From: Winogradskyella costae
Lineage (GTDB): Bacteria; Bacteroidota; Bacteroidia; Flavobacteriales; Flavobacteriaceae
DNA: 64,000 nt
Direction of reading: 5' to 3'
Assembly (NCBI RefSeq): GCF_013403865.1
Contig: NZ_JABFDK010000003.1
Coordinates: forward strand, 62,001 to 126,000
Below the pieces are notes generated by a model that was given only the letters and a program-made list of their open reading frames with translations, searched no databases and was not told where the DNA came from. The translations under genes and the position numbers were made by a program. Position 1 is the first letter of the stretch, and each line of letters starts with the position of its first letter. Shown piece by piece: positions 1 through 64,000 of the stretch.

Positions 1-216
1 TTTAAATTTTATTATTATTTTAGTCTTCAAACTAATACGTATCTTAAATTGCCCATTGTTTATATAATTATCACGAATTCGAAATGGGTTTTAGCATCAT
101 AATTTTTAATGAGTATTTGAGCTAGGAAACCTATTTTTACTAATTTTTTTTATTACAGATGCAACAGCGTTCAAATTATACATTATTAGCAAATAAATTC
201 CCTATAATTTTACTAA

Positions 217-660
217 ATGAAAAAAACCAACCTTCACCTTTTAATTGCAGATGATGATATCGATGATTGCGACTTTTTTAAAGAAGCCATTGATGAAATA
301 GGTGAATTAACACTTTCGGTATTGAATGACGGAGTTGAGTTAATGAATTTTCTGCTGGCAACACCTTTTAATCACCCTAATTTAATATTTTTAGATCTCA
401 ATATGCCTAGAAAATCGGGCATGGAATGTATGGTGGAGATAAAGGCGATTACTGCATTAAAGGATATACCAATTATTATTTATTCTACTTCCTTGGATAG
501 AGCTGTGGTTGATTGCCTTTATGATATGGGGGCAAATTATTATATTCAAAAGCCAGGAGAATTCGCTAATATAAAAAAGGTAGTGGAAAAGGCGATTACA
601 TTATTTTCTACCGCTAATTTAGAGACACGGTCTAGAGACAATTTTATTATACAACCTTAA
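217..660 (+). CDS. Single-domain response regulator (Rcp1-like receiver)
   Basis: A free-standing receiver domain of 147 residues with no output domain, expected to take a phosphate from a histidine kinase and act through protein contacts or as a phosphate relay. The acidic pocket is ADDD at residues 11-14, the phospho-acceptor is Asp60 in FLDLNMP, the switch Ser/Thr is in YSTS near residue 90, and the conserved Lys is Lys112 in IQKPGE. The next gene, a large PAS histidine kinase, begins 7 bases after this stop codon, so the two are almost certainly co-transcribed partners. The receiver type is the one often found beside multi-PAS or phytochrome-like kinases. The signal and the downstream target cannot be read from the sequence. 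Confidence 0.9.
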   Translation: MKKTNLHLLIADDDIDDCDFFKEAIDEIGELTLSVLNDGVELMNFLLATPFNHPNLIFLDLNMPRKSGMECMVEIKAITALKDIPIIIYSTSLDRAVVDCLYDMGANYYIQKPGEFANIKKVVEKAITLFSTANLETRSRDNFIIQP

Positions 661-667
661 TTATTAC

Positions 668-3600
668 ATGAGTATTAAAATCGACAAGCATATATTTTTA
701 CAAGGAGGAGGAGAAATGGGCCATCTCATAAGGGCAAAAAATTGGAGTAAAACGCCTCTTGGTGATCCTAAAAATTGGCCTCAGCCTTTAAAAACAATGG
801 TAAATGTACTGTTAGATAGCCCATTTGGTATGTGCATTGCTTGGGGCAAAGAGTTGACTCAGATTTACAATGATGCCTATATCCCTATTATAGGTGCTAC
901 TAAACATCCAAAAGCATTGGGTGACAGCTCAGGAGAAACTTTTTCTGAAGTTTGGAATAGGGTGGCTTCGTCCTTCGATGGGGCAATGGCTGGTGGGTCA
1001 GTTCGTTTACCTAATTTTATGCTGCCATTAAATAGAAATGGTAAGGTTGAAAATTTTTATTTCGATTTTTCTTACAGCCCTATACGATTAGAGTCTGGTG
1101 AGGTCGGTGGAGTTTTGGTAACCGCTATTGAAACGATAAATAAAAAGAAGGCTGAAGATGATTTAGAGAACAGTAAAGATGAACTCGAATTTGTAATTGA
1201 AGCAGCACAACTAGCTACCTACGATTATAATCCGCTTACCAATAAATTTTCTTGTAATACACGATTAAAAGAATGGTTTGGTTTGGCTCAAAAAGAACAC
1301 ATTGAACTTTCATCGGCTCTAGATGTTATTTCAAAAAAGGATAAAGATCGTGTCTCTAACGCTATTTTGGCTGTTTTGGATTATACTTCGGGTGGTCATT
1401 ACGATGTAGAATATACTATTATAAACGAACTTACTAAAAAAGAAACGATTGTACACGCTAAAGGTAAAGCTTGGTTTAATGAAGAAAAAATTGCATATCG
1501 ATTAACAGGAACCGTGGAAGATGTCACCAATCGTGTATTAGCGAGAAAGAAAATAGAAGAAAGTGAACGTAGTCTTAGATTAATGATTCTTCAGGCACCT
1601 ATAGCTATTGCAATTTTAAAGGGAGTTGACTATAAGATTGAGATTGCCAATAAGTATGCCTTAGAATTATGGGGAAGGCCTAAAGAAGAAATGCTTAACA
1701 AGCCTGTTTTTGAGGCGATGCCTGAACTCAAAAGTCAAGGTATTAAAGAATTGATGGACAATGTAACCAGCACAGGGATAAGTTTTTCTACGCCAGAGCA
1801 TGCTGTACAACTCTTTAGAAATGGAACTTTAGAAACGTTATATGTTAACTTTTCTTACGAGCCGTTGTATGATGCTCAAGGAGATATTGATGGCATTATG
1901 ACCATTGCAAACGATATAACAACGCAAGTAGAAGCTAGAAAAAAAATTGAAGAAAGCGAGCAAAGCATAAGAGCATTAGTAGAAAGCGCACCATTTCCGA
2001 TTGGAGTTTTTGTTGGAGAAGAAATGCGGATAACGCTTGCTAATCAATCTATGATAGATGGATGGGGAAAAGGAAATGATGTTGTTGGAAAATTGTATAC
2101 TGATATTCTGCCAGAATTTGATAATCAAGAAATTTTTAATCAATTAAGGGAGGTTTTAAAAACAGGTGTTTCATTTCATGCTGTAAACCAAAAGGTAATG
2201 ATTCAAAAAGAAGGTGAATTAAAACCTTATTATTATAATTATAGCTTTTCACCATTATTAGATGTCAATAATAAAACCTATGCTGTTATGAACACAGCTG
2301 CGGAAGTTACTGAGTTGCATGAAGCGAAACAGAAAGTAGAGGAGAGCGAAAAGCGTTTTAGGGAAGCTGTAATGCAAGCACCACTTGGTATTGTAATTGT
2401 TAGAGGTAGTGAAAATATTATAGAGATGGCAAATGAAAACTATTTGCAAATTGTGGATAGAACTAAGGATGAGTTTGTTGGAAGACCCCTTTTTGAATCT
2501 TTGCCTGAAGTTAAAGAAGTTATAGCTCCTGTAATTGAAGATATCTATAAAACAGGACATGCTTTTTATGGTTACGAATTTCCTGTTAATTTAAACCGAC
2601 ATGGTAAGACAGATCTTAGTTATTTCAATTTTGTTTATCAACCATTAATGGAAAATAATAATATTACTGGTATTATGGTTGTAGCTACAGAAGTAACAGC
2701 AACTGTATTAGCAAAACTTATTATAGAGGAAAATGAAGAAAAATTAAAACTTATTATAGAAGCTAGCGATCTCGGTATATGGGATCTAAATCTTAAAACG
2801 CAAAACATGGAAGCTTCAGACCGTTACTATGATATTTTAGGTTTTTCGCATACAGATATTTTAACTCAAGAAAAGTTAATGTCTCATGTGCATCCGGATG
2901 ATCTTCAACTGAGAGCAGAGGCCTTCAAAAACGCTTTTAAAGCAGGTATATTACATTATCAAATTAGAACTATTTGGGAAGATCAAACCATACATTGGAA
3001 AGATGTAAAAGGGAAAGTCTATTATGATGAAAATAATGAGCCTGAACGTATGTTAGGTACTGTAAGAGATATTACAGAAGAACAGCATTATCATGAACAA
3101 TTATTAGAGCGCGAAGAAAAATTCCGATTGTTAGCAGACTCTATGCCGCAATTTATATGGACGTCGGACCCTGAGGGAAACCTTAATTATTTTAACCAGG
3201 CAGTTTATGATTTTTCCGGCTTAGCGTTACAAAAAATTACGAATGATGGATGGTTACAGATTGTTCACCCAGATGATAGGGAAGAAAATATTAAATTGTG
3301 GAACGCATCTATTAGCACTGGAAAAGATTTTTTATTAGAACATCGGTTTCGAAAGCATACTGGCGAATACCGTTGGCAGTTAAGTAGAGCTACACCTCAG
3401 AAGGATGCTAATGGTGTGATTAAGCGATGGGTGGGAAGTAGTACGGATATTCAGGAGCAAAAGGTGTTTACAACCAAGCTTGAAAATATGGTGAAACGCA
3501 GAACCAATGAGCTGGAAAATAAAAATTTGGACTTAGAAAAAATGAATAAGGAGTTGCAGTCATTTGTGTATATATCTAGTCATGATTTGCAAGAGCCATT

Positions 3601-4255
3601 ACGAAAAATACAAACCTTTGCTTCGCGGATTAAAGAAAAGGAATTAGATCGATTGTCGGACAGTGCGAAGAATTATTTTTCAAGAATGCAGACCTCTGCC
3701 TACCGCATGCAAACTTTAATTCAAGATTTAATAGCCTATTCTAGAACCAATGTTCAAGAAAGCACCTTCGAAGTTTATAATCTTCAAGACATTATCGATG
3801 ATACTAAGGAAACCTTAAGTGAAGAGCTGGAGGAGAAAAAGGTAGTTTTTAAATTAGAAAATATATGTGATGTTCGAATTATTCCTGTACAATTTCAGCA
3901 AGTCATCCTTAATTTAGTCAGTAATTCTATTAAATTTTCTAAAGAAGGAACGTCGATTATTATTAAAATTAGTTGTGAAATGTTAAAAGGGAAGTCAACA
4001 GGCATTTCGGCTTTAAATAATGATCGCACCTATTGTCATATACGTTTCTCTGATAATGGTATTGGCTTTGAACAACAATACCACGAAAAAATATTTGAAG
4101 TATTTCAACGTCTGCACAGTAAGGAAGATTATTCTGGTACTGGTATCGGGTTGGCTATTGTAAAGCGTATCATAGAGAATCATGATGGGTTTATTGCTGC
4201 TCGAAGTGAGTTTAATAATGGTGCCATTTTTGATATTTATCTTCCCGAAGACTAA
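668..4255 (+). CDS. Multi-PAS hybrid-less sensor histidine kinase
   Basis: A 1,195-residue kinase without clear membrane segments, so probably a cytoplasmic sensor. The first ~960 residues are a chain of about seven PAS/PAC units; several are joined by the linker ARKKIEESE, which recurs at unit boundaries and points to internal domain duplication. The dimerisation/phospho-acceptor motif HDLQEPLRK places the catalytic His at about residue 972. The ATPase domain shows the N box (NLVSNSIKFS, ~1082), G1 (DNGIGF, ~1129) and G2 (GTGIGLAIV, ~1157). There is no C-terminal receiver; that role is probably filled by the free receiver encoded just upstream. Ligands of the PAS units are unknown. Confidence 0.93.
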   Translation: MSIKIDKHIFLQGGGEMGHLIRAKNWSKTPLGDPKNWPQPLKTMVNVLLDSPFGMCIAWGKELTQIYNDAYIPIIGATKHPKALGDSSGETFSEVWNRVASSFDGAMAGGSVRLPNFMLPLNRNGKVENFYFDFSYSPIRLESGEVGGVLVTAIETINKKKAEDDLENSKDELEFVIEAAQLATYDYNPLTNKFSCNTRLKEWFGLAQKEHIELSSALDVISKKDKDRVSNAILAVLDYTSGGHYDVEYTIINELTKKETIVHAKGKAWFNEEKIAYRLTGTVEDVTNRVLARKKIEESERSLRLMILQAPIAIAILKGVDYKIEIANKYALELWGRPKEEMLNKPVFEAMPELKSQGIKELMDNVTSTGISFSTPEHAVQLFRNGTLETLYVNFSYEPLYDAQGDIDGIMTIANDITTQVEARKKIEESEQSIRALVESAPFPIGVFVGEEMRITLANQSMIDGWGKGNDVVGKLYTDILPEFDNQEIFNQLREVLKTGVSFHAVNQKVMIQKEGELKPYYYNYSFSPLLDVNNKTYAVMNTAAEVTELHEAKQKVEESEKRFREAVMQAPLGIVIVRGSENIIEMANENYLQIVDRTKDEFVGRPLFESLPEVKEVIAPVIEDIYKTGHAFYGYEFPVNLNRHGKTDLSYFNFVYQPLMENNNITGIMVVATEVTATVLAKLIIEENEEKLKLIIEASDLGIWDLNLKTQNMEASDRYYDILGFSHTDILTQEKLMSHVHPDDLQLRAEAFKNAFKAGILHYQIRTIWEDQTIHWKDVKGKVYYDENNEPERMLGTVRDITEEQHYHEQLLEREEKFRLLADSMPQFIWTSDPEGNLNYFNQAVYDFSGLALQKITNDGWLQIVHPDDREENIKLWNASISTGKDFLLEHRFRKHTGEYRWQLSRATPQKDANGVIKRWVGSSTDIQEQKVFTTKLENMVKRRTNELENKNLDLEKMNKELQSFVYISSHDLQEPLRKIQTFASRIKEKELDRLSDSAKNYFSRMQTSAYRMQTLIQDLIAYSRTNVQESTFEVYNLQDIIDDTKETLSEELEEKKVVFKLENICDVRIIPVQFQQVILNLVSNSIKFSKEGTSIIIKISCEMLKGKSTGISALNNDRTYCHIRFSDNGIGFEQQYHEKIFEVFQRLHSKEDYSGTGIGLAIVKRIIENHDGFIAARSEFNNGAIFDIYLPED

Positions 4256-4336
4256 ATTATAGAAAGGAAGAATTAACTTCGCACTTTACTTGGTATTACT
4301 AATTAGCCGAGTTATTAAATATAATGACCAATTACT

Positions 4337-4663
4337 ATGACACAAACTGAATTTTTAGAAAAAAATATATTTATTGATTTGAAAAATGTAAACGATAGCG
4401 ATGATACGTCTATTCATAATTTTTCAGAATCCGATTTTGCAACGGTCCTTAAAAGGGCAGAGCATTTTGGTCTTAGTATCTATAAGATTGAACCTTTATT
4501 AGAAGGAGAGGTATTTGATGTTGCTAATCATGACGATTATAAAAAGAAGGCCACAGATCCAAAATGGTACACAAAGGCATTTTCAGATCTTAAAAAACGA
4601 CAAGAAGGATTGGTTTACTCTGCGACTTATAAAGTTTCAAAAAAACTATTAGAGCGCGAGTAA
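4337..4663 (+). CDS. Hypothetical protein, 108 aa
   Basis: A small, charged, probably cytoplasmic protein with no signal peptide or membrane segment. I do not recognise the family. It lies 81 bases after the histidine kinase and 40 bases before another small unknown gene on the same strand, so it could belong to the same transcription unit, which ends at the terminator near 5,150. The codon usage looks like that of its neighbours and the reading frame is closed by a normal stop, so I take it as a real gene, but no function can be assigned. Confidence 0.6.
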   Translation: MTQTEFLEKNIFIDLKNVNDSDDTSIHNFSESDFATVLKRAEHFGLSIYKIEPLLEGEVFDVANHDDYKKKATDPKWYTKAFSDLKKRQEGLVYSATYKVSKKLLERE

Positions 4664-4703
4664 ATGTAAATGCACAATTGATTTTATTATATATTTTAAG
4701 TTT

Positions 4704-5081
4704 ATGACATACCAAGAAGATTTTATTGTTTTTTGGGAACAAGTAAAAGAAAGTATTAGCAAAGGTACTTTTGCTAAATTAACGATGGCTAAAACTATTG
4801 GAAAACCAGAGTTGAAAAATATATTCATTAGGCCAATTTATGGAGATGGTGAATTTAAAGTCATGCTCAAATACAGTTTTAGGCCAAGGGAAATGGAAGA
4901 TATTGAAGAAGAACTTACTTTAAACGCGTCACTAGATATTATAAAATCACATTTAAAAAATTCCTTTTTATCGGTGCTACTATTTACTACTGAAAAAGAT
5001 GTTGTTTTTAAGGTGAATAAAAAAGGCATTGGGAGTATTACAGAAAACTCTCCGACCTTTAAAAACGTAACACAGGCATAG
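4704..5081 (+). CDS. Hypothetical protein, 125 aa
   Basis: A soluble 125-residue protein without signal peptide. The pattern FAKLTMAKTIG...LKNIFIRPI...LLFTTEKDVVFKVNKKG reminds me of the N-terminal part of flavobacterial proteins annotated as class I SAM-dependent methyltransferases, but no methyltransferase glycine-rich loop is present here, so this would be only the accessory part. That recollection is weak and should be treated as a hint. It is the last gene before a strong intrinsic terminator. Confidence 0.6.
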   Translation: MTYQEDFIVFWEQVKESISKGTFAKLTMAKTIGKPELKNIFIRPIYGDGEFKVMLKYSFRPREMEDIEEELTLNASLDIIKSHLKNSFLSVLLFTTEKDVVFKVNKKGIGSITENSPTFKNVTQA

Positions 5082-5143
5082 GTTATATTACGCTAGGCGT
5101 TTGTTTACCGTTAACGCCAAACGGGTAATGTCGCTATTTTAAA

Positions 5144-5188
5144 ATCCTGAGTCTATGGCTTGGGATCTTTTTTTTTTTTTTTTTTTTT
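5144..5188 (+). terminator. Intrinsic terminator with 21-T tract
   Basis: An 8-bp stem (ATCCTGAG, 5144-5151, with CTTGGGAT, 5159-5166, including two G-U pairs) and a 7-base loop are followed after one base by an uninterrupted run of 21 T (5168-5188). It closes the small-gene cluster after the kinase. A second inverted repeat, GGCGTT/AACGCC, lies just upstream at 5096-5118. Confidence 0.75.
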
Positions 5189-5287
5189 GTAAGATGATTT
5201 ATTGTAATTGAACGTCTAAAAAACTATATTAATGACTTTTAGTAGTCGCTGAAATAAATTCTTAGTTTTAAAAGTTGTAAATTATTT

Positions 5288-5974
5288 ATGAAACCAAAAT
5301 CAGTATTTTTAATAGTCTTTTTGTTAATCTCATCATTCTGCTTGTCTCAAAAAGAATATGACTTCGATTATTTAATAGCGTATGAATTTACAACATATGA
5401 AGATTCTGTTGGAAAAACTGAAAAAGTATTTTATCTAACAAATTCAAAAAAGAATAATTATTCAGCGCTTATTATTGAGATAGATAGTTTGAATTATCAA
5501 ATAGATTTTAAAGACGAAAATGGTTTAGCATTTAACATTAATTTATTGAAAGCAGATTTTAATAACTCGGAATTTATTACTGTTCATTGTGATTATGTTA
5601 GGGATTATCATAATTCGTTTAAATATCTAATTAAAGATTATGATTTTGTCAATTTAACCGATACAATAATCGAAAGAACCGAATACAGTAGGTATAAGTT
5701 GACTTCTATTAAGCCTAAAAAGGAAAAAAGAAAAAAACTTTCTACCGAATTTTATATCATTGATAAGGAGACCAAGTTTCACTTACCTCTTTTTTATATC
5801 CCAATAGCCTATCAAGAATGGAAAAGTAAAAAAAATGTTCCTAATGGAATTTTTAAAGAGAGATATATGATTGACTTTTATGGCAATTTAAGTTTCAAGG
5901 AAAAATTGATAAACTATACAAGAATTGATAAAAAAGTACGTATTGAAACGGGATGTGATAATATAGGAGAGTAA
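5288..5974 (+). CDS. Secreted hypothetical protein, 228 aa
   Basis: The protein starts with a clear signal peptide: two Lys, a hydrophobic stretch of about 13 residues (VFLIVFLLISSFC) and a probable cleavage before QKEYDF. The Cys in SSFC has a bulky Phe at -1, so it does not make a normal lipobox and I predict an ordinary secreted or periplasmic protein. The mature part is rich in Tyr, Lys and Asp with no motif that I recognise. It stands alone after a terminator and upstream of a decayed gene, in a stretch with weaker coding structure than the surrounding housekeeping genes, which fits a variable, strain-specific locus. Confidence 0.6.
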   Translation: MKPKSVFLIVFLLISSFCLSQKEYDFDYLIAYEFTTYEDSVGKTEKVFYLTNSKKNNYSALIIEIDSLNYQIDFKDENGLAFNINLLKADFNNSEFITVHCDYVRDYHNSFKYLIKDYDFVNLTDTIIERTEYSRYKLTSIKPKKEKRKKLSTEFYIIDKETKFHLPLFYIPIAYQEWKSKKNVPNGIFKERYMIDFYGNLSFKEKLINYTRIDKKVRIETGCDNIGE

Positions 5975-6101
5975 ATAAAAGTGTATTGTTGCAGTGTGTA
6001 TCATTTCGTTATTTTTAATTTACTAATCTTATTACGTGTGTATTGAGATTATTGTTGACAGTAACCAAAACAAACCGGAGTACACACAAGAAGTATAAGA
6101 A

Positions 6102-6612
6102 GTGAGCAAAACAATCTTTGTGATACTATGGTCAATTGTTGGATTATGCTCTTTTAATGAAAACTAAAAAAAGAATTAAAAGACGACAACTATTGTTTTA
6201 ATATTTACGCACCATATAACTCTGAAAATAGCTCGGGAACAACAACAAAAAAAAGCGCGTAGATTATAAACAATTTGAAACTGAGTTTAAAAATATAGAG
6301 GGGAAAAGCTATTCTGCTAATCTGATAATTTCTGTTTGTAATAAGAATGATGTTTTGTGGGTTACATTATATGCGACTTCTCAAGATTAAGAAAAATTAC
6401 AAATGTTTCTTATTGGGCATCAATATAAGAAGGTGAAGAAAAATATATTTAGACAAATTAATGAAAAGGACTTTTTAACCACTCATTTTAAAGTAAGAAA
6501 AGATGAAATTTTACCGCTTTTTAAATTGTATTTTAATGAGAACAAAACGGAAAAAATAATTATCAGACTTAGGGAATTGGACAAGGAGTTTAAAGCAGTA
6601 ACGAAATCATAA
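6102..6612 (+). pseudogene. Decayed lipoprotein gene (two frameshifts and a stop)
   Basis: Reading three frames in turn restores a plausible protein of about 165 residues. A GTG at 6102 begins a lipoprotein-like signal (MSKTIFVILWSIVGLC). The frame ends at a TAA at 6165 but continues in another frame (KKELKDDNYCFNIYAPYN) up to an A8 run near 6247-6254. It then continues in the third frame (KRVDYKQFETEF...), through a TAA at 6388, to a stop at 6612; the last part from 6403 can be read as a 69-residue open frame. One base change in each of two A-rich tracts and one point mutation would repair it, so sequencing error in homopolymers is an alternative for the frameshifts. The family is not recognised. 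Confidence 0.5.
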
Positions 6613-6825
6613 CTGCTGGCCAACCATAAATGAAAAAATTGTTGGCGTTGTACTCAAACAAAGCTATTTGGTGATTGCTGTGTTTAATTTTACTGCGATA
6701 AATCCTCGCACGCAAACACGTAATTTTCCATATCTATAATTCATAAGTAAGCATGATAAGTGTAATACTAAAAATACTGTGTAATTATTCCAAAAACTTT
6801 TATCCTAACTATTCTACTAATTACC

Positions 6826-6833
6826 TACATTTG
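6826..6833 (+). promoter_or_regulatory. Putative -7 element (TACATTTG) for ychF
   Basis: TACATTTG matches the Bacteroidota -7 consensus TAnnTTTG and lies about 70 bases before the ychF start. It is followed at once by a small inverted repeat (AATCGCAAA/TTTGCGATT). No clear -33 TTTG could be picked out, so this is a motif match only. Confidence 0.4.
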
Positions 6834-6867
6834 CAATCGCAAAATTTGCGATTAAAAATTAACAAGT

Positions 6868-6885
6868 TTCCCACTTTGGTGGGAA
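6868..6885 (+). promoter_or_regulatory. 5'-leader hairpin ahead of ychF
   Basis: A 7-bp perfect stem TTCCCAC/GTGGGAA with a TTTG loop sits in the presumed ychF leader, 18 bases before the start codon. The flanking AACAAGTTT is repeated as AACAAGTTTTT on the other side (6861-6901). It could shape translation start or mRNA stability; no known riboswitch is recognised. Confidence 0.4.
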
Positions 6886-6903
6886 CGAAAAACAAGTTTT
6901 TCG

Positions 6904-7998
6904 ATGAAAGCTGGAATAGTAGGATTACCAAACGTAGGGAAGTCAACCTTATTTAACTGTTTATCTAATGCAAAGGCGCAAAGTGCTAACTTTCCGTTTT
7001 GTACAATAGAACCAAATATTGGTGTGGTAAATGTGCCAGATCCAAGATTGCAAAAATTAGAGGAATTAGTTAATCCAGAACGTGTATTACCAGCAACCGT
7101 AGAGATTGTTGATATTGCTGGATTAGTAAAAGGAGCAAGTAAAGGCGAAGGTTTGGGAAACCAGTTTTTAGCGAATATTAGAGAAACGGATGCTATTTTG
7201 CATGTGTTACGTTGTTTTGATGATCCAAATATTATTCATGTTGATGGTTCTGTAGATCCTATTAGAGATAAGGAAACCATCGATATGGAATTACAACTTA
7301 AAGATTTAGAAACAGCAGATAAGAAGTTAGAAAAAGTGAAGCGTGCTGCTAAAACAGGTAATAAAGAAGCTCAAAAAGAAGAGGCTGTACTTTTAAAAAT
7401 TAAAGAAAACTTAGAAGCTGGTATTTCAGTTAGAGCTTTAGAGTTTTCTGAAGAAGATTACGAAGATTACGTGGTGCCTTCTCAATTTATTACAGATAAG
7501 CCTGTAATGTATGTTTGTAATGTTGATGAAACAGCTGCAAATACAGGTAATGCTTATGTGGATAAAGTTAAAGAGGCTGTTAAAGATGAAAACGCAGAAG
7601 TTTTAGTTTTAGCCGTAGGTACAGAAGCAGATATTAATGAATTAGACGATTACGAAGAACGCCAGATGTTTTTGGCTGATATTGGATTAGAAGAACCGGG
7701 TTCGGCAAAATTAATTCGTTCAGCATACAAATTGCTAAATCAACAAACCTATTTTACTGCAGGTGTAAAAGAAGTAAGAGCTTGGACTGTTAACGTTGGT
7801 GCAACAGGTCCACAAGCGGCAGGTGTTATTCATACCGATTTTGAAAAAGGTTTTATTAGAGCAGAAGTTATTGCTTATGACGATTATGTGCAATACGGAA
7901 GTGAAGCTAAAGTAAAAGAAGCAGGTAAAATGCGAGTAGAAGGGAAGAACTATATCGTTAAGGATGGAGATGTAATGCATTTCTTGTTTAATGTGTAA
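6904..7998 (+). CDS. ychF: Redox-regulated ATPase YchF
   Basis: A 364-residue, full-length member of the Obg-like P-loop family. The P-loop GLPNVGKST is at residues 6-14, the switch II region contains DIAGLVKGA near residue 69, and the base-specificity motif is NVDE near residue 205 in place of the GTPase NKxD, which is why YchF/OLA1 proteins prefer ATP. The C-terminal TGS domain ends in [12 protein letters not shown], typical of the family. YchF binds ribosomes and is linked to translation and stress control. The start chosen matches the conserved [14 protein letters not shown] opening. The next gene follows after 9 bases. Confidence 0.97.
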
Positions 7999-8007
7999 CT
8001 TGCATAA

Positions 8008-9420
8008 ATGATAAGATATTTAAAAAAGATAAGCTTTAAACAGATTCTATTTTTTTTGGTGTGTGTATTAGTAATAGAGTTTCTATTACTAAAACACACA
8101 CCTTTTTTTTGGGATGCTATTACTAAATCGTCTCGAGCCAGTTGGATTTATACTAATGGTCTTTCTGAATTTATTGTACCTACAGAATATAACTCAGGTC
8201 ATCCACCTTTGTGGATTTCTTTATTGGCTATCTTTTGGACCATTTTTGAGAAAGCCCTTTGGTCTTCGCGTTTATTATTGTTAATTGTTAATATCGGTGT
8301 CGTTTGGCAAATAGTATTATTTTGTAAAACTAACTTTTTAAAAACCGTATCTGCATTTGCCATCTTGCTAGTATGTTTAGAGCCTACGTTTATGGCGCAA
8401 ACCACAAGTTTAAATAACGATATGCTCTTGTTGTTTTTTACATTTTTAGGTCTGAATTCACTTGTAAAATCGAAGCAAATACTATTTGCTTTAGCATTAG
8501 TGGGTTTGTTATTTTCTAATCTCAGAGGTATTTACATAGTTGTATCTATAGCTTTAATTCATGTTATTTATTGTCGATTAAAATTAATAGAAAACACAAA
8601 ATCTATGTGGATAAGCTATTTGTTAGCGGTGTTTAGTTTTGCTTTATTTTGTTATTTTCAATATGAAAAATTAGGTTGGTTTTTAATTAGTCAGAATGAA
8701 AACTATAATGCGCATCGGCAATCTGTGGGGGTAAAGCAAGTGCTTATAAATAGTATCGTATATGTTAAGAGTTTTTTGGAATATGGACGTTTTATAGTAG
8801 TGGTATTTCTTTTGCCTCTTTTAATTAAATATGTAAAGGATAAAGCGGATAGAAGTGTTGAGATCGATAGGGTTGCTATCGCTTTTTTTGTGTTCGCTTT
8901 TGTCTTTTTCTTAGGAATGGTTCCGTTTTCTAACCCGTTCGGTGATCGTTATTTCATGGTGTGTTATCTGTTGGCAACTATATTGCTCGTTAATTTAATA
9001 ACGCATTATAATGTTGCTAAAAAATCCTTAATGTATGTTGTTATTGGGGTTATGTTTTTGACGGGGCATTTTTGGATTTACCCAGCAACTCTATCACAAT
9101 CTTGGGATAGTTCATTAGCGTATTTAAGCAGTTATAAAGTTGAAGCTAAAATGGAGCGTTATATCGATTCTTTGGGTATTGCGCCTTCTGAAATAGGAAC
9201 ACGGATTTTGTTAAATGAGCGCGAATTTTCGGAATTTAAAAATATACAAGATGCGGATCGATATGCTAAATTCAATATAGCTACTAATCAATTTATATTA
9301 CTTTCTAATATAGATAACCAGACTAAAGACGAAGAGTTAAATGAGATAATGAACAACTGGAAGTTGGTTAAACGTTATTCTCAGTTGGGTGTTTTTATGT
9401 CGTTGTATAAAAAAGAGTAA
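8008..9420 (+). CDS. GT-C family membrane glycosyltransferase
   Basis: A 470-residue integral membrane protein with about ten hydrophobic segments and a small soluble C-terminal tail. The first outer loop carries the acidic FFWDA and further on SGHPPLWIS, an arrangement typical of the ArnT/PMT (GT39/GT83-like) superfamily, which moves sugars from polyprenyl-phosphate donors on the outer face of the inner membrane. The acceptor and sugar cannot be predicted. It begins 9 bases after ychF and so probably shares its transcript, although no functional link is apparent. Confidence 0.75.
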   Translation: MIRYLKKISFKQILFFLVCVLVIEFLLLKHTPFFWDAITKSSRASWIYTNGLSEFIVPTEYNSGHPPLWISLLAIFWTIFEKALWSSRLLLLIVNIGVVWQIVLFCKTNFLKTVSAFAILLVCLEPTFMAQTTSLNNDMLLLFFTFLGLNSLVKSKQILFALALVGLLFSNLRGIYIVVSIALIHVIYCRLKLIENTKSMWISYLLAVFSFALFCYFQYEKLGWFLISQNENYNAHRQSVGVKQVLINSIVYVKSFLEYGRFIVVVFLLPLLIKYVKDKADRSVEIDRVAIAFFVFAFVFFLGMVPFSNPFGDRYFMVCYLLATILLVNLITHYNVAKKSLMYVVIGVMFLTGHFWIYPATLSQSWDSSLAYLSSYKVEAKMERYIDSLGIAPSEIGTRILLNEREFSEFKNIQDADRYAKFNIATNQFILLSNIDNQTKDEELNEIMNNWKLVKRYSQLGVFMSLYKKE

Positions 9421-9617
9421 TCGAGCATTTTGATTAAAAAAATAGCTAAAACTAATTTGTAAAATTCCAAATGCAGCTCTTTTGGATGTTAATTTAGAAA
9501 AACTCCACTGTTCTCAACATATTAATACAGTTTTGTTAATTACTTTACGGCTTCCTTATTTCATGTTTTAAGGTATAATCTTATATTAGCCTTTCATCTA
9601 ACTATTCGCCCAAATTT

Positions 9618-11477
9618 ATGTCAGAACAGACTAATTATACTGAAGATAACATACGCTCACTCGATTGGAAAGAACACATCCGAATGCGACCTGGTATGTA
9701 TATCGGTAAATTAGGTGATGGTTCATCTCCAGATGATGGTATCTATATTCTTTTAAAAGAAGTGTTGGACAATTCCATTGATGAATATGTGATGGGAGCA
9801 GGTAAGACCATTGAAATTTCTATTCAAGGTGAACGCGTTATCGTTCGCGATTACGGTCGTGGTATTCCGCTAGGGAAAGTGGTAGACGTGGTGTCTAAGA
9901 TGAATACAGGTGGAAAGTATGATTCTAAGGCTTTTAAGAAATCTGTAGGTTTAAATGGTGTTGGTACAAAAGCTGTAAACGCCTTATCCTCTTATTTTAG
10001 AGTTGAATCTACCAGAGATAGTAAATCGGCATCAGCAGAATTTGAGCAAGGGAATCTTACCAATCAAGAGTTGTTAGAGGATACATCCCGAAGAAAAGGA
10101 ACGAAAGTGTCTTTTATTCCAGATGAAATTATATTTAAAAATTATAAGTATCGAAGCGAGTACGTCGTTAAGATGCTTAAAAACTATGTGTACTTAAACC
10201 CAGGATTAACTATTGTTTTTAATGGTGAAAAGTTTTATAGTGAAAACGGCTTAAAGGATTTGCTGTCTGAGAACATAAATGAATCAGATATGTTATATCC
10301 TATCATTCACATAAAGGGTGAAGATATCGAAGTCGCCATAACACATAGTAAAACACAATATAGCGAAGAATATCATTCATTTGTTAATGGACAAAATACA
10401 ACTCAGGGAGGAACGCATTTAGCAGCTTATAGAGAGGCTATTGTTAAGACTATTCGAGAATTTTACGGTAAAAGCTATGAAGCTTCGGACATTAGGAAGT
10501 CGGTGGTTACCGCCATTGCTATTAAAGTAATGGAGCCTGTCTTTGAAAGTCAGACAAAAACAAAATTAGGATCTACGGATATGGGAGGTGAGTTGCCAAC
10601 GGTTAGAACTTATATCAATGATTTTGTAAAAACATATTTAGATAATTTTTTACATAAAAATCCGGATTCAGCAGAAAAACTTCAGCGTAAAATCCTTCAG
10701 GCCGAACGCGAACGCAAGGAATTGTCTGGTATTCGAAAATTAGCAAAAGATAGAGCAAAGAAGGCAAGTCTTCATAATAAAAAACTACGTGACTGCCGTG
10801 TGCATTTTGGGGATATTAAACATGATCGAAATTTAGAATCGACTTTATTTATAACAGAGGGAGATTCAGCATCCGGTAGTATTACAAAGTCCCGCGATGT
10901 AAATACACAAGCTGTTTTTAGTTTAAAAGGGAAACCGTTAAATTGCTATGGCTTAAGCAAGAAGATCGTTTATGAAAATGAAGAATTTAACCTTTTGCAG
11001 GCGGCTTTAAACATTGAGGAGTCTCTTGAGGATTTGCGTTATAATAATGTGGTGATAGCAACTGATGCCGATGTGGATGGTATGCATATTCGCTTGTTGT
11101 TAATTACATTTTTCTTGCAGTTTTTTCCGGAAGTTATAAAAGATGGTCATTTGTATATTTTACAAACTCCGTTATTTAGGGTTCGAAATAAAAAGGAAAC
11201 CATCTATTGTTATTCTGAAGAGGAACGTCGACATGCTATGGAAAAATTAAAGCCTAAGCCAGAAATTACACGATTTAAGGGTTTGGGGGAAATTTCTCCA
11301 GATGAATTTGTGCATTTTATAGGTGAAGATATTCGTTTAGATCCGGTAATGTTAGATAAAGATATGTCTATTGAGGAGTTGTTGTCTTTTTATATGGGTA
11401 AAAATACACCTACGCGCCAAGAATTTATTATTGACAATCTTAAAGTTGAACTTGATGTTGTTGAGGATACATTATGA
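9618..11477 (+). CDS. parE: DNA topoisomerase IV subunit B
   Basis: The 619-residue ATPase subunit of type IIA topoisomerase IV, which unlinks daughter chromosomes. It shows the GHKL ATPase motifs [10 protein letters not shown] (~residue 50), GRGIP and [13 protein letters not shown], then the TOPRIM motifs [10 protein letters not shown] (~414) and TDADVDGMH (~482). Its length and the lack of the long insertion seen in many GyrB proteins favour ParE, and the matching A subunit lies two genes downstream. Its stop codon overlaps the start of the next small gene in ATGA, showing translational coupling. Confidence 0.95.
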
Positions 11478-11950
11478 GAACAGATAACAGAGAAATAAAA
11501 AGCACCATAATCTCTATTTATTTTATATTGATAATCGCGGCGATTTTGTTAGCTACGGTATTTAGGTCTTATAATTTAGTTGAGGGAAGCTCGCTTTACG
11601 TATTAATAGGTTTGTTGGTTGCTGTAGTGATTGTGCATTTTATAGCAAGATTTTTTGAGTATGACAGCGATGGTGCGCAAGTTATAATTACAAATAGCGG
11701 ATTGATACTTACAGATTATTTAAACTATAGAGAAAACAAGATTGAAATTCCTAGAGGGAAATTATCGGGTTATAAAATTCACAACTATTACTTTTATAAA
11801 AGTTTGGTTATTTATGTGTCGCATAGTAATGGGAAAATAGAGAAAGAGCGATTTAATATTACGCTTCTAAAGTATAAGAAAGTGAAGTATGTTAGGCAAT
11901 CTCTGCGTAAGATTATAAAAGAAAATAAAAGCATAAAGTTGGATAGATGA
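11474..11950 (+). CDS. Small membrane protein coupled between parE and parC
   Basis: A 158-residue protein with two adjacent membrane helices near the N-terminus (about residues 11-27 and 38-58, the second rich in Val/Ile) and a basic, beta-rich soluble C-terminal half that resembles a small PH-like domain in layout. It overlaps the end of parE by four bases (ATGA) and the start of parC by four bases (ATGATAG), so translation of all three is probably coupled. I do not recognise the family by function. Its position raises the question of whether it tethers or regulates topoisomerase IV, but co-location alone does not show this. Confidence 0.85.
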
Positions 11951-14595
11951 TAGAAGAACATGAGGAGTTGTTAAACGAAGATAATGGTAGCCAAGAGACT
12001 ATTACTAAGGTTACCGGAATGTATAAGGAATGGTTCTTAGATTATGCATCTTATGTAATTTTAGAACGTGCTGTACCAGCAATTGAAGATGGTTTTAAAC
12101 CTGTGCAGAGACGTATTATGCACTCCATGAGGGATTTAGATGATGGTCGTTATAATAAAGTAGCCAATATTGTGGGGCATACCATGCAATACCATCCTCA
12201 TGGTGATGCTAGTATTGCTGATGCTATGGTGCAAATTGGTCAGAAAGATTTGCTTATAGACACGCAGGGTAACTGGGGAAATATTTTAACAGGTGACCGT
12301 GCGGCGGCCTCAAGGTATATTGAAGCAAGGCTTTCTAAGTTTGCATTAGATGTTGTCTATAATCCTAAAATTACAGAATGGCAAGCGTCATATGATGGTA
12401 GGCGTAAAGAGCCAGTTAATTTACCGGTAATGTTCCCATTATTGTTAGCGCAAGGAGGAGAGGGAATTGCCGTTGGTTTGTCTACAAAAATTTTACCTCA
12501 TAATTTTATTGAGTTAATCGATGCTTCTATTAAACACTTAAAGGGAAAACGCTTTACGATTTTACCAGATTTTCCAACAGCGGGTATAGCGGATTTCACC
12601 AATTATAATGATGGTTTACGTGGGGGAAAAGTGCGTGTACGTGCGCTAATTTCACAACGTGATAAAAACACCTTGATGATTACCGAAATCCCGTTCGGTA
12701 CAACAACGTCTTCGCTTATCGATTCTATTCTTAAAGCGAACGATAAAGGCAAAATAAAAATAAAAAAAATAGAAGATAACACGGCTGCGGAAGTAGAGAT
12801 TTTAATCCACTTGCCTGCAGGTTTGTCACCAGATAAAACGATTGATGCACTTTACGCTTTTACAAGTTGTGAGACCTCAATTTCTCCTTTGGGTTGTGTA
12901 ATTGAGGACAACAAACCTTATTTTGTTGGGGTTACTGAAATGCTTCGCCGATCTACCGATAATACCGTAGAGCTTTTAAAGAGCGAATTAGAAATACGAC
13001 TCGATGAGTTCCAAGAGCAATGGCATTTTGCGTCTCTAGAGCGTATTTTTATCGAAAAAAGAATTTATCGCGATATTGAAGAAGAAGAAACTTGGGATGG
13101 GGTTATTGATGCCATTGATAGAGGATTGCAACCGCACATTAAACATTTAAAGCGCGCTATCACTGTTGAGGATATTACACGTTTAACTGAGATTAGAATT
13201 AAGCGTATTTCTAAGTTTGATATCGATAAAGCACAGCAAAAGATTGATGCTTTGGAAGATCAAATAGCTGAAGTAAAACATCACTTAGCAAACCTAATCG
13301 ACTATGCCATAGCGTATTTTGAAAGATTGAAAAAAGAGTACGGAGAAGGTAAAGAACGCAAAACAGAAATCAGAATTTTTGATGACGTAGATGCTACTAA
13401 AGTAGTGATTAGGAATACAAAGCTCTATGTTAATCGAGAGGAAGGGTTTATTGGTACAGCTTTAAAGCGCGATGAGTATGTTTGTGATTGTAGTGATATC
13501 GATGATATTATAGTGTTTACTAATCAGGGAACTATGATGGTGACTAAGGTAGACACTAAAACCTTTATAGGGAAGAATATTATTCATGTCGCTGTTTTTA
13601 AGAAAAAAGACAAGCGAACTATTTATAATTTAATTTATCGTGACGGCAAAGGTGGTCCTTCGTATGTAAAACGATTTGCTGTAACTAGTATGACCCGAGA
13701 TCGCGAATATGATTTAACTAACGGAAGTAAGGGGTCTGCATTATGGTATTTTTCAGCCAATCCTAACGGGGAGGCAGAAGTTGTGACTATTATGTTGCGC
13801 CAAGTTGGTAGTATAAAGAAACTGAAATGGGATTTAGATTTTGCCGACGTTTTAATTAAGGGTAGAGCCTCTAAAGGTAATGTTGTTACTAAATATGCTA
13901 TTAAGCGTGTAGAGTTGAAAGAGAAAGGTGTGTCTACTTTAAAGCCTCGAAGAATTTGGTTTGATGATACGGTTCAGCGATTGAACGTTGATAATAGAGG
14001 CGGGTTGATCGGTGAATTTAGAGGAGAGGATAGACTTCTAATTATTAATCAATCTGGAATTGTAAAAACTATTATTCCTGAACTAACAGCGCATTTTGAT
14101 AGTGATATGATTGTTATGGAAAAGTGGGTTCCGAAAAAACCAATTTCGGCTATTTACTATGATGGGGAAAAAGAACGCTATTATGTAAAGCGTTTTATAA
14201 TAGAGCAAGAAGGTAAGGAAGAGGATTTTATTTCGGATCATCCAGATTCTCAATTGGAGATTGTTTCAACCGATTGGAGGCCGATGGTAGATGTGGAATT
14301 TACCAAAGAACGTGGTAAAGATCGTAAACCAAATATGGAAGTTAACCTTGAAGAATTTATTTCAGTAAAAGGAATTACTGCTCTTGGAAATCAGCTGACT
14401 AAAGATAAAATAAACCAAATTAATTTATTGGATTCGTTGCCTTACGAAGCGCCTATTGAAGTCTCTGCAAATGAGATAGAAGTTATTGGTGAGGAGGTTG
14501 CTGATCGTGGTACGGAATCTAAAAGTGTATCGCAATCTGATGATTCTTCTAAGGATGATGATTTAGATGTTACGGGGCAGCCGACGTTATTTTAA
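11947..14595 (+). CDS. parC: DNA topoisomerase IV subunit A
   Basis: The 882-residue DNA cleavage subunit of topoisomerase IV. The breakage-reunion domain contains KPVQRRIMHSM and the active-site tyrosine Tyr124 in SRYIEARLS. A coiled coil spans roughly residues 410-450, and the C-terminal part (from about 500) is a degenerate beta-pinwheel DNA-wrapping domain. I do not see the GyrA box Q(R/K)RGG(R/K)G, which supports ParC rather than GyrA. The last ~40 residues are acidic and Ser/Asp-rich, probably disordered. The protein is longer than the proteobacterial ParC, as is usual in this phylum. Confidence 0.95.
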   Translation: MIEEHEELLNEDNGSQETITKVTGMYKEWFLDYASYVILERAVPAIEDGFKPVQRRIMHSMRDLDDGRYNKVANIVGHTMQYHPHGDASIADAMVQIGQKDLLIDTQGNWGNILTGDRAAASRYIEARLSKFALDVVYNPKITEWQASYDGRRKEPVNLPVMFPLLLAQGGEGIAVGLSTKILPHNFIELIDASIKHLKGKRFTILPDFPTAGIADFTNYNDGLRGGKVRVRALISQRDKNTLMITEIPFGTTTSSLIDSILKANDKGKIKIKKIEDNTAAEVEILIHLPAGLSPDKTIDALYAFTSCETSISPLGCVIEDNKPYFVGVTEMLRRSTDNTVELLKSELEIRLDEFQEQWHFASLERIFIEKRIYRDIEEEETWDGVIDAIDRGLQPHIKHLKRAITVEDITRLTEIRIKRISKFDIDKAQQKIDALEDQIAEVKHHLANLIDYAIAYFERLKKEYGEGKERKTEIRIFDDVDATKVVIRNTKLYVNREEGFIGTALKRDEYVCDCSDIDDIIVFTNQGTMMVTKVDTKTFIGKNIIHVAVFKKKDKRTIYNLIYRDGKGGPSYVKRFAVTSMTRDREYDLTNGSKGSALWYFSANPNGEAEVVTIMLRQVGSIKKLKWDLDFADVLIKGRASKGNVVTKYAIKRVELKEKGVSTLKPRRIWFDDTVQRLNVDNRGGLIGEFRGEDRLLIINQSGIVKTIIPELTAHFDSDMIVMEKWVPKKPISAIYYDGEKERYYVKRFIIEQEGKEEDFISDHPDSQLEIVSTDWRPMVDVEFTKERGKDRKPNMEVNLEEFISVKGITALGNQLTKDKINQINLLDSLPYEAPIEVSANEIEVIGEEVADRGTESKSVSQSDDSSKDDDLDVTGQPTLF

Positions 14596-14626
14596 GGTGT
14601 TGTAATGCAATGTAATGGTTCTGTAA

Positions 14627-15412
14627 TTATTTCTTTTTAACTGCTTTAAAGTTTAAGAATTCTACAAATAAGGAAAACGCTATTGCAAAATATAGGTAAC
14701 CCTTGGGTATTGCACCAACCGACTGTCCGAAAAACTCAGTATCTGATAGGTGTGCAGCTTCTGTAATTAGCATAAAGCCAATTAAGATGAGGAAGGCGAG
14801 GCCTAGGATCTGTACGCTTGGGTGTTTGTCTATGAATTTTCGAATCGGATTCGCAAAGCCAATCATTATACCAATCGAAATCATTACTGCGATAATCATT
14901 AATACTAAGGTGTAATTATGGTTAGGGTGCAGTCCGTTTGTCATTCCGACAGCGGTTAGTATTGAGTCGATTGAAAAAATAAAATCAATTATAACAATTT
15001 GAATTATAGCGTTGCCAAGTGATTTAATGGGTTTAGATTTTATTTGGTCCTCATCATGAGATGGGTTTTCTACTTTTTCTCGGATTTCAGAGGTACTCTT
15101 GTAAATTAAAAATAATCCTCCAGCAAATAAAATTATAGCTTGCCAGCTAATTCCTATAGATAACCAGTTGGTTTCTATGGTGTAAAAAGGTTTACTAAGA
15201 CCAACCAAAAAAGAAACAAAAAATAATAAGATAATACGCTGCACTAGTGCTAGTAGTAGTCCTGTTCGAGTAGCTTTACTTCTTTGATGTTCGGGTAATT
15301 TGTTGGCGGCTATAGATATAAATACAATGTTATCGATACCGAGTATAATTTCTAAAAACGTTAAAGTAAGCAATGCCATTATAGCATCGGAAGTTAGCAA
15401 GAAGTCGAGCAT
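14627..15412 (-). CDS. TerC-family integral membrane protein
   Basis: A 261-residue protein with about seven membrane helices. It carries two acidic intramembrane motifs typical of TerC/Alx proteins, ILGIDNIVF in the second helix and FIFSIDSILTAVG in the middle, thought to bind a metal ion such as manganese. Members are linked to tellurite resistance, metal homeostasis or loading of metals into exported enzymes; the specific role here is unknown. It starts 4 bases after the lipoprotein gene and forms an operon with it, converging on parC with about 30 bases between the stop codons. Confidence 0.9.
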   Translation of the reverse strand: MLDFLLTSDAIMALLTLTFLEIILGIDNIVFISIAANKLPEHQRSKATRTGLLLALVQRIILLFFVSFLVGLSKPFYTIETNWLSIGISWQAIILFAGGLFLIYKSTSEIREKVENPSHDEDQIKSKPIKSLGNAIIQIVIIDFIFSIDSILTAVGMTNGLHPNHNYTLVLMIIAVMISIGIMIGFANPIRKFIDKHPSVQILGLAFLILIGFMLITEAAHLSDTEFFGQSVGAIPKGYLYFAIAFSLFVEFLNFKAVKKK

Positions 15413-15416
15413 AGTG

Positions 15417-15803
15417 TTATTCTATTTTCGTGGCGGTACCTTTTTCGACTCGTGAAGGTCTGTTAGGTCGCTTAACGGTGAGTTTGTATTCAAAGGTGTA
15501 AGAATCTTCAGAAGTAGATAAAATCTTCATGTGGATAGCTTCTTTTTCGGAATTAGTCGTCGGGTTTAATTTCTTTAATATGAATTCACAATCATTAATC
15601 CATCTAATCGATGATGAATCCGCCTTTTCTTCGTGGTAATCAATGTTGAAATTTTCAGTGCGCTTAAATCTTGAGGTTTGTTCAATGCTATCTATAGTGT
15701 ATGTGAACTCAAAAGTGCCTGTTTTAAAATCTGTGCAATCTCGTTCTATTGAATAGCAGCTGCTTAGTAATACGAGCGATAATAAGGAAAGAAAAAATCT
15801 CAT
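15417..15803 (-). CDS. Small lipoprotein (often mislabelled as topoisomerase IV)
   Basis: A 128-residue lipoprotein: the signal MRFFLSLLSLVLLSSC ends in a good lipobox (LSSC, Cys16), and the acylated protein should be attached to a membrane. The mature part (DCTDFKTGTFEFTY...) is a compact beta-rich domain of a kind widespread in flavobacteria. From memory, its relatives are frequently named DNA topoisomerase IV in databases, presumably because they sit near parC; nothing in the sequence supports topoisomerase activity. It has its own promoter motif and precedes the TerC-family gene. Confidence 0.8.
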   Translation of the reverse strand: MRFFLSLLSLVLLSSCYSIERDCTDFKTGTFEFTYTIDSIEQTSRFKRTENFNIDYHEEKADSSSIRWINDCEFILKKLNPTTNSEKEAIHMKILSTSEDSYTFEYKLTVKRPNRPSRVEKGTATKIE

Positions 15804-15817
15804 ATAAGTGTTTTAAA

Positions 15818-15825
15818 CAAAGATA
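15818..15825 (-). promoter_or_regulatory. Putative -7 element (TATCTTTG) for lipoprotein-terC operon
   Basis: On the minus strand TATCTTTG matches TAnnTTTG and lies 14 bases before the lipoprotein start codon, leaving a leader of only about 8-10 bases if used. Confidence 0.45.
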
Positions 15826-15844
15826 ATGAATAGTATAATTAATA

Positions 15845-16261
15845 TCAGGGCTTGTAACTTTTAAAAGTGCCGTCTTTATAGAATATTACGATTTTGTCAA
15901 TTTCAGAATCAGAATCAGAATTAGAGCTTAAGTCAGGGCTTGGGGTAGAGCTGTTATTAGGGTTTGTTTTATAGGGTTTTGGCTTTGGTTTAATTTCGGT
16001 AATCGTGGGTTGAGGAGTTTCTGTGTTTTTAGGGAGGTTAGGGAACTCTCCCTTTCCGTTCATTAGCCAGTACAGTTCAACTTCAGGATAGGAGTATAGA
16101 ACCTTCATCACAAAGTCTAAGCTGGGTTTGTTTCTGCCGCTTAAAATATGAGAAATACTAGAGCGTTGTACTCCGATTTTCTCGGCAAAACTAGAGGCGG
16201 ATTCACTATAGAAATCGATGACCTTTTGTAGGCGCTCGGTAAATTCTGTGGAGTTTATCAT
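15845..16261 (-). CDS. XRE-family transcriptional regulator
   Basis: A 138-residue regulator with an N-terminal helix-turn-helix (about residues 15-62; SFAEKIGVQRSSISHILSGR), then a Pro/Lys/Ser-rich low-complexity linker and a short C-terminal strand segment (DKIVIFYKDGTFKSYKP). No ligand-binding or peptidase domain is present. It is divergent from an M14 peptidase gene across a 303-base region that holds several TTAC-N4-GTAA boxes, two of them overlapping the -7 elements of the two promoters. This layout suggests autoregulation and control of the peptidase, which is inference. Confidence 0.88.
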   Translation of the reverse strand: MINSTEFTERLQKVIDFYSESASSFAEKIGVQRSSISHILSGRNKPSLDFVMKVLYSYPEVELYWLMNGKGEFPNLPKNTETPQPTITEIKPKPKPYKTNPNNSSTPSPDLSSNSDSDSEIDKIVIFYKDGTFKSYKP

Positions 16262-16292
16262 TGTAAACTTGGGATTAATAATTGTAATGATA

Positions 16293-16300
16293 CAAATGTA
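16293..16300 (-). promoter_or_regulatory. Putative xre promoter -7 (TACATTTG) under an operator-like box
   Basis: TACATTTG on the minus strand, 31 bases before the xre start. It lies inside ATAC-AAAT-GTAA (16290-16301), a one-mismatch copy of the box repeated across this intergenic region. A second inverted repeat, TTGTA-N4-TACAA (16282-16295), overlaps it. Confidence 0.5.
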
Positions 16301-16478
16301 AACAATAGTACTTGTATGGAGTGTTAATATTCTTTAATAATTTCAATTCAGTTAAATAATTAGTTTGATTTTTGCGCTTAATTAACTGAAAATATACATT
16401 TTGTAATAGATTAATTTTATTTTCAAAAAAGTATAGTTGACTTTCGGCTTTAGCAGTGGTAATAGGAATAAATAATGT

Positions 16479-16548
16479 TTACGAATGTAACAATTAGAAC
16501 TCTTTTTTGTGTTTACAATTGTAAAAAATCAAATGATTACATTTGTAA
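16479..16548. promoter_or_regulatory. Cluster of TTAC-N4-GTAA operator-like boxes
   Basis: Three boxes: TTACGAATGTAA (16479-16490), TTACAATTGTAA (16513-16524, within the perfect 14-base palindrome TTTACAATTGTAAA) and TTACATTTGTAA (16537-16548). The third contains a plus-strand -7 element TACATTTG (16538-16545) placed 19 bases before the M14 peptidase start. The repeated two-fold symmetric sequence fits binding of a dimeric helix-turn-helix protein, most simply the adjacent XRE regulator. Confidence 0.6.
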
Positions 16549-16564
16549 CCATTAATTTAGTCAT

Positions 16565-17707
16565 ATGAATTTAAAGTCTTTAAGGCAGATATTTTTAGAG
16601 GTAAAAACACCAAAACTATATGGTCGTTATATCACCAATTCTCACATAGAAAAATGTTTCGATAAATTATCAAAACCTATAATTACAACACTTGGGTATT
16701 CTGTTGAAAACCGACCAATATATAGTTTAAAAATAGGTAACGGACCGGTTAAAATTTTGCTATGGTCGCAAATGCATGGTAACGAATCTACTTCAACTAA
16801 AGCGCTATTTGACTGTTTTAATTTATTTGAATCTGAACATAAGGTTTCTCAACATATTTTAGCACATTGTACCTTGATGGTAATTCCTATATTAAATCCT
16901 GATGGAGCTGAACGTTTCACTCGTATAAATGCTAACGATGTTGATTTAAATAGAGATGCACAAGAATTGTCTCAGCCGGAAAGCCGCATATTACGTCAGG
17001 TATATGACGATTTTAAGCCTGAGTACTGCTTTAATCTTCATGGGCAACGGACTATTTTTAGTGCTGGTGAAACAAATAACGTGGCGACGCTATCGTTTCT
17101 CTCGCCTGCACAAGACAAAGAGCGAACACTGACCGCTAATAGAAAAGTTGCTATGTCTATTATAGCGGAAATAAATCGTTTACTTCAAATTGAAATTCCA
17201 GATGGAATAGGGCGCTATGATGATGGCTTTAATCTCAATTGTGTTGGAGATACATTTCAGAATTTTGGTGTACCTACATTATTATATGAAGCCGGACACT
17301 ATAAAAACGATTATGATAGAGAAGAAGTGAGGCGTTTAATGTTTGTGGCTATTCTGAAGGGGCTCGATGTTATTGCTAATGGAGTGACTAGTGATAAGTA
17401 TAACGCTTATTTTAATATACCAGAAAATGCGAAATGTTTTTATGATGTCATTATAAGGAATGTAAAGCATAAAGAGTTTACTAGTTTGGTGGATATAGCA
17501 ATTCAATATAAAGAGCTTTTGGTAGATGATGAATTAAAATTTGTGCCAGTTGTGGTAGATATCTCAAAGCTGAATAGTAAATACGGTCATAAGGAAATAG
17601 AAGCCAATGGGTTTATTGTAAAGACTCTAGAGGATTCTGAGCTAATTCTCAGTTCCGAAATCGATTTCGTAATTATAAATAATGAAAGAATCTCATTAAA
17701 ATCGTAA
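16565..17707 (+). CDS. M14-family zinc carboxypeptidase
   Basis: A 380-residue metallopeptidase without signal peptide, so probably cytoplasmic. The zinc ligands are His71 and Glu74 in QMHGNES and His159 in NLHGQ; the catalytic Glu242 is in YEAGHY; PDGAERFTRINANDVDLNRD includes the substrate-binding Asn/Arg pair. The catalytic domain takes about 270 residues and is followed by a ~100-residue unassigned domain. Family members cleave C-terminal residues from peptides or murein fragments; the substrate is unknown here. It is divergent from the XRE regulator, and its promoter overlaps the boxes described above. Confidence 0.9.
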   Translation: MNLKSLRQIFLEVKTPKLYGRYITNSHIEKCFDKLSKPIITTLGYSVENRPIYSLKIGNGPVKILLWSQMHGNESTSTKALFDCFNLFESEHKVSQHILAHCTLMVIPILNPDGAERFTRINANDVDLNRDAQELSQPESRILRQVYDDFKPEYCFNLHGQRTIFSAGETNNVATLSFLSPAQDKERTLTANRKVAMSIIAEINRLLQIEIPDGIGRYDDGFNLNCVGDTFQNFGVPTLLYEAGHYKNDYDREEVRRLMFVAILKGLDVIANGVTSDKYNAYFNIPENAKCFYDVIIRNVKHKEFTSLVDIAIQYKELLVDDELKFVPVVVDISKLNSKYGHKEIEANGFIVKTLEDSELILSSEIDFVIINNERISLKS

Positions 17708-17748
17708 AAATATTCAGTTTTAATGCATAATTGTTAATGTAAATGTTC

Positions 17749-17756
17749 TATTTTTG
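17749..17756 (+). promoter_or_regulatory. Putative -7 element (TATTTTTG) for the Lrp-type gene
   Basis: TATTTTTG matches TAnnTTTG, 26 bases before the start codon of the Lrp-type regulator. Confidence 0.4.
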
Positions 17757-17781
17757 CGTTTAGTTTAAAGATATTATAATT

Positions 17782-18261
17782 ATGGCAAAGTTTAAATTAG
17801 ATGAAGTTGATCACCAAATTCTCGATATGCTTATCGATAATACGCGTATTCCTTTTACAGATATAGCAAAGAAATTATTGATTTCTGCTGGTACTGTTCA
17901 TGTGCGTGTAAAGAAAATGGAGGAGGCTGGTATTATTATGGGGTCGTCTCTAACATTAGATTATCAAAAACTCGATTATTCATTTATAGCTTATGTAGGT
18001 GTTTTTCTTCAGAATACATCACAAACTAAATTTGTTTTAGAGCGTATTACAGATATTCCATATGTAACGGTGGCACATATCACTACAGGTAAATTCAATA
18101 TTTTCTGTAAAATAAGAGCAAAAGATACGATGCATGCTAAGGATATTATTTTTATGTTAGATGATATTGATGGTGTTTATAGAACAGAGACGATGATCTC
18201 ATTAGAAGAGAGTCTTAATGATAAAAAACGTTTGATGCATACCATTTTTAATGAATTGTAA
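17782..18261 (+). CDS. Lrp/AsnC-family transcriptional regulator
   Basis: A 159-residue regulator with the Lrp layout: an N-terminal winged helix-turn-helix (LDEVDHQILDMLIDN...TDIAKKLLISAGTVHVRVKKMEEAGII, residues ~4-50) and a C-terminal RAM/AsnC effector domain with its usual GKFNIFCKIRAKD segment. Such proteins form octamers that respond to amino acids. The gene has its own -7 motif and is closed by an intrinsic terminator, so it is probably a single-gene unit. The effector and targets cannot be told from the sequence. Confidence 0.93.
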   Translation: MAKFKLDEVDHQILDMLIDNTRIPFTDIAKKLLISAGTVHVRVKKMEEAGIIMGSSLTLDYQKLDYSFIAYVGVFLQNTSQTKFVLERITDIPYVTVAHITTGKFNIFCKIRAKDTMHAKDIIFMLDDIDGVYRTETMISLEESLNDKKRLMHTIFNEL

Positions 18262-18284
18262 TCAACACAAAATAGATTAACAAC

Positions 18285-18318
18285 AGCCCTTAGTTCTTAT
18301 GACTTAGGGCTTTTTTTT
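18285..18318 (+). terminator. Intrinsic terminator after the Lrp-type gene
   Basis: AGCCCTTAGT (18285-18294) pairs with ACTTAGGGCT (18302-18311) with a single internal mismatch and a 7-base loop, followed by T8. It stands between the Lrp-type gene and the DinB-like gene. Confidence 0.8.
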
Positions 18319-18329
18319 ATTCAACTAGT

Positions 18330-18842
18330 ATGGATTTCGTAAAAATAACAGAATACAACCCTTATTATAGGCCTTATATTGAGGCAACAAATAAAGATTT
18401 GAGTATTATTGAAGGGTTAGAACAGAACTCTGGTGATTTAATTTTTTTTTACTCCAATATTCCACAAGAAAAACACGGGTATTCTTATGCGGAAGGAAAG
18501 TGGACTATAAAGGACGTATTGCTTCATACCATAGATACTGAACGTATTTTTGCTTATAGAGCGTTGCGCATCGCTAGAAAAGACAGCACCCCTTTGGTGG
18601 GTTTTGAGCAAGATGGTTATGTTGTTAGTGCTTTTGCAGAAAAACGTTCTATGCAAAGTCTATTAGAGGAGTATAAATCGGTGAGGAGAGCGACAATTAC
18701 TTTGTTTAATACATTTAATACTGAAACCTTACTTCTTATTGGTGAAGCCTCTGGTTTTCCTGTATCCGTTAGAGCAATTGGTTATATTATAATGGGCCAT
18801 GAAAATCATCACCTTAAAATTATAAAAGAACGTTACCTTTAA
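18330..18842 (+). CDS. DinB-family (DfsB-like) protein
   Basis: A 170-residue four-helix-bundle protein of the DinB/YfiT-like superfamily. The expected three metal-binding histidines are present: one in LLHTIDTERI and two in the C-terminal GHENHHLKII motif. WTIKDVLLH is a typical signature of the family. Members include thiol-dependent transferases that use bacillithiol or mycothiol; Bacteroidota can make bacillithiol, so that role is possible but unproven. The gene ends four bases into the convergent aroB gene, the two stop codons overlapping. Confidence 0.85.
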   Translation: MDFVKITEYNPYYRPYIEATNKDLSIIEGLEQNSGDLIFFYSNIPQEKHGYSYAEGKWTIKDVLLHTIDTERIFAYRALRIARKDSTPLVGFEQDGYVVSAFAEKRSMQSLLEEYKSVRRATITLFNTFNTETLLLIGEASGFPVSVRAIGYIIMGHENHHLKIIKERYL

Positions 18843-19909
18843 TTCGCGTAATAATCGAAAGCCTCTAAAATTAAGTCATTACTAATAACGCAGTCTAGTT
18901 TGGGCTTTCCAATAGCCTCAAGAAGTACGAATTTTACAATGCCGTGACTATTTTTCTTGTCGTATTTTAATAATTCAATGATGTGATTTTGATCTTCCTT
19001 GGTTATCTCAACTTTAGAGAACGTTTTTAAAATACCTTTTGTAATTATATTTAATTGTTCATTGCTTAGTCCACATACTTTAGTCGATAAATAGGTTTCT
19101 AAAATCATGCCTATAGCAATAGCTTCACCATGAAGTAGTGGATTTTTATCCGCATTTTCTAAGAAATAACTTTCTATGGCATGACCAAGTGTGTGTCCAA
19201 AGTTCAATATTTTCCTTAAGCCTTGTTCAGTCGGATCAGAAGTGACTACGTTGTTTTTTATAACTATAGATTCGTAAATAAGGCGATCTAAATCAGAAAG
19301 ATCTAAATTTTCAAGATGAGTTAATGTGTTCCAATAGGCTTCATTGTAAATTAAGCCGTGCTTTAACATTTCGGCAAAGCCAGAAACCATTTCATTCTGA
19401 GGTAATGTGTCTAAAAATGAAGTGTCCACGCCGACCATTACGCCTTCATTTATAACACCAACTTGATTTTTTAAAGCTCCTAAGTCGACTCCTGTTTTTC
19501 CGCCAACAGAAGCATCTACCATAGCTAATAAAGAGGTTGGTATATTTATATAAGTTATTCCTCGCATATAGGTACTTGCTACAAAACCACCTAAATCTGT
19601 AACAACTCCACCTCCTAAATTAATTAATAAACTTTTACGATCAGCATTATATTCTGATAACGCTTCCCAAACACCAGTACAAATATCAATAGATTTATGT
19701 TCTTCTCCATTAGGCATTTCCATAACCTCTAAAGCGATATCTTCATATTCTACACGTTCTAAGAATTTAGGCAAACAATAATCATGTGTATTTGTATCGA
19801 CTAGGATAAATATTTTAGATGGTTTTATTGTTTTTATATAGTTGTTTAATTTTGTGTAAACATCAGAATTAAAGTGTACTACGGCATTTTTTGTTGAAAT
19901 AGATTCCAT
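18839..19909 (-). CDS. aroB: 3-dehydroquinate synthase
   Basis: Converts DAHP to 3-dehydroquinate, the second step of the shikimate pathway. The NAD-binding region GGGVVTDLGGFVASTYMRG, the ADASVGGKTGVD-type loop (MVDASVGGKTGVDLG) and the metal-binding histidines in LNFGHTLGHAIE and LLHGEAIAIGM are all seen. I chose the ATG at 19909 (356 aa, MESISTKNAV), which gives the usual family length; the frame stays open for 38 codons upstream but that extension is Lys/Tyr-rich, unlike AroB, and would overlap the divergent proline dehydrogenase start. Confidence 0.95.
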   Translation of the reverse strand: MESISTKNAVVHFNSDVYTKLNNYIKTIKPSKIFILVDTNTHDYCLPKFLERVEYEDIALEVMEMPNGEEHKSIDICTGVWEALSEYNADRKSLLINLGGGVVTDLGGFVASTYMRGITYINIPTSLLAMVDASVGGKTGVDLGALKNQVGVINEGVMVGVDTSFLDTLPQNEMVSGFAEMLKHGLIYNEAYWNTLTHLENLDLSDLDRLIYESIVIKNNVVTSDPTEQGLRKILNFGHTLGHAIESYFLENADKNPLLHGEAIAIGMILETYLSTKVCGLSNEQLNIITKGILKTFSKVEITKEDQNHIIELLKYDKKNSHGIVKFVLLEAIGKPKLDCVISNDLILEAFDYYAN

Positions 19910-19980
19910 ATTAAAATTTATGTGCGAAATATGACGTGAAAATACTTCCTTTTTAGAAAAAAATGTAAGACTATAATAAA

Positions 19981-19988
19981 TATATTTG
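19981..19988 (+). promoter_or_regulatory. Putative -7 element (TATATTTG) for proline dehydrogenase
   Basis: TATATTTG fits TAnnTTTG and is 19 bases before the ATG at 20008, giving a very short leader. Confidence 0.45.
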
Positions 19989-20007
19989 CATTTATACTTT
20001 TTTGATA

Positions 20008-21180
20008 ATGATAAATAGATCACTCTTTGAGGACACAGCTACGGCGTTTACTTTAAAATCGGATTCAGAATTAGAACGCGCGTATTTTTTATTCAGAATG
20101 ATTTCATCAGAACCTTTAGTTCGGATTGGTACTGCTGCAACAAATTTTGCGCTTAAAGCACATTTACCTGTAGAAAAATTAATACGAGCAACCGTCTTTG
20201 ATCACTTCTGTGGAGGAGTTAATGAAGAAGATTGTTTGCCGGTTATAGATAAGTTATATACAGAAGGTGTCAGTTCAGTTTTGGATTATTCTGTTGAGGG
20301 GAAGGCCGAAGAAAATCAATTCGATAATGCTTTAGAGAAAATATTAAAAATCATTCATTTTTGTGATGATAGAGAAGCGATGCCGATTGTTGTCTTTAAA
20401 CCGTCAGGTTTTGGGCGTTTTTTATTATATCAAAAAAAGACTGAAGGAGTAGAATTATCCAAAGAAGAAGAAGAAGAATGGCAAAGAATAGTCATTCGTT
20501 TTGATAAGGTGTGTAAACTGGCTCAAGAAAAAGATGTTGAAGTCTTAATAGATGGCGAAGAAAGTTGGATGCAAGATGCTGCTGATGATTTGGTAGAAGA
20601 AATGATGTGTCGCTATAATAAAGATGTTACGGTTGTTTATAATACACTGCAATTGTACCGTTGGGATCGCTTAGATTATTTAAAAGGTTTACATCAGCGT
20701 GCAAAAGAAAATGGTTTTAAAATAGGTATGAAGATTGTTCGTGGTGCTTACATGGAAAAGGAACGCGAACGTGCTTTGGACAAGGGGTATGAGTCTCCAA
20801 TTTGTGAAAATAAAAAAGCCACAGACGATAATTTTAACGATACTTTAAATTATATTCTGAATAATTTAAAAGACATTTCTGTCTTTATTGGCACGCATAA
20901 TGAAGCCAGTTGTTTTTTAGCTATGGATCTTATGGAAACACATAATATTGCTAAGCAAGATAACAATGTGTGGTTTGGTCAATTATATGGTATGAGTGAT
21001 CATATCAGTTTTAATTTAGCAGCCCAAGGTTATAATGTAGCTAAGTATATTCCTTTTGGTCCAGTAAAAGATGTTATGCCTTATTTAATAAGAAGGGCAG
21101 AGGAGAATACATCCGTTTCTGGGCAAACTAGTAGGGAATTGACCTTGTTAAAGACGGAGAAGCGTAGGCGGAAGTTGTAG
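20008..21180 (+). CDS. Proline dehydrogenase (monofunctional)
   Basis: A 390-residue FAD enzyme that oxidises proline to pyrroline-5-carboxylate, the first step of proline breakdown. It is the stand-alone dehydrogenase, not the PutA fusion. The beta/alpha barrel shows YNTLQLYRWD, KIGMKIVRGAYMEKERERA, FIGTHNEAS and the proline-binding arginine pair in YLIRRAEEN near the C-terminus. I start at the ATG at 20008 (MINRSLFED); an in-frame TTG two codons earlier is less likely. The gene is followed by a terminator shared with the convergent wzc-like gene. Confidence 0.93.
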   Translation: MINRSLFEDTATAFTLKSDSELERAYFLFRMISSEPLVRIGTAATNFALKAHLPVEKLIRATVFDHFCGGVNEEDCLPVIDKLYTEGVSSVLDYSVEGKAEENQFDNALEKILKIIHFCDDREAMPIVVFKPSGFGRFLLYQKKTEGVELSKEEEEEWQRIVIRFDKVCKLAQEKDVEVLIDGEESWMQDAADDLVEEMMCRYNKDVTVVYNTLQLYRWDRLDYLKGLHQRAKENGFKIGMKIVRGAYMEKERERALDKGYESPICENKKATDDNFNDTLNYILNNLKDISVFIGTHNEASCFLAMDLMETHNIAKQDNNVWFGQLYGMSDHISFNLAAQGYNVAKYIPFGPVKDVMPYLIRRAEENTSVSGQTSRELTLLKTEKRRRKL

Positions 21181-21207
21181 AGATACAATTGATAAAAATA
21201 TTCAATT

Positions 21208-21240
21208 AAAAAGCTACTAAATTTCAATAGTGGCTTTTTT
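21208..21240. terminator. Bidirectional terminator between proline dehydrogenase and wzc-like gene
   Basis: AAAAAGCTACTA (21208-21219) pairs with TAGTGGCTTTTT (21229-21240) with one G-T pair. The A-run on one side and T-run on the other let it work in both directions, and it lies between two convergent genes. Confidence 0.7.
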
Positions 21241-21272
21241 ATAGATATATTGAAAAATAATTAGTATTTGAA

Positions 21273-23639
21273 TTAAGATTTTCCAAATTGATACCATTTT
21301 TTCTTTTTATGTGGATTATTTCCATAACCGTAGCCATAACCATAACCTTTTTTATCAAAATTAGTGCCGTTTAGAAGTAGCTTCATATTAGGTAGTCTCT
21401 TGTCGTCATAAAGTGGTTTAACAACTGCAGATAATTGTCTTTTGTCTACATTATTTGCGCTCACAACATATATGAACATATCAGCAAACTTTGAAACTAG
21501 TAATGTATCACTTACCAAGCCTACGGCAGAAGTATCTACAATAATATAATCGTATTTACCTTCAAAATATTCAAATAAATCCTTTATTCTGTCGCTCATC
21601 AATAATTCAGAAGGGTTGGGTGGTATGGTTCCTGATGAAATAACATTTAAATATTTATTGTCTTTTAAATTATTGACTATTTCATCTGGTTTAATTGATT
21701 TATTAGCGATATAGTCTGATAAGCCAATACTTGCAGTAGGTATCTCATTGAGATATTTCATAATTTTAGGGACCCTAATATCCATTTCGATTAGTAATAC
21801 AGTTTTTTCAGAAAATGAAATTGACTTTGCTAAATTGGTACAGGTGTGTGATTTGCCTTCTTGGGCTCTTGTGGATGTGATAAATATTTTTTTAGTATTA
21901 GAGTTATTGTTTTTTAATAAAAAATCTATATTAGATCTAATAATTCTAAAAGCTTCAGCTTTCGGTGAATAATCAACTTTTGAAACTAACTTAGTCTTTT
22001 TACTAGTTAACGGAATATCGCCTATGTAAGGAATATTAAGAATCTCTAATAAGTCATCCTTATCATAGATTTTTGTATCTAATAAGTCTTTTATGTAGAT
22101 AATACCAATAGGAATCATTAAACCTAAGATGAGAGCAGCTAAATAGGTTATCATTCTATTAGGTGAAATAGGTGTAAATGACGAATAGGCATTGTCAATA
22201 ACTTTAGCATTAGACGTGAACATGCCGAGTGTAATAGCTGATTCTTCCCGTTTCTCTAATAAATATAAGTAAAGTGATTCCTTGATGCTTTGTTGGCGTT
22301 CTATTCCTCTAAGCTGTTTCTGCTTAGTAGGAGCAGAATACAATTGCCCCCTAATTCTTGCATCTTCTTGATTAAGACCGTTAAGTGTTATTTCACTTGA
22401 TCTTTTCATGCTTTCAAGTGAACTGGATAAGTTTTCCTTTAAAGAATTAATTTGATTGTTTAAATTTATGACTACTGGATTGCTTTCTGAAGAATTTTTC
22501 AAAAGTTTATCGCGCTCTGCAACTAAGTCATTATGAGTTTGAGTGACTTGATTCACGTTTCCATCAGAAATACCTATTGAAGGTAGAAGGTCAGAATTTT
22601 TATTCTTTTCTTGTATTTCTTGCTGCAGATAATCAATTAACTGAATCGTATTTGTAGTGTTATTAATTTGAGATTCATTTTGCCTTTCACTTTGTAAGTA
22701 AATATCTGCTTGAGCACCAAGAGCTGTTAAATTATTTCGTTTTTGAAGTTGTTCAGCTGTAAAGTCAACTTCTTCCAATTCTTTAAATACTAATTCTAGC
22801 CGATTATTTATAAAGTCAGAAGTTACTTGTACAACCTCTTCTTTATCCATAATAACATCATTGTTGTATTCTTTTATTAAATGGTTTAAGAAATTTATGG
22901 CTCTTTGTGGTATGTTATCCTCAAGCCCTAATTTCACGACGCTAGATTCGTCTCCTGTAGATATTGAAAGTTTTTTACTATAACGACCTATTGTTGAAGA
23001 AATGCGATTAATTGATACTCTTAAGTTACTCCCTGTTTTTGGACTGTATTTCCCACTATTAGGAACGATGACAATATCACCAAATCCTGTTTTAATTCGG
23101 TCTCCAAATAAATAAGATTTACCTAAATTGTCATCACGGTTAATAAGTGATTTTCCATCATCTTTAAACATTAAAAACTCTGATGGGGATTTTATCTTAA
23201 TATAAAGGGTCGTATCAATTTTATGGATGGTAGAATCGTGAGCAAAAAAATTTATTTTAATTGGAGGATTTTCATAGATCTCTTGTTCCTTAATTTTACC
23301 TTGTTCATAATATGTAATATTGAGTTTTAAATCCTTAACAATATTAGAAATTAATGTTCTCGATGTCATAACGGCAATCTCATCTTTTATAGCACTCGAT
23401 TTGCCAGATAAAAGACTGCTGCCGCTAAGTTCAGCTAAGCTAGGTAATTTTTGGGATTCTTTATCGTCTTTTATTCGTATGGTAGCAGATGCTTCATATT
23501 GATTAGTTGAATATCTCAAGTGAAGGAAAGCAAGTACTAATGCCATAATTACAAAAAACGAAATCAGCTTCCATTGAGAAAGATATAGACTCAGCGTTTT
23601 CTTTATGGTCTTCGTAGATATTATGTTTTTAGATTCCAT
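21273..23639 (-). CDS. Wzc-like chain-length regulator / bacterial tyrosine kinase
   Basis: A 788-residue inner-membrane protein that, in Wzx/Wzy systems, sets polysaccharide chain length and drives export with the outer-membrane channel. A first membrane helix near residues 22-42, a long periplasmic region with coiled coil (~240-450) and a second helix near 495-515 frame the Wzz domain. The cytoplasmic kinase has a Walker A (TRAQEGKS, ~595), a Walker A' with the Asp in LIEMDIRVP and a Walker B in IIVDTSAVG. The C-terminus has the autophosphorylation cluster YGYGYGYG followed by a basic KKKK tail. It is the last gene of the minus-strand cluster, 25 bases after the Wza-like gene. Confidence 0.93.
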   Translation of the reverse strand: MESKNIISTKTIKKTLSLYLSQWKLISFFVIMALVLAFLHLRYSTNQYEASATIRIKDDKESQKLPSLAELSGSSLLSGKSSAIKDEIAVMTSRTLISNIVKDLKLNITYYEQGKIKEQEIYENPPIKINFFAHDSTIHKIDTTLYIKIKSPSEFLMFKDDGKSLINRDDNLGKSYLFGDRIKTGFGDIVIVPNSGKYSPKTGSNLRVSINRISSTIGRYSKKLSISTGDESSVVKLGLEDNIPQRAINFLNHLIKEYNNDVIMDKEEVVQVTSDFINNRLELVFKELEEVDFTAEQLQKRNNLTALGAQADIYLQSERQNESQINNTTNTIQLIDYLQQEIQEKNKNSDLLPSIGISDGNVNQVTQTHNDLVAERDKLLKNSSESNPVVINLNNQINSLKENLSSSLESMKRSSEITLNGLNQEDARIRGQLYSAPTKQKQLRGIERQQSIKESLYLYLLEKREESAITLGMFTSNAKVIDNAYSSFTPISPNRMITYLAALILGLMIPIGIIYIKDLLDTKIYDKDDLLEILNIPYIGDIPLTSKKTKLVSKVDYSPKAEAFRIIRSNIDFLLKNNNSNTKKIFITSTRAQEGKSHTCTNLAKSISFSEKTVLLIEMDIRVPKIMKYLNEIPTASIGLSDYIANKSIKPDEIVNNLKDNKYLNVISSGTIPPNPSELLMSDRIKDLFEYFEGKYDYIIVDTSAVGLVSDTLLVSKFADMFIYVVSANNVDKRQLSAVVKPLYDDKRLPNMKLLLNGTNFDKKGYGYGYGYGNNPHKKKKWYQFGKS

Positions 23640-23664
23640 GTAAAACTATATTATGAGTATAATA

Positions 23665-24441
23665 TTATTTGATCAAGAAGACAGCAATTACTGTCGTTAG
23701 TGTGCCAATCGCGGAAATTAGTACACCATTATTTGCGTTATAAGTAGAGGATCTTATTTTGGCATTATTAGGTTCAACATATATGACGTCATTCTGTTGT
23801 AAATAATATAGCGGTGAGTTAACAGAATTAATTGACGTTAAATCAATATTGGCAAACTTCTTTTTTCCGTCAATTTCTCTTATCAACTTTATGTTTTTTC
23901 GTTTTCCAAATATGGTTAAATCACTAGCATAACCAAGGGCCTCTAAAATAGTCACTCTTTCATCTTGCATCGTAAAAGTTCCTGGGCGATTGACTTCACC
24001 AATTATCGTTATTGTAAAGTTTGCCAATCTAACATTTACGATAGGAGCCTTTGCCATAGTACTAATACGTTCTACTAACATCGTTGTTAATTCTGACCGT
24101 GTTAGACCTTCAACCTTAAGAGTTCCAAAGACTGGAAACTCAATATTACCGTTGTAATCTATCAAATAGGTTTGTTGGGTTAATGCACCTTGTGCACTTG
24201 TTAAACTTGTAGTATTGTGTGAAACAACTGGTAAGTTAAACGGACTAACAGTTGCTGGATCTAAGGCCGTTACATTAATTATTAAAATATCGTCTGGCTT
24301 GTATGTTAACTCAATTGGTTCAGATGACAATTGCCCTTCCGAAAGTGGCTCATCTTGAAAATAGATGAAATCTTTTCGAGAACTACAAGATGTGGCAGTA
24401 ATTAATGCTAGTATAGAAATAATAAGAATACGTGTTTTCAT
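23665..24441 (-). CDS. Wza-like polysaccharide export lipoprotein
   Basis: A 258-residue outer-membrane polysaccharide export protein. The signal ends in the lipobox TATSC (Cys20). The Poly_export domain starts at YKPDDILIINV and is followed by an SLBB-type domain (ITIIGEVNRPGTFTM...TILEALGYASDL). A hydrophobic C-terminal stretch (VLISAIGTLTTVIAVFLI) is common in Bacteroidota homologues. Next to the wzc-like gene it completes the export pair: kinase in the inner membrane, channel subunit in the outer membrane. Confidence 0.93.
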   Translation of the reverse strand: MKTRILIISILALITATSCSSRKDFIYFQDEPLSEGQLSSEPIELTYKPDDILIINVTALDPATVSPFNLPVVSHNTTSLTSAQGALTQQTYLIDYNGNIEFPVFGTLKVEGLTRSELTTMLVERISTMAKAPIVNVRLANFTITIIGEVNRPGTFTMQDERVTILEALGYASDLTIFGKRKNIKLIREIDGKKKFANIDLTSINSVNSPLYYLQQNDVIYVEPNNAKIRSSTYNANNGVLISAIGTLTTVIAVFLIK

Positions 24442-24477
24442 TTTTGTGATTGTTATAAGTTTGTTTAAAAGCGTTAA

Positions 24478-26373
24478 TTATTTTTTAATATCTAACACTT
24501 CGTAAGTTGAATTATTTGAGATGTATTCTGGGATCAAGTGCTTTATCAAAGATACTATTTCCAACGGTTGGGTTAAAGAGTTTATAGACGTTAGTTTAAT
24601 AATTTGCTTTTCAACATCATTTATATCAACGTGTCTTGATTTTGCTATCATAATTTTATCATGATAAGTTTTTGTAGTGTTCTCGCCATCGGCTAAAAGT
24701 TCTTCGTAAATTTTTTCACCTGGTCTTAAACCTGTTATTTTAATGTCGATATCCTCTGGGTATCTTAAACCAGATAAAATAATCATGTTAGTTGCAAGAT
24801 TAAAAATCTTAATAGGCTCTCCCATATCAAAAACAAAAATTTCACTTCCATTACCCATAGCTGCAGCTTCTAAAACTAACTGACAAGCCTCGGGGATTGT
24901 CATAAAATAACGCGTAATGTCTTTGTGAGTTACGGTTAAAGGGCCACCTTTATCGATTTGTTTTTTAAATAAAGGAATAACAGATCCATTAGAGCCTAAC
25001 ACATTTCCAAATCTAGTGGTAATAAATTTTGTACTCCCTTTTCCTTTCAGGCAACTGACATAAAGTTCAGCAATACGCTTAGTTGCGCCCATGACGTTTG
25101 TTGGGTTTACAGCTTTATCTGTTGAAATTAAAACAAATTTATCAACACTGTGCTTTACAGCAATATCTGCAACATTTTTTGTGCCTCCGATATTAACACT
25201 AACTGCTTCAAATGGATTATTTTCCATTAAGGGTACGTGTTTGTACGCTGCTGCATGAAAAATTATTTTAGGCTTGTATTGATTGAATATTTGATCTATT
25301 CTTGTTCGGTTGCGAACATCAGCTACAACTGCTTCGATATTTTCTAAGCTGCTTTGTCTAAATTCTTGTTGTATATCATAAAGTGCAGACTCTGCATTAT
25401 CTACTAATATTAATTTTTTGTAGTTATATAAGCTAACTTTTCTACAAATCTCACTTCCTATAGAACCAGCAGCACCGGTTATTAAAATAACTTTATTATC
25501 GTATTGGTCCTCTAAATCAGGGTTTTTTATATTAATTGGGTCCCTACCTAATAGATCTTCAATTTTAACTTCTTTTATTTGACCAACACTTAAGTCTCCA
25601 TCTATCCAGCTCTGAACAGGTGGAACAATTTTAACTTTAAGACCTAATGAAAAAAGACTTCCCGTAATTTGAAGTAACCGCGTAGGTTCTATATTTTGAA
25701 TTGAAATTATAACATCTTCAACAGCCTTAGTTTTGATGAATTCTTCTGTTATTGATTCAATACTATAAACTTTCAATAAGTTTATTTTTTTTCCAACTTT
25801 ACGTTCGTCATCATCAATAAAACCGACAACTTCTAAACCACTTTTAGTATCATTTTGAATGGCATCATAGGTCAACATACCTGAATTTCCTGCACCAAAA
25901 ATCAAAACATTGGATATTGATTGAAAATCTTGTGTGATATGGTTGTAAATTGATTTTATAAATAGCTTAGCTCCAATAAGTAATAAGATATTTAATAGTA
26001 AATTGATATAAATAATAGATCCAGGTAAATTAAAAATACTGTTTTCACCCAACATTTTTCGACTTAAAAATGTGATAAATATTAGAGCAGTAGCTAAAAT
26101 ATTTGCTCCGATAATAATATTTACGATATCTTTAAATCCTGTAAATCTAACCACTCCTTTATACGACCCAACAGCAACAAAGCTAGCTGCAGCGATAATG
26201 GCGACGTAAGGAATCTGGTTGAGTAGGTTTATAATATCAAAATCTATCTGAAAATTGAATCGTATTAAATAGGCCAAGAAAAATGAAGCTACTACAATTA
26301 TTACGTCGAATAACAGTACTAGCCATTTAGAAGCATATTTTTCCGATATTTTATTCAGAAGTGTAATTAACAT
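24478..26373 (-). CDS. PglF/FlaA1-type NDP-sugar 4,6-dehydratase, membrane-anchored
   Basis: A 631-residue protein with four N-terminal membrane helices (to about residue 135), a first Rossmann fold (IFGAGNSG, ~155) and the catalytic SDR domain (LITGAAGSIGSEI, ~295). The architecture is that of PglF/WbpM/CapD, which convert UDP-GlcNAc to the UDP-4-keto-6-deoxy sugar. The segment AAYKHVPLME and STDKAVNPTNVMGATKR hold the usual catalytic residues; in this branch Tyr is replaced by Met (NVMGATK), as in PglF/FlaA1 relatives. The gene overlaps the upstream aminotransferase gene by 7 bases, which agrees with their consecutive steps. Confidence 0.92.
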   Translation of the reverse strand: MLITLLNKISEKYASKWLVLLFDVIIVVASFFLAYLIRFNFQIDFDIINLLNQIPYVAIIAAASFVAVGSYKGVVRFTGFKDIVNIIIGANILATALIFITFLSRKMLGENSIFNLPGSIIYINLLLNILLLIGAKLFIKSIYNHITQDFQSISNVLIFGAGNSGMLTYDAIQNDTKSGLEVVGFIDDDERKVGKKINLLKVYSIESITEEFIKTKAVEDVIISIQNIEPTRLLQITGSLFSLGLKVKIVPPVQSWIDGDLSVGQIKEVKIEDLLGRDPINIKNPDLEDQYDNKVILITGAAGSIGSEICRKVSLYNYKKLILVDNAESALYDIQQEFRQSSLENIEAVVADVRNRTRIDQIFNQYKPKIIFHAAAYKHVPLMENNPFEAVSVNIGGTKNVADIAVKHSVDKFVLISTDKAVNPTNVMGATKRIAELYVSCLKGKGSTKFITTRFGNVLGSNGSVIPLFKKQIDKGGPLTVTHKDITRYFMTIPEACQLVLEAAAMGNGSEIFVFDMGEPIKIFNLATNMIILSGLRYPEDIDIKITGLRPGEKIYEELLADGENTTKTYHDKIMIAKSRHVDINDVEKQIIKLTSINSLTQPLEIVSLIKHLIPEYISNNSTYEVLDIKK

Positions 26374-27494
26374 GTTACAAAATACGAATTTATAGTTGAA
26401 GCGATTCTTTCTAGCTCATTATCAGTAAGATTGGATCCACTGGGTAAACACAAACCTTTCTCAAATAACTCATCAGAAACACCGTTAAGGTAACTTGGAT
26501 AATCTTTAAAAATAGGCTGTTGATGCATTGGTTTCCAAAGGGGTCTAGATTCAATGTTTTCTTTCTCTAGTGCTAACCTTAAGCCTTCACGAGTCTCTTT
26601 CGAATCTAATAGAATACAGGATAACCAACGATTAGAGAAATAGCCCTTCGGTTCTTTAAGAAAGGTAATTTTGCTATTATGATTAAAAGCATCAAAATAA
26701 AATTGATGGTTTGAACGACGTTTTGCAACATGACTATCTAAGATTCTCATTTGTCCACGGCCAATACCGGCAAGGATGTTAGACATCCTATAATTATAGC
26801 CAATTTGCGAGTGTAAATAATGTGGAGCATCATCTCTCGCTTGAGTTGCTAAAAAAACAGCGTGTTGCTTAAGTTCTTTACTTTTAGTAACTATAGCACC
26901 ACCTCCCGAGGTCGTAATAATTTTATTTCCATTAAATGATAATATTGAGAAATCGCCTAACGTACCACAATTTTTACCTTTATATAAACTTCCTAAGGAC
27001 TCAGCACTGTCTTCTAAAACTGGAATGCTATATTTTAATGCAACTTCGTTAATCTCATCAGCTTTATAAGGCATACCATATAGATGAACAGCAATAATAG
27101 CTTTAGGTTTTGTTCCTTTTGATATTCTATCTTTAATAGCGATTTCTAGTTGCTCAGGACACATATTCCAGGTGTCTCTTTCACTATCTACAAAAACAGG
27201 AGAGGCTCCTTGGTAGACAATGGGATTAGCAGAAGCCGAAAATGTTTTGCTTTGACAAATGACCTCATCTCCATGGCTGACGCCTAACATAATTAAACTT
27301 AAATGCAAAGCAGATGTTCCAGATGCTAATGCGGCAACATGCTTATTATCTTTAAGATAAAATTGTAAATCACTTTCAAAACCATTGACGTTTGGTCCTA
27401 ATGGAGCGACCCAATTAGTATCAAAAGCTTCATTGATGTAAGATAATTCATTACCACTCATATGTGGTGATGAAAGCCATATTTTAGGTTTCAT
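26367..27494 (-). CDS. DegT/DnrJ/EryC1-family sugar aminotransferase (PglE-like)
   Basis: A 375-residue PLP-dependent aminotransferase that should add an amino group at C4 of the keto-sugar made by the overlapping PglF-like enzyme. The PLP lysine is in SFNGNKIITTSGGG, and VLEDSAESLGS holds the Asp that contacts the cofactor. The opening KIWLSSPHMSGNELSYI is characteristic of PglE-type enzymes. The expected N-acetyltransferase (PglD) gene is not found next to it; instead a 359-base gap and a divergent ATP-grasp gene follow. Confidence 0.92.
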   Translation of the reverse strand: MKPKIWLSSPHMSGNELSYINEAFDTNWVAPLGPNVNGFESDLQFYLKDNKHVAALASGTSALHLSLIMLGVSHGDEVICQSKTFSASANPIVYQGASPVFVDSERDTWNMCPEQLEIAIKDRISKGTKPKAIIAVHLYGMPYKADEINEVALKYSIPVLEDSAESLGSLYKGKNCGTLGDFSILSFNGNKIITTSGGGAIVTKSKELKQHAVFLATQARDDAPHYLHSQIGYNYRMSNILAGIGRGQMRILDSHVAKRRSNHQFYFDAFNHNSKITFLKEPKGYFSNRWLSCILLDSKETREGLRLALEKENIESRPLWKPMHQQPIFKDYPSYLNGVSDELFEKGLCLPSGSNLTDNELERIASTINSYFVTC

Positions 27495-27853
27495 ATGAAA
27501 AAATTGTTTAGTAATTATTGCTATTACTGATCAATTTCATGTCAATAGAGGGATCTGGGACACGATCTAAATTAATAGGTAAATATGCATTTTTATCTTG
27601 AGCTAACCCAAATTAAAACGATAAAAGGCAGATAATTACGTTCTGTATTTTAGTAAAAGTAGTGAATAAATAATTTCAATTGTGTCACTATAATGTTTTG
27701 ATTTATCGTAGGTATATAATTGTAACAAAAACATTACATTTGAGTTGCCTTTTTTAAAAAATAGGTTTGTGTTTTTTATTAAGAATAGTGCTAACTTTTT
27801 TATATTTATAAACATTTTAACTATGTTAAAAAAATGTAATCTAAATCGAGAAA
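27495..27853. other. Divergent intergenic region
   Basis: About 360 bases between the PglE-like gene (minus) and the ATP-grasp gene (plus). I see no open frame with coding character. The clear signal is one plus-strand promoter motif, TACATTTG at 27735-27742; the minus-strand promoter was not identified. Confidence 0.6.
27735..27742 (+). promoter_or_regulatory. Putative -7 element (TACATTTG) for ATP-grasp/HAD operon
   Basis: TACATTTG fits TAnnTTTG. If used, the ATP-grasp transcript has a leader of about 105 bases. Confidence 0.4.
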
Positions 27854-28825
27854 ATGAATATTTTAATTACTTCAGCAGGACGTAGAGTTTCGCTCATAAG
27901 ATCCTTTCAAAAAGAATTAAAAAAAATAAATAAAAACGGTAAGGTGTTTGCTACAGATGCTGAACCTATTTTATCTGCAGCTTGCCAAATTGCTGATGGC
28001 TTTTTTAAAGTGCCTAGATTAGATGCGCTCGATTATATTTCAGTTTTAATGCGTTTTTGTAAAACACATGAGATTTCTTTAATTATTCCCACTATCGACA
28101 CTGAATTACTTGAGTTAGCTAAAAATAAAGCAAAATTTAAGCAAGAAGGTATTGAGGTTGTGATTTCATCTGTAAACTTTGTTTCTAAATGTAGAGATAA
28201 ACGTGTAATACATCAGTTTTTTCAATCTCACAATGTAAATGTTGCTAAGGAATATGAAAAAGATAATTATAATTTACCTCTTTTTATTAAACCCATAGAT
28301 GGAAGTAGGAGTGTGGATACATATTTAATAAGAACAAAAGAAGAGCTAACAGACTATCATTTTAATAATGAAAAGTTGATGTTTTTAGAATATATCGATC
28401 ACGAAGAATTTGATGAATTTACATGTGATTTATATTTTAGCAAGGAGCATAAATTAAAATGTGTCGTTCCAAGAAAACGAATAGAAATTAGGGATGGAGA
28501 GGTTTATAAAGCTTTGACAGTCAATAATGCTCTGGTTTCTTATATAAAGAAAAACTTGAAAACTATAGATGGTGCTGTTGGATGTCTTACTGCTCAGTTT
28601 TTTTTAAATAAGCAGGATGATGAAAAAATTTATGCCATAGAAATTAACCCACGATTTGGAGGGGGATATCCACTATCGTATTTATCTGGAGCTAATTTCA
28701 GCAAATGGATTATTGAAGAATATTTATATGATAAATCTATAGAAGAAAAATTTGATGTTTGGGAAAGTGACTTATTAATGATTCGTTATGATGATGAAAT
28801 TTTAGTACATGGATATAAAGGTTAA
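27854..28825 (+). CDS. ATP-grasp ligase in the polysaccharide locus
   Basis: A 323-residue ATP-grasp enzyme of the short carbamoyl-phosphate-synthase-like (PylC-like) group. It opens with a Rossmann-like pre-ATP-grasp domain (NILITSAGRRVSLI; IIPTIDTEL), followed by the ATP-binding half (FIKPIDGSRSVDTYLI; MFLEYIDHEEFDEFTCDLY) and the metal-binding end (IYAIEINPRFGGGYPLS). Such enzymes join a carboxylate, often an amino acid, to an amine or another nucleophile by way of an acyl phosphate. The gene runs opposite to the surrounding cluster and overlaps a HAD hydrolase gene by 17 bases, which implies joint action. The substrate is not known. Confidence 0.85.
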   Translation: MNILITSAGRRVSLIRSFQKELKKINKNGKVFATDAEPILSAACQIADGFFKVPRLDALDYISVLMRFCKTHEISLIIPTIDTELLELAKNKAKFKQEGIEVVISSVNFVSKCRDKRVIHQFFQSHNVNVAKEYEKDNYNLPLFIKPIDGSRSVDTYLIRTKEELTDYHFNNEKLMFLEYIDHEEFDEFTCDLYFSKEHKLKCVVPRKRIEIRDGEVYKALTVNNALVSYIKKNLKTIDGAVGCLTAQFFLNKQDDEKIYAIEINPRFGGGYPLSYLSGANFSKWIIEEYLYDKSIEEKFDVWESDLLMIRYDDEILVHGYKG

Positions 28826-29465
28826 TGAAAACACCGTAGTAGTTTTTGATTTAGACGATACGCTGTATAATGAATTAGATTTCTTAAAATCTGCATATAA
28901 GTCTATAGCTAGATACGTAGAGCCAAACGATTGGAAAGCCCTATACTCAAAGATGTTCTCATTGTACAGATGCAAGGTTAATGTTTTTGAATTTATTTCT
29001 AATACCTATAATCTAGAAATGGGATTATTTATTGAGATGTATAGAAATCACAAACCAGATATTCAATTGTTTGAAGGTGTTTTAGAAGTTTTTAAGACTA
29101 TAAAGATTAAAGGCGGTAGAATAGGTATCGTTACTGATGGTAGATCAATAACGCAGCGAGCGAAACTACAGAGTCTTGGTATACTGAACTATATTGACAA
29201 AATTATTATTTCGGAAGAAATTGGTTCTGAAAAACCAAATTTAGCGAATTTTGAAGCTATTGAAACGGCCTTAATAGGTGTGGAATATTATTATATAGCT
29301 GACAATTTTAAGAAAGATTTTTTAGCGCCAAATGCTTTAGGTTGGAAAAGCGTTGCATTAATAGATAATGGTAAGAATATACATTCAGAATCGCACATGT
29401 ATATGGAAGCTAAACATCTTCCAAAGGCCTTTTTCATTGATTTCGACGATATTAATATAAGTTAA
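28809..29465 (+). CDS. HAD-family hydrolase paired with the ATP-grasp ligase
   Basis: A 218-residue haloacid-dehalogenase-like phosphatase. Motif I is VFDLDDTLYNE (nucleophile Asp), motif II the Thr in IVTDGRS, motif III the Lys in GSEKPN, and motif IV the acidic YYIADNFKKD. The helical cap between motifs I and II marks it as a C1-type HAD acting on small molecules. It starts inside the end of the ATP-grasp gene, so the two are translated together; a phosphatase step in the same pathway is likely. It converges on the PglC-like gene with 8 bases between them. Confidence 0.88.
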   Translation: MDIKVNENTVVVFDLDDTLYNELDFLKSAYKSIARYVEPNDWKALYSKMFSLYRCKVNVFEFISNTYNLEMGLFIEMYRNHKPDIQLFEGVLEVFKTIKIKGGRIGIVTDGRSITQRAKLQSLGILNYIDKIIISEEIGSEKPNLANFEAIETALIGVEYYYIADNFKKDFLAPNALGWKSVALIDNGKNIHSESHMYMEAKHLPKAFFIDFDDINIS

Positions 29466-29473
29466 TTCTTTAT

Positions 29474-30094
29474 CTAAATTTCTGATTGGGTTCCCATAAA
29501 CTCAGGCATATCAATATTTTCAGAATTATTAATGTCTTTTCTGTTAATGACTTTATCTATTGTTTTTAGGATAATTCTAGTATCTAAAGTAAGCGATTGA
29601 TGTTCTACGTAATACACGTCATATTCGAATTTTTGTTCCCAGCTAATAGTGTTTCTTCCATTTACCTGTGCCCAGCCTGTAATTCCTGGTAAAACGTCGT
29701 GACGTCTATTTTGTCTTTTATTATATCGATCTAAATATATAGGTAATAATGGGCGTGGACCAATTAAACTCATGTCCCCTTTAAATATATTGATCAACTG
29801 CGGTAGCTCGTCTAAAGATAATTTTCTACACACAGCCCCAACTTTTGTAATACGATCCATTGCAGGTAATAAAGTGCCATTGCTATCTGTTTTATCTGTC
29901 ATGGTTTTAAACTTAATAATCGTAAATACCTTGCCTTTTTTACCAGTGCGCTCTTGGTAGAAAAAAGGTTTACCCTTATTAAGTATGAATAAGCTAATAA
30001 TGAGAAATATAAATATTGGAGAAATAATTAAAAGTCCAATAAACGCGGCTAAAAAATCAATAATACGTTTTATGATTTTCGGATATAGATTCAT
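29474..30094 (-). CDS. PglC-like initiating phosphosugar transferase
   Basis: A 206-residue monotopic phosphoglycosyl transferase that moves a sugar-1-phosphate from the UDP-sugar to undecaprenyl phosphate and so starts the repeat unit. A single re-entrant membrane helix (FLAAFIGLLIISPIFIFLII) is followed by the conserved KIIKFKTM, LSLDELPQLINIFKGDMSLIGPRPL with the catalytic Asp-Glu pair, and VLPGITGWAQVNGRN. The short size without an added membrane domain fits the PglC type. It ends the long minus-strand run of glycosyltransferase genes, 6 bases after the next one upstream. Confidence 0.93.
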   Translation of the reverse strand: MNLYPKIIKRIIDFLAAFIGLLIISPIFIFLIISLFILNKGKPFFYQERTGKKGKVFTIIKFKTMTDKTDSNGTLLPAMDRITKVGAVCRKLSLDELPQLINIFKGDMSLIGPRPLLPIYLDRYNKRQNRRHDVLPGITGWAQVNGRNTISWEQKFEYDVYYVEHQSLTLDTRIILKTIDKVINRKDINNSENIDMPEFMGTQSEI

Positions 30095-30100
30095 AGTAAC

Positions 30101-31237
30101 TTATGCTTTAAGAACTCCATTTATTAATTGAATTAAATCCTTGTTTATAATATCAACATCGAAACGCTCTTCTGCATATTTTCTACTATTAATTCCCATT
30201 TCTTTGATTTTCTCAGGATGGGTAATAAAATACTCCATTGCTTCAATTAATGCAATCAAATTTTGTGGCTCTATTAAAAAGCCATTAATACCTTCCTTCA
30301 CAGACTCCTTGCAGCCTACAGAATCTGTTGTGATAATAGGATTACCACATGCGCAGGCCTCTAGAGTTGTTCTTGGTAGACCTTCTCTGTAGTAACTAGG
30401 TAGAACGAATACATCTCTTTTATGAAGATGTTTGTCAATATGCCGTTGTTCACCATGAAATATTATAACCTCTTCACTGTGTAAATTGTTTAATTCGTCT
30501 ATACTAATTGCAGATGGTGAGGTTTCTGGTGACCCAATTAAATGAAACTCTGTTTTGGGGTATTTTGCTTTCAATACCTTGGCAGCCTCCATGTATAAAT
30601 CAATACCTTTTTCTTTTATCAATCTTGCCACCAAAAGGAAGCTAACATGTTCTGATGGATTTTTTTCTTTAAAGCTAAATTGATTTAAGTTAACCCCAGA
30701 GCCACTAACAAAATCCACGTTTTGCTTCTTAGAAATAACTTTCCTATCTAAGAACAATTGGTAATCATCTCTATTTTGAAAAACGATAACTTTATTTTTT
30801 CGAATAGATAATTTATATAATATCTCATTGAATCGTTGTAGCAGTCTCGCTTTGGTAGATAAGCCTGTAAATGCATAACCTAAACCAGTAATTAAAGAAA
30901 TCACGGGTACTTTACATTGATTTGCCGCAATTGAACCGTAAATAACCGGTTTAACGGTGTAAGGGAATACAAGATCTATTTTATTATCTTTAATAAGTCC
31001 CTTTAATTCTCTTATAGATTGTAGATCCTTAAGAGGGTTAAGACCTGTTCTGTTTAAATTAAATTCTAATGGTGTCGCACCTAACGCTTCTAATTTAGCA
31101 TGTATATTATCAGGGTGTTCTGGAGCAGCGGCAAAAACTTGAAATCCATTTTTTATTAAACTCTGAATAAAGTCTCCTCGAAAATTTATTAAGGAAGCCG
31201 ATAGAGATGCTATAAGTAATATTCGTTTTTTATCCAT
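30101..31237 (-). CDS. GT4 glycosyltransferase (PglA-like)
   Basis: A 378-residue GT-B fold enzyme of family GT4, expected to add the second sugar to the lipid-linked unit started by the neighbouring PglC-like enzyme. The N-terminal half has LIASLSASLINFRGDF and the acceptor-side GLGYAFTG; the donor side has VARLIKEKGIDLY and the E-x7-E motif in REGLPRTTLEACACGNP. The pairing with a PglC-type transferase mirrors PglA/PglC systems, though sugar specificity cannot be read. Confidence 0.9.
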   Translation of the reverse strand: MDKKRILLIASLSASLINFRGDFIQSLIKNGFQVFAAAPEHPDNIHAKLEALGATPLEFNLNRTGLNPLKDLQSIRELKGLIKDNKIDLVFPYTVKPVIYGSIAANQCKVPVISLITGLGYAFTGLSTKARLLQRFNEILYKLSIRKNKVIVFQNRDDYQLFLDRKVISKKQNVDFVSGSGVNLNQFSFKEKNPSEHVSFLLVARLIKEKGIDLYMEAAKVLKAKYPKTEFHLIGSPETSPSAISIDELNNLHSEEVIIFHGEQRHIDKHLHKRDVFVLPSYYREGLPRTTLEACACGNPIITTDSVGCKESVKEGINGFLIEPQNLIALIEAMEYFITHPEKIKEMGINSRKYAEERFDVDIINKDLIQLINGVLKA

Positions 31238-31243
31238 CGCTAA

Positions 31244-33148
31244 CTAGGCTTGTTTTAGAAAATTAAATTTGTACCATTTCTGGAAACAGTAATAAGACCA
31301 TACTCTAAAAGTACTATCTTTTTTGCTTTCTAAATGGTCTGTAACTAATTTGGTAATTACATCTGTATTAAATAAACCTTGTGATTTAAGCAAGCTGGGT
31401 TCAATATAGCTTTCTAATTCTTTTCTGAGACCTTGTCTTAACCAATCTCCAGTAGGACTACCAAATCCGCTTTTTCCTTTTTCTAAAAAATTGTCAGGAA
31501 ACTGATTTCTAAATGCCTCTTTTAAAATATGCTTTTTGTTCCAACCTTTCATTAAATAACTTTCAGGTAGGGTATTGGCAAATTCCCACAACTCTCTGTT
31601 TAAGAAAGGAGCTCTACATTCTAGCGATGTCATCATACTAGTTCTATCAACTTTGGCTAGCATGCCACCTTCTAAACTTAAAATTTTATCTACAAGTCTA
31701 AAATCCGTTAGGGTTTCAATTTTTTGTTTTCCTAAAACATCTTTGTATTCCTGAAAAATATTGGGATCATAATATTCAGGTGCCATAATCCCAGCTAATT
31801 GATTGCTTGTATTGGCTAAGGAAATGATATCCCAATAAAAATCACCTTCATAGTCAATAGCATTTAATAACTTATTAATCTGAAACTTTCTGCCACGCGT
31901 ATCATCCTTATTGATTAGGTACTTATTACTTAAACTAGCAATAGATTTATGAAGGTTTTTTGGTACAACACTAGTATATTTTTTGTTCATTTTACCAATG
32001 TAGTATTTGTTGTATCCACCAAATACTTCATCTCCACCATCTCCTGTTAATGCAACGGTAACATGTTCTTTGGTTTTTTCGGATAATAGGTGAGTGGGTA
32101 GTGCTGCAGTATCTGAGAAAGGCTCATCGAAATTGATTAAAATTTCGTGGATGTTATTTTTGAGATCGTTTTCATCAATTATAAACTCATGATGATTACT
32201 CTTTAATTGTTTTGCAACTACTCTAGACTTATCTGTTTCATCATAAGATGCTTTTTTGAATCCAATAGAAAATGTATCTATTTTATTATCTGTGCTTTGC
32301 GCTAAACATAAAGAAATAATGGATGAATCTACACCTCCAGATAAAAAGGTCCCTAAACCTACATCTGCAATTGATCTAGTATCTACACTCTTATAAACAA
32401 GATCTTTAGTTTTTGCTTTAGCATCTTCAAAAGAAATATTTGTTGCTTTTGGTTTAGGTTCAGCGTTTATTTTATGAATTGTGGTATTATGTGAAGACAA
32501 ATCATATTCTATAAAATGATTTGCTTCAAGCTTAAAGATATTCTCATAAATAGTATGTGGAGCTGGAATATAAGTTAACCTAAAATAAAGGTTTAATCCT
32601 TTTTTTGAAATATTAGGAGTGAAATCTATCATATTGATAATCGATTTTAATTCTGAAGCCCAAATAAATTCTTTGTCAGTATGCGTGTAGTACAATGGTT
32701 TTTCACCAAAGAAATCACGAGCAATAAATAGCTTATTGATGTTTTTATCATAAATGCTAAATCCATACATGCCATCTAACCATTGAAAAGATTCAACTCC
32801 ATATTTTTCATAGGCTTTTAAGATGACTTCAGTATCACTAGATGTTTTAAAAGTAACACCTTCAGATTCTAATTTAGATTTTAAGACTTTGTAATTATAT
32901 ATTTCACCATTGAATACAATGACGATTTGTTTATCATCTGAAAAAATAGGTTGTTTTCCTGAAGACAAATCTATAATAGATAACCTACGCATTGCCATAC
33001 CAACTGTGAATTGGTCATTTTCTTCGCAGAATAAGCCATCTTCATCTGGACCTCTGTGAATAATAAGATTATTCATTGTATTGAGAGTAGTGGCTATGTC
33101 GTCTTTATTTCTATTTGTCTTGGCAATGATGCCGTTAATTCCACACAT
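31244..33148 (-). CDS. asnB: AsnB-type glutamine amidotransferase, copy 1
   Basis: A 634-residue two-domain protein. The class II glutaminase domain begins MCGINGII, with Cys2 as the nucleophile after removal of Met, and contains IIHRGPDEDG and VFNGEIYNY. The synthetase domain has the ATP PP-loop FLSGGVDSS (~residue 262) and ALTGDGGDEVFGGYNKY. It makes an amide from a carboxylate with ATP and glutamine. Its place among glycosyltransferase genes, and the presence of uronic acid genes in the locus, make a sugar-uronate substrate (as in WbpS/WbtH-type enzymes) as likely as aspartate. It lies 6 and 11 bases from its neighbours in the cluster. Confidence 0.92.
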   Translation of the reverse strand: MCGINGIIAKTNRNKDDIATTLNTMNNLIIHRGPDEDGLFCEENDQFTVGMAMRRLSIIDLSSGKQPIFSDDKQIVIVFNGEIYNYKVLKSKLESEGVTFKTSSDTEVILKAYEKYGVESFQWLDGMYGFSIYDKNINKLFIARDFFGEKPLYYTHTDKEFIWASELKSIINMIDFTPNISKKGLNLYFRLTYIPAPHTIYENIFKLEANHFIEYDLSSHNTTIHKINAEPKPKATNISFEDAKAKTKDLVYKSVDTRSIADVGLGTFLSGGVDSSIISLCLAQSTDNKIDTFSIGFKKASYDETDKSRVVAKQLKSNHHEFIIDENDLKNNIHEILINFDEPFSDTAALPTHLLSEKTKEHVTVALTGDGGDEVFGGYNKYYIGKMNKKYTSVVPKNLHKSIASLSNKYLINKDDTRGRKFQINKLLNAIDYEGDFYWDIISLANTSNQLAGIMAPEYYDPNIFQEYKDVLGKQKIETLTDFRLVDKILSLEGGMLAKVDRTSMMTSLECRAPFLNRELWEFANTLPESYLMKGWNKKHILKEAFRNQFPDNFLEKGKSGFGSPTGDWLRQGLRKELESYIEPSLLKSQGLFNTDVITKLVTDHLESKKDSTFRVWSYYCFQKWYKFNFLKQA

Positions 33149-33159
33149 GTATTCTATTG

Positions 33160-34308
33160 TTAATTCTGTATAAAGTAATCAAACTTTTTATAAATACTTT
33201 CTAATTGATACTCTTTGGATCGCTGTAAACTTAATTTGCTGAATTTTTCTCTTTCTTCAGGGTTATTATGAAAATAATCTAACGCTTTACTTAATCCAAT
33301 ATGATCATCATTATTGACGAGTAGTCCATATTTGGCAATAAAAAACTCACCATCTTTAATGTTTACGTCGTTGTTTTCATTTAACAGTTCTAGTGGACCA
33401 GACAAACAATTAGTTGATATACTAGGAAGACCAATTGCCATGGCTTCAATTAACGCATTTGGAAACCCTTCTGTGAAAGAAGAAAGCACAAAACATTGGC
33501 TATTAACTAAATGCTCATTTACCTTTTTTACTTTTCCTTTTAGAAAAACACTATCACTTAACTGATTTTTGTCTATTTCATCTTTTAAATAGTCTTGTAA
33601 GTCCCCAGCTCCTAAAATAGAAAATTCATATTTTAATTTAGACACCATTATTGCAAGAATGGTCATTATTTGATTTTTTCTTTTTATTAAACTTCCTGCT
33701 GTAATTACTTTTAATGTATCTATAGAAGTATTTAGTTTTTTAGAATCTATAACTAAACGTGGTATTTCTATGGGATTATAAATGACCTCCATTGGTATTT
33801 TAACACCAAAGTTATCTTTTAAATCCTTATTAATGTGTACAGAATTAGAAAATAATTTGTCACATCTATTATAAAAAATAGGATAGAATATTTTAGAAAC
33901 AAATAATGAAAGCTTACTTGTTACATTATCTGAAGGAAATCCACGTTCGCTGATAATCGTTTTTACTGATTTATTTAGACTGGAAATTATTCCATTTATA
34001 AGATTAGGAAATGCCAAAAATGATATTGAGATATTTATACAATTCGTTTTTACGAAACGGTGGTATTTTATAATAAATCTTAAACTGTCTATGAATTTTG
34101 AGAAAAAAGAACGATTAGCCCCTTTTTTTGAAAGTATAACGACATTAACACCTTCGGGTATAGGAAAGTGAATTGTATTATAGAATAAGACGAGTGTTAC
34201 ATTGTAATCTATAACTAGTTTTTTTAGTAGTAAGCTAATTACTTTTTCAGCACCGCCACTTCCTAGGGTAATACTGAGGATACTTATGTTTTGTTTAATA
34301 TTTTTCAT
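33160..34308 (-). CDS. GT4 glycosyltransferase
   Basis: A 382-residue GT-B enzyme. The N-terminal glycine-rich SITLGSGGAEKVI is common in GT4 capsule enzymes; the donor half has VITAGSLIKRKNQIM and the motif TEGFPNALIEAMAIGLPSI. It shares this GxGGAE opening and the EGFPNALIE motif with the next gene upstream and with the GT4 gene near 37-38 kb, so these three probably arose by duplication within the locus. It overlaps the upstream gene by 14 bases. Donor and acceptor are unknown. Confidence 0.9.
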   Translation of the reverse strand: MKNIKQNISILSITLGSGGAEKVISLLLKKLVIDYNVTLVLFYNTIHFPIPEGVNVVILSKKGANRSFFSKFIDSLRFIIKYHRFVKTNCINISISFLAFPNLINGIISSLNKSVKTIISERGFPSDNVTSKLSLFVSKIFYPIFYNRCDKLFSNSVHINKDLKDNFGVKIPMEVIYNPIEIPRLVIDSKKLNTSIDTLKVITAGSLIKRKNQIMTILAIMVSKLKYEFSILGAGDLQDYLKDEIDKNQLSDSVFLKGKVKKVNEHLVNSQCFVLSSFTEGFPNALIEAMAIGLPSISTNCLSGPLELLNENNDVNIKDGEFFIAKYGLLVNNDDHIGLSKALDYFHNNPEEREKFSKLSLQRSKEYQLESIYKKFDYFIQN

Positions 34309-35377
34309 TTTCTTTTAAAATCTCGAAAAATAAAGTTTCATATTGTTTTATTATTTTTTCTTTATTGAATTTTTTATAAACAGATGCTCTAATTTCTATT
34401 GGATTCCAACTTTTCTCATCTTGCAGCCTTTCTAGAAATTCATGCTCATTAGCTACTAAATAACCATTTACACCGTTAATAATGATTTCTTTTGTGCCTC
34501 CAGGTGCTTCAAAAGCAATAACGGGTGTACCAGCTACGCAGCTTTCTAGTAATGCATTTGGAAAACCTTCTACGTATGATCCTTGAAGAAAATAGTCGTG
34601 ATTAATTATATACTCATTAACATTAGTTGTAAAAGGAATATGATTGATGTACTTGTTTATAGATAATTCTTTTGCTTTATTAAAAATTTCTTCTTTAAGA
34701 TTTCCATCACCTATAATTGTATATAAAAATGGAAAATCTAATTTAGAGAGTGTTTCTAAAATTCTAAAATATCCCTTTACTTCAACTAATCGTCCTACAG
34801 TAATAAACTTCTTAATACTCAATGCAGAGTTGAAAGTTTTTAGAGGAGGTAATTCTGATATTGGATTATTGATTATACAAGTTTTTTCTTTTATAATATT
34901 GTAATTCTTAATCATGTCTTGAGCCATTTCCGTAGATTGGCAAATTATCATATCTAAATTATTGAAATTTAAGGATAATAAATTAATCGGTGACCATTTC
35001 CTAGTTCTTGGCTCTTTTGTTCTTTTACTTAATATTGTAGCTTCACGTCCAATGAATTTTATTTTTCTAAAATAAGGTGCTATTAACGACATTGCCATAT
35101 TGGTGTGTGAGATAGAGCTAAAAACAATAGAAGGATTATGTTTTAAAAATTCAGAGATAATTATTGGAATTGCTGTTAGTACTCTAGATTTTTTTAAATA
35201 CTTTACATTAACATTACTTACATCATAGGCTGTGTCTTCAGGAAAGCCTATTACTAAGAGAAGTGGGTCAAATTTTATATTATCAATATTTTGAGATACA
35301 AACGAAACAACCCTCTCGGCACCTCCAGGAACTAATGAGGGAATTATAAATATAATTTTCATTTTTTTATTCATCAT
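34295..35377 (-). CDS. GT4 glycosyltransferase
   Basis: A 360-residue GT4-type enzyme with FIIPSLVPGGAERVV near the start, ITVGRLVEVKGYFRI at the start of the donor domain and VEGFPNALLESCVAGTPVI as the E-x7-E motif. It shares overall layout with its two GT4 neighbours. The first Met is used here; a second possible start (Met6, MKIIFIIPS) would shift it by 15 bases. Only 3 bases separate it from the acyltransferase gene upstream. Confidence 0.9.
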   Translation of the reverse strand: MMNKKMKIIFIIPSLVPGGAERVVSFVSQNIDNIKFDPLLLVIGFPEDTAYDVSNVNVKYLKKSRVLTAIPIIISEFLKHNPSIVFSSISHTNMAMSLIAPYFRKIKFIGREATILSKRTKEPRTRKWSPINLLSLNFNNLDMIICQSTEMAQDMIKNYNIIKEKTCIINNPISELPPLKTFNSALSIKKFITVGRLVEVKGYFRILETLSKLDFPFLYTIIGDGNLKEEIFNKAKELSINKYINHIPFTTNVNEYIINHDYFLQGSYVEGFPNALLESCVAGTPVIAFEAPGGTKEIIINGVNGYLVANEHEFLERLQDEKSWNPIEIRASVYKKFNKEKIIKQYETLFFEILKENEKY

Positions 35378-35380
35378 TAA

Positions 35381-35962
35381 TTAAATGTGCTTAATGATTT
35401 TTTTAATATCGATATCATTTATCACTCTAGCGGGAATACCAGCTATCATTGTATGTTCTTTATCAAAAGATTTATTAACTACGGCATTTGCCCCAATTGC
35501 GGTGTTATTAGCAATTTTTATATTTCCATAAATTTTTGCTCCAGGAGCTATGTATATGTTGTCACCAAGAAGTGGAGCTTCTTTTTCTCCACCCGAAGCT
35601 CCGATATTTACGCATGCATGTATTCTACAATTTTTACCAACTCTTGTAGCATTATTTACGACTATAGTACCATAATGAACAATAGCTAAACCAGGACCAA
35701 AGACATTTATCGGAATTGAAAAACCCAATTTGAGAGATATTTTTTTAAACTTGAATTGTAAATAGAGTTTATAAAGTTTAAAGAATCCTTTGTTTTTACA
35801 ATTAGTGTAGTATTCTAGTTTTCTTAATGCTTTTTGAAATGTCCATATTGGGTTTGGAGAGAGTATATTAATAATTTTACTCGCTAAGCTATGTGTTTTC
35901 ATACCGAGAGCGATTTTATCTTTATTTAAGTAATCGAAGTAATCTGTTTTAGAACTTATCAT
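35381..35962 (-). CDS. Serine-acetyltransferase-like hexapeptide acyltransferase
   Basis: A 193-residue left-handed beta-helix acyltransferase of the CysE-like type. Hexapeptide repeats run from INVFGPGLAIVHYGTIVVN to TMIAGIPARVI, with the catalytic His probably in VHYG and a second one in IHACVNIG. Homologues in polysaccharide loci O-acetylate sugars rather than serine; the context favours that. It could also replace the missing sugar N-acetyltransferase, but PglD proteins have a different N-terminal Rossmann domain that is absent here. It overlaps the Wzy-like gene by 14 bases. Confidence 0.85.
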   Translation of the reverse strand: MISSKTDYFDYLNKDKIALGMKTHSLASKIINILSPNPIWTFQKALRKLEYYTNCKNKGFFKLYKLYLQFKFKKISLKLGFSIPINVFGPGLAIVHYGTIVVNNATRVGKNCRIHACVNIGASGGEKEAPLLGDNIYIAPGAKIYGNIKIANNTAIGANAVVNKSFDKEHTMIAGIPARVINDIDIKKIIKHI

Positions 35963-37067
35963 ATTCTAGCTGTTTTTCATTAATCTCTTGGATCTTTTTA
36001 TGTTCATATATTTGATACTGTATCCACATTGCAGCAAAGGATACGAAATAAAAAATAAAAAAATTATGATTAGCTAATAAAAACATTACCAAGGCAATAG
36101 TTTGCATAATTAAGTTGGGTGCTCGTTTAAAAAAGGAAATACTCCAATATAAAATATATCCAATATAGCCAATGAATAAGGTTAAGGGAATTATACCAGC
36201 CTCACCAATAATCATTAAATAGGTATTGTGAGCACCTAGAGATCCAAGTTTGCCTGAAAATGTTCCATAACCATTACCGAAAATTGGTGCAGCTAATATA
36301 TCATCATAAAAGAGAGCCCAAGTCTCGGCTCTTGAGTCTTGATTTACTTCTTCAGTTGATACTTTTTCGTTATTAACAATACTTTTTAATTGTTCAAAGC
36401 GTGGGTTATTAAGTCCTACGATTTCATCAATAACAATTAGTGTGCTAAAAATTAAAAAGACAATTCCCAATATTCTTAAATTTTTTACGCTAATTTTTAA
36501 TGAAATGAGATTTAGAACCACCCAAATTACAATAAAAGTCCTTGAAAATGTTAATAAGCCCATTAATGTAAATATAAATTGACCTGATAGTTTAATAGTT
36601 GTATTCTTTATACTGTACACTAATGAATATCCATAAATGCACATAAATCCAGCAACATTTGGGTTGAGATAGAAACCAGCATATCGACCAAATCTAGTAG
36701 GATTAAATAGTGCATCAAATCCAATAGTAATACTACCAATTAAAAAGAAATAAAATAGCTCTACATTTGATACTTTTTTTACTAATTCGTAACCACAAAT
36801 AATAAAAATAAAATATTTAATAGTTTCAAATATAAAGACTTTACTTGGTCCATGATATTGAAAACTACCTATAATAAAATATGTTAATGCGATAATGATA
36901 AGACTCCAATTTGGAGTTGTTTTTTTTGAAAAAAAATAATATAACGTTAATAATAGAATTGTAATATAGCTCAGTAAACTCCCAATAGATTCTCCCATTG
37001 TAACTAGAGCTTTAGAAGGAAGGTTTAATATAATTAGTAACAATATTATATATTTTAAAAGTTTCAT
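35949..37067 (-). CDS. Wzy/O-antigen ligase-type polymerase
   Basis: A polytopic membrane protein with about ten hydrophobic helices and a large loop between helices in the C-terminal half. That loop holds RAETWALFYDDILAAPIFG and GAHNTYLMIIGEAGII, the Wzy_C signature. It should join lipid-linked repeat units on the periplasmic side. I start at the ATG at 37067 (MKLLKYIILL, 372 aa), directly before the first membrane helix; the frame is open 17 codons further, to 37118, with a less hydrophobic lead. Because Wzx, Wzc and Wza are encoded close by, polymerase is favoured over ligase. Confidence 0.85.
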   Translation of the reverse strand: MKLLKYIILLLIILNLPSKALVTMGESIGSLLSYITILLLTLYYFFSKKTTPNWSLIIIALTYFIIGSFQYHGPSKVFIFETIKYFIFIICGYELVKKVSNVELFYFFLIGSITIGFDALFNPTRFGRYAGFYLNPNVAGFMCIYGYSLVYSIKNTTIKLSGQFIFTLMGLLTFSRTFIVIWVVLNLISLKISVKNLRILGIVFLIFSTLIVIDEIVGLNNPRFEQLKSIVNNEKVSTEEVNQDSRAETWALFYDDILAAPIFGNGYGTFSGKLGSLGAHNTYLMIIGEAGIIPLTLFIGYIGYILYWSISFFKRAPNLIMQTIALVMFLLANHNFFIFYFVSFAAMWIQYQIYEHKKIQEINEKQLEYDKF

Positions 37068-37138
37068 ATTATAAAGATTGTAAGATGCCATGTTTAAGTT
37101 ATAAATGCAACTGGCCAAGTTGATTTTAAATACTTATA

Positions 37139-38230
37139 TTAAATGTATTCTAATATTAAGTTTTCCCATTTCTCTACCACTATTTTACTATGATAAGCTT
37201 CAGTTGTTTCTTTTGATTTCTCCGAAAACTGAGTACGCAATAATTGGTTATTAACGAGTAGGGATAATTTATCTTTTAATATAACTAAATCATTAATTGG
37301 TACTAAAAACCCATTGGTACTATCCTTAATTAAATCAGACGGACCAAAATTGCAATCAGTCGATATACAAGGTAAACCAAAGTGCATAGCTTCCAAAAGT
37401 GCATTAGGAAAACCTTCAGTTTTAGAGGTAAATACAAAAATAGATGATTTATTATAATATTTATCTATACGCTTTACTTTAGAAGTGATTTCTATTTTAT
37501 CAGATAAGTTGTAACTCTTTATTAGAGACTGAAGTTCTCCCTTATTATTACCATCACCAATTATTTGAACTTTCCAGTCCTCTAATTCGAGCGCATTAAA
37601 GGCTTTTATCAATTGATCCTGACATTTGTTTTTATCTAATCGACCAACTGTTAATATTATTTTTTCTTTAACTACAGTCTCATCTCTCAACCTCGACAGT
37701 TCAGAGGAAATAGGATTTGGTAAAACAATGATTTTGTGTTGTTTAACTTTCTTTTCATATATTTTTTTTACTCCTTTTGTTTGTAATACTAATTTATCTG
37801 CCATGGAATAGACAAATCTCCTCAAAATGACCCAAAATTTTGGTACATCTTCAACTAGAGGGTTATTCCGTTCGCTAATTATACAAGGGATACGACAAAT
37901 TTTAGCCGCAATTGTAGTTAAAATATTTGCTGAAGTAATGAAGCCAATCGCAAGATTTATATGTTCTGTTTTAAGAACTTGATATATTCTTTTAGTCAAA
38001 TAAAAATTCAATTTTATAGATTGAAAAAATGATGTAGGTAAATCAGCGGAATCGCGGCAAGCGATTACTTTAATACGCTCGTCTAGAGTGTAAAATGGAA
38101 TTGATTTTGAAAATGTAATGATTACAATATCAAACCTTTCGATAAGACTATTACCTAAGTTGGTTATAACACGTTCTGCACCACCAGAAGAGAGTGATCC
38201 AATAACAAATGCAATTTTCTTTTTTTTCAT
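37139..38230 (-). CDS. GT4 glycosyltransferase
   Basis: A 363-residue GT4 enzyme with FVIGSLSSGGAERVITNL at the start, ILTVGRLDKNKCQDQLI in the donor domain and TEGFPNALLEAMHFGLPCI as the E-x7-E motif. It is closest in layout to the GT4 gene near 33-34 kb. The gene lies 19 bases after the flippase gene on the minus strand. The sugar transferred cannot be predicted. Confidence 0.9.
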   Translation of the reverse strand: MKKKKIAFVIGSLSSGGAERVITNLGNSLIERFDIVIITFSKSIPFYTLDERIKVIACRDSADLPTSFFQSIKLNFYLTKRIYQVLKTEHINLAIGFITSANILTTIAAKICRIPCIISERNNPLVEDVPKFWVILRRFVYSMADKLVLQTKGVKKIYEKKVKQHKIIVLPNPISSELSRLRDETVVKEKIILTVGRLDKNKCQDQLIKAFNALELEDWKVQIIGDGNNKGELQSLIKSYNLSDKIEITSKVKRIDKYYNKSSIFVFTSKTEGFPNALLEAMHFGLPCISTDCNFGPSDLIKDSTNGFLVPINDLVILKDKLSLLVNNQLLRTQFSEKSKETTEAYHSKIVVEKWENLILEYI

Positions 38231-38249
38231 AATTGAAATTTTAAATAAA

Positions 38250-39797
38250 TTATGTTTTTTCTATCTTATTTAAAATTAATTTGGATGCTCTAATACAAAA
38301 ATCTCGAAAACCTTTTGAAATAATATACATTGAAAGTCCATAAACAAAAAGTATCACTAAGCTTAAAAGTATACCATTAAGGCACCATTGAAAAATATTT
38401 GTCGCAGTTTGATTAATAAATTCAATAAATATAAAATCTACAGCAAATGCAGATATTATAAAAACAGTCATTAGAGGTATAAATCTTTTCCAATATTGCC
38501 AGACACTAATATTAAAACCTTTTGAATATAGAAAATAAGGTTTCCAAAATATAACTATAATGGATAAGCTAGTAAAAGTACCTAGCATTATCCCGAAAAT
38601 CCCCCAAATCTTCCCACAAATAAATGATATTACTAAGTTGATTAAAATCTCTACTGCTGGAGCCCATGTATCGGAGAAAAGGCCATATGCATTCTGAAAA
38701 TGTTGTACTGGTGATCTTACTATACTTATAAAAAAATTGGCAATCATTAATAAAATAATAGCTTTATCAAGTATATATTTTTCATCTTCTAGCCAAAGGA
38801 CAACAAAAGGACTTATTAGATAATAAATGGCAAGACTAAGGAATCCAGCAATAAAAAATTGTAAGGCCATCATTTCCCAAAAAACCTTACTAATATTTTT
38901 TTTATTATTTTCAGCTACAAGATTTCCTATACCTGCACCAGTACCTGCAAAAGTTATTTTTACTAAGCTAGTGAGCTGATTAAAAATAAGCATATAATTA
39001 CCGAAATAAGCAACACTTTCTAAGCTGACTAATATAAATACAAGAATATTATCCGTTCCATCTTTTACAAAAGCACCCATTTTATGAATAAAGAGCTGTT
39101 TCACTTTTTTAATGACGTCGGGATAACTTTTAATAATATTGGCTGTTTCTTTAGACTTTATAATTAACCATGGATATTCTTGCTTCACTTTTATTCTAAG
39201 AATTATACTAAAGAAAGTAGAAAATATAACCTCCATAATTATCCAAGCATAATAACTCTGTAAATAATAGGCTAAGGCAGCTTGTAATAAAAGCCTTAAA
39301 ATGTTTAAGGATTGAAAATAAATTTGCACAACATAACCCTTTTGGTCAGCTTCGAGCAAAGTCATGTGATAGTTAATAAAATAGCTTAATAAAGTAGATG
39401 TTAAAAATGAAAGAAACACAAAGTATACAAGCCCTAACGAAAAATCGACATCGTCAAACCAAAAAGGGAAAAATAAGGAAATAAGGACACCAGCACCAAA
39501 AATAAAGAACCCAATTTTTTTATACATTACGCCTAAAAGAGCTATTACTTTATTGATTTCAATATGGTTTTTATCAAAAACAGGTCTATAAAGGGCGTAA
39601 CCAATGGCTGTACCAATCCCTAATTCTGCCAAATTTAAAAAGCCTAAAATACTTCTTAATGTAGAAGTAAGCCCGATGAATTCATCACCAAGAAAATCCA
39701 GAAATATTTTTCTAGAGAAAAACTGAACAAAAATCGATAAAATGAAGAAAAATGCACCGACTTTAGCATTCTTAATAGATTTTGAAACTCTAGACAT
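38250..39797 (-). CDS. Wzx-like oligosaccharide flippase
   Basis: A 515-residue MOP-superfamily transporter with about twelve to fourteen hydrophobic helices. The opening FFFILSIFVQFFSRKIFLDFLGDEFIGLTS (read in parts) and LNLAELGIGTAIGYALY near residue 55-70 are typical of Wzx-type proteins of Bacteroidota. It should flip the lipid-linked repeat unit across the inner membrane for polymerisation by the Wzy-like protein. Confidence 0.9.
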   Translation of the reverse strand: MSRVSKSIKNAKVGAFFFILSIFVQFFSRKIFLDFLGDEFIGLTSTLRSILGFLNLAELGIGTAIGYALYRPVFDKNHIEINKVIALLGVMYKKIGFFIFGAGVLISLFFPFWFDDVDFSLGLVYFVFLSFLTSTLLSYFINYHMTLLEADQKGYVVQIYFQSLNILRLLLQAALAYYLQSYYAWIIMEVIFSTFFSIILRIKVKQEYPWLIIKSKETANIIKSYPDVIKKVKQLFIHKMGAFVKDGTDNILVFILVSLESVAYFGNYMLIFNQLTSLVKITFAGTGAGIGNLVAENNKKNISKVFWEMMALQFFIAGFLSLAIYYLISPFVVLWLEDEKYILDKAIILLMIANFFISIVRSPVQHFQNAYGLFSDTWAPAVEILINLVISFICGKIWGIFGIMLGTFTSLSIIVIFWKPYFLYSKGFNISVWQYWKRFIPLMTVFIISAFAVDFIFIEFINQTATNIFQWCLNGILLSLVILFVYGLSMYIISKGFRDFCIRASKLILNKIEKT

Positions 39798-39824
39798 TTT
39801 TAATAATTGTAACGTGTTAAGTTG

Positions 39825-40817
39825 TTATGAGAATTCATTGGTTTTAAAAATTTGATGTCTCGTTTTATTTAAATAAATTAAAATTTCAAATGATTTAACA
39901 GATAAATAATTCGCAAGCTTTAAATATAATTCATGTTTTTTATCCCTAAAGTAGTTTTTATTTATTAATCCTTTTAGTCTTTTACGGTGAATGTATTCAG
40001 GATCTACTTTTGGATTATAGTTTAGCATTTTATAATGGTACAATAACTTTTTTAATATGTGAAGTTGAACTATTTTTAATAGTTCAGGGTCTTTTTCAGT
40101 TTCTTGTATATATTGCTGTAAATGTAGTCCAGAATTTAATGAATCGAAGTACTTTAAACTATAGCTTTGTCTAGTTACACTGTTTGGAGTAATAAAATAA
40201 TAATAGAAAGGCTCGTCTATGCGAACCAAATTAGTAATTTTTTTGAAGACCTCTAATGTGAAAAACACATCCTCCGAAATTACATTTTCAGGAAACTTAA
40301 AATTTTTAACTAAATTATATTCATATAACCTTACACAAACAGAGAAGCGTTGATTATTTATTACTCGTTTTAAGGCATCCATCTTGTCCTCCAAAACGAT
40401 ACGATTATCTATATCCTCGCTCAATGGTTTTATATAAAAATCACTAGTTTCTATAATATCACATTCGGCAACTTTTGTGTTATTGTCCTCTAAAACTTTT
40501 AGTAAAGTTTCAATCATATTAGGATGAATCCAATCATCACTATCTACAAAGGCTACATACTTCCCTGAAACAATTTTTAAACCTGTATTCCGTGCAATAC
40601 TTGCGGATCCACCACTTGTTTCTCTATGTATTACAATAATATTACTGTGCCTATATTTATAATCGTCACATATTTCTCCACTGTGGTCTGAGGAAGCATC
40701 ATTTATTAAAATTATTTCTAGATTTCTGTGAGATTGATTGAGAAGACTATCTACGCATCTATTTAAAAATTTCTCAACGTTGTAAACTGGGACTACAATA
40801 CTGATTTTAGATTCCAT
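39825..40817 (-). CDS. GT2 family glycosyltransferase
   Basis: A 330-residue GT-A enzyme of family GT2. The opening ISIVVPVYNVEKFLNRCVDS, the ILINDASSDHSGEI segment and the metal-binding FVDSDDWIHPNMI are diagnostic. A basic C-terminal ~100 residues follows, without a membrane helix. It is the first gene, in transcription order, of the minus-strand cluster that ends at the PglC-like gene. Upstream of it lies the mobile-element graveyard. Some capsule GT2 enzymes of this type add hexoses, but specificity is open. Confidence 0.92.
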   Translation of the reverse strand: MESKISIVVPVYNVEKFLNRCVDSLLNQSHRNLEIILINDASSDHSGEICDDYKYRHSNIIVIHRETSGGSASIARNTGLKIVSGKYVAFVDSDDWIHPNMIETLLKVLEDNNTKVAECDIIETSDFYIKPLSEDIDNRIVLEDKMDALKRVINNQRFSVCVRLYEYNLVKNFKFPENVISEDVFFTLEVFKKITNLVRIDEPFYYYFITPNSVTRQSYSLKYFDSLNSGLHLQQYIQETEKDPELLKIVQLHILKKLLYHYKMLNYNPKVDPEYIHRKRLKGLINKNYFRDKKHELYLKLANYLSVKSFEILIYLNKTRHQIFKTNEFS

Positions 40818-41201
40818 TTAAAACTGTTTAAGTTTTTTTCCACGATAATTAATTTGAAATTCAGAAAAAGCAATGATAAGTATATAAATGCACATTCAAT
40901 CTATCAAAAAATAAGACTTTATGAATTACATGCTTTTAGCTCTTGGTAATTTAAAATTAATTGGGGTGTATTCGATTTGGGTTTTATTCTAAACTTGAGC
41001 AAATATGTGAATAAAAAATTAAATACTTCTTAAATATTATACTAAGTAATTGTTTTTTAGGATAAACGTCATATTTTAAAAGCATGTGAATTAAATCTTG
41101 GTTAAATATCATTGATAAAATCAACTTATTTTATAATTATTGCTTTCCTTTTATAGATATACATAGATTTTGTGATATGAAAATTTACAGTTTTTCTTTA
41201 T
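40818..41201. other. Non-coding gap before the asnB remnant
   Basis: About 380 AT-rich bases upstream of the GT2 gene. No open frame with coding character, no hairpin followed by a T-run and no clear TAnnTTTG element for the GT2 gene were found; a near match (TATTTTTTG on the minus strand, one base too long) occurs near 40,900. Confidence 0.5.
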
Positions 41202-41761
41202 CTAAAAAACCAAATTCATTATATCACTTTCTGAGAACAAACAATTTCCAAATATTTGGAGTATGATCTTTGTTCTCTTCCATATGCTTATGCAACATCG
41301 TTTTAAATTTAGCTACATTTAAGTTAGCTACCTTGTTTAAAAATTCATCACTTAAAGATGTAAGCAATTCGTCTATTAATTCGTTACGCATCCAACTACC
41401 TATGGGAACAGAGAACCCTTTCTTTGGTTGGTTAAAGATTTATTCAGGAATGTATTCCTTAAAAATGTCGCATAGTATCTTTTTCTTCCTACCTTTTTCG
41501 TAACTAAATTGCATTGTTAAAGATCTCGTATATTAAGTAATCCCATAATCTAAAAAGGACTTCTCACTTGAACAGAATATCCTATACTAAAGCGATCAAC
41601 TTTTACATTGCTGTCATTCTCTAACCATAGCTTTATATTTAAGTCTGCTGCTTTTTGCAAGAATATATTGGACCATTTCTTATAACCTTGATAATGCTTC
41701 ATCCATCCTTGTCTCTTTTCTTTTAATAATAGGCCTTTTCGAGATTAGGTATTTTCAAAAT
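41202..41761 (-). pseudogene. Decayed 3' third of an asnB paralogue
   Basis: Translating the minus strand across frames gives a close match to the last ~190 residues of the intact AsnB encoded at 48.9-50.7 kb. Examples: HYQGYKKWSNIFLQKAADLN against YYQGYKSWSSNFLQKAADLN, the shared block NIKLWLENDSNVKVDR, SYEKGRKKKILCDIFKEYIPE, and the ending KDHTPNIWKLFVLRK*YNEFGF. Several in-frame stops and at least one frameshift (after VRSPF) break it. The glutaminase and PP-loop parts are absent: at the upstream end the homology stops where an IS982-type transposase remnant begins. Divergence is too large for a recent duplication. Confidence 0.85.
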
Positions 41762-42167
41762 CTTTAAATACTTTGTTTTGTGCTATGCTTTTATTTTTAC
41801 ATGCTCTAATAGGAGTTGAATCTATAAATGAAATATCTGTACACTTACCTAAACAGCAAGTCTTCATATATAGAGTTAATTGTAATAGATTCGATTTCAT
41901 TAATTCAATAAAGTGATTATAGGAAACCGTATTTGGAAATTCTTCTTTTAGATGTTTTGAACTTAGTTAATATAAAAGTATTTAAAGGTTTTAATAAGAC
42001 TTAAATGAAACAGACCTGTGATAGTAACTATTTCACTGGAAAATATTCTTAACTTGCTTTTTCTTTTTACCAGTAGGAACTTGACTTTTTGCAATGCAGG
42101 AACAAAAAAAAAGACAAAAATCATCGATAGAACAAAATATTTCTGTAATTATATCTGTGGAAATCAT
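41762..42167 (-). mobile_element. IS982-family transposase remnant (5' part)
   Basis: The minus strand from the ATG at 42167 reads MISTDIITEIFCSIDDFC, then after frameshifts SSEIVTITGLFHLSLIKTFKYFYIN, SKHLKEEFPNTVSYNHFIELM and CTDISFIDSTPIRACKNKSI...NKVFKD. These are the N-terminal landmarks of IS982-type DDE transposases (VSYNRF, GISFIDST, HKVFKG). The reading breaks at about 42,050 and 41,970, and the 3' half of the transposase, with most of the DDE core, is missing; the sequence runs directly into the asnB remnant. A short inverted repeat CAGAATAT/ATATTCTG (42171-42216) lies just beyond the start and may be what is left of the end. Confidence 0.8.
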
Positions 42168-42519
42168 AAGCAGAATATGTTTTAATATATTGAAAATTTA
42201 GTACTTTAATATTCTGCTTTTTCTGTTTTAAAAACTCTGGATTTTAACATCGAACTTCGGTTATAAGTTTTTTTTATGTAATCATTATTTCGTAGCTTTT
42301 TTCTCCAGGATGTTAAACATTATTTCTATGCGTCTAAATTTATAAAGACAACGTATATAATCGTAGTTAACAGTAATTAATCGTTATGTTTTTTTAGATT
42401 ATTGTAATTTTCTTACAAATTTTTGAGTCTTATCGAATAAAACTGTGTTTAGTCTTGTTTAATGAAATTATTTTTTTTAATTGCAGTCCCAATATGTTCG
42501 AATAAATAAATAAATCACT
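42168..42519. other. Non-coding gap between two IS remnants
   Basis: About 350 AT-rich bases. Besides the inverted repeat CAGAATAT/ATATTCTG next to the IS982 remnant I see nothing: no coding frame, terminator or recognisable gene fragment. Confidence 0.5.
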
Positions 42520-43069
42520 ATGGACTGGAAGTCTATAGTTTTAAAAAAAAGAATGAAATTCTTTCTTAATATTACTCTAATACCCTATTACCTTTTTTCG
42601 ATTTGGGCTTATCCTTGTGATGTTGAAGTTAATCCTGAACCATCTCTTCTGTTATCTGATCTGTACTCCATGCACCATAACCAACTGCCCCGAAATGGCG
42701 TCCCCAATATTGTTTATTCTACTTCGGAAATTCCTGTTGTAAAAGACGTCATGAACGACCTTTTAACTTTTTCATCAAAATACTCATACTCAATGATCGT
42801 AGATGCTCAACGTGAATATGAATATGATCTTTACTTACGACGCCTTTTAAAATATGAACATTTTCAGAATTGCATATCTGTATCAACAAATCTCGATAGC
42901 GATTTTGAATATGTCCGTCTAATACCGAATAACGATATTTTGTTGCCCAAACTATATGACAACTTAAATTACTTATCGAATATGAATTCTTTCGGTAGTT
43001 TGACATTCAACAAAGCTAAAACATTTATAGAATCTAAAGGAACTGTAATGAAATTGCAGGGTTTTAACC
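42520..43069 (-). mobile_element. IS200/IS605-family element remnant with decayed tnpA
   Basis: The minus strand from 43006 encodes a Y1 transposase TnpA (MSNYRKNSYSISNLSCHIVW...KGVVSKDHIHIHVE), including the HUH motif as HIH. The reading continues to 42572 (QEFPK*NKQYWGRHF, YGAWSTDQITEEMVQD*LQHH) but with three single-codon stops: TCA to TGA after KLKGRS, a TAG in PK*NK, and a TAA in QD*LQ, where relatives have the catalytic tyrosine. Beyond the stop, the small palindrome GACT-GGA-AGTC (42523-42533) is like the subterminal hairpins of this family, and GGTTTTAACC (43060-43069) may mark the other end. A 184-codon open frame on the plus strand here is only a shadow. Confidence 0.8.
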
Positions 43070-43098
43070 TTTAAATTGATAATAAAATTCAAAAACTT

Positions 43099-46000
43099 AT
43101 GAAAGCCCCAAATAACCTACTTAATTGCATTTGTAATTTATCTACTCTATTTTTATTATTTTCATTACTTTTATTTTCACAGAGCTCTAATTCCCAACAA
43201 TTAGCATTTCCTTCAGCTAAAGGAGCTGGCGCATATGCATCTGGTGGACGAGGTGGAACGGTATCCATAGTCACCAATCTCAATGACAGCGGTGTAGGAA
43301 GTTTAAGAAGTTTTTCAAATGTATCAAATACTACTATTGTATTTAATGTTTCTGGTATTATAAATTTATCAAATACATTGTACTTATATGGCAATAATGT
43401 AACCATAGCTGGCCAAACAGCGCCTGAAGGTGGAATAACTATTGATGGCGCCAGAGTTATATTCAGTAATACGGATAATTTGATATGCAGATTTATAAGA
43501 TTTAGAGGAGGGTATGCCGAAAATAATGATACTGTGGGAGGCTATTATTTAAACAATGTGATTTTTGATCATTGTTCAATTTCCTTTGGTGGTGATGAAG
43601 CATTTTCAATTATTGTAGATAGTCCAGATGAAACAGGAGGTGAAATAACTATACAGAATTGTCTATTAGCAGAGAGCAGTACTGGGGGTATTATGGGAGG
43701 GAGAGAAGCTCCAGATAATGTATATGGTATATCACTTATAGCCAATGTTTATTATAATATCTCTCATAGATTCCCAAATCTAAATAGTAACTCTCGATAT
43801 GACGTTATTAATAATTATGTTTATAATCATAGCAAAAGAATGATTAGAGGAAATTTTGGATATAAAATAAATGAAATAGGAAATTTATATGATTATGGTA
43901 ATAATAGGGTTTGGGATCAAACGTTAAATCATCATGGATGCGAAACAGGAAATGAAATCCCTATCATTTATGCTCAAGGTAATACTATTGTAGGTATTGA
44001 AAGTCAAAGAGACAATGAAGCCGTATCTAACACAATAGCAGAAATGAATGCAAACAATAATTTAATGTGGAAATATTTTTATGATAACAACTCAGAATGT
44101 GGATATGGACTTAAAAATAGAGGTGATCAATTAGAGGCAGATTATTTCGCAGATATACGACTTCCAATACTTGGAAAAATTCCTGTAATTTTTGATGCTC
44201 TTGAATTAAAAACTCAAATAGTTCCGAATGCGGGTGCTAGCAAAAGGCTTAATCAGGATGGCTCAATAAGTGACAATAATGATGCTTTAGATACGGCTTG
44301 GAAAGCAAATATTGAAGCAGGTATATATGTAGTGGAAATTTCTGAAGCAAATTATACCGTTCCAGCAATAATTTCAATCACTAGAGAAGATAGTTATGAT
44401 TCGGACAATGACGGTATGTCTGATGAGTGGGAGCTTTTACAATTTAATACTACATTACATGATGGTACGCTTGATTCAGATGGAAATGGCTACACTGATC
44501 TCGAAGAATACTTAAATGGAGTAGATGCTGATACTAATATTAGTGCAATTGGTGTAGAAAGCATAGCAATAACTCCAAACCCTGCTGAATTACAAATAAC
44601 AGATGCACTTCAGTTAACAGCGACTTTTACACCTTCAAACGCAACAAACCAAAATGGAATATGGAGTTCTAGTGATGAAGCCATTGCTACAGTAGATGCA
44701 ACTGGTCTTGTGACACCAGTTGATATAGGTGAAGTAATAATAACATTCATTGCCGATGATGGTGGCTTCACAGATATTTCTGAAATAACGGTTTTTCCTG
44801 AAGCGCTCCAAGCGAGCGCAGGTATTGACCAACAAATTTGTGAAGGCGAAAGCGTCACACTTACAGCGATTGGAGGAACAAGTTATGTTTGGGGTACAGG
44901 TGAAATTACTGAAAGTATTGAAGTAACTCCTAATGCAACAATAACATATACTGTAACTGTTTCAGATGATTTTGGTCAATCCGAAGAAGCGAGTGTTACT
45001 GTAACAGTAAACAGCATACCATTAGCAAACGCAGGGGAAGATCAAACTATTTGCTTAGGTCAATCTGCAACACTGATCGCTACCGGAGGAGTCTCTTATT
45101 TATGGAATACAGGTGAAACTACAGCTTCAATTGAGGTAAATCCATTAGTAGAAACAAGCTACAGTGTTGAAGTAAGTAATGAGAACTGTTCGATCATAGA
45201 TGAAGTTACTGTTTTTGTAGCGGAAATTCCAAATATTATTATTTCTGAAGATATTGTAATTGTTAAAGGTGAGACAACTACGCTTACAGCAACTGGTGGA
45301 GAAAACTACGAATGGAGCACAAATGAAACTACAGAATCTATAGAGGTAAATCCAGCAGAAACAACAACATATATAGTTAACTCTGTTAGTGGGAGCGGAT
45401 GTATAAGTAGTGCTAATGTTACTGTAACAGTAATAGCCGAAATCATAGCTGATGCTGGTGAAGATGTTACTATTTGTGATGGAGAATTCGTTACTTTATC
45501 TGCCTCAGGTGGATTAACATATCTATGGAATACAGGAGATTCAGGTTCTGAACTTATTATTAACCCTACGATTACAACAACCTATATAGTAACTGTGGAA
45601 GATGAATATGGCTATACTAAAAATGATAGTGTTACTGTATTTGTAAATGAATCACCAAATATTACAGTTGGTGATGACGTGTTCATTATGATAGGTGATT
45701 CTACAACACTTACGGCTAATGGAGGGAATAATTTTGTTTGGAGTACAGGAGAAACTACAAATGAAATTTCAGTAAGTCCAGATGTAACAACAACATATAT
45801 AGTTACAGGATTTTCAGAAAATGGTTGTCAAAATACTGCAGAGGTTACTGTAACTGTAGTAGAAGTATTAAATGCCAATGCAGGAGAAGACGTTTCAATC
45901 TGTTTAGGAGAAAGCGTAACGTTAAATGCTTCAGGAGGCATAACTTACATTTGGAATACGGGAGGATCAGGTGCAACACCAACAATTACTCCTACAGAGA

Positions 46001-48708
46001 CCACAACTTACACAGTTACAATTACTGATGGCTTTGGAAACTCAGATACGGATGATGTTATTGTAACCGTCAATCCATTACCAATAGCAAATGCAGGAGA
46101 AAATCAAACAATTTGTGTAGGTGAGTTTGTAAATTTAACAGCTGAAGGTGGGGATGCTTACTTATGGAGTACTGGTGAGACTACAGCTAATATTACAGTA
46201 AATCCCAATGAAGACACTATATATACAGTAGAGACATACTCTAACAATTGTTCAGATAGTGCTGATGTTACCGTATTTGTTTCTGCCATGCCAGAGTTTG
46301 TTGTAAGTGAAGATATAACGATTACAACTGGTAGTTCTACGACACTTCTAGTGAGTGGAGGAGATTCTTACTTATGGAATACAGGTGACACTTCCAATTC
46401 TATTGAGGTTAGTCCTATGGAAACAACAACTTATAGTGTTACAGGTTTTTCTGCTAATGGATGTCAGAGTGTAGCAGAAGTTACTGTAATAGTCATAACA
46501 GAAATTAATGCAGATGCAGGTAATGATGTTGCTATTTGTTTTGGAGAAAGTGTTACATTAAATGCTTCAGGTGGAATAAATTACGCATGGAGTACAGGTG
46601 AAACAGATGCTTCTCTAACTTTAAATCCAATAGAGACTACAACTTACATGGTTACAGTAACGGATAGTTTTGGGAATTCAGATACAGATAGTGTAACAGT
46701 TATCGTAAATGAATTACCAACTATAACAATAAGTGAAAGTATTACAATAATAGAAGGAGATAGCACAAACTTATTAGTGAGTGGAGCAGAAACCTATTTA
46801 TGGAATACAGGAGACAATGAGAACTCAATTACTGTTAATCCAACAGAAACAACAACTTATAGTGTTACAGGTTTCTCTGCTAATGGATGTCAGAGTGTAG
46901 CGGAAGTTACGGTGACAGTCATAGCAGAAATTAATGCAGATGCAGGTAATGATGTTGCTATTTGTTTTGGAGAAAGTGTTACATTAAATGCTTCAGGTGG
47001 AATAAATTATGCATGGAGTACAGGTGAAACAGATGCTTCTCTAACTTTAAATCCAATAGAAACTACAACTTACATGGTTACAGTAACGGATAGTTTTGGG
47101 AATTCAGATACAGATAGTGTGACAGTAACCGTAAATGAATTACCGACTCTATTGTTAACTGAAGATGTTACTATTTTTGAAGGGGAGAGTATCAACCTAA
47201 CAGTAAATGGTGCCGAATCTTATTTATGGAATACAGGCGACACTTCAAACTCAATAGTAGTGAATCCAACGATTACTTCAACTTATAGTGTCACAGGTTT
47301 TTCATCAAGTAATTGTGAAACTTCAGCAGAAGTAACAGTAACGGTTATTCCAGAAATAAATGCTAATGCAGGAAACGATGTTGCTATTTGTTTAGGAGAG
47401 AGTATTACTTTGAACGCTTCAGGAGGAATTAATTATTCTTGGAATACAGGCGAGACTACCGCATCAATGATAGTTAGTCCAATTGAAACTACAACCTATA
47501 CAGTTACAGTAACTGACGATTTAGGAAATTCAGATTCAGATAGTATGACAGTAACCGTAAATGAATTACCTCTAATTAGTACAAGTGAAAACATTACAAT
47601 AATAGAAGGGGAGAGTACTGATTTAATAGTAAATGGTGCTGTAGCATATTTATGGAACACAGGTGATACCTCAAGTTCTATAACAGTAAGTCCTACTCAA
47701 ACAACCATATATAGCGTTGTTGGGATATCAAATACGTGTACAAGTGAGCCATCGGAAATAATTGTTACTGTTATTCCGTTATTTCAAGCCTCAGCAGGTA
47801 CAGATTCACGCGTTTGTGATAATGAGAGTTACGAAGTTATTTTAACAGCAAATGAAGGAGATAGTTATTTGTGGAGTACAGGTGAAACAAGTCAAAGTAT
47901 AGTCGTAAATCCATTATCGACTTCAACTTATTCTGTTACGGTAACACAAGGGGATCAATCAGATACAGATGACGTTAAGGTTTATGTAGATCCGAGCCCA
48001 GTAGTAACTATAGCAAATGGGGAAAGTGTTGAAATATTAAGAGGAGACTTTGTAACGTTATCTGCTTTTGGTGCTAATACATACCGTTGGAATAATGGTG
48101 CATCGCAACCAAATATAGCAGTAAGCCCTTCTATAACCACAACGTATGAAATAAAAGGATTTATTGGTGAATGTTATGATGAAAAGCAAGTCACCGTAAA
48201 TGTCCTAAATCGCGTTATTGCAGATGCTGGTGAAGATGTATTTGCTTGTTTAGAAGAAGTATCAACCTTAACGGCAAGTGGAGGAGATGACTATATATGG
48301 AGTACAGGTGAGACGACGCGAACGATTGAGGTATCACCGACAGAAACAACCGATTATACTGTTACGGTATTTAATGCCTTAGATTTTGATGAGGCCACAG
48401 TAAGAGTCGAGGTGGGTGTAAATTGTGCTTCTGATTCAATTGATGAAGAAACAGAAATTGGATTTGATGTATATCCTAATCCAGTATCAGATATTGTTAA
48501 TGTAAAAGTGTTTGGTGTATTAAATGTTTCAGATGTAAACATCTATGACGTAACAGGAAAACTAGTTAAGCACTCAAAAATTACGAATGAAAATTTAGAG
48601 TATACTATCACGACCCAAATAGGTATTAGTTCACTTCAATCTGGTGTATATTTTATAAAACTTATAGGTAATGGTAGAGCTATGACTAAAAAACTCATTG
48701 TGGAATAA
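43099..48708 (+). CDS. Giant T9SS cargo: pectate-lyase-like beta-helix, Ig-like domain and 17 PKD-like repeats
   Basis: A 1,869-residue secreted protein. After a signal peptide (to ~residue 33), residues ~35-370 resemble the Bacteroidota pectate lyase-like right-handed beta-helix (FPSAKGAGAYASGGRGGTV; VTIAGQTAPEGGI; IIFDHCSISFG-type turn). A calcium-binding type segment (DSDNDGMSDEWE, DSDGNGYTDLEEY) at ~433-475 and a BIG2 Ig-like domain (~487-567) follow. Then come 17 repeats of ~71 residues, mostly alternating two types: one with DAGEDVTICxGE and one with ISEDITIIEGES, both with YLWNTGETTxSIxVxPTETTTY. The last ~80 residues (YPNPVSD...GKLV...GVYFIKL...KKLIVE) are a type A T9SS sorting domain. 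Expected on the cell surface; the substrate may be a uronic-acid polymer, which is inference. Confidence 0.9.
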   Translation: MKAPNNLLNCICNLSTLFLLFSLLLFSQSSNSQQLAFPSAKGAGAYASGGRGGTVSIVTNLNDSGVGSLRSFSNVSNTTIVFNVSGIINLSNTLYLYGNNVTIAGQTAPEGGITIDGARVIFSNTDNLICRFIRFRGGYAENNDTVGGYYLNNVIFDHCSISFGGDEAFSIIVDSPDETGGEITIQNCLLAESSTGGIMGGREAPDNVYGISLIANVYYNISHRFPNLNSNSRYDVINNYVYNHSKRMIRGNFGYKINEIGNLYDYGNNRVWDQTLNHHGCETGNEIPIIYAQGNTIVGIESQRDNEAVSNTIAEMNANNNLMWKYFYDNNSECGYGLKNRGDQLEADYFADIRLPILGKIPVIFDALELKTQIVPNAGASKRLNQDGSISDNNDALDTAWKANIEAGIYVVEISEANYTVPAIISITREDSYDSDNDGMSDEWELLQFNTTLHDGTLDSDGNGYTDLEEYLNGVDADTNISAIGVESIAITPNPAELQITDALQLTATFTPSNATNQNGIWSSSDEAIATVDATGLVTPVDIGEVIITFIADDGGFTDISEITVFPEALQASAGIDQQICEGESVTLTAIGGTSYVWGTGEITESIEVTPNATITYTVTVSDDFGQSEEASVTVTVNSIPLANAGEDQTICLGQSATLIATGGVSYLWNTGETTASIEVNPLVETSYSVEVSNENCSIIDEVTVFVAEIPNIIISEDIVIVKGETTTLTATGGENYEWSTNETTESIEVNPAETTTYIVNSVSGSGCISSANVTVTVIAEIIADAGEDVTICDGEFVTLSASGGLTYLWNTGDSGSELIINPTITTTYIVTVEDEYGYTKNDSVTVFVNESPNITVGDDVFIMIGDSTTLTANGGNNFVWSTGETTNEISVSPDVTTTYIVTGFSENGCQNTAEVTVTVVEVLNANAGEDVSICLGESVTLNASGGITYIWNTGGSGATPTITPTETTTYTVTITDGFGNSDTDDVIVTVNPLPIANAGENQTICVGEFVNLTAEGGDAYLWSTGETTANITVNPNEDTIYTVETYSNNCSDSADVTVFVSAMPEFVVSEDITITTGSSTTLLVSGGDSYLWNTGDTSNSIEVSPMETTTYSVTGFSANGCQSVAEVTVIVITEINADAGNDVAICFGESVTLNASGGINYAWSTGETDASLTLNPIETTTYMVTVTDSFGNSDTDSVTVIVNELPTITISESITIIEGDSTNLLVSGAETYLWNTGDNENSITVNPTETTTYSVTGFSANGCQSVAEVTVTVIAEINADAGNDVAICFGESVTLNASGGINYAWSTGETDASLTLNPIETTTYMVTVTDSFGNSDTDSVTVTVNELPTLLLTEDVTIFEGESINLTVNGAESYLWNTGDTSNSIVVNPTITSTYSVTGFSSSNCETSAEVTVTVIPEINANAGNDVAICLGESITLNASGGINYSWNTGETTASMIVSPIETTTYTVTVTDDLGNSDSDSMTVTVNELPLISTSENITIIEGESTDLIVNGAVAYLWNTGDTSSSITVSPTQTTIYSVVGISNTCTSEPSEIIVTVIPLFQASAGTDSRVCDNESYEVILTANEGDSYLWSTGETSQSIVVNPLSTSTYSVTVTQGDQSDTDDVKVYVDPSPVVTIANGESVEILRGDFVTLSAFGANTYRWNNGASQPNIAVSPSITTTYEIKGFIGECYDEKQVTVNVLNRVIADAGEDVFACLEEVSTLTASGGDDYIWSTGETTRTIEVSPTETTDYTVTVFNALDFDEATVRVEVGVNCASDSIDEETEIGFDVYPNPVSDIVNVKVFGVLNVSDVNIYDVTGKLVKHSKITNENLEYTITTQIGISSLQSGVYFIKLIGNGRAMTKKLIVE
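44808..48425 (+). repeat. 17 tandem ~213-bp repeats inside the giant gene
   Basis: Seventeen in-frame units of about 71 codons. Two stretches are nearly identical at the DNA level with an exact period of 426 bases (two units): 46420-46718 and 46846-47144 differ mainly by scattered single bases, while other units are strongly diverged. Confidence 0.9.
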
Positions 48709-48939
48709 TTAGAATTATCACTACTCTTACGGTATCAAATTTTTATATTTTCTGTTTCGGTTCAGTATCAATAAAAAATTACGTTTCTTATACCATTGCA
48801 ATGACTATTAATTACGTGAATGATTTAATTAGAAATATCTTACATTAGTACTTGATTTGTAATGATTATTTAGAACTCCCTGAAAACCTCATAAATGAAG
48901 CTCTCAGTCAGAAAACTAAAACCTATACTCAATTAGAAT

Positions 48940-50745
48940 TTATTTAAATCCAAATTCACTGTACCACTTGCTTAATACGTAAAGTTTCCAAACATTGGCA
49001 GTGTGATCTTCTTTATGTTCCATATGTTCTTGTAAAAGCCTTTTAAATCTAGGTACATTAAGATTGGGAACCTTATTTAAAAAATCGTCATTTAAAGCTT
49101 CTAAAAACTCTTCTTTAAGCTCGTTTCGCATCCAATCTCCTATTGGAACAGCAAATCCCCGTTTAGGTTGGTTAAACACCTCTTCTGGAATATAATCCTT
49201 TAAAATATCTCGTAATATTTTCTTTTGCCTTCCTTTTTCATATTTAAAATGCATAGGTAATGACCTAGCATATTCTACAATTCTATAATCTAAAAATGGA
49301 CTTCGAACTTCAACGGAATATGCCATACTTGCTCTATCTACTTTTACATTACTATCATTTTCCAACCATAATTTTATATTTAGGTCGGCTGCTTTTTGTA
49401 GAAAATTACTAGACCAAGATTTATAACCTTGGTAATACTTCATATAGTCTTGCTTTTTTTTCATTAAAAGAAATCCTTTTCTTGAAAAAATATTTTCGAT
49501 AAAATCGTTTCTGCCTTTTGTATTTAAAGCATTCTTAATTCTGTGAGAATCCATTCCAAAAAGCTTTAAAATACCAGAGTTAGCTATAATCTTTCTTAAG
49601 ATAAAGGGAATATCCATGATCTTTTTATTCTGGATTAAAGAATTAAAATGTTCATAACCTATAAAACTCTCATCACCACCATCGCCAGATAGTGCAACAG
49701 TGACATATTGCTTGGTTACACTATTTAGTAAAAGTGAAGGTAAGGCTGAACTATCGGCAAAAGGTTCGTCATAAACGTCGATAAGTTTTGGGATAAGCTT
49801 AAGTATATCACTAGGTTTACAAATGGTTGTTTTGTGGGTTGTATTTAGAATTTCGACATATTGTTCTGCTATTTTACTCTCGTCATATTCTGGGTTGTCA
49901 AATCCTATTGAAAATGTGTTTATTTTTGATTCTGATACTTTTGCAGCAATGCTAGATACTAATGCCGAGTCAATACCTCCAGATAAAAATGAACCAATTG
50001 GAACATCAGATTGTAATCTTATTTTAACGGCATCTAATAAGAGTGCATGTAATTCTTTTTTAGCATCCTCATAGGAAATATCAAGTATTTTAGTGGGTTT
50101 TAAGTTCCAGTATTCTTCTGTCTTGAGCGTTCTGTCATTTAAATTAATTTCCATATAATTGCCAGGGGGAAGTTTAAACACGGTTTCAACTATAGTATAT
50201 GGACTCGGAATAAACATACAGTCCAAGTATATAGAAATGGCTTCATCATTAACTCTTTTGCCCGCAAGCATGGGTTTTATTTGGCTGCATATCTCAAATT
50301 GTCCATCTTCCCAATAATAATAAAATGGTTTTACACCAAGCCTATCTCTTGCTGAAAATAACGTGTTGGTATCCGCATTGTATATCGAAAATGAAAACAT
50401 CCCATTTATTTTGTCGAGTATGGCTTTTCCCCAATGCTTGAACCCAATTAATAGGACTTCAGTATCACTTTGTGTCTTAAAAGTATAGTTTAAATCTAGA
50501 AGTTCTTTTTTTATAGCTTTATAATTATAAATCTCCCCATTGAAAACAATAATTAAGTTTTCAAAAACCATAGGTTGATTAGAGCGTTGCTCTAAATCTA
50601 ATATAGATAGACGTAAATGCCCAAAAGTAATATCGTTAACTTTTTCAACTCCAATATAATCTGGTCCTCTAAATGAAATTGAATTCAATTTTGTTTTAAC
50701 TTCCTCGTCAGAGTAAGGGATGTTGCTTAAATATATGCCGCACAT
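48940..50745 (-). CDS. asnB: AsnB-type glutamine amidotransferase, copy 2
   Basis: A 601-residue glutamine-dependent amidotransferase. The glutaminase domain begins MCGIYLSNI with Cys2 and holds SFRGPDYIG and VFNGEIYNY; the synthetase domain has the PP-loop FLSGGIDSA (~residue 250) and ALSGDGGDESFIGY. It is only distantly similar to copy 1 and clearly closer to the decayed remnant at 41.2-41.8 kb, which matches its C-terminal third. The gene stands between the giant T9SS cargo gene (convergent) and the UDP-glucose dehydrogenase gene. A uronic acid as the amidated substrate is plausible from context but unproven. Confidence 0.9.
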   Translation of the reverse strand: MCGIYLSNIPYSDEEVKTKLNSISFRGPDYIGVEKVNDITFGHLRLSILDLEQRSNQPMVFENLIIVFNGEIYNYKAIKKELLDLNYTFKTQSDTEVLLIGFKHWGKAILDKINGMFSFSIYNADTNTLFSARDRLGVKPFYYYWEDGQFEICSQIKPMLAGKRVNDEAISIYLDCMFIPSPYTIVETVFKLPPGNYMEINLNDRTLKTEEYWNLKPTKILDISYEDAKKELHALLLDAVKIRLQSDVPIGSFLSGGIDSALVSSIAAKVSESKINTFSIGFDNPEYDESKIAEQYVEILNTTHKTTICKPSDILKLIPKLIDVYDEPFADSSALPSLLLNSVTKQYVTVALSGDGGDESFIGYEHFNSLIQNKKIMDIPFILRKIIANSGILKLFGMDSHRIKNALNTKGRNDFIENIFSRKGFLLMKKKQDYMKYYQGYKSWSSNFLQKAADLNIKLWLENDSNVKVDRASMAYSVEVRSPFLDYRIVEYARSLPMHFKYEKGRQKKILRDILKDYIPEEVFNQPKRGFAVPIGDWMRNELKEEFLEALNDDFLNKVPNLNVPRFKRLLQEHMEHKEDHTANVWKLYVLSKWYSEFGFK

Positions 50746-50915
50746 AATATTAATTTTTATGGAAAATATACATTTTTACCTAAAAACCATTAGGATTTTA
50801 ATAAAACAGTCGAAAATTGAAAAAATAAGACAGTGAGTTGAAATTTAAAAGATAAACCAATTGAAATTGTTATTAACCCATTAGATTATAATTAAAAGTT
50901 TATCTTCATAGATAT

Positions 50916-50955
50916 AAAAAATGCATCAAAACTTTAAAGTTTGATGCATTTTTTA
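50916..50955 (-). terminator. Intrinsic terminator after the UDP-glucose dehydrogenase gene
   Basis: ATGCATCAAA (50921-50930) pairs with TTTGATGCAT (50940-50949), with the inner ACTTTAAAGT itself palindromic, flanked by an A-run and a T6 tract, so it can act in both directions. It lies about 20 bases after the minus-strand stop codon at 50975. Confidence 0.8.
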
Positions 50956-50974
50956 CATTATAAAATTTTAAATA

Positions 50975-52354
50975 TCACTTACCTATAGAAGAGTACTCAA
51001 AACCAATTTTACTCATTTCTTCTTTGTCAAGAATATTTCTACCATCAAAAATGAAAGCTGGTTTTTTCATTTGGTTATATATCTTTTCCCAATCGTAGGT
51101 CTTAAACTCATCCCATTCTGTCATAATAGCAATCGCATGCGCATCTTTTGATGTTTCGTATGGATCACTATACGATTTAACTAAGTCGTTGTTTTCTTCC
51201 TCAGATCTTGTATTTAAATAATTAAGGTCTGCTTGCACTTTTTTACTGTTAACTTTTGGATCGTAAACCGCAATATTGGCTTGTTCATTTAACAAATGAT
51301 CTGCGACATAAATTGCTGCCGATTCTCTAGTATCATTTGTGTCTTTTTTAAATGCCCAACCTAACATGGCTATCTTTTTCCCAGAAACGGTATTGTATAG
51401 TGTACTAATTAGTTTATCTGAAAAACGTCTTTTTTGATGATCATTTAAAATGATCACTTGTTCCCAATAGTCAGCAACAGCATTCAGGCCATAACTTCTA
51501 GCAATGTACACAAGATTTAAAATGTCTTTTTGAAAACAAGAGCCACCAAAACCAATAGATGCATTTAAAAATTTTGGGCCAATTCTAGAATCCATACCAA
51601 TTGCTCGTGCAACTTCATTGACGTTAGCTTCTGTATGTTCACATAATTCAGAAATGGCATTAATAGACGAAATTCGTTGAGCTAAAAATGCGTTAGCGGT
51701 TAATTTAGATAATTCAGAAGACCAAACATTAGTTCTTAGAATTCTATCTTGTGAAACCCAACTACCATAAATGTTTGCTAAACTTTCTATCGCTTCTTCC
51801 GATTCTCCACCAATTAAAACACGATCTGGATTTAATAAATCTTGAATAGCTGTACCTTCAGCTAAAAATTCAGGATTAGATAAAATGTCGAATTTTACGT
51901 CGCTCCCTGTATTGTGTAAAATACTTTTTATAGCTTGAGCTGTTCTTACTGGTAAAGTAGATTTTTCAACTACAATCTTATCTGTGGTCGAAACTTCTGC
52001 GATATTTCTAGCACATAATTCTACATACTTTAAATCTGCCGCCATTCCTTTTCCTTTACCATATGTTTTGGTAGGGGTATTCACCGAGATAAAAATCATT
52101 TCTGATTCTTTGATTGTTTCATCAATTGCTGTTGAGAAAAATAGATTCTTTCCTCTTGTTTCTGCAACAATCTCAGCTAATCCTGGTTCGTAAATAGGCA
52201 ATTTTGACAAGTCTTCATCATTCCAAGCTGCGATACGCTCTTCATTAATATCTACTATTGTAACTTTAATGTTAGGATTTTTTTTTGCTATTACTGCCAT
52301 CGTTGGTCCACCAACATAACCAGCACCAATACAGCAAATCTTCGTGATTTTCAT
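50975..52354 (-). CDS. ugd: UDP-glucose 6-dehydrogenase (eukaryote-like type)
   Basis: Oxidises UDP-glucose to UDP-glucuronate with two NAD. The 459-residue protein starts [20 protein letters not shown] and contains [33 protein letters not shown], the catalytic cysteine in [15 protein letters not shown] (~residue 272) and [16 protein letters not shown]. Several of these blocks, notably [14 protein letters not shown] and VNTPTKTYG, are as I know them from animal UGDH, and the length is near the animal ~490 rather than the usual bacterial ~390-440. It should supply UDP-GlcA to the adjacent 4-epimerase and the capsule pathway. Confidence 0.95.
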
Positions 52355-52485
52355 GCTTTTAAGTTTATTTTGATTTAAGTCTAAAATTTATGATGTATAC
52401 AATTTTTGACTTTTTTTAAGTGATTGAATTTATATTTTATGTGATCAGCCTTTCTTTACTAAAAGACTGCGTTATAGAATTTTGT

Positions 52486-52493
52486 CAAATTTA
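52486..52493 (-). promoter_or_regulatory. Putative -7 element (TAAATTTG) for UDP-glucose dehydrogenase
   Basis: Minus-strand TAAATTTG fits TAnnTTTG; it sits just after the upstream epimerase stop codon and gives a ~125-base leader if used. Confidence 0.35.
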
Positions 52494-52498
52494 ATATT

Positions 52499-53518
52499 TT
52501 AATTGTAATATGCTTTATACCAATCTATGAAAGATTTGACTCCTTTGTTAATGGAAGTATTAGGGCTATAGTCGTAGTCTTTAATTAACTCATCGACATC
52601 CGCCCAAGTACGTTCTACATCACCCGGCTGCATGTCCATCATATCTTTCTTTGCTATTTTATCTAAGTTTAATTCTATTTCCTTTATAAAATCTAATAAT
52701 TTAACTGAGTTGTTGTTTCCAATATTATAAATTTTGTAAAATTCATTGGATTTTATTCGTTTGGTTGGTGATTTCTCAATAACACGAACAACACCTTCTA
52801 CAATATCATCTATATAAGTAAAATCCCGTTCCATGTTACCATGATTAAATACTTTTATAGGTCTGTCGTTTACAATGGCATCTGTAAATAAGAACATCGC
52901 CATATCTGGTCGACCCCAAGGTCCATAAACTGTAAAAAAGCGTAAGCCTGTGGTAGGAATATTAAATAGGTGGCTATAAGTATGAGCCATTAGTTCATTA
53001 CTCTTTTTTGTAGCCGCATATAAACTAATTGGGTGATCTACATTATCTTCTGTAGAAAACGGTGTTTTCTTATTCATCCCATATACACTAGAACTACTTG
53101 CATACACTAAATGCTTTATAGCGTTGTTTCTACAACATTCAAGAATATTTAAAAAACCTACAAGATTAGAATCTACATACGTTTCAGGGTTTTCAAGACT
53201 GTATCTTACTCCTGCTTGAGCCGCAAGGTTACAAACAATGTCGAATTTTTCGTTTTTGAATAATTTTGGTAATTCCTCTCTGTCTTCAAGATTCATCCTT
53301 ATAAAGGAGAACTTTTCAGACTTAGCTATGCAAAGCTTCTTAAACTCAGCAGCTTCAATTTTACCAATGCCTAATTCATTAAGCCTAGAATATTTTAAAT
53401 TAACATCGTAATAATCATTTATATTGTCTAATCCAACAACATGATGACCTTTAGATAGAAGTACCTTAGCGGTATAGAAACCGATAAAACCTGCTGCCCC
53501 TGTTACTAATATTTTCAT
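52499..53518 (-). CDS. UDP-glucuronate 4-epimerase-type NAD epimerase
   Basis: A 339-residue extended SDR enzyme: NAD-binding TGAAGFIGFYTAK, DNINDYYDVNLKYSRL, the Ser/Tyr/Lys triad in YASSSSVYG and SLYAATKKSNELMAHTYSH, and RFFTVYGPWGRPDMA. The long N-terminal insertion after DNINDYY and the KIEAAEFKKL region are typical of CapI/LspL enzymes that interconvert UDP-GlcA and UDP-GalA. With the dehydrogenase next to it this gives UDP-GalA for the polysaccharide. The pair lies at the edge of the locus. Confidence 0.9.
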   Translation of the reverse strand: MKILVTGAAGFIGFYTAKVLLSKGHHVVGLDNINDYYDVNLKYSRLNELGIGKIEAAEFKKLCIAKSEKFSFIRMNLEDREELPKLFKNEKFDIVCNLAAQAGVRYSLENPETYVDSNLVGFLNILECCRNNAIKHLVYASSSSVYGMNKKTPFSTEDNVDHPISLYAATKKSNELMAHTYSHLFNIPTTGLRFFTVYGPWGRPDMAMFLFTDAIVNDRPIKVFNHGNMERDFTYIDDIVEGVVRVIEKSPTKRIKSNEFYKIYNIGNNNSVKLLDFIKEIELNLDKIAKKDMMDMQPGDVERTWADVDELIKDYDYSPNTSINKGVKSFIDWYKAYYN

Positions 53519-53601
53519 ATTATAGTGGTTTTTGAATCGTGCTCCAAATATTATAAATTTAGATGGAATTCTCTAAGATTTGAAGAAAAGTATTCAATTT
53601 A

Positions 53602-53979
53602 TTAGTTGTTTGCATACTTAATATCGAGGATTGTCGCTATTGAGTCACAATTCTTTACCATTAATTCTAGATCACGTTCCTTATAACTATTCTCGATAAG
53701 ATAGATTTTACAAGAATCGATATCCGTTTTACTTTTAGAAAAGTCAACATTTCCAAATTTCACTAGGTTGCTTACAATAGTAGAATCTAAAGATTCTGCC
53801 ATTATAAAACTATAGGCTTCATTATTATAAATAAAAGATTTGGAGCCAATGTTTTTAATAGTTCTGGCATTTGGACCATAATCACAAGAGGCGTCTTTTC
53901 CGTTTAAAAAAAACATAAGGAGCATTAAACCAATAGCAAATCCACCCAAATAATAGGCTAAACGATGTATAAATTTCAT
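53602..53979 (-). CDS. Small membrane-anchored protein (DUF4258-like)
   Basis: A 125-residue protein with one N-terminal membrane helix (YYLGGFAIGLMLLMFFL) followed by a soluble periplasmic part beginning KDASCDYGPNARTIKNI. From memory, flavobacterial relatives with this start are labelled as DUF4258 proteins; the assignment is moderate and no function is known. The gene lies 44 bases after ald on the minus strand and is probably co-transcribed with it. Confidence 0.7.
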   Translation of the reverse strand: MKFIHRLAYYLGGFAIGLMLLMFFLNGKDASCDYGPNARTIKNIGSKSFIYNNEAYSFIMAESLDSTIVSNLVKFGNVDFSKSKTDIDSCKIYLIENSYKERDLELMVKNCDSIATILDIKYANN

Positions 53980-54023
53980 AGTTGTGAAATAATTCTGTCA
54001 AACGATTGATCGCTCAGTACAGA

Positions 54024-55217
54024 TTAAAAAATTAATAAATTGGCATCGCTATACTCTAAACCAAACCATTCTGCAACGGATTTATTAGTTAAAATGCCGT
54101 GGTAAAAATACAACCCATTTTTTAAACCGCGATCAAATCTAAGAGCATTTTCAATACCTCCATATTCACCAATTTCTAAAAGGTAAGGGGTGAAGATGTT
54201 ACTAATAGAAACTGAAGCTGTTCTAGAATAACGCGCAGGAATATTAGGTACACAATAATGTACAACTCCGTTATATTCAAAAACAGGACGATCGTGAGTC
54301 GTAACCTCACTAGTTTCAAAACAACCTCCCATGTCAATACTTACGTCTATTACCACGGATCCAGATTTCATGTTTGAAACCATGCTTTCGGTGACTATTA
54401 CAGGGGCGCGATTGGTTCCTCTAACAGCACCAATGGCGACATCACAGCGTTTTAAAGCTTTTAGTAGATTTTTTGGTTGCATCGTTGATGTGTAAAGCGT
54501 GCGACCTAAATTATTTTGAAGACGGCGTAATTTGGTTATTGAGCTATCGAAAACCTTAACGTTTGCTCCTAGACCCATAGCAGAACGTGCCGCAAATTCG
54601 CCAACAGTACCTGCTCCTAAAATAACAACCTCTGTTGGTGGCACACCATTAATATTGCCCATCATTAATCCATTTCCTCCATTAACATTAGAGAGAAGTT
54701 CTGATGCAATTAAAATCGATGCAGTTCCTGCGATTTCACTTAAGGAACTAACAGCAGGATATTGGCCATCATCACCTTTGATATATTCAAAAGCTAAAGC
54801 GGTAATTCGTTTTTTGGCTAAAGCTTCAAAATAAGATTTATTTTGAGTTTTAATTTGAAGCGCAGATATTAAGATAGTCTGCGGATTAATAAGCTTAATC
54901 TCATCTAAGGAAGGTGGTTCTACTTTAAGAATAATAGGGCAGGAGTAAACCTTTGCTGTGTCTTTTGTGACTTCAGCACCAGCTTCACTGTAATTTTTAT
55001 CTTTAAAATTAGCACCTTCTCCAGCGCCAGACTCAAATAATACGCGGTGACCATTAGCTGTTAATGCAGAAACAGCATCTGGTGTTAAACAAACACGACG
55101 TTCTTGAAAATGTGCTTCTTTTGGAATCCCAATAAAGAGTTCACCTTTTTGCTTAAGAATCTCTAAGGTTTCTTCTTGAGGTAATAACTGGGCTTTGGTA
55201 AATGGTGATATGCTCAT
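54024..55217 (-). CDS. ald: Alanine dehydrogenase-family protein
   Basis: A 397-residue member of the alanine dehydrogenase/transhydrogenase-alpha family, which reversibly deaminates L-alanine to pyruvate with NAD. FIGIPKEAHFQERRVCLTP is the typical opening with the substrate-binding Arg, ILKVEPP holds the catalytic Lys, and VVILGAGTVGEFAARSA is the NAD-binding loop. The usual YLHLA segment with the catalytic His appears here as ALQIKTQ, so the His seems to be missing; the protein is also longer at the N-terminus by about 28 residues. A modified activity is therefore possible. Confidence 0.82.
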   Translation of the reverse strand: MSISPFTKAQLLPQEETLEILKQKGELFIGIPKEAHFQERRVCLTPDAVSALTANGHRVLFESGAGEGANFKDKNYSEAGAEVTKDTAKVYSCPIILKVEPPSLDEIKLINPQTILISALQIKTQNKSYFEALAKKRITALAFEYIKGDDGQYPAVSSLSEIAGTASILIASELLSNVNGGNGLMMGNINGVPPTEVVILGAGTVGEFAARSAMGLGANVKVFDSSITKLRRLQNNLGRTLYTSTMQPKNLLKALKRCDVAIGAVRGTNRAPVIVTESMVSNMKSGSVVIDVSIDMGGCFETSEVTTHDRPVFEYNGVVHYCVPNIPARYSRTASVSISNIFTPYLLEIGEYGGIENALRFDRGLKNGLYFYHGILTNKSVAEWFGLEYSDANLLIF

Positions 55218-55314
55218 TAAGTCAATTACTTTAGTATTGCTATTGCAATATAGCGAATAACACTAAAATAAAGGTAGTATTAGAATAACTTAAATTTGAA
55301 AATGAATTGTAGTT

Positions 55315-55869
55315 CTAAAAATATTGTTTAAGCTTACCCCAAACTCCTTTGGGTTTAATCATAAACTCTTCTTCTAGTTCTTCAAGAGTTTTGTCTGCAG
55401 TATTAATTTTGTTAAACATTTTAGCTCTAATAAGATAAATTGACGGAACTACTAATACCATTACAGGTAATAAGAATAATAATTGATTTTCGTCTGTGTT
55501 TTTTAATTCTGCATTAATGCTAGTTATAATTTGAAAAGAATACATTACAATAGGCACTAATAGTACGTGATACCACCAATGACGACATGTAAAAAACCAA
55601 ATTATAATTAATATTAGTGGTATAAGCTTGCCTGTGTAAACCCACATAGCATATTGTGCTGATTCCCACAACCCGCTTTCATAGGTTCCAAAAAAAGTGT
55701 TCCAAACTTCTTCGTCAGGAACACTTTCATGTACTAAAAACAGTAGTGGAGTAGAGGCTATAATAGTCGCAATAATAGTTCCTTTAATAGCGCTTCTACT
55801 TAATTTATTACTATCCCCACTTAACGAGTTTTCTCTTCTTTTTTTCAATTTTTGTGGTTGTTTGTCCAT
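55315..55869 (-). CDS. Hypothetical membrane protein, 184 aa
   Basis: A basic N-terminus (KKRRENSLSGDSNKLSR) precedes about four membrane helices: ~28-46, 75-90, 96-114 and 126-146. A soluble C-terminal tail of ~40 residues follows (NTADKTLEELEEEFMIKPKGVW). I do not recognise the family. The start codon lies inside a 48-codon peptide gene in another frame, so the two may be translationally coupled; a later start cannot be ruled out. Confidence 0.65.
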   Translation of the reverse strand: MDKQPQKLKKRRENSLSGDSNKLSRSAIKGTIIATIIASTPLLFLVHESVPDEEVWNTFFGTYESGLWESAQYAMWVYTGKLIPLILIIIWFFTCRHWWYHVLLVPIVMYSFQIITSINAELKNTDENQLLFLLPVMVLVVPSIYLIRAKMFNKINTADKTLEELEEEFMIKPKGVWGKLKQYF

Positions 55870-55957
55870 CTAAGTCAATAAGGTTAGTAGCTTGTACAGT
55901 GAATAACATACCTCCTAAGATTGCAATGGCTAGGACTAAATTTTTTTTAGTTTTCAT
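55811..55957 (-). CDS. 48-residue secreted peptide
   Basis: The minus strand from the ATG at 55957 encodes 48 residues. MKTKKNLVLAIAILGGMLFTVQA forms a typical signal peptide, and the remainder (TNLIDLDGQTTTKIEKKKRK...) is short and highly basic. Two promoter-type motifs TACATTTG lie upstream, the nearer about 32 bases before the start. The last 59 bases overlap the start of the next gene in another frame. Similar short basic secreted peptides are known to me from flavobacteria without assigned function. Support is moderate: signal peptide, promoter and normal stop. Confidence 0.6.
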   Translation of the reverse strand: MKTKKNLVLAIAILGGMLFTVQATNLIDLDGQTTTKIEKKKRKLVKWG

Positions 55958-55988
55958 AATTTAAAGGGATTTAATTAATTAATTAGTT

Positions 55989-56024
55989 CAAATGTAATAG
56001 CAATGCTAAATTCTTACAAATGTA
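55989..56024 (-). promoter_or_regulatory. Two putative -7 elements (TACATTTG) for the small peptide gene
   Basis: Minus-strand TACATTTG occurs twice, at 55989-55996 and 56017-56024, 28 bases apart. The nearer is separated from the ATG by a TTAA-rich leader. Confidence 0.45.
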
Positions 56025-56133
56025 TAATTGTTAAAATCTAAAAAATATGAGCTTATAATTACGGTTTTTCCGTAACGCTAGTTTAATCTTGTAGGAAAAG
56101 TGTTATGTTTTTTTAATCAAAATTTCTGTATAT

Positions 56134-56580
56134 TCATAGCTGTTTTGTCGGTTGAATTTTGGTGTTTAAAGTTAACTCGAGAGATCTCTTATTGTCTTGT
56201 AGATCAGTAATAGTAATAGTTTGTGTGTTTTTTGGGATAAGCTCTTCTATACGTTCTGCCCATTCCATAAATAGCCAATGATTAGTGCTTAAATAATCTT
56301 CTATTCCAAAATTATAAGCTTCTTCTATGGATTCTATTCTATAAAAGTCAAAATGATAAATTTTGTCATCTAATAAGTTGTATTCGTTTACAATTGAGAA
56401 TGTTGGACTCGTAGCTCCATCATTACTTCCCATGGCCAATAAAAGTGAATTTATAAATGTTGTTTTACCAGCTCCCATTTCTCCATTGAATATTATAATT
56501 TTAGAATGTAAATGCTCTAAAACGGCGGAGGCAATAGTATCTATATCATTTAGATGGTATGTAAATTCGAGAGTTTTCAC
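56134..56580 (-). CDS. tsaE: tRNA threonylcarbamoyladenosine synthesis ATPase
   Basis: A 148-residue P-loop protein of the TsaE family. It is the ATPase that, with TsaB and TsaD, makes the t6A modification at position 37 of ANN-decoding tRNAs. The Walker A is NGEMGAGKTT (Lys39), followed by the family signature TSPTFSIVNEY; the C-terminal LFMEWAERIEELIP is also typical. It lies downstream of the porX gene on the same strand but is separated from it by a terminator. Confidence 0.93.
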   Translation of the reverse strand: MKTLEFTYHLNDIDTIASAVLEHLHSKIIIFNGEMGAGKTTFINSLLLAMGSNDGATSPTFSIVNEYNLLDDKIYHFDFYRIESIEEAYNFGIEDYLSTNHWLFMEWAERIEELIPKNTQTITITDLQDNKRSLELTLNTKIQPTKQL

Positions 56581-56720
56581 TATTTATTTATACAATTTAG
56601 TGATACAATAGTAGGAATAATATTTTAGATAACCTAAAATAATATGTATTTCGTCGGATTTATTTGCGTTTCAAAGTGTTTTTTCTTTTAGAGTACTTGC
56701 ATTGTGGCTCATAACGATTA

Positions 56721-56760
56721 AAAAAAAATGAAACTAAACTAAATTTAGCTTCATTTTTTT
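56721..56760 (-). terminator. Intrinsic terminator after porX
   Basis: AAATGAAACTAAA and TTTAGCTTCATTT pair with one mismatch around a short loop, flanked by A8 and T7 runs. On the minus strand it lies about 20 bases beyond the porX stop codon. Confidence 0.7.
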
Positions 56761-56780
56761 TAATAATAGTACAAAATCAT

Positions 56781-58328
56781 CTATTTAGGATCCATAACTA
56801 CAAAAGGAATAATCATTTCTTCTAATGACACGCCTCCATGTTGATAGGTATTTCTGTAATAACTTACGTAATGATTAAAATTGTTTGGATAGGCTAAAAA
56901 CAAATCTCCTTTAGCAAAAATAAACGAACTACTCATAGTTAAAGCTGGTAGGTGAATAGATTTAGGGTTTTTAATAGCTAATACATCTTTGTCTTGGTAC
57001 GTTAAGCTCCGTCCTGTTTTGTAACGTAAATTTAAACTGGTATCCCTATCTCCAATAACTTTAGTTGGCGCTTTTACATTTATAGTACCGTGGTCTGTTG
57101 TTAATATTAATTTGAAACCGAGTTGTTGTGATAGTTGAATCATTTCTAATAAAGGTGAATTCTTAAACCAACTTACTGTAAGTGAGCGGTAAGCTTTATC
57201 ATTAGAAGCTAGTTCTTTAACGACTTCCATTTCTGTTTTAGAGTGCGAGAGCATATCAACGAAGTTATATACAATAACACTTAAGTCGTTATCCTTTAAA
57301 GACCTAAAATTTTCAACTAATTTTTTTCCAGCTTTAAGATTTGTGATTTTATGGTACTCATGTTTTAAGTGCCCTAATCCTAAACGTTTTAATTGTTCTC
57401 TTAAAAAATCTCCTTCATGCATGTTCTTTCCTCCATCATCAGTATCATTTTTCCAATATTGAGGAAATAGACTCTCCATGTCAGCTGGCATTAAACCAGA
57501 AAAAATAGCGTTACGCGCATACTGAGTCGCTGTTGGTAAAATGCTATAGAAGGCAAGTTCAGATGACTTCTTGTAATAATTGTTTACAAAAGGCTCAAAG
57601 GCTTTCCATTGGTCATATCTCAAATTATCGATAACAACTAGTAATGTGGGCTGTTTATCGCTTAACTCAGGAACCACCTTATCTTTAAATAAGGTATGAG
57701 ACATTACAGGTGCGTCTGTTTTTGGTTGAAACCAATTTTCGTAATTTTTCTCAATAAATTTACCAAATTGCATATTGGCTTCTGTTTTTTGAGATTCTAA
57801 AATATCGGTCATTCCGACATCTTCAATGCTTTCAAGCTGAAGTTCCCAGTAAATTAATTTCTGATATAAATCTACCCATTCTTCGTAAGAGTTTACCATA
57901 GATAAATCCATAGCAATTTTTCTGAACTCTTGTTGATAGTTAGATGTCGTTTTTTCAGAGACTAACCGCGAATGATCCAAATTCTTTTTTAAGCTTAATA
58001 AAATCTGATGTGGATTAACCGGTTTTATTAAGTAATCAGCAATTTTATTACCAATTGCTTCTTCCATTATGTATTCTTCTTCACTTTTAGTAATCATTAC
58101 AACAGGTAAATTGGCGCGTCGTTCCTTAATTTCATTTAAGGTTTCTAATCCCGTAAGACCTGGCATATTTTCATCTAAAAAGACAATATCAAAATTAATA
58201 TCATTTATAATTTCTAAGGCTTCGGTACCACTTTGGCATTTTGTAACTTGATATCCTTTTTGCTCTAAAAAAATAATATGTGGTTTTAGTAAATCGATTT
58301 CATCATCAACCCAGAGAATATTTATCAT
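56781..58328 (-). CDS. porX: PorX-type T9SS response regulator with PglZ domain
   Basis: A 515-residue regulator. The receiver domain (1-120) has the acidic pair DDE at residues 8-10, the phospho-acceptor Asp52 in FLDENMP and Lys in YLIKPV. After a helical linker, the C-terminal PglZ domain (~210-510) is an alkaline-phosphatase-like fold with VVIDNLRYDQWKA and LILTTDHGTINVK holding metal ligands. In gingival and gliding Bacteroidota, PorX with the kinase PorY controls type IX secretion; its PglZ domain cleaves nucleotide oligomers. Presence here fits the T9SS cargo encoded in the same window. It is divergent from the HD-domain gene. Confidence 0.93.
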   Translation of the reverse strand: MINILWVDDEIDLLKPHIIFLEQKGYQVTKCQSGTEALEIINDINFDIVFLDENMPGLTGLETLNEIKERRANLPVVMITKSEEEYIMEEAIGNKIADYLIKPVNPHQILLSLKKNLDHSRLVSEKTTSNYQQEFRKIAMDLSMVNSYEEWVDLYQKLIYWELQLESIEDVGMTDILESQKTEANMQFGKFIEKNYENWFQPKTDAPVMSHTLFKDKVVPELSDKQPTLLVVIDNLRYDQWKAFEPFVNNYYKKSSELAFYSILPTATQYARNAIFSGLMPADMESLFPQYWKNDTDDGGKNMHEGDFLREQLKRLGLGHLKHEYHKITNLKAGKKLVENFRSLKDNDLSVIVYNFVDMLSHSKTEMEVVKELASNDKAYRSLTVSWFKNSPLLEMIQLSQQLGFKLILTTDHGTINVKAPTKVIGDRDTSLNLRYKTGRSLTYQDKDVLAIKNPKSIHLPALTMSSSFIFAKGDLFLAYPNNFNHYVSYYRNTYQHGGVSLEEMIIPFVVMDPK

Positions 58329-58335
58329 GTTGTGG

Positions 58336-58343
58336 TATATTTG
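58336..58343 (+). promoter_or_regulatory. Putative -7 element (TATATTTG) for the HD-domain gene
   Basis: TATATTTG fits TAnnTTTG. It lies 26 bases before the TTG at 58370 and only 11 bases before the alternative TTG at 58355, which favours the later start. Confidence 0.45.
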
Positions 58344-58369
58344 TTAATTAATTATTGAATTTTAAAATT

Positions 58370-59599
58370 TTGCCTACAAAAAATAAGCTTAAAATCTTTA
58401 ACGATCCAATTTACGGATTTATTACGATTCCGAATTCGTTAATATTTGATATAATTCAACATAAATATTTCCAAAGATTACGACGTATAAGTCAAATGGG
58501 GTTATCCTATTTGGTGTATCCAGGAGCACATCATACGCGCTTTCATCATGCTTTAGGGTGTATGCATTTGATGCAAAAAGCTATCAATGTCCTTCGTTTT
58601 AAGGGGGTTATGATTTCTGGTAATGAGGAAAATGGATTATTAATAGCAATCCTTTTACACGATATTGGACATGGGCCGTTTTCTCATGCTATGGAACATA
58701 GTATTGTAAATAACGTCTCTCACGAGGAAATTTCGTTGCGTTTTATGGAAGAACTCAATTTAGAGTTTAACGGAAGTTTAACGTTAGCCATTTCAATCTT
58801 TAAGAAAGAATATCCTAGGCAATTTATGTGCGAGCTCATTTCAAGTCAATTAGATATGGACAGGGCGGATTATTTAAAGCGGGATAGTTTTTATACAGGA
58901 GTTGCAGAAGGTAATATTAATAGCGAGCGATTAATAACGATGCTCAATGTTGTAAATGATCAGTTAGTCGTTGAAGAAAAAGGTGTTTTAAGCGTCGAAA
59001 AATTTTTAGTAGCAAGACGCTTTATGTATTGGCAAGTTTATTTGCATAAGACAGGTGTTGTTGCAGAAGAATTATTAATGCGCGTTTTAAAACGTGCGAA
59101 AGAATTGGTGCATCAAAATGTAGATCTTAACTGTAGTGAAGCATTATTTTATTTCTTGAATTCAGAAATTAGTGCTGAAAGTTTTAATGATGATACCCTA
59201 ATTGTTTTTTCACAATTAGATGATTATGATATAGTAGCAGCAATGAAAGATTGGCAGCACCATGATGACTTTGTGTTAAGTAACCTTTGTCAGATGATTC
59301 TTGAAAGGCATTTGTTAAAAATTAAGATTAAAAATAAAGCGTTTAAGGAATCTGAACTAAAAAGTCATTTCGAAGTGTTGATGGAAAGGTTTAATATTTC
59401 TAAGTCTGAAGCTAAATATTTTGTGTTTCAGGGAGAATTAAGTAATCAGGCATATGAGAATAAAGCTCAAAAAATCAACATCTTATTTAAGTCGGGTAAG
59501 ATAAAGGATATTGTAAAAGCATCGCATCAATTAAACCTAAAAGCACTTAGCAAACCCATCACTAAATATTATATGTGCTATCCTAAAAAGAAAATGTAA
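58370..59599 (+). CDS. HD-domain phosphohydrolase (dNTPase-like)
   Basis: A ~409-residue HD-superfamily protein related to dGTPase/SAMHD1-type enzymes. RLRRISQMGLSYLVYPGAHHTRFHHALG and LLIAILLHDIGHGPFSHAME provide the H...HD...D metal ligands, and SQLDMDRADYLKRDSFYTGV is a third signature. Likely activity is hydrolysis of dNTPs or another nucleotide, but some members have other substrates. No ATG is available at the start: TTG at 58370 (LPTKNKLKIFNDPIYGF) gives the usual short lead before NKLK; TTG at 58355 would add five residues. The gene runs into the lpx cluster 50 bases later. Confidence 0.88.
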   Translation: MPTKNKLKIFNDPIYGFITIPNSLIFDIIQHKYFQRLRRISQMGLSYLVYPGAHHTRFHHALGCMHLMQKAINVLRFKGVMISGNEENGLLIAILLHDIGHGPFSHAMEHSIVNNVSHEEISLRFMEELNLEFNGSLTLAISIFKKEYPRQFMCELISSQLDMDRADYLKRDSFYTGVAEGNINSERLITMLNVVNDQLVVEEKGVLSVEKFLVARRFMYWQVYLHKTGVVAEELLMRVLKRAKELVHQNVDLNCSEALFYFLNSEISAESFNDDTLIVFSQLDDYDIVAAMKDWQHHDDFVLSNLCQMILERHLLKIKIKNKAFKESELKSHFEVLMERFNISKSEAKYFVFQGELSNQAYENKAQKINILFKSGKIKDIVKASHQLNLKALSKPITKYYMCYPKKKM

Positions 59600-59610
59600 T
59601 CCTTTTTTTC

Positions 59611-59618
59611 TATTTTTG
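59611..59618 (+). promoter_or_regulatory. Putative -7 element (TATTTTTG) for the lpxD-lpxC operon
   Basis: TATTTTTG fits TAnnTTTG and is 31 bases before the lpxD start. Confidence 0.45.
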
Positions 59619-59649
59619 CGGAAAGCAATAAGACTTTAAAATCTAATCA

Positions 59650-60678
59650 TTGAAATTTACAGCAGAACAAATCGCAGGTATTCTAGAAGGAACAGTTGTT
59701 GGTGATCCTAAAATTGAAGTTTTTAAACTTTCTAAAATAGAGGAAGGAACTCAAGGATCTTTAACTTTCTTATCCAATTTAAAATACAAACCTTATATAT
59801 ATACCACAGAAGCCTCAATAACTATTGTTAATGATGATTTTGTGCCAGAGAAACCCATATTAACAACCTTAATAAAAGTAGAGGATGCCTATGAAGGGTT
59901 TTCTAAATTATTAGAGTATTACGACAGGATAAGGTCTAATAAATCAGGAATAGAACAACCAAGTTTTATTTCAGAAAGCACCAAAATATCCGATACTATA
60001 TATATAGGTGCTTTTGCCTATGTTGGTAGTAATGTAGAATTAGGGGATAATGTAAAAATTTATCCAAACGCATATGTAGGTGATAATGTAAAGATAGGAG
60101 CAAATACTACTATTTTTCCTGGAGCGAAGGTATATTCAGATTGTATTATTGGTGAAAACTGCGTTGTTAATTCTGGTGCTATAATCGGAGCTGACGGTTT
60201 TGGTTTTGCACCTAATAAAGATGGGGGTTATTCTAAAATTCCACAAATTGGAAATGTTATATTAGAAGATTATGTAGATGTAGGTGCAGGTACAACAATA
60301 GATAGAGCAACAATGGGCTCAACGATTATAAGGTCTGGTGTAAAATTAGACAATCAGATACAGATCGCTCATAATGTAGAAGTTGGAAAAAATACAGTAA
60401 TTGCAGCACAATCTGGTGTAGCAGGCTCAACTAAGATTGGTGAGCATTGCCAAATTGGTGGTCAAGTTGGTATTGTTGGACATCTAACCATTGGAAACAA
60501 TGTAAAAATACAAGCACAATCTGGAATTGGACGAAATGTAAAAAACGATGAAATTTTGCAGGGCTCTCCAGCTTTAGGATATGGCGATTTTAATAAATCG
60601 TATGTTTATTTTAAAAACTTGCCTAAACTGGCAAAAACTATTAATGAATTAGAAAAAAAAGTAGATGGCAATAATTAA
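59650..60678 (+). CDS. lpxD: UDP-3-O-acyl-glucosamine N-acyltransferase
   Basis: Third step of lipid A synthesis: adds the N-linked hydroxyacyl chain from ACP to UDP-3-O-acyl-glucosamine. The 342-residue protein has the N-terminal uridine-binding domain, then a left-handed beta-helix of hexapeptide repeats ([17 protein letters not shown] and so on). The catalytic His is probably in QIAHNVEVG, and [15 protein letters not shown] is diagnostic. The start is TTG: translation from it gives [14 protein letters not shown], the usual LpxD opening, and no ATG is near. It overlaps lpxC-fabZ by 14 bases. Confidence 0.95.
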
Positions 60679-62071
60679 AACGGAAACGAAGCAAAAAACC
60701 ATTGAAAAAGAAGTAACGCTAACAGGTGTTGGACTTCATACTGGTGCAGATGTTAAATTAGTATTTAAACCTGGTGCAGAAAATTCTGGATTCGTATTTC
60801 AACGTACAGATTTAGAAGGTTCGCCAAAAATTGAAGCTGATGCCAATTATGTAACAAGTACACAGCGTGGTACTTGTATGGAGAAAAATGGAGTTACTAT
60901 TCAAACTTGCGAGCATGTATTAGCAGCGCTTATTGGTTTGGATTTGGATAATGCAATTATCGAATTAGATTCGTCAGAACCACCAATTATGGATGGGTCT
61001 TCAAAATTTTTCGTCGAAGCACTAGAGAAAGCTGGTATTGTAGATCAAAATGCTTTTAGAGAAGAATATGAGGTGACACAAGTTGTGTCATACACAGATG
61101 AAGAATCAGGAAGCGAAATTATTTTAATGCCGGCAAGCACTTATCAAATTACCACAATGGTAGATTTTGGTACTAAAGTTCTAGGAACTCAAAATGCGAC
61201 GCTTAATAAGGTTTCAGATTTTAAAACTGAAATAGCTGATGCTAGAACATTCAGCTTTTTGCATGAAATCGAAATGCTTTTAGAGCATGGTTTAATTAAA
61301 GGAGGAGATTTAAATAATGCTATAGTTTATGTCGATAAAGAATTATCTGCCGAAACTATGGATAAATTAAGAGTTGCTTTTAATAAAGATAATATTGCCG
61401 TAAAGCCTAATGGTATTTTGGATAATCTTACATTGCATCATCCAAATGAGGCCGCTCGACATAAATTATTAGATGTTTTAGGTGATTTAACATTAATTGG
61501 TACACGTATTAGGGGTAAAATTATAGCTAATAAACCTGGTCATTTTGTAAACACACAGTTTGCAAAAAAGATGTCTAAACTGATTAAGAACGAAAGAAGA
61601 AATAATGTTCCTCAAGTCGATTTGAATTCAGAGCCACTAATGGACGTGAATCAAATTATGGATATGTTACCGCACAGACAACCTTTCTTATTATTAGATA
61701 AGGTTTATGAGTTAACCGATAATCATGTTATTGGTATGAAAAATGTCACTATGAACGAGGAGTTCTTTAGAGGTCATTTTCCAGGGGCACCAGTGATGCC
61801 AGGTGTTTTAATTGTTGAAGCGATGGCACAGACAGGAGGGATATTAGTACTAAGTACTGTTCCTGACCCTGAAAATTACTTGACATTTTTTATGAAAATG
61901 GACAAAGTAAAGTTTAAACAAAAAGTAGTTCCTGGAGATACTCTAATATTTAAGTGTTCATTAATAACACCAATCCGACGAGGAATTTGCCATATGCAAG
62001 GTTATGCTTACGCTAATGGAAAATTGTGTGCAGAAGCAGAATTGATGGCGCAAATATCAAAAGTGAAATAA
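60665..62071 (+). CDS. lpxC/fabZ: LpxC-FabZ fusion (deacetylase and 3-hydroxyacyl-ACP dehydratase)
   Basis: A 468-residue fusion common in Bacteroidota. Residues ~1-310 are LpxC, the zinc deacetylase and committed step of lipid A synthesis ([12 protein letters not shown]; zinc His in CEHVLAAL and [20 protein letters not shown]). Residues ~325-465 are FabZ, which dehydrates 3-hydroxyacyl-ACP ([34 protein letters not shown] with catalytic His and Glu). The fusion puts both enzymes that draw on the hydroxyacyl-ACP branch point under one control. Confidence 0.96.
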
Positions 62072-62129
62072 AATAAAAACAATATAAGCTTTAAGATACT
62101 TAAAGTATTTGATTTTAAAGTATTATTAC

Positions 62130-62337
62130 AATAAGTATTAGAAAAATGAACCATACTGAAATCTTAATTAAACTTAGATTCAGTAAAGTTTAAAGGCGAA
62201 CACATTTTACCGCTTTATTAAAATAAATATTAGAAAAATGAACCGAGCAGACTTCTAACTTAATGTTAGATTCCGTAGAGTTTAAAGGCGAACACATTTT
62301 TACCGCTTTATTAAAATAAATATTAGAAAAATGAACC
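62130..62337 (+). repeat. Tandem repeat of the lpxA leader and start codon
   Basis: Two complete units of 92 and 93 bases (62130-62221, 62222-62314) and a third partial one that contains the real lpxA start (62315-62337). Each begins AATAA(G/A)TATTAGAAAAATGAACC, and the two complete units end in GTTTAAAGGCGAACACATTTT(T)ACCGCTTTATT. The middle parts differ but each holds its own inverted repeat (ACTGAA(A)TCT/AGATTCAGT and TCTAAC/GTTAGA). The upstream ATG copies open only 15-codon and 6-codon frames. Confidence 0.85.
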
Positions 62338-63116
62338 AACCGTTAGCGTACGTACATCCTGGAGCAAAGATTGCAAAGAATGTAGTGATAGAACCTTTTA
62401 CAACCATACATAATAATGTAAAGATTGGAGAAGGCACTTGGATTGGAAGTAATGTAACCATTATGGAAGGTGCTCGAATTGGTAAAAATTGTAACATCTT
62501 TCCTGGTGCTGTAATTTCTGCCGTACCTCAAGATTTAAAATATAATGATGAGGATACTACTGTTGAAATCGGAGATAATGTAACAATTAGAGAATGTGTT
62601 ACTATTAATCGAGGAACAACAGATAAGATGAAAACAGTAATTGGTGACAATTGTTTAATAATGGCGTATTGTCATATTGCTCACGATTGTATTGTTGGTA
62701 ATAATTGTATTTTTTCGAATAACAGCACACTAGCCGGTCATATTACTGTTGGTGACTACGTTATTTTAGCTGGTATGACAGCGGTTCATCAGTTCTGTTC
62801 TATAGGAAACCATGCTTTTGTCACGGGTGGATCTTTAGTACGTAAAGATGTACCACCTTTTGTAAAGGCAGGAAGAGAGCCATTATCTTATGTTGGTATT
62901 AATTCTGTTGGATTAAGACGAAGAGGGTATACCGCTGAAAAAATTAGAGAAATTCAGAACATCTACAGAATATTATATCAAAAAAATTACAATAACACAC
63001 AAGCTGCAGATTTAATTGAAGCAGAAATGGAAGCGACGCCAGAGCGTGATGAGATTCTTCAATTTATCAAGAATTCACATCGCGGTATAATGAAAGGCTA
63101 CTTTAAATCAAATTAA
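62331..63116 (+). CDS. lpxA: UDP-N-acetylglucosamine O-acyltransferase
   Basis: First step of lipid A synthesis: acylates the 3-OH of UDP-GlcNAc. The 261-residue protein is a left-handed beta-helix (VHPGAKIAKNVVIEPFTTIHNNVKIG...) followed by the C-terminal helical domain (GLRRRGYTAEKIREIQNIYRILY). The catalytic His lies in CHIAHDCIVG, and INRGTTDKMKTVIGDN is a family signature. The ATG used is the third copy of a repeated leader sequence. It follows lpxC-fabZ after 259 bases. Confidence 0.96.
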   Translation: MNQPLAYVHPGAKIAKNVVIEPFTTIHNNVKIGEGTWIGSNVTIMEGARIGKNCNIFPGAVISAVPQDLKYNDEDTTVEIGDNVTIRECVTINRGTTDKMKTVIGDNCLIMAYCHIAHDCIVGNNCIFSNNSTLAGHITVGDYVILAGMTAVHQFCSIGNHAFVTGGSLVRKDVPPFVKAGREPLSYVGINSVGLRRRGYTAEKIREIQNIYRILYQKNYNNTQAADLIEAEMEATPERDEILQFIKNSHRGIMKGYFKSN

Positions 63117-63177
63117 ATCTTAATCTGATTTTAATAAAATTAATTACAACTAAATAATAAATAATTAAAAATAACTC

Positions 63178-63744
63178 ATGGCAAGTACTTCAGATATTAG
63201 AAACGGATTATGTATTAGATATAACAATGATATCTACAAGATTGTTGAATTTCTTCATGTAAAACCAGGAAAAGGTCCTGCTTTTGTAAGAACAAAAATG
63301 AAAAGTGTTACCAACGGTAAAGTATTAGATAATACGTTTTCTGCGGGACATAAGATTGAAGATGTTCGTGTTGAAACTCATAAATTTCAATATTTATATA
63401 ATGATGGTGAATTTTATCATTTTATGAATGAAGCAGATTATACACAAATCAGGTTATTAGAATCTGCAATTGATAGAACGGATTTAATGAAAGAAGGAGA
63501 AGTGGTAACTATTCAGATTAATACTGAAGATAATATGCCGCTATCTGTAGACTTACCAGCTTCTGTGGTGTTAGAAGTTGTAGCTACAGAACCAGGAGTC
63601 AAAGGAAATACAGCTACGAATGCTACGAAACCAGCAACTGTTGAGTCTGGTGCAGAAGTTAATGTGCCTTTATTTATTAATGAAGGAGATAAGATTAAGG
63701 TAGAAACAGAAAAAGGAACTTACAAAGAGCGTATTAAAGAATAA
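63178..63744 (+). CDS. efp: Elongation factor P
   Basis: A 188-residue EF-P, which rescues ribosomes stalled at proline runs. Domain I (ASTSDIRNGLCIRYNNDIYKIVEFLHVKPGKGPAF, read in parts) has Lys32 in PGKGPA, the site corresponding to the modified residue of E. coli EF-P; domains II and III follow, with GNTATNATKPATVESGAEVNVPLFI near the end. Whether the Lys is modified in this organism is unknown. Placed between lpxA and a second LpxD-like gene, an arrangement found in relatives. Confidence 0.97.
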   Translation: MASTSDIRNGLCIRYNNDIYKIVEFLHVKPGKGPAFVRTKMKSVTNGKVLDNTFSAGHKIEDVRVETHKFQYLYNDGEFYHFMNEADYTQIRLLESAIDRTDLMKEGEVVTIQINTEDNMPLSVDLPASVVLEVVATEPGVKGNTATNATKPATVESGAEVNVPLFINEGDKIKVETEKGTYKERIKE

Positions 63745-63789
63745 CTTAGTTTGCAGTTACAGTCTGCTTTTAGCGGACTGCAAACTGAG
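63745..63789 (+). promoter_or_regulatory. Strong hairpin after efp with an alternative inner pairing
   Basis: CTTAGTTTGCAG (63745-63756) pairs with CTGCAAACTGAG (63778-63789), a 12-bp stem with one G-U pair. The enclosed CAGTCTGC (63760-63767) can instead pair with GCGGACTG (63773-63780), so the two stems compete. No T-run follows, so it is not a standard terminator. AAACTGAG recurs directly downstream (63803-63810). Confidence 0.6.
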
Positions 63790-63811
63790 GCTGAAAACTG
63801 TAAACTGAGAA

Positions 63812-64000
63812 ATGAAATTCCCCAAACCACATACTTTAAAGCAAATTGCAACCTTAATTGATTGTGAATTTAGAGGTTCAGAAGATTTTGAAATCTTAGG
63901 TATTAATGAAATTCATGTTGTAGAACCTGGGGATATTGTTTTTGTAGACCATCCTAAATATTACGATAAGGCTTTAGAATCAGCTGCAACAATAATTTTA
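63812..64000 (+). CDS. Second LpxD-like N-acyltransferase, partial
   Basis: The first 63 codons of a gene cut by the window edge. MKFPKPHTLKQIATLIDCEF and INEIHVVEPGDIVFVDHPKYY match the N-terminal uridine-binding domain of LpxD-family proteins. From memory, flavobacteria often carry such a second LpxD-like protein after efp. It differs clearly from the complete lpxD at 59.7 kb. The start is the first ATG after the efp hairpin; the hexapeptide part is beyond the window. Confidence 0.8.
   Translation, partial: MKFPKPHTLKQIATLIDCEFRGSEDFEILGINEIHVVEPGDIVFVDHPKYYDKALESAATIIL

Follow-up and report, generated by a model that had tools for sequence, protein, structure and literature searches.

An ATP-grasp ligase with an HAD-family partner as the probable substitute for PglD in a polysaccharide locus of Winogradskyella costae

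Introduction

The work on GATDH is reportedly due to Chamot-Rooke et al. 2007. The enzyme responsible for GATDH in Neisseria, PglB2, is described in PMC11130364 as an 'ATP grasp/phosphorglycosyl-transferase'; there, pglB and pglB2 are mutually exclusive, and the ATP-grasp version leads to a 4-glyceramido, not a 4-acetamido, sugar. GATDH is reported on glycopeptides of N. oralis and N. mucosa in PMC6959607, where the figure of pgl gene organisation draws a HAD hydrolase and a formyl transferase for N. oralis and the role of the PglB2 C-terminal domain is termed 'proposed'. The role given to PglB2 in Neisseria rests on genetic work and on mass spectra of the glycans.

A second described system is that of Flavobacterium psychrophilum (PMC6519341). 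Its R-group genes wfpG, wfpH and wfpI are PglD homologues, and the locus resembles the one analysed here in its PglF/PglE/PglC pathway; the N-acyl group of the bacillosamine in its repeat is variable, and strains with differing R-group genes differ in LPS antigenicity. Unlike the present case, where an ATP-grasp/HAD pair is found, the acyl group is predicted there to be transferred by PglD-like acyltransferases, with an acyl carrier protein as the donor in one type.

Gene content of the locus

The window is a stretch of 64,000 nucleotides from Winogradskyella costae (contig NZ_JABFDK010000003.1). Its relevant features, in window coordinates, are as follows.

24478..26373, minus strand: PglF-like UDP-GlcNAc 4,6-dehydratase, 631 aa (PF02719, 2.5e-120)
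26367..27494, minus strand: PglE-like DegT aminotransferase, 375 aa (PF01041, 5e-92)
27495..27853: divergent intergenic region between the PglE and ATP-grasp genes
27854..28825, plus strand: ATP-grasp ligase, PglB2-type, proposed 4-N-acyl ligase, 323 aa
28809..28825, plus strand: overlap of the ATP-grasp and HAD genes, 17 bp
28809..29465, plus strand: predicted HAD-family phosphatase, 218 aa (PF13419, 6e-18)
29474..30094, minus strand: PglC-like phosphoglycosyl transferase (PGT), 206 aa (PF02397, 6.9e-62)
30101..31237, minus strand: GT4 glycosyltransferase adjoining PglC (PF00534, 1.3e-32)
35381..35962, minus strand: hexapeptide acyltransferase, CysE/EpsC-like

Coordinates and family matches confirm the reading of the first-pass annotation, which had described PglF-, PglE-, PglC- and PglA-like genes and a divergent ATP-grasp/HAD pair with a 17-bp overlap. 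The top solved relatives of the PglE-like protein are 1o61 (4e-93) and 4ztc (3e-92), which we take to be Campylobacter PglE; a UDP-4-amino sugar is its expected product. PglF adjoins PglE in the own-genus loci that show PglE. Judged by eye, Wza/Wzc-like genes are present in the polysaccharide locus of the window, with Ugd-like and UDP-sugar epimerase-like genes at 50975-53518. Promoter-like matches between 26000 and 30500 show no excess (22 vs 24.2 expected from shuffles). The possibility of a compositionally odd insert was rejected, GC content being 0.29-0.32 at 27-30 kb vs 0.27-0.34 in the flanking DNA.

PglD is missing from the locus, as first noted, and a PglD encoded elsewhere in the genome was rejected as the supplier: in the own genome (99.7% complete), an NCBIfam TIGR03570 search gave no match over the 160.8-bit cut-off. 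Twenty matches were seen at E<=0.001, the best of them (69.3 bits) spanning only positions 100-202 of 202. Both genes of the pair fall in families other than the TIGR03570 PglD/NeuD acetyltransferases.

The ATP-grasp/HAD pair as a unit

The HAD gene is an obligate partner of the ATP-grasp gene. The family sample consisted of 149 Flavobacteriaceae genomes, one per genus, and the HAD gene and the close (window-like) ATP-grasp gene occur in the identical 26 of them; wherever the two genes are adjacent (25 pairs), they share 8-38 bp. Chance neighbourhood is rejected on these two counts, and the overlap at 28809-28825 would allow coupled translation. The obligate partnership suggests that the HAD protein supplies a phosphatase step, perhaps from phosphoglycerate.

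The predicted proteins carry the residues that such activities would need. In the HAD protein the DxDxT, T/S, K and D motifs, whose presumed roles mark a phosphatase by sequence, are all present, and D14, D16, T109, D110, K142, D165 and D170 are invariant among 17 aligned members. In the ATP-grasp protein, which matches PF21360 (1.6e-27), PF15632 (3.6e-11) and PF02655 (2.1e-8), K116, K146, N265, R267 and F268-G271 are invariant and E263 nearly so (21 aligned members); we assume that these serve ATP and metal binding. Its closest solved relative, both by sequence and by fold, is 2pn1, the fold search having been made with a model of moderate quality only (pLDDT 68.8, pTM 0.72). The comparison with carboxylate-amine ligases that the first-pass annotation had proposed agrees with such a class: the fold and the ATP/metal residues are present, and L-amino acid ligases and PylC are among the first 14 fold neighbours.

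Relationship to Neisseria PglB2

The ATP-grasp protein of the window is 44% identical to that of Neisseria sicca and 29-32% identical to five members of the other flavobacterial clade. In a tree restricted to proteins of 270 to 400 aa (L111, of 509 aa, and L112, L113 and L115, of 662-683 aa, were among those left out), the window and N. sicca enzymes fall in one clade (n=36, SH-aLRT 99). A HAD neighbour is seen for 33 of these 36 members vs none of the 24 in the other clade. In addition, 26 residues are common to the close set and the Neisseria, Vibrio and Billgrantia enzymes and are not kept in the other clade.

The gene order in N. sicca (L131) is PGT, ATP-grasp, HAD, formyltransferase, aminotransferase, dehydratase; in Vibrio cincinnatiensis (L134) it is PGT, ATP-grasp, HAD, aminotransferase, dehydratase. 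The Vibrio HAD gene call starts late, with the DLDDT motif upstream in the same frame. Neither genome has a TIGR03570 match over the cut-off. Billgrantia bachuensis (L139) has the ATP-grasp gene without a neighbouring HAD gene; at another place its genome carries a PglD-family gene that scores over the cut-off.

The window shares with the Neisseria PglB2 system a homologous ATP-grasp domain (the N. sicca enzyme being the reference), a PGT partner, the aminotransferase and dehydratase of the PglF/PglE pathway alongside, as judged from gene neighbourhood, and the replacement of the acetyltransferase, with the exceptions given below; with N. sicca it also shares the HAD gene behind the ATP-grasp gene. 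It differs in that the window genes are separate and form a divergent, inverted unit, whereas meningococcal PglB2 is described as a single PGT/ATP-grasp protein; in that the window is a polysaccharide locus, whereas the Neisseria system serves O-linked protein glycosylation; and in that no formyltransferase adjoins the pair. Since PGT and ATP-grasp are separate in N. sicca as well, the fusion may not define the wider PglB2-type group. N. sicca is known here from its locus genes, the glycan data coming from other Neisseria species.

Replacement of PglD beside PglC

Within the genus, 26 of the 60 genomes have the ATP-grasp gene. In each of these 26, the pair and PglC lie on opposite strands; the pair directly adjoins PglC in 23 and is one gene away from it in three, PglD being the intervening gene in one of the three; an intact-looking PglD thus lies between PglC and the pair in genome G527 (L311). 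The ATP-grasp gene directly adjoins PglE in 22 of the 26, a slot that PglD holds in two relatives lacking the pair, where the order is PglC-PglD-PglE (L281 and L282). Genome-wide exclusion of the PglD family was rejected, as TIGR03570 matches at 1e-35 occur in 18/26 genomes with the pair vs 19/34 without it; the family is no rarer where the pair is present and stands near the pair in only 1/26. Surroundings (∼1.5 kb on each side) were seen for 30 of the 46 own-genus matches: two are in PglC-PglD-PglE order, one is beside the pair, and 27 have no PglC or PglE in view.

The family sample holds 102 PglC copies in 90 of the 149 genomes. The partner within 2.5 kb is PglD only at 38 copies, an ATP-grasp gene of either clade only at 33, both at three and neither at 28; the ATP-grasp member at the three mixed copies is of the other clade, and PglD is found at 0/15 copies adjoining the close ATP-grasp. 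The totals of 38, 33, three and 28 come from a recount with locally built models (that for PglD from 27 of 30 loci), which added the distant ATP-grasp at two more copies; the first count had PglD only at 38, the close ATP-grasp only at 15, the distant one only at 16, both at three and neither at 30. One scoring step of the analysis took the best 19 candidates of a genome. The Fisher test gives p = 6.0e-7 per copy and 2.6e-6 with one copy per genome, values that overstate independence because partner type is clustered on the PglC tree (which omits one of the 102 rows, <150 aa); for a sign test on supported branches of this tree, which gave a median p of 0.5, the pairs were too few. The survey supports replacement of PglD. 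The pair being common beside an intact pglD, which the first-pass annotation had named as an argument against replacement, was seen only in the one genome of 26 described above and at none of the 15 family copies.

Outside pgl-type loci, the close ATP-grasp was found in nine of the 26 family genomes. Seven of the nine show the order GT2-ATP-grasp-HAD, and the 20-kb stretch contains neither PglC nor PglE (GT2 labels, like the FemAB-like labels below, come from Pfam on one or a few members per sequence cluster and from similarity for the remainder), and in six of the nine PglD adjoins PglC elsewhere.

Proposed reaction and the identity of the acid

The pair is probably a PglB2-type N-acylation module that places glycerate on the 4-amino group where PglD would place acetate. 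The PglF-like and PglE-like enzymes, judging from their families, would convert UDP-GlcNAc to UDP-2-acetamido-4-amino-2,4,6-trideoxyglucose. The ATP-grasp enzyme would then activate a carboxylate with ATP to an acyl phosphate and form an amide on the 4-amino group of UDP-bacillosamine, substituting for the acetyl-CoA-dependent PglD, a replacement that the neighbourhoods support. By analogy with Neisseria, the product would be a 4-glyceramido sugar. The HAD protein may either free glycerate from phosphoglycerate or strip the phosphate after ligation; PglC would pass the sugar phosphate to undecaprenyl phosphate, and the GT4 enzyme would extend it. The step and the kind of UDP-4-amino sugar would be those of Campylobacter PglD and the acetyltransferase domain of Neisseria PglB, and the gene slot between PglC and PglE is the same; there, however, a hexapeptide protein uses acetyl-CoA, whereas here an ATP-grasp enzyme is proposed to use a free acid.

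The first-pass annotation had suggested that the ATP-grasp enzyme, and not PglD, serves to acylate the 4-amino group with a carboxylate, for example an amino acid. The general idea finds support in the surveyed gene neighbourhoods, in the lack of PglD from the genome and in the relationship of the enzyme to the PglB2-type ATP-grasp of Neisseria. As the acid, an amino acid is less probable than glycerate, which would be the most likely one given that a glyceramido sugar results from the Neisseria counterpart.

We consider it unlikely that the same module attaches a different acid, an amino or hydroxy acid such as serine or alanine, with the HAD protein acting on a phosphorylated form, e.g. phosphoserine. 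ATP-grasp specificity can shift with few residues. The L-amino acid ligases and PylC among the fold neighbours fit such an acid, as do the FemAB-like GNAT genes that adjoin 6/25 HAD genes and the PLP decarboxylase-like gene that adjoins the other-clade ATP-grasp in L054 and is separated from it by one gene in L058. The Neisseria relatives, however, give glyceramide (PMC11130364 and PMC6959607), and the 26 residues noted above, with a putative link to the choice of acid, are shared with the Neisseria-type enzymes rather than with the other clade.

Less probable still is plain acetylation of the 4-amino group by another enzyme, such as the hexapeptide protein at 35381-35962, with the pair modifying something else, for example a uronic acid carboxyl or another sugar: the hexapeptide gene is in the locus, five of the seven genomes holding it (of 149, at 1e-30) have an ATP-grasp gene of either clade, the Ugd-like and epimerase-like genes seen by eye would suit a uronic acid target, and the pair stands behind GT2 in the seven genomes mentioned, but the protein fits CysE/EpsC (NF041874, 71 bits, cut-off 150) better than PglD (TIGR03570, 33 bits of 160.8), a homologue is missing from 22 of the 26 family genomes that have the pair, and in 22 of 26 own-genus loci the ATP-grasp gene sits in PglD's slot. 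The CysE-like gene is, on its family match and its scarcity, not favoured as the missing N-acetyltransferase.

For the glycerate module itself, a glycolysis-fed route of two enzymes can be put forward tentatively: the ATP-grasp enzyme would ligate phosphoglycerate or freed glycerate and the HAD enzyme would remove the phosphate, giving an N-glyceroyl sugar.

Discussion

The ligase type is already known from Neisseria; for its constant HAD partner, no role alongside PglB2 or the ATP-grasp was recognised in the open-access literature. Exchange of PglD for an ATP-grasp enzyme, as described for pilin glycosylation in Neisseria, is frequent beside PglC in Flavobacteriaceae and is also found elsewhere in the Bacteroidota; which N-acyl group the first sugar carries is therefore not readable from the PglF, PglE and PglC genes. 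The obligate HAD partner raises the question of the origin of the acid. If the glycolysis-fed route is true, the HAD gene in the pgl loci of Neisseria would gain a function too, and N-glyceroyl bacillosamine would be common as the first sugar in polysaccharides of Bacteroidota.

Gene layout and absence of PglD

The first-pass annotation had described an ATP-grasp/HAD gene pair with a 17-base overlap between PglE- and PglC-like genes. This layout is correct as given (genome size 4.13 Mb; the window is 62001-126000 of contig C33):

with PglF/PglE, minus strand: Wzc- and Wza-like genes (recognized by eye)
24478-26373, minus strand: PglF-like dehydratase
26367-27494, minus strand: PglE-like aminotransferase
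27854-28825, plus strand: ATP-grasp gene
28809-29465, plus strand: HAD gene, overlapping the ATP-grasp gene by 17 bases
29474-30094, minus strand: PglC-like phosphoglycosyl transferase
after the PglC-like gene, minus strand: GT4, then the remainder of the polysaccharide locus

Elsewhere in the window, an ORF of 1869 aa (43099-48708) contains repeats of Ig-like stretches, and its C-terminus resembles, by eye, a type IX secretion sorting domain.

The claim that the pathway has no PglD was borne out. A search of the whole genome with the PglD-family model TIGR03570 (cut-off 160.8 bits) yielded 20 matches at E ≤ 0.001; all of them fall short of the cut-off, and the top match (69.3 bits) is limited to the hexapeptide half. 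The hexapeptide gene at 35381-35962 was rejected as a PglD candidate, being CysE/EpsC-like and scoring just 33 bits; its homologues (1e-30) are present in seven of the 149 Flavobacteriaceae genomes surveyed, four of these among the 26 with the pair.

Partners of PglC in Flavobacteriaceae

The survey used each gene as a query against 149 genomes, one per genus. At 1e-20, the ATP-grasp has 45 matches in 42 genomes, falling into a close set (26 genomes, at least 339 bits) and a distant set (19 matches of at most 116 bits in 19 genomes, three of which also carry a close one). The HAD, at the same threshold, is found in exactly the 26 genomes with a close ATP-grasp and in none of the 16 holding a distant one only. 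It adjoins the close ATP-grasp in 25 of the 26 genomes, and all 25 pairs overlap, by 8-38 bp; in the exception, G121, it lies elsewhere in the genome.

As to whether the pair replaces or accompanies PglD, the 102 PglC copies (90 genomes) have within 2.5 kb PglD alone in 38 cases, an ATP-grasp of either set alone in 33, both in three and neither in 28, and PglD stands beside none of the 15 copies that have a close ATP-grasp (Fisher's test, p = 6.0e-7 when every copy is counted and 2.6e-6 when each genome contributes one). Because the partner type is clustered on the PglC tree (six PglD/ATP-grasp changes on the best tree) and supported independent pairs are too few (median p 0.5), the exclusion stands out strongly as a pattern but carries less weight as a tally of independent events.

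A FemAB-like GNAT gene (identified by Pfam on L251) lies within 2.5 kb in 11 of the 28 PglC neighbourhoods lacking both partners, directly behind PglC in L251, L273 and L271 and as the second gene in L254, L260 and L221. It may represent a third type of N-acyl enzyme, not exclusive to these neighbourhoods, as it is also near 17 of the remaining 74 copies.

Pairs away from PglC

The close ATP-grasp is within 2.5 kb of PglC in 14 of the 26 genomes, within 7 kb in two and elsewhere in nine; in the remaining one it adjoins PglE and PglF, and PglC is matched on a separate contig. Seven of the nine directly follow a gene of a GT2 cluster (assigned by a Pfam run on one cluster member), and their 20-kb stretches contain neither PglC nor PglE. 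In six of the nine genomes PglD adjoins PglC, in agreement with another job for the pair there. The seven small GT2-ATP-grasp-HAD loci (L042, L043, L044, L046, L076, L078 and L079) have flanking genes in common.

Conservation within the genus

Among 60 genomes of the genus, 26, including the window's own, hold the close ATP-grasp, and in all 26 the pair is opposite in direction to PglC. The HAD is adjacent to PglC in 23 and separated from it by one gene in three (L311, L312 and L328, the last a 4.6-kb contig). PglE is on the far side of the pair in 24 of the 26 loci (not seen in L319 and L328), directly adjoining the ATP-grasp in 22, with other genes between in L317 and L322. Two genomes without the pair have the order PglC-PglD-PglE (L281 and L282). 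The gene between HAD and PglC in L311 (genome G527) is PglD; in this locus the interval between PglC and PglE holds PglD next to the pair.

Genome-wide presence of the PglD family gives no guidance, since at 1e-35 it is found in 18 of the 26 genomes with the pair and 19 of the 34 without. In the surroundings of 30 of the 46 matches, no PglC or PglE was in view except at L281, L282 and L307 (the last in G527).

The close ATP-grasp clade

In a tree of 69 ATP-grasp sequences, a clade of 36 (SH-aLRT 99) unites the close set with some Bacteroidota from other families and with Neisseria sicca, Vibrio cincinnatiensis and Billgrantia bachuensis. A neighbouring HAD is present in 33 of the 36 (exceptions L074, L122 and L139) and in none of the 24 rows of the distant clade (SH-aLRT 100). 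At 26 positions the residue is shared by 93% or more of 32 close rows and by each of the three outsiders, but by no more than 15% of 21 distant rows. Loci of other Bacteroidota families also combine PglC, ATP-grasp, HAD and PglE-like genes (L117, L119, L121, L123 and L125; identities are low in the last two).

Other arrangements were seen as well. In L111, from another Bacteroidota family, a 509-aa protein (9417-10946) matches the ATP-grasp at 195-502, looks GNAT-like by eye towards its N-terminus and adjoins a HAD, with a DegT aminotransferase close by; in L112, L113 and L115, a DegT aminotransferase gene directly adjoins the gene for an ATP-grasp protein of 662-683 aa. In L054, a gene resembling a PLP decarboxylase (10582-11829; PF02784 and PF00278 in a test of this member) adjoins the distant-clade ATP-grasp, and its counterpart in L058 (10800-12065) is one gene off, which suggests an amino-acid-derived group in these loci.

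The Neisseria precedent and a proposed mechanism

PglB2, the allelic counterpart of the Neisseria phosphoglycosyl transferase-acetyltransferase PglB, is described as an ATP grasp/phosphoglycosyl transferase responsible for a glyceramido-acetamido trideoxyhexose in place of diNAcBac, the two being mutually exclusive in presence (PMC11130364). Transfer by its C-terminal domain is termed 'proposed', glycopeptides of N. oralis and N. mucosa bear this sugar, and the legend on pgl gene organisation names an N. oralis HAD hydrolase and formyl transferase (PMC6959607).

Among 80 loci listed in a search for the Neisseria locus, the one Neisseria record was N. sicca L131, where a phosphoglycosyl transferase gene (205 aa) is followed in order by those for an ATP-grasp (324 aa), a HAD (228 aa), a formyltransferase, an aminotransferase and a dehydratase. 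V. cincinnatiensis L134 has phosphoglycosyl transferase, ATP-grasp, HAD, aminotransferase and dehydratase. Neither genome has a TIGR03570 match above the cut-off. In B. bachuensis L139 the ATP-grasp is without a neighbouring HAD, and a TIGR03570 match above the cut-off lies elsewhere in the genome. Among the loci listed, L157 and L200 also have ATP-grasp matches, weaker and with no neighbouring HAD. Against the enzymes of N. sicca, V. cincinnatiensis and B. bachuensis, the window's ATP-grasp shows 44, 45 and 42% identity; for the distant flavobacterial sequences included in the comparison the range is 29-32%.

The kind of system is already known from PglB2; in the open-access literature we found no description of the obligate HAD partner or of the spread through Bacteroidota.

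A structure model of moderate quality (pLDDT 68.8, pTM 0.72) predicts an ATP-grasp ligase fold. In a fold search with this model, the nearest match was 2pn1, followed, amid carboxylases and others, by L-amino acid ligases and PylC. The protein retains K116, K146, E263 and N265, which we take to be ATP- and metal-site residues of the fold, and the HAD motif residues are present in all 17 aligned members.

The ATP-grasp would form the 4-N-amide. This core of the first-pass proposal is well supported and has a precedent in PglB2; its example of an amino acid fared less well, as the precedent makes glycerate the likelier acid. That the HAD accompanies the close ATP-grasp clade and not the distant one points to a role connected with the particular acid. 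Phosphoglycerate is a common cellular form of glycerate, so the simplest role that we propose for the HAD would be that of a phosphatase acting before or after ligation.
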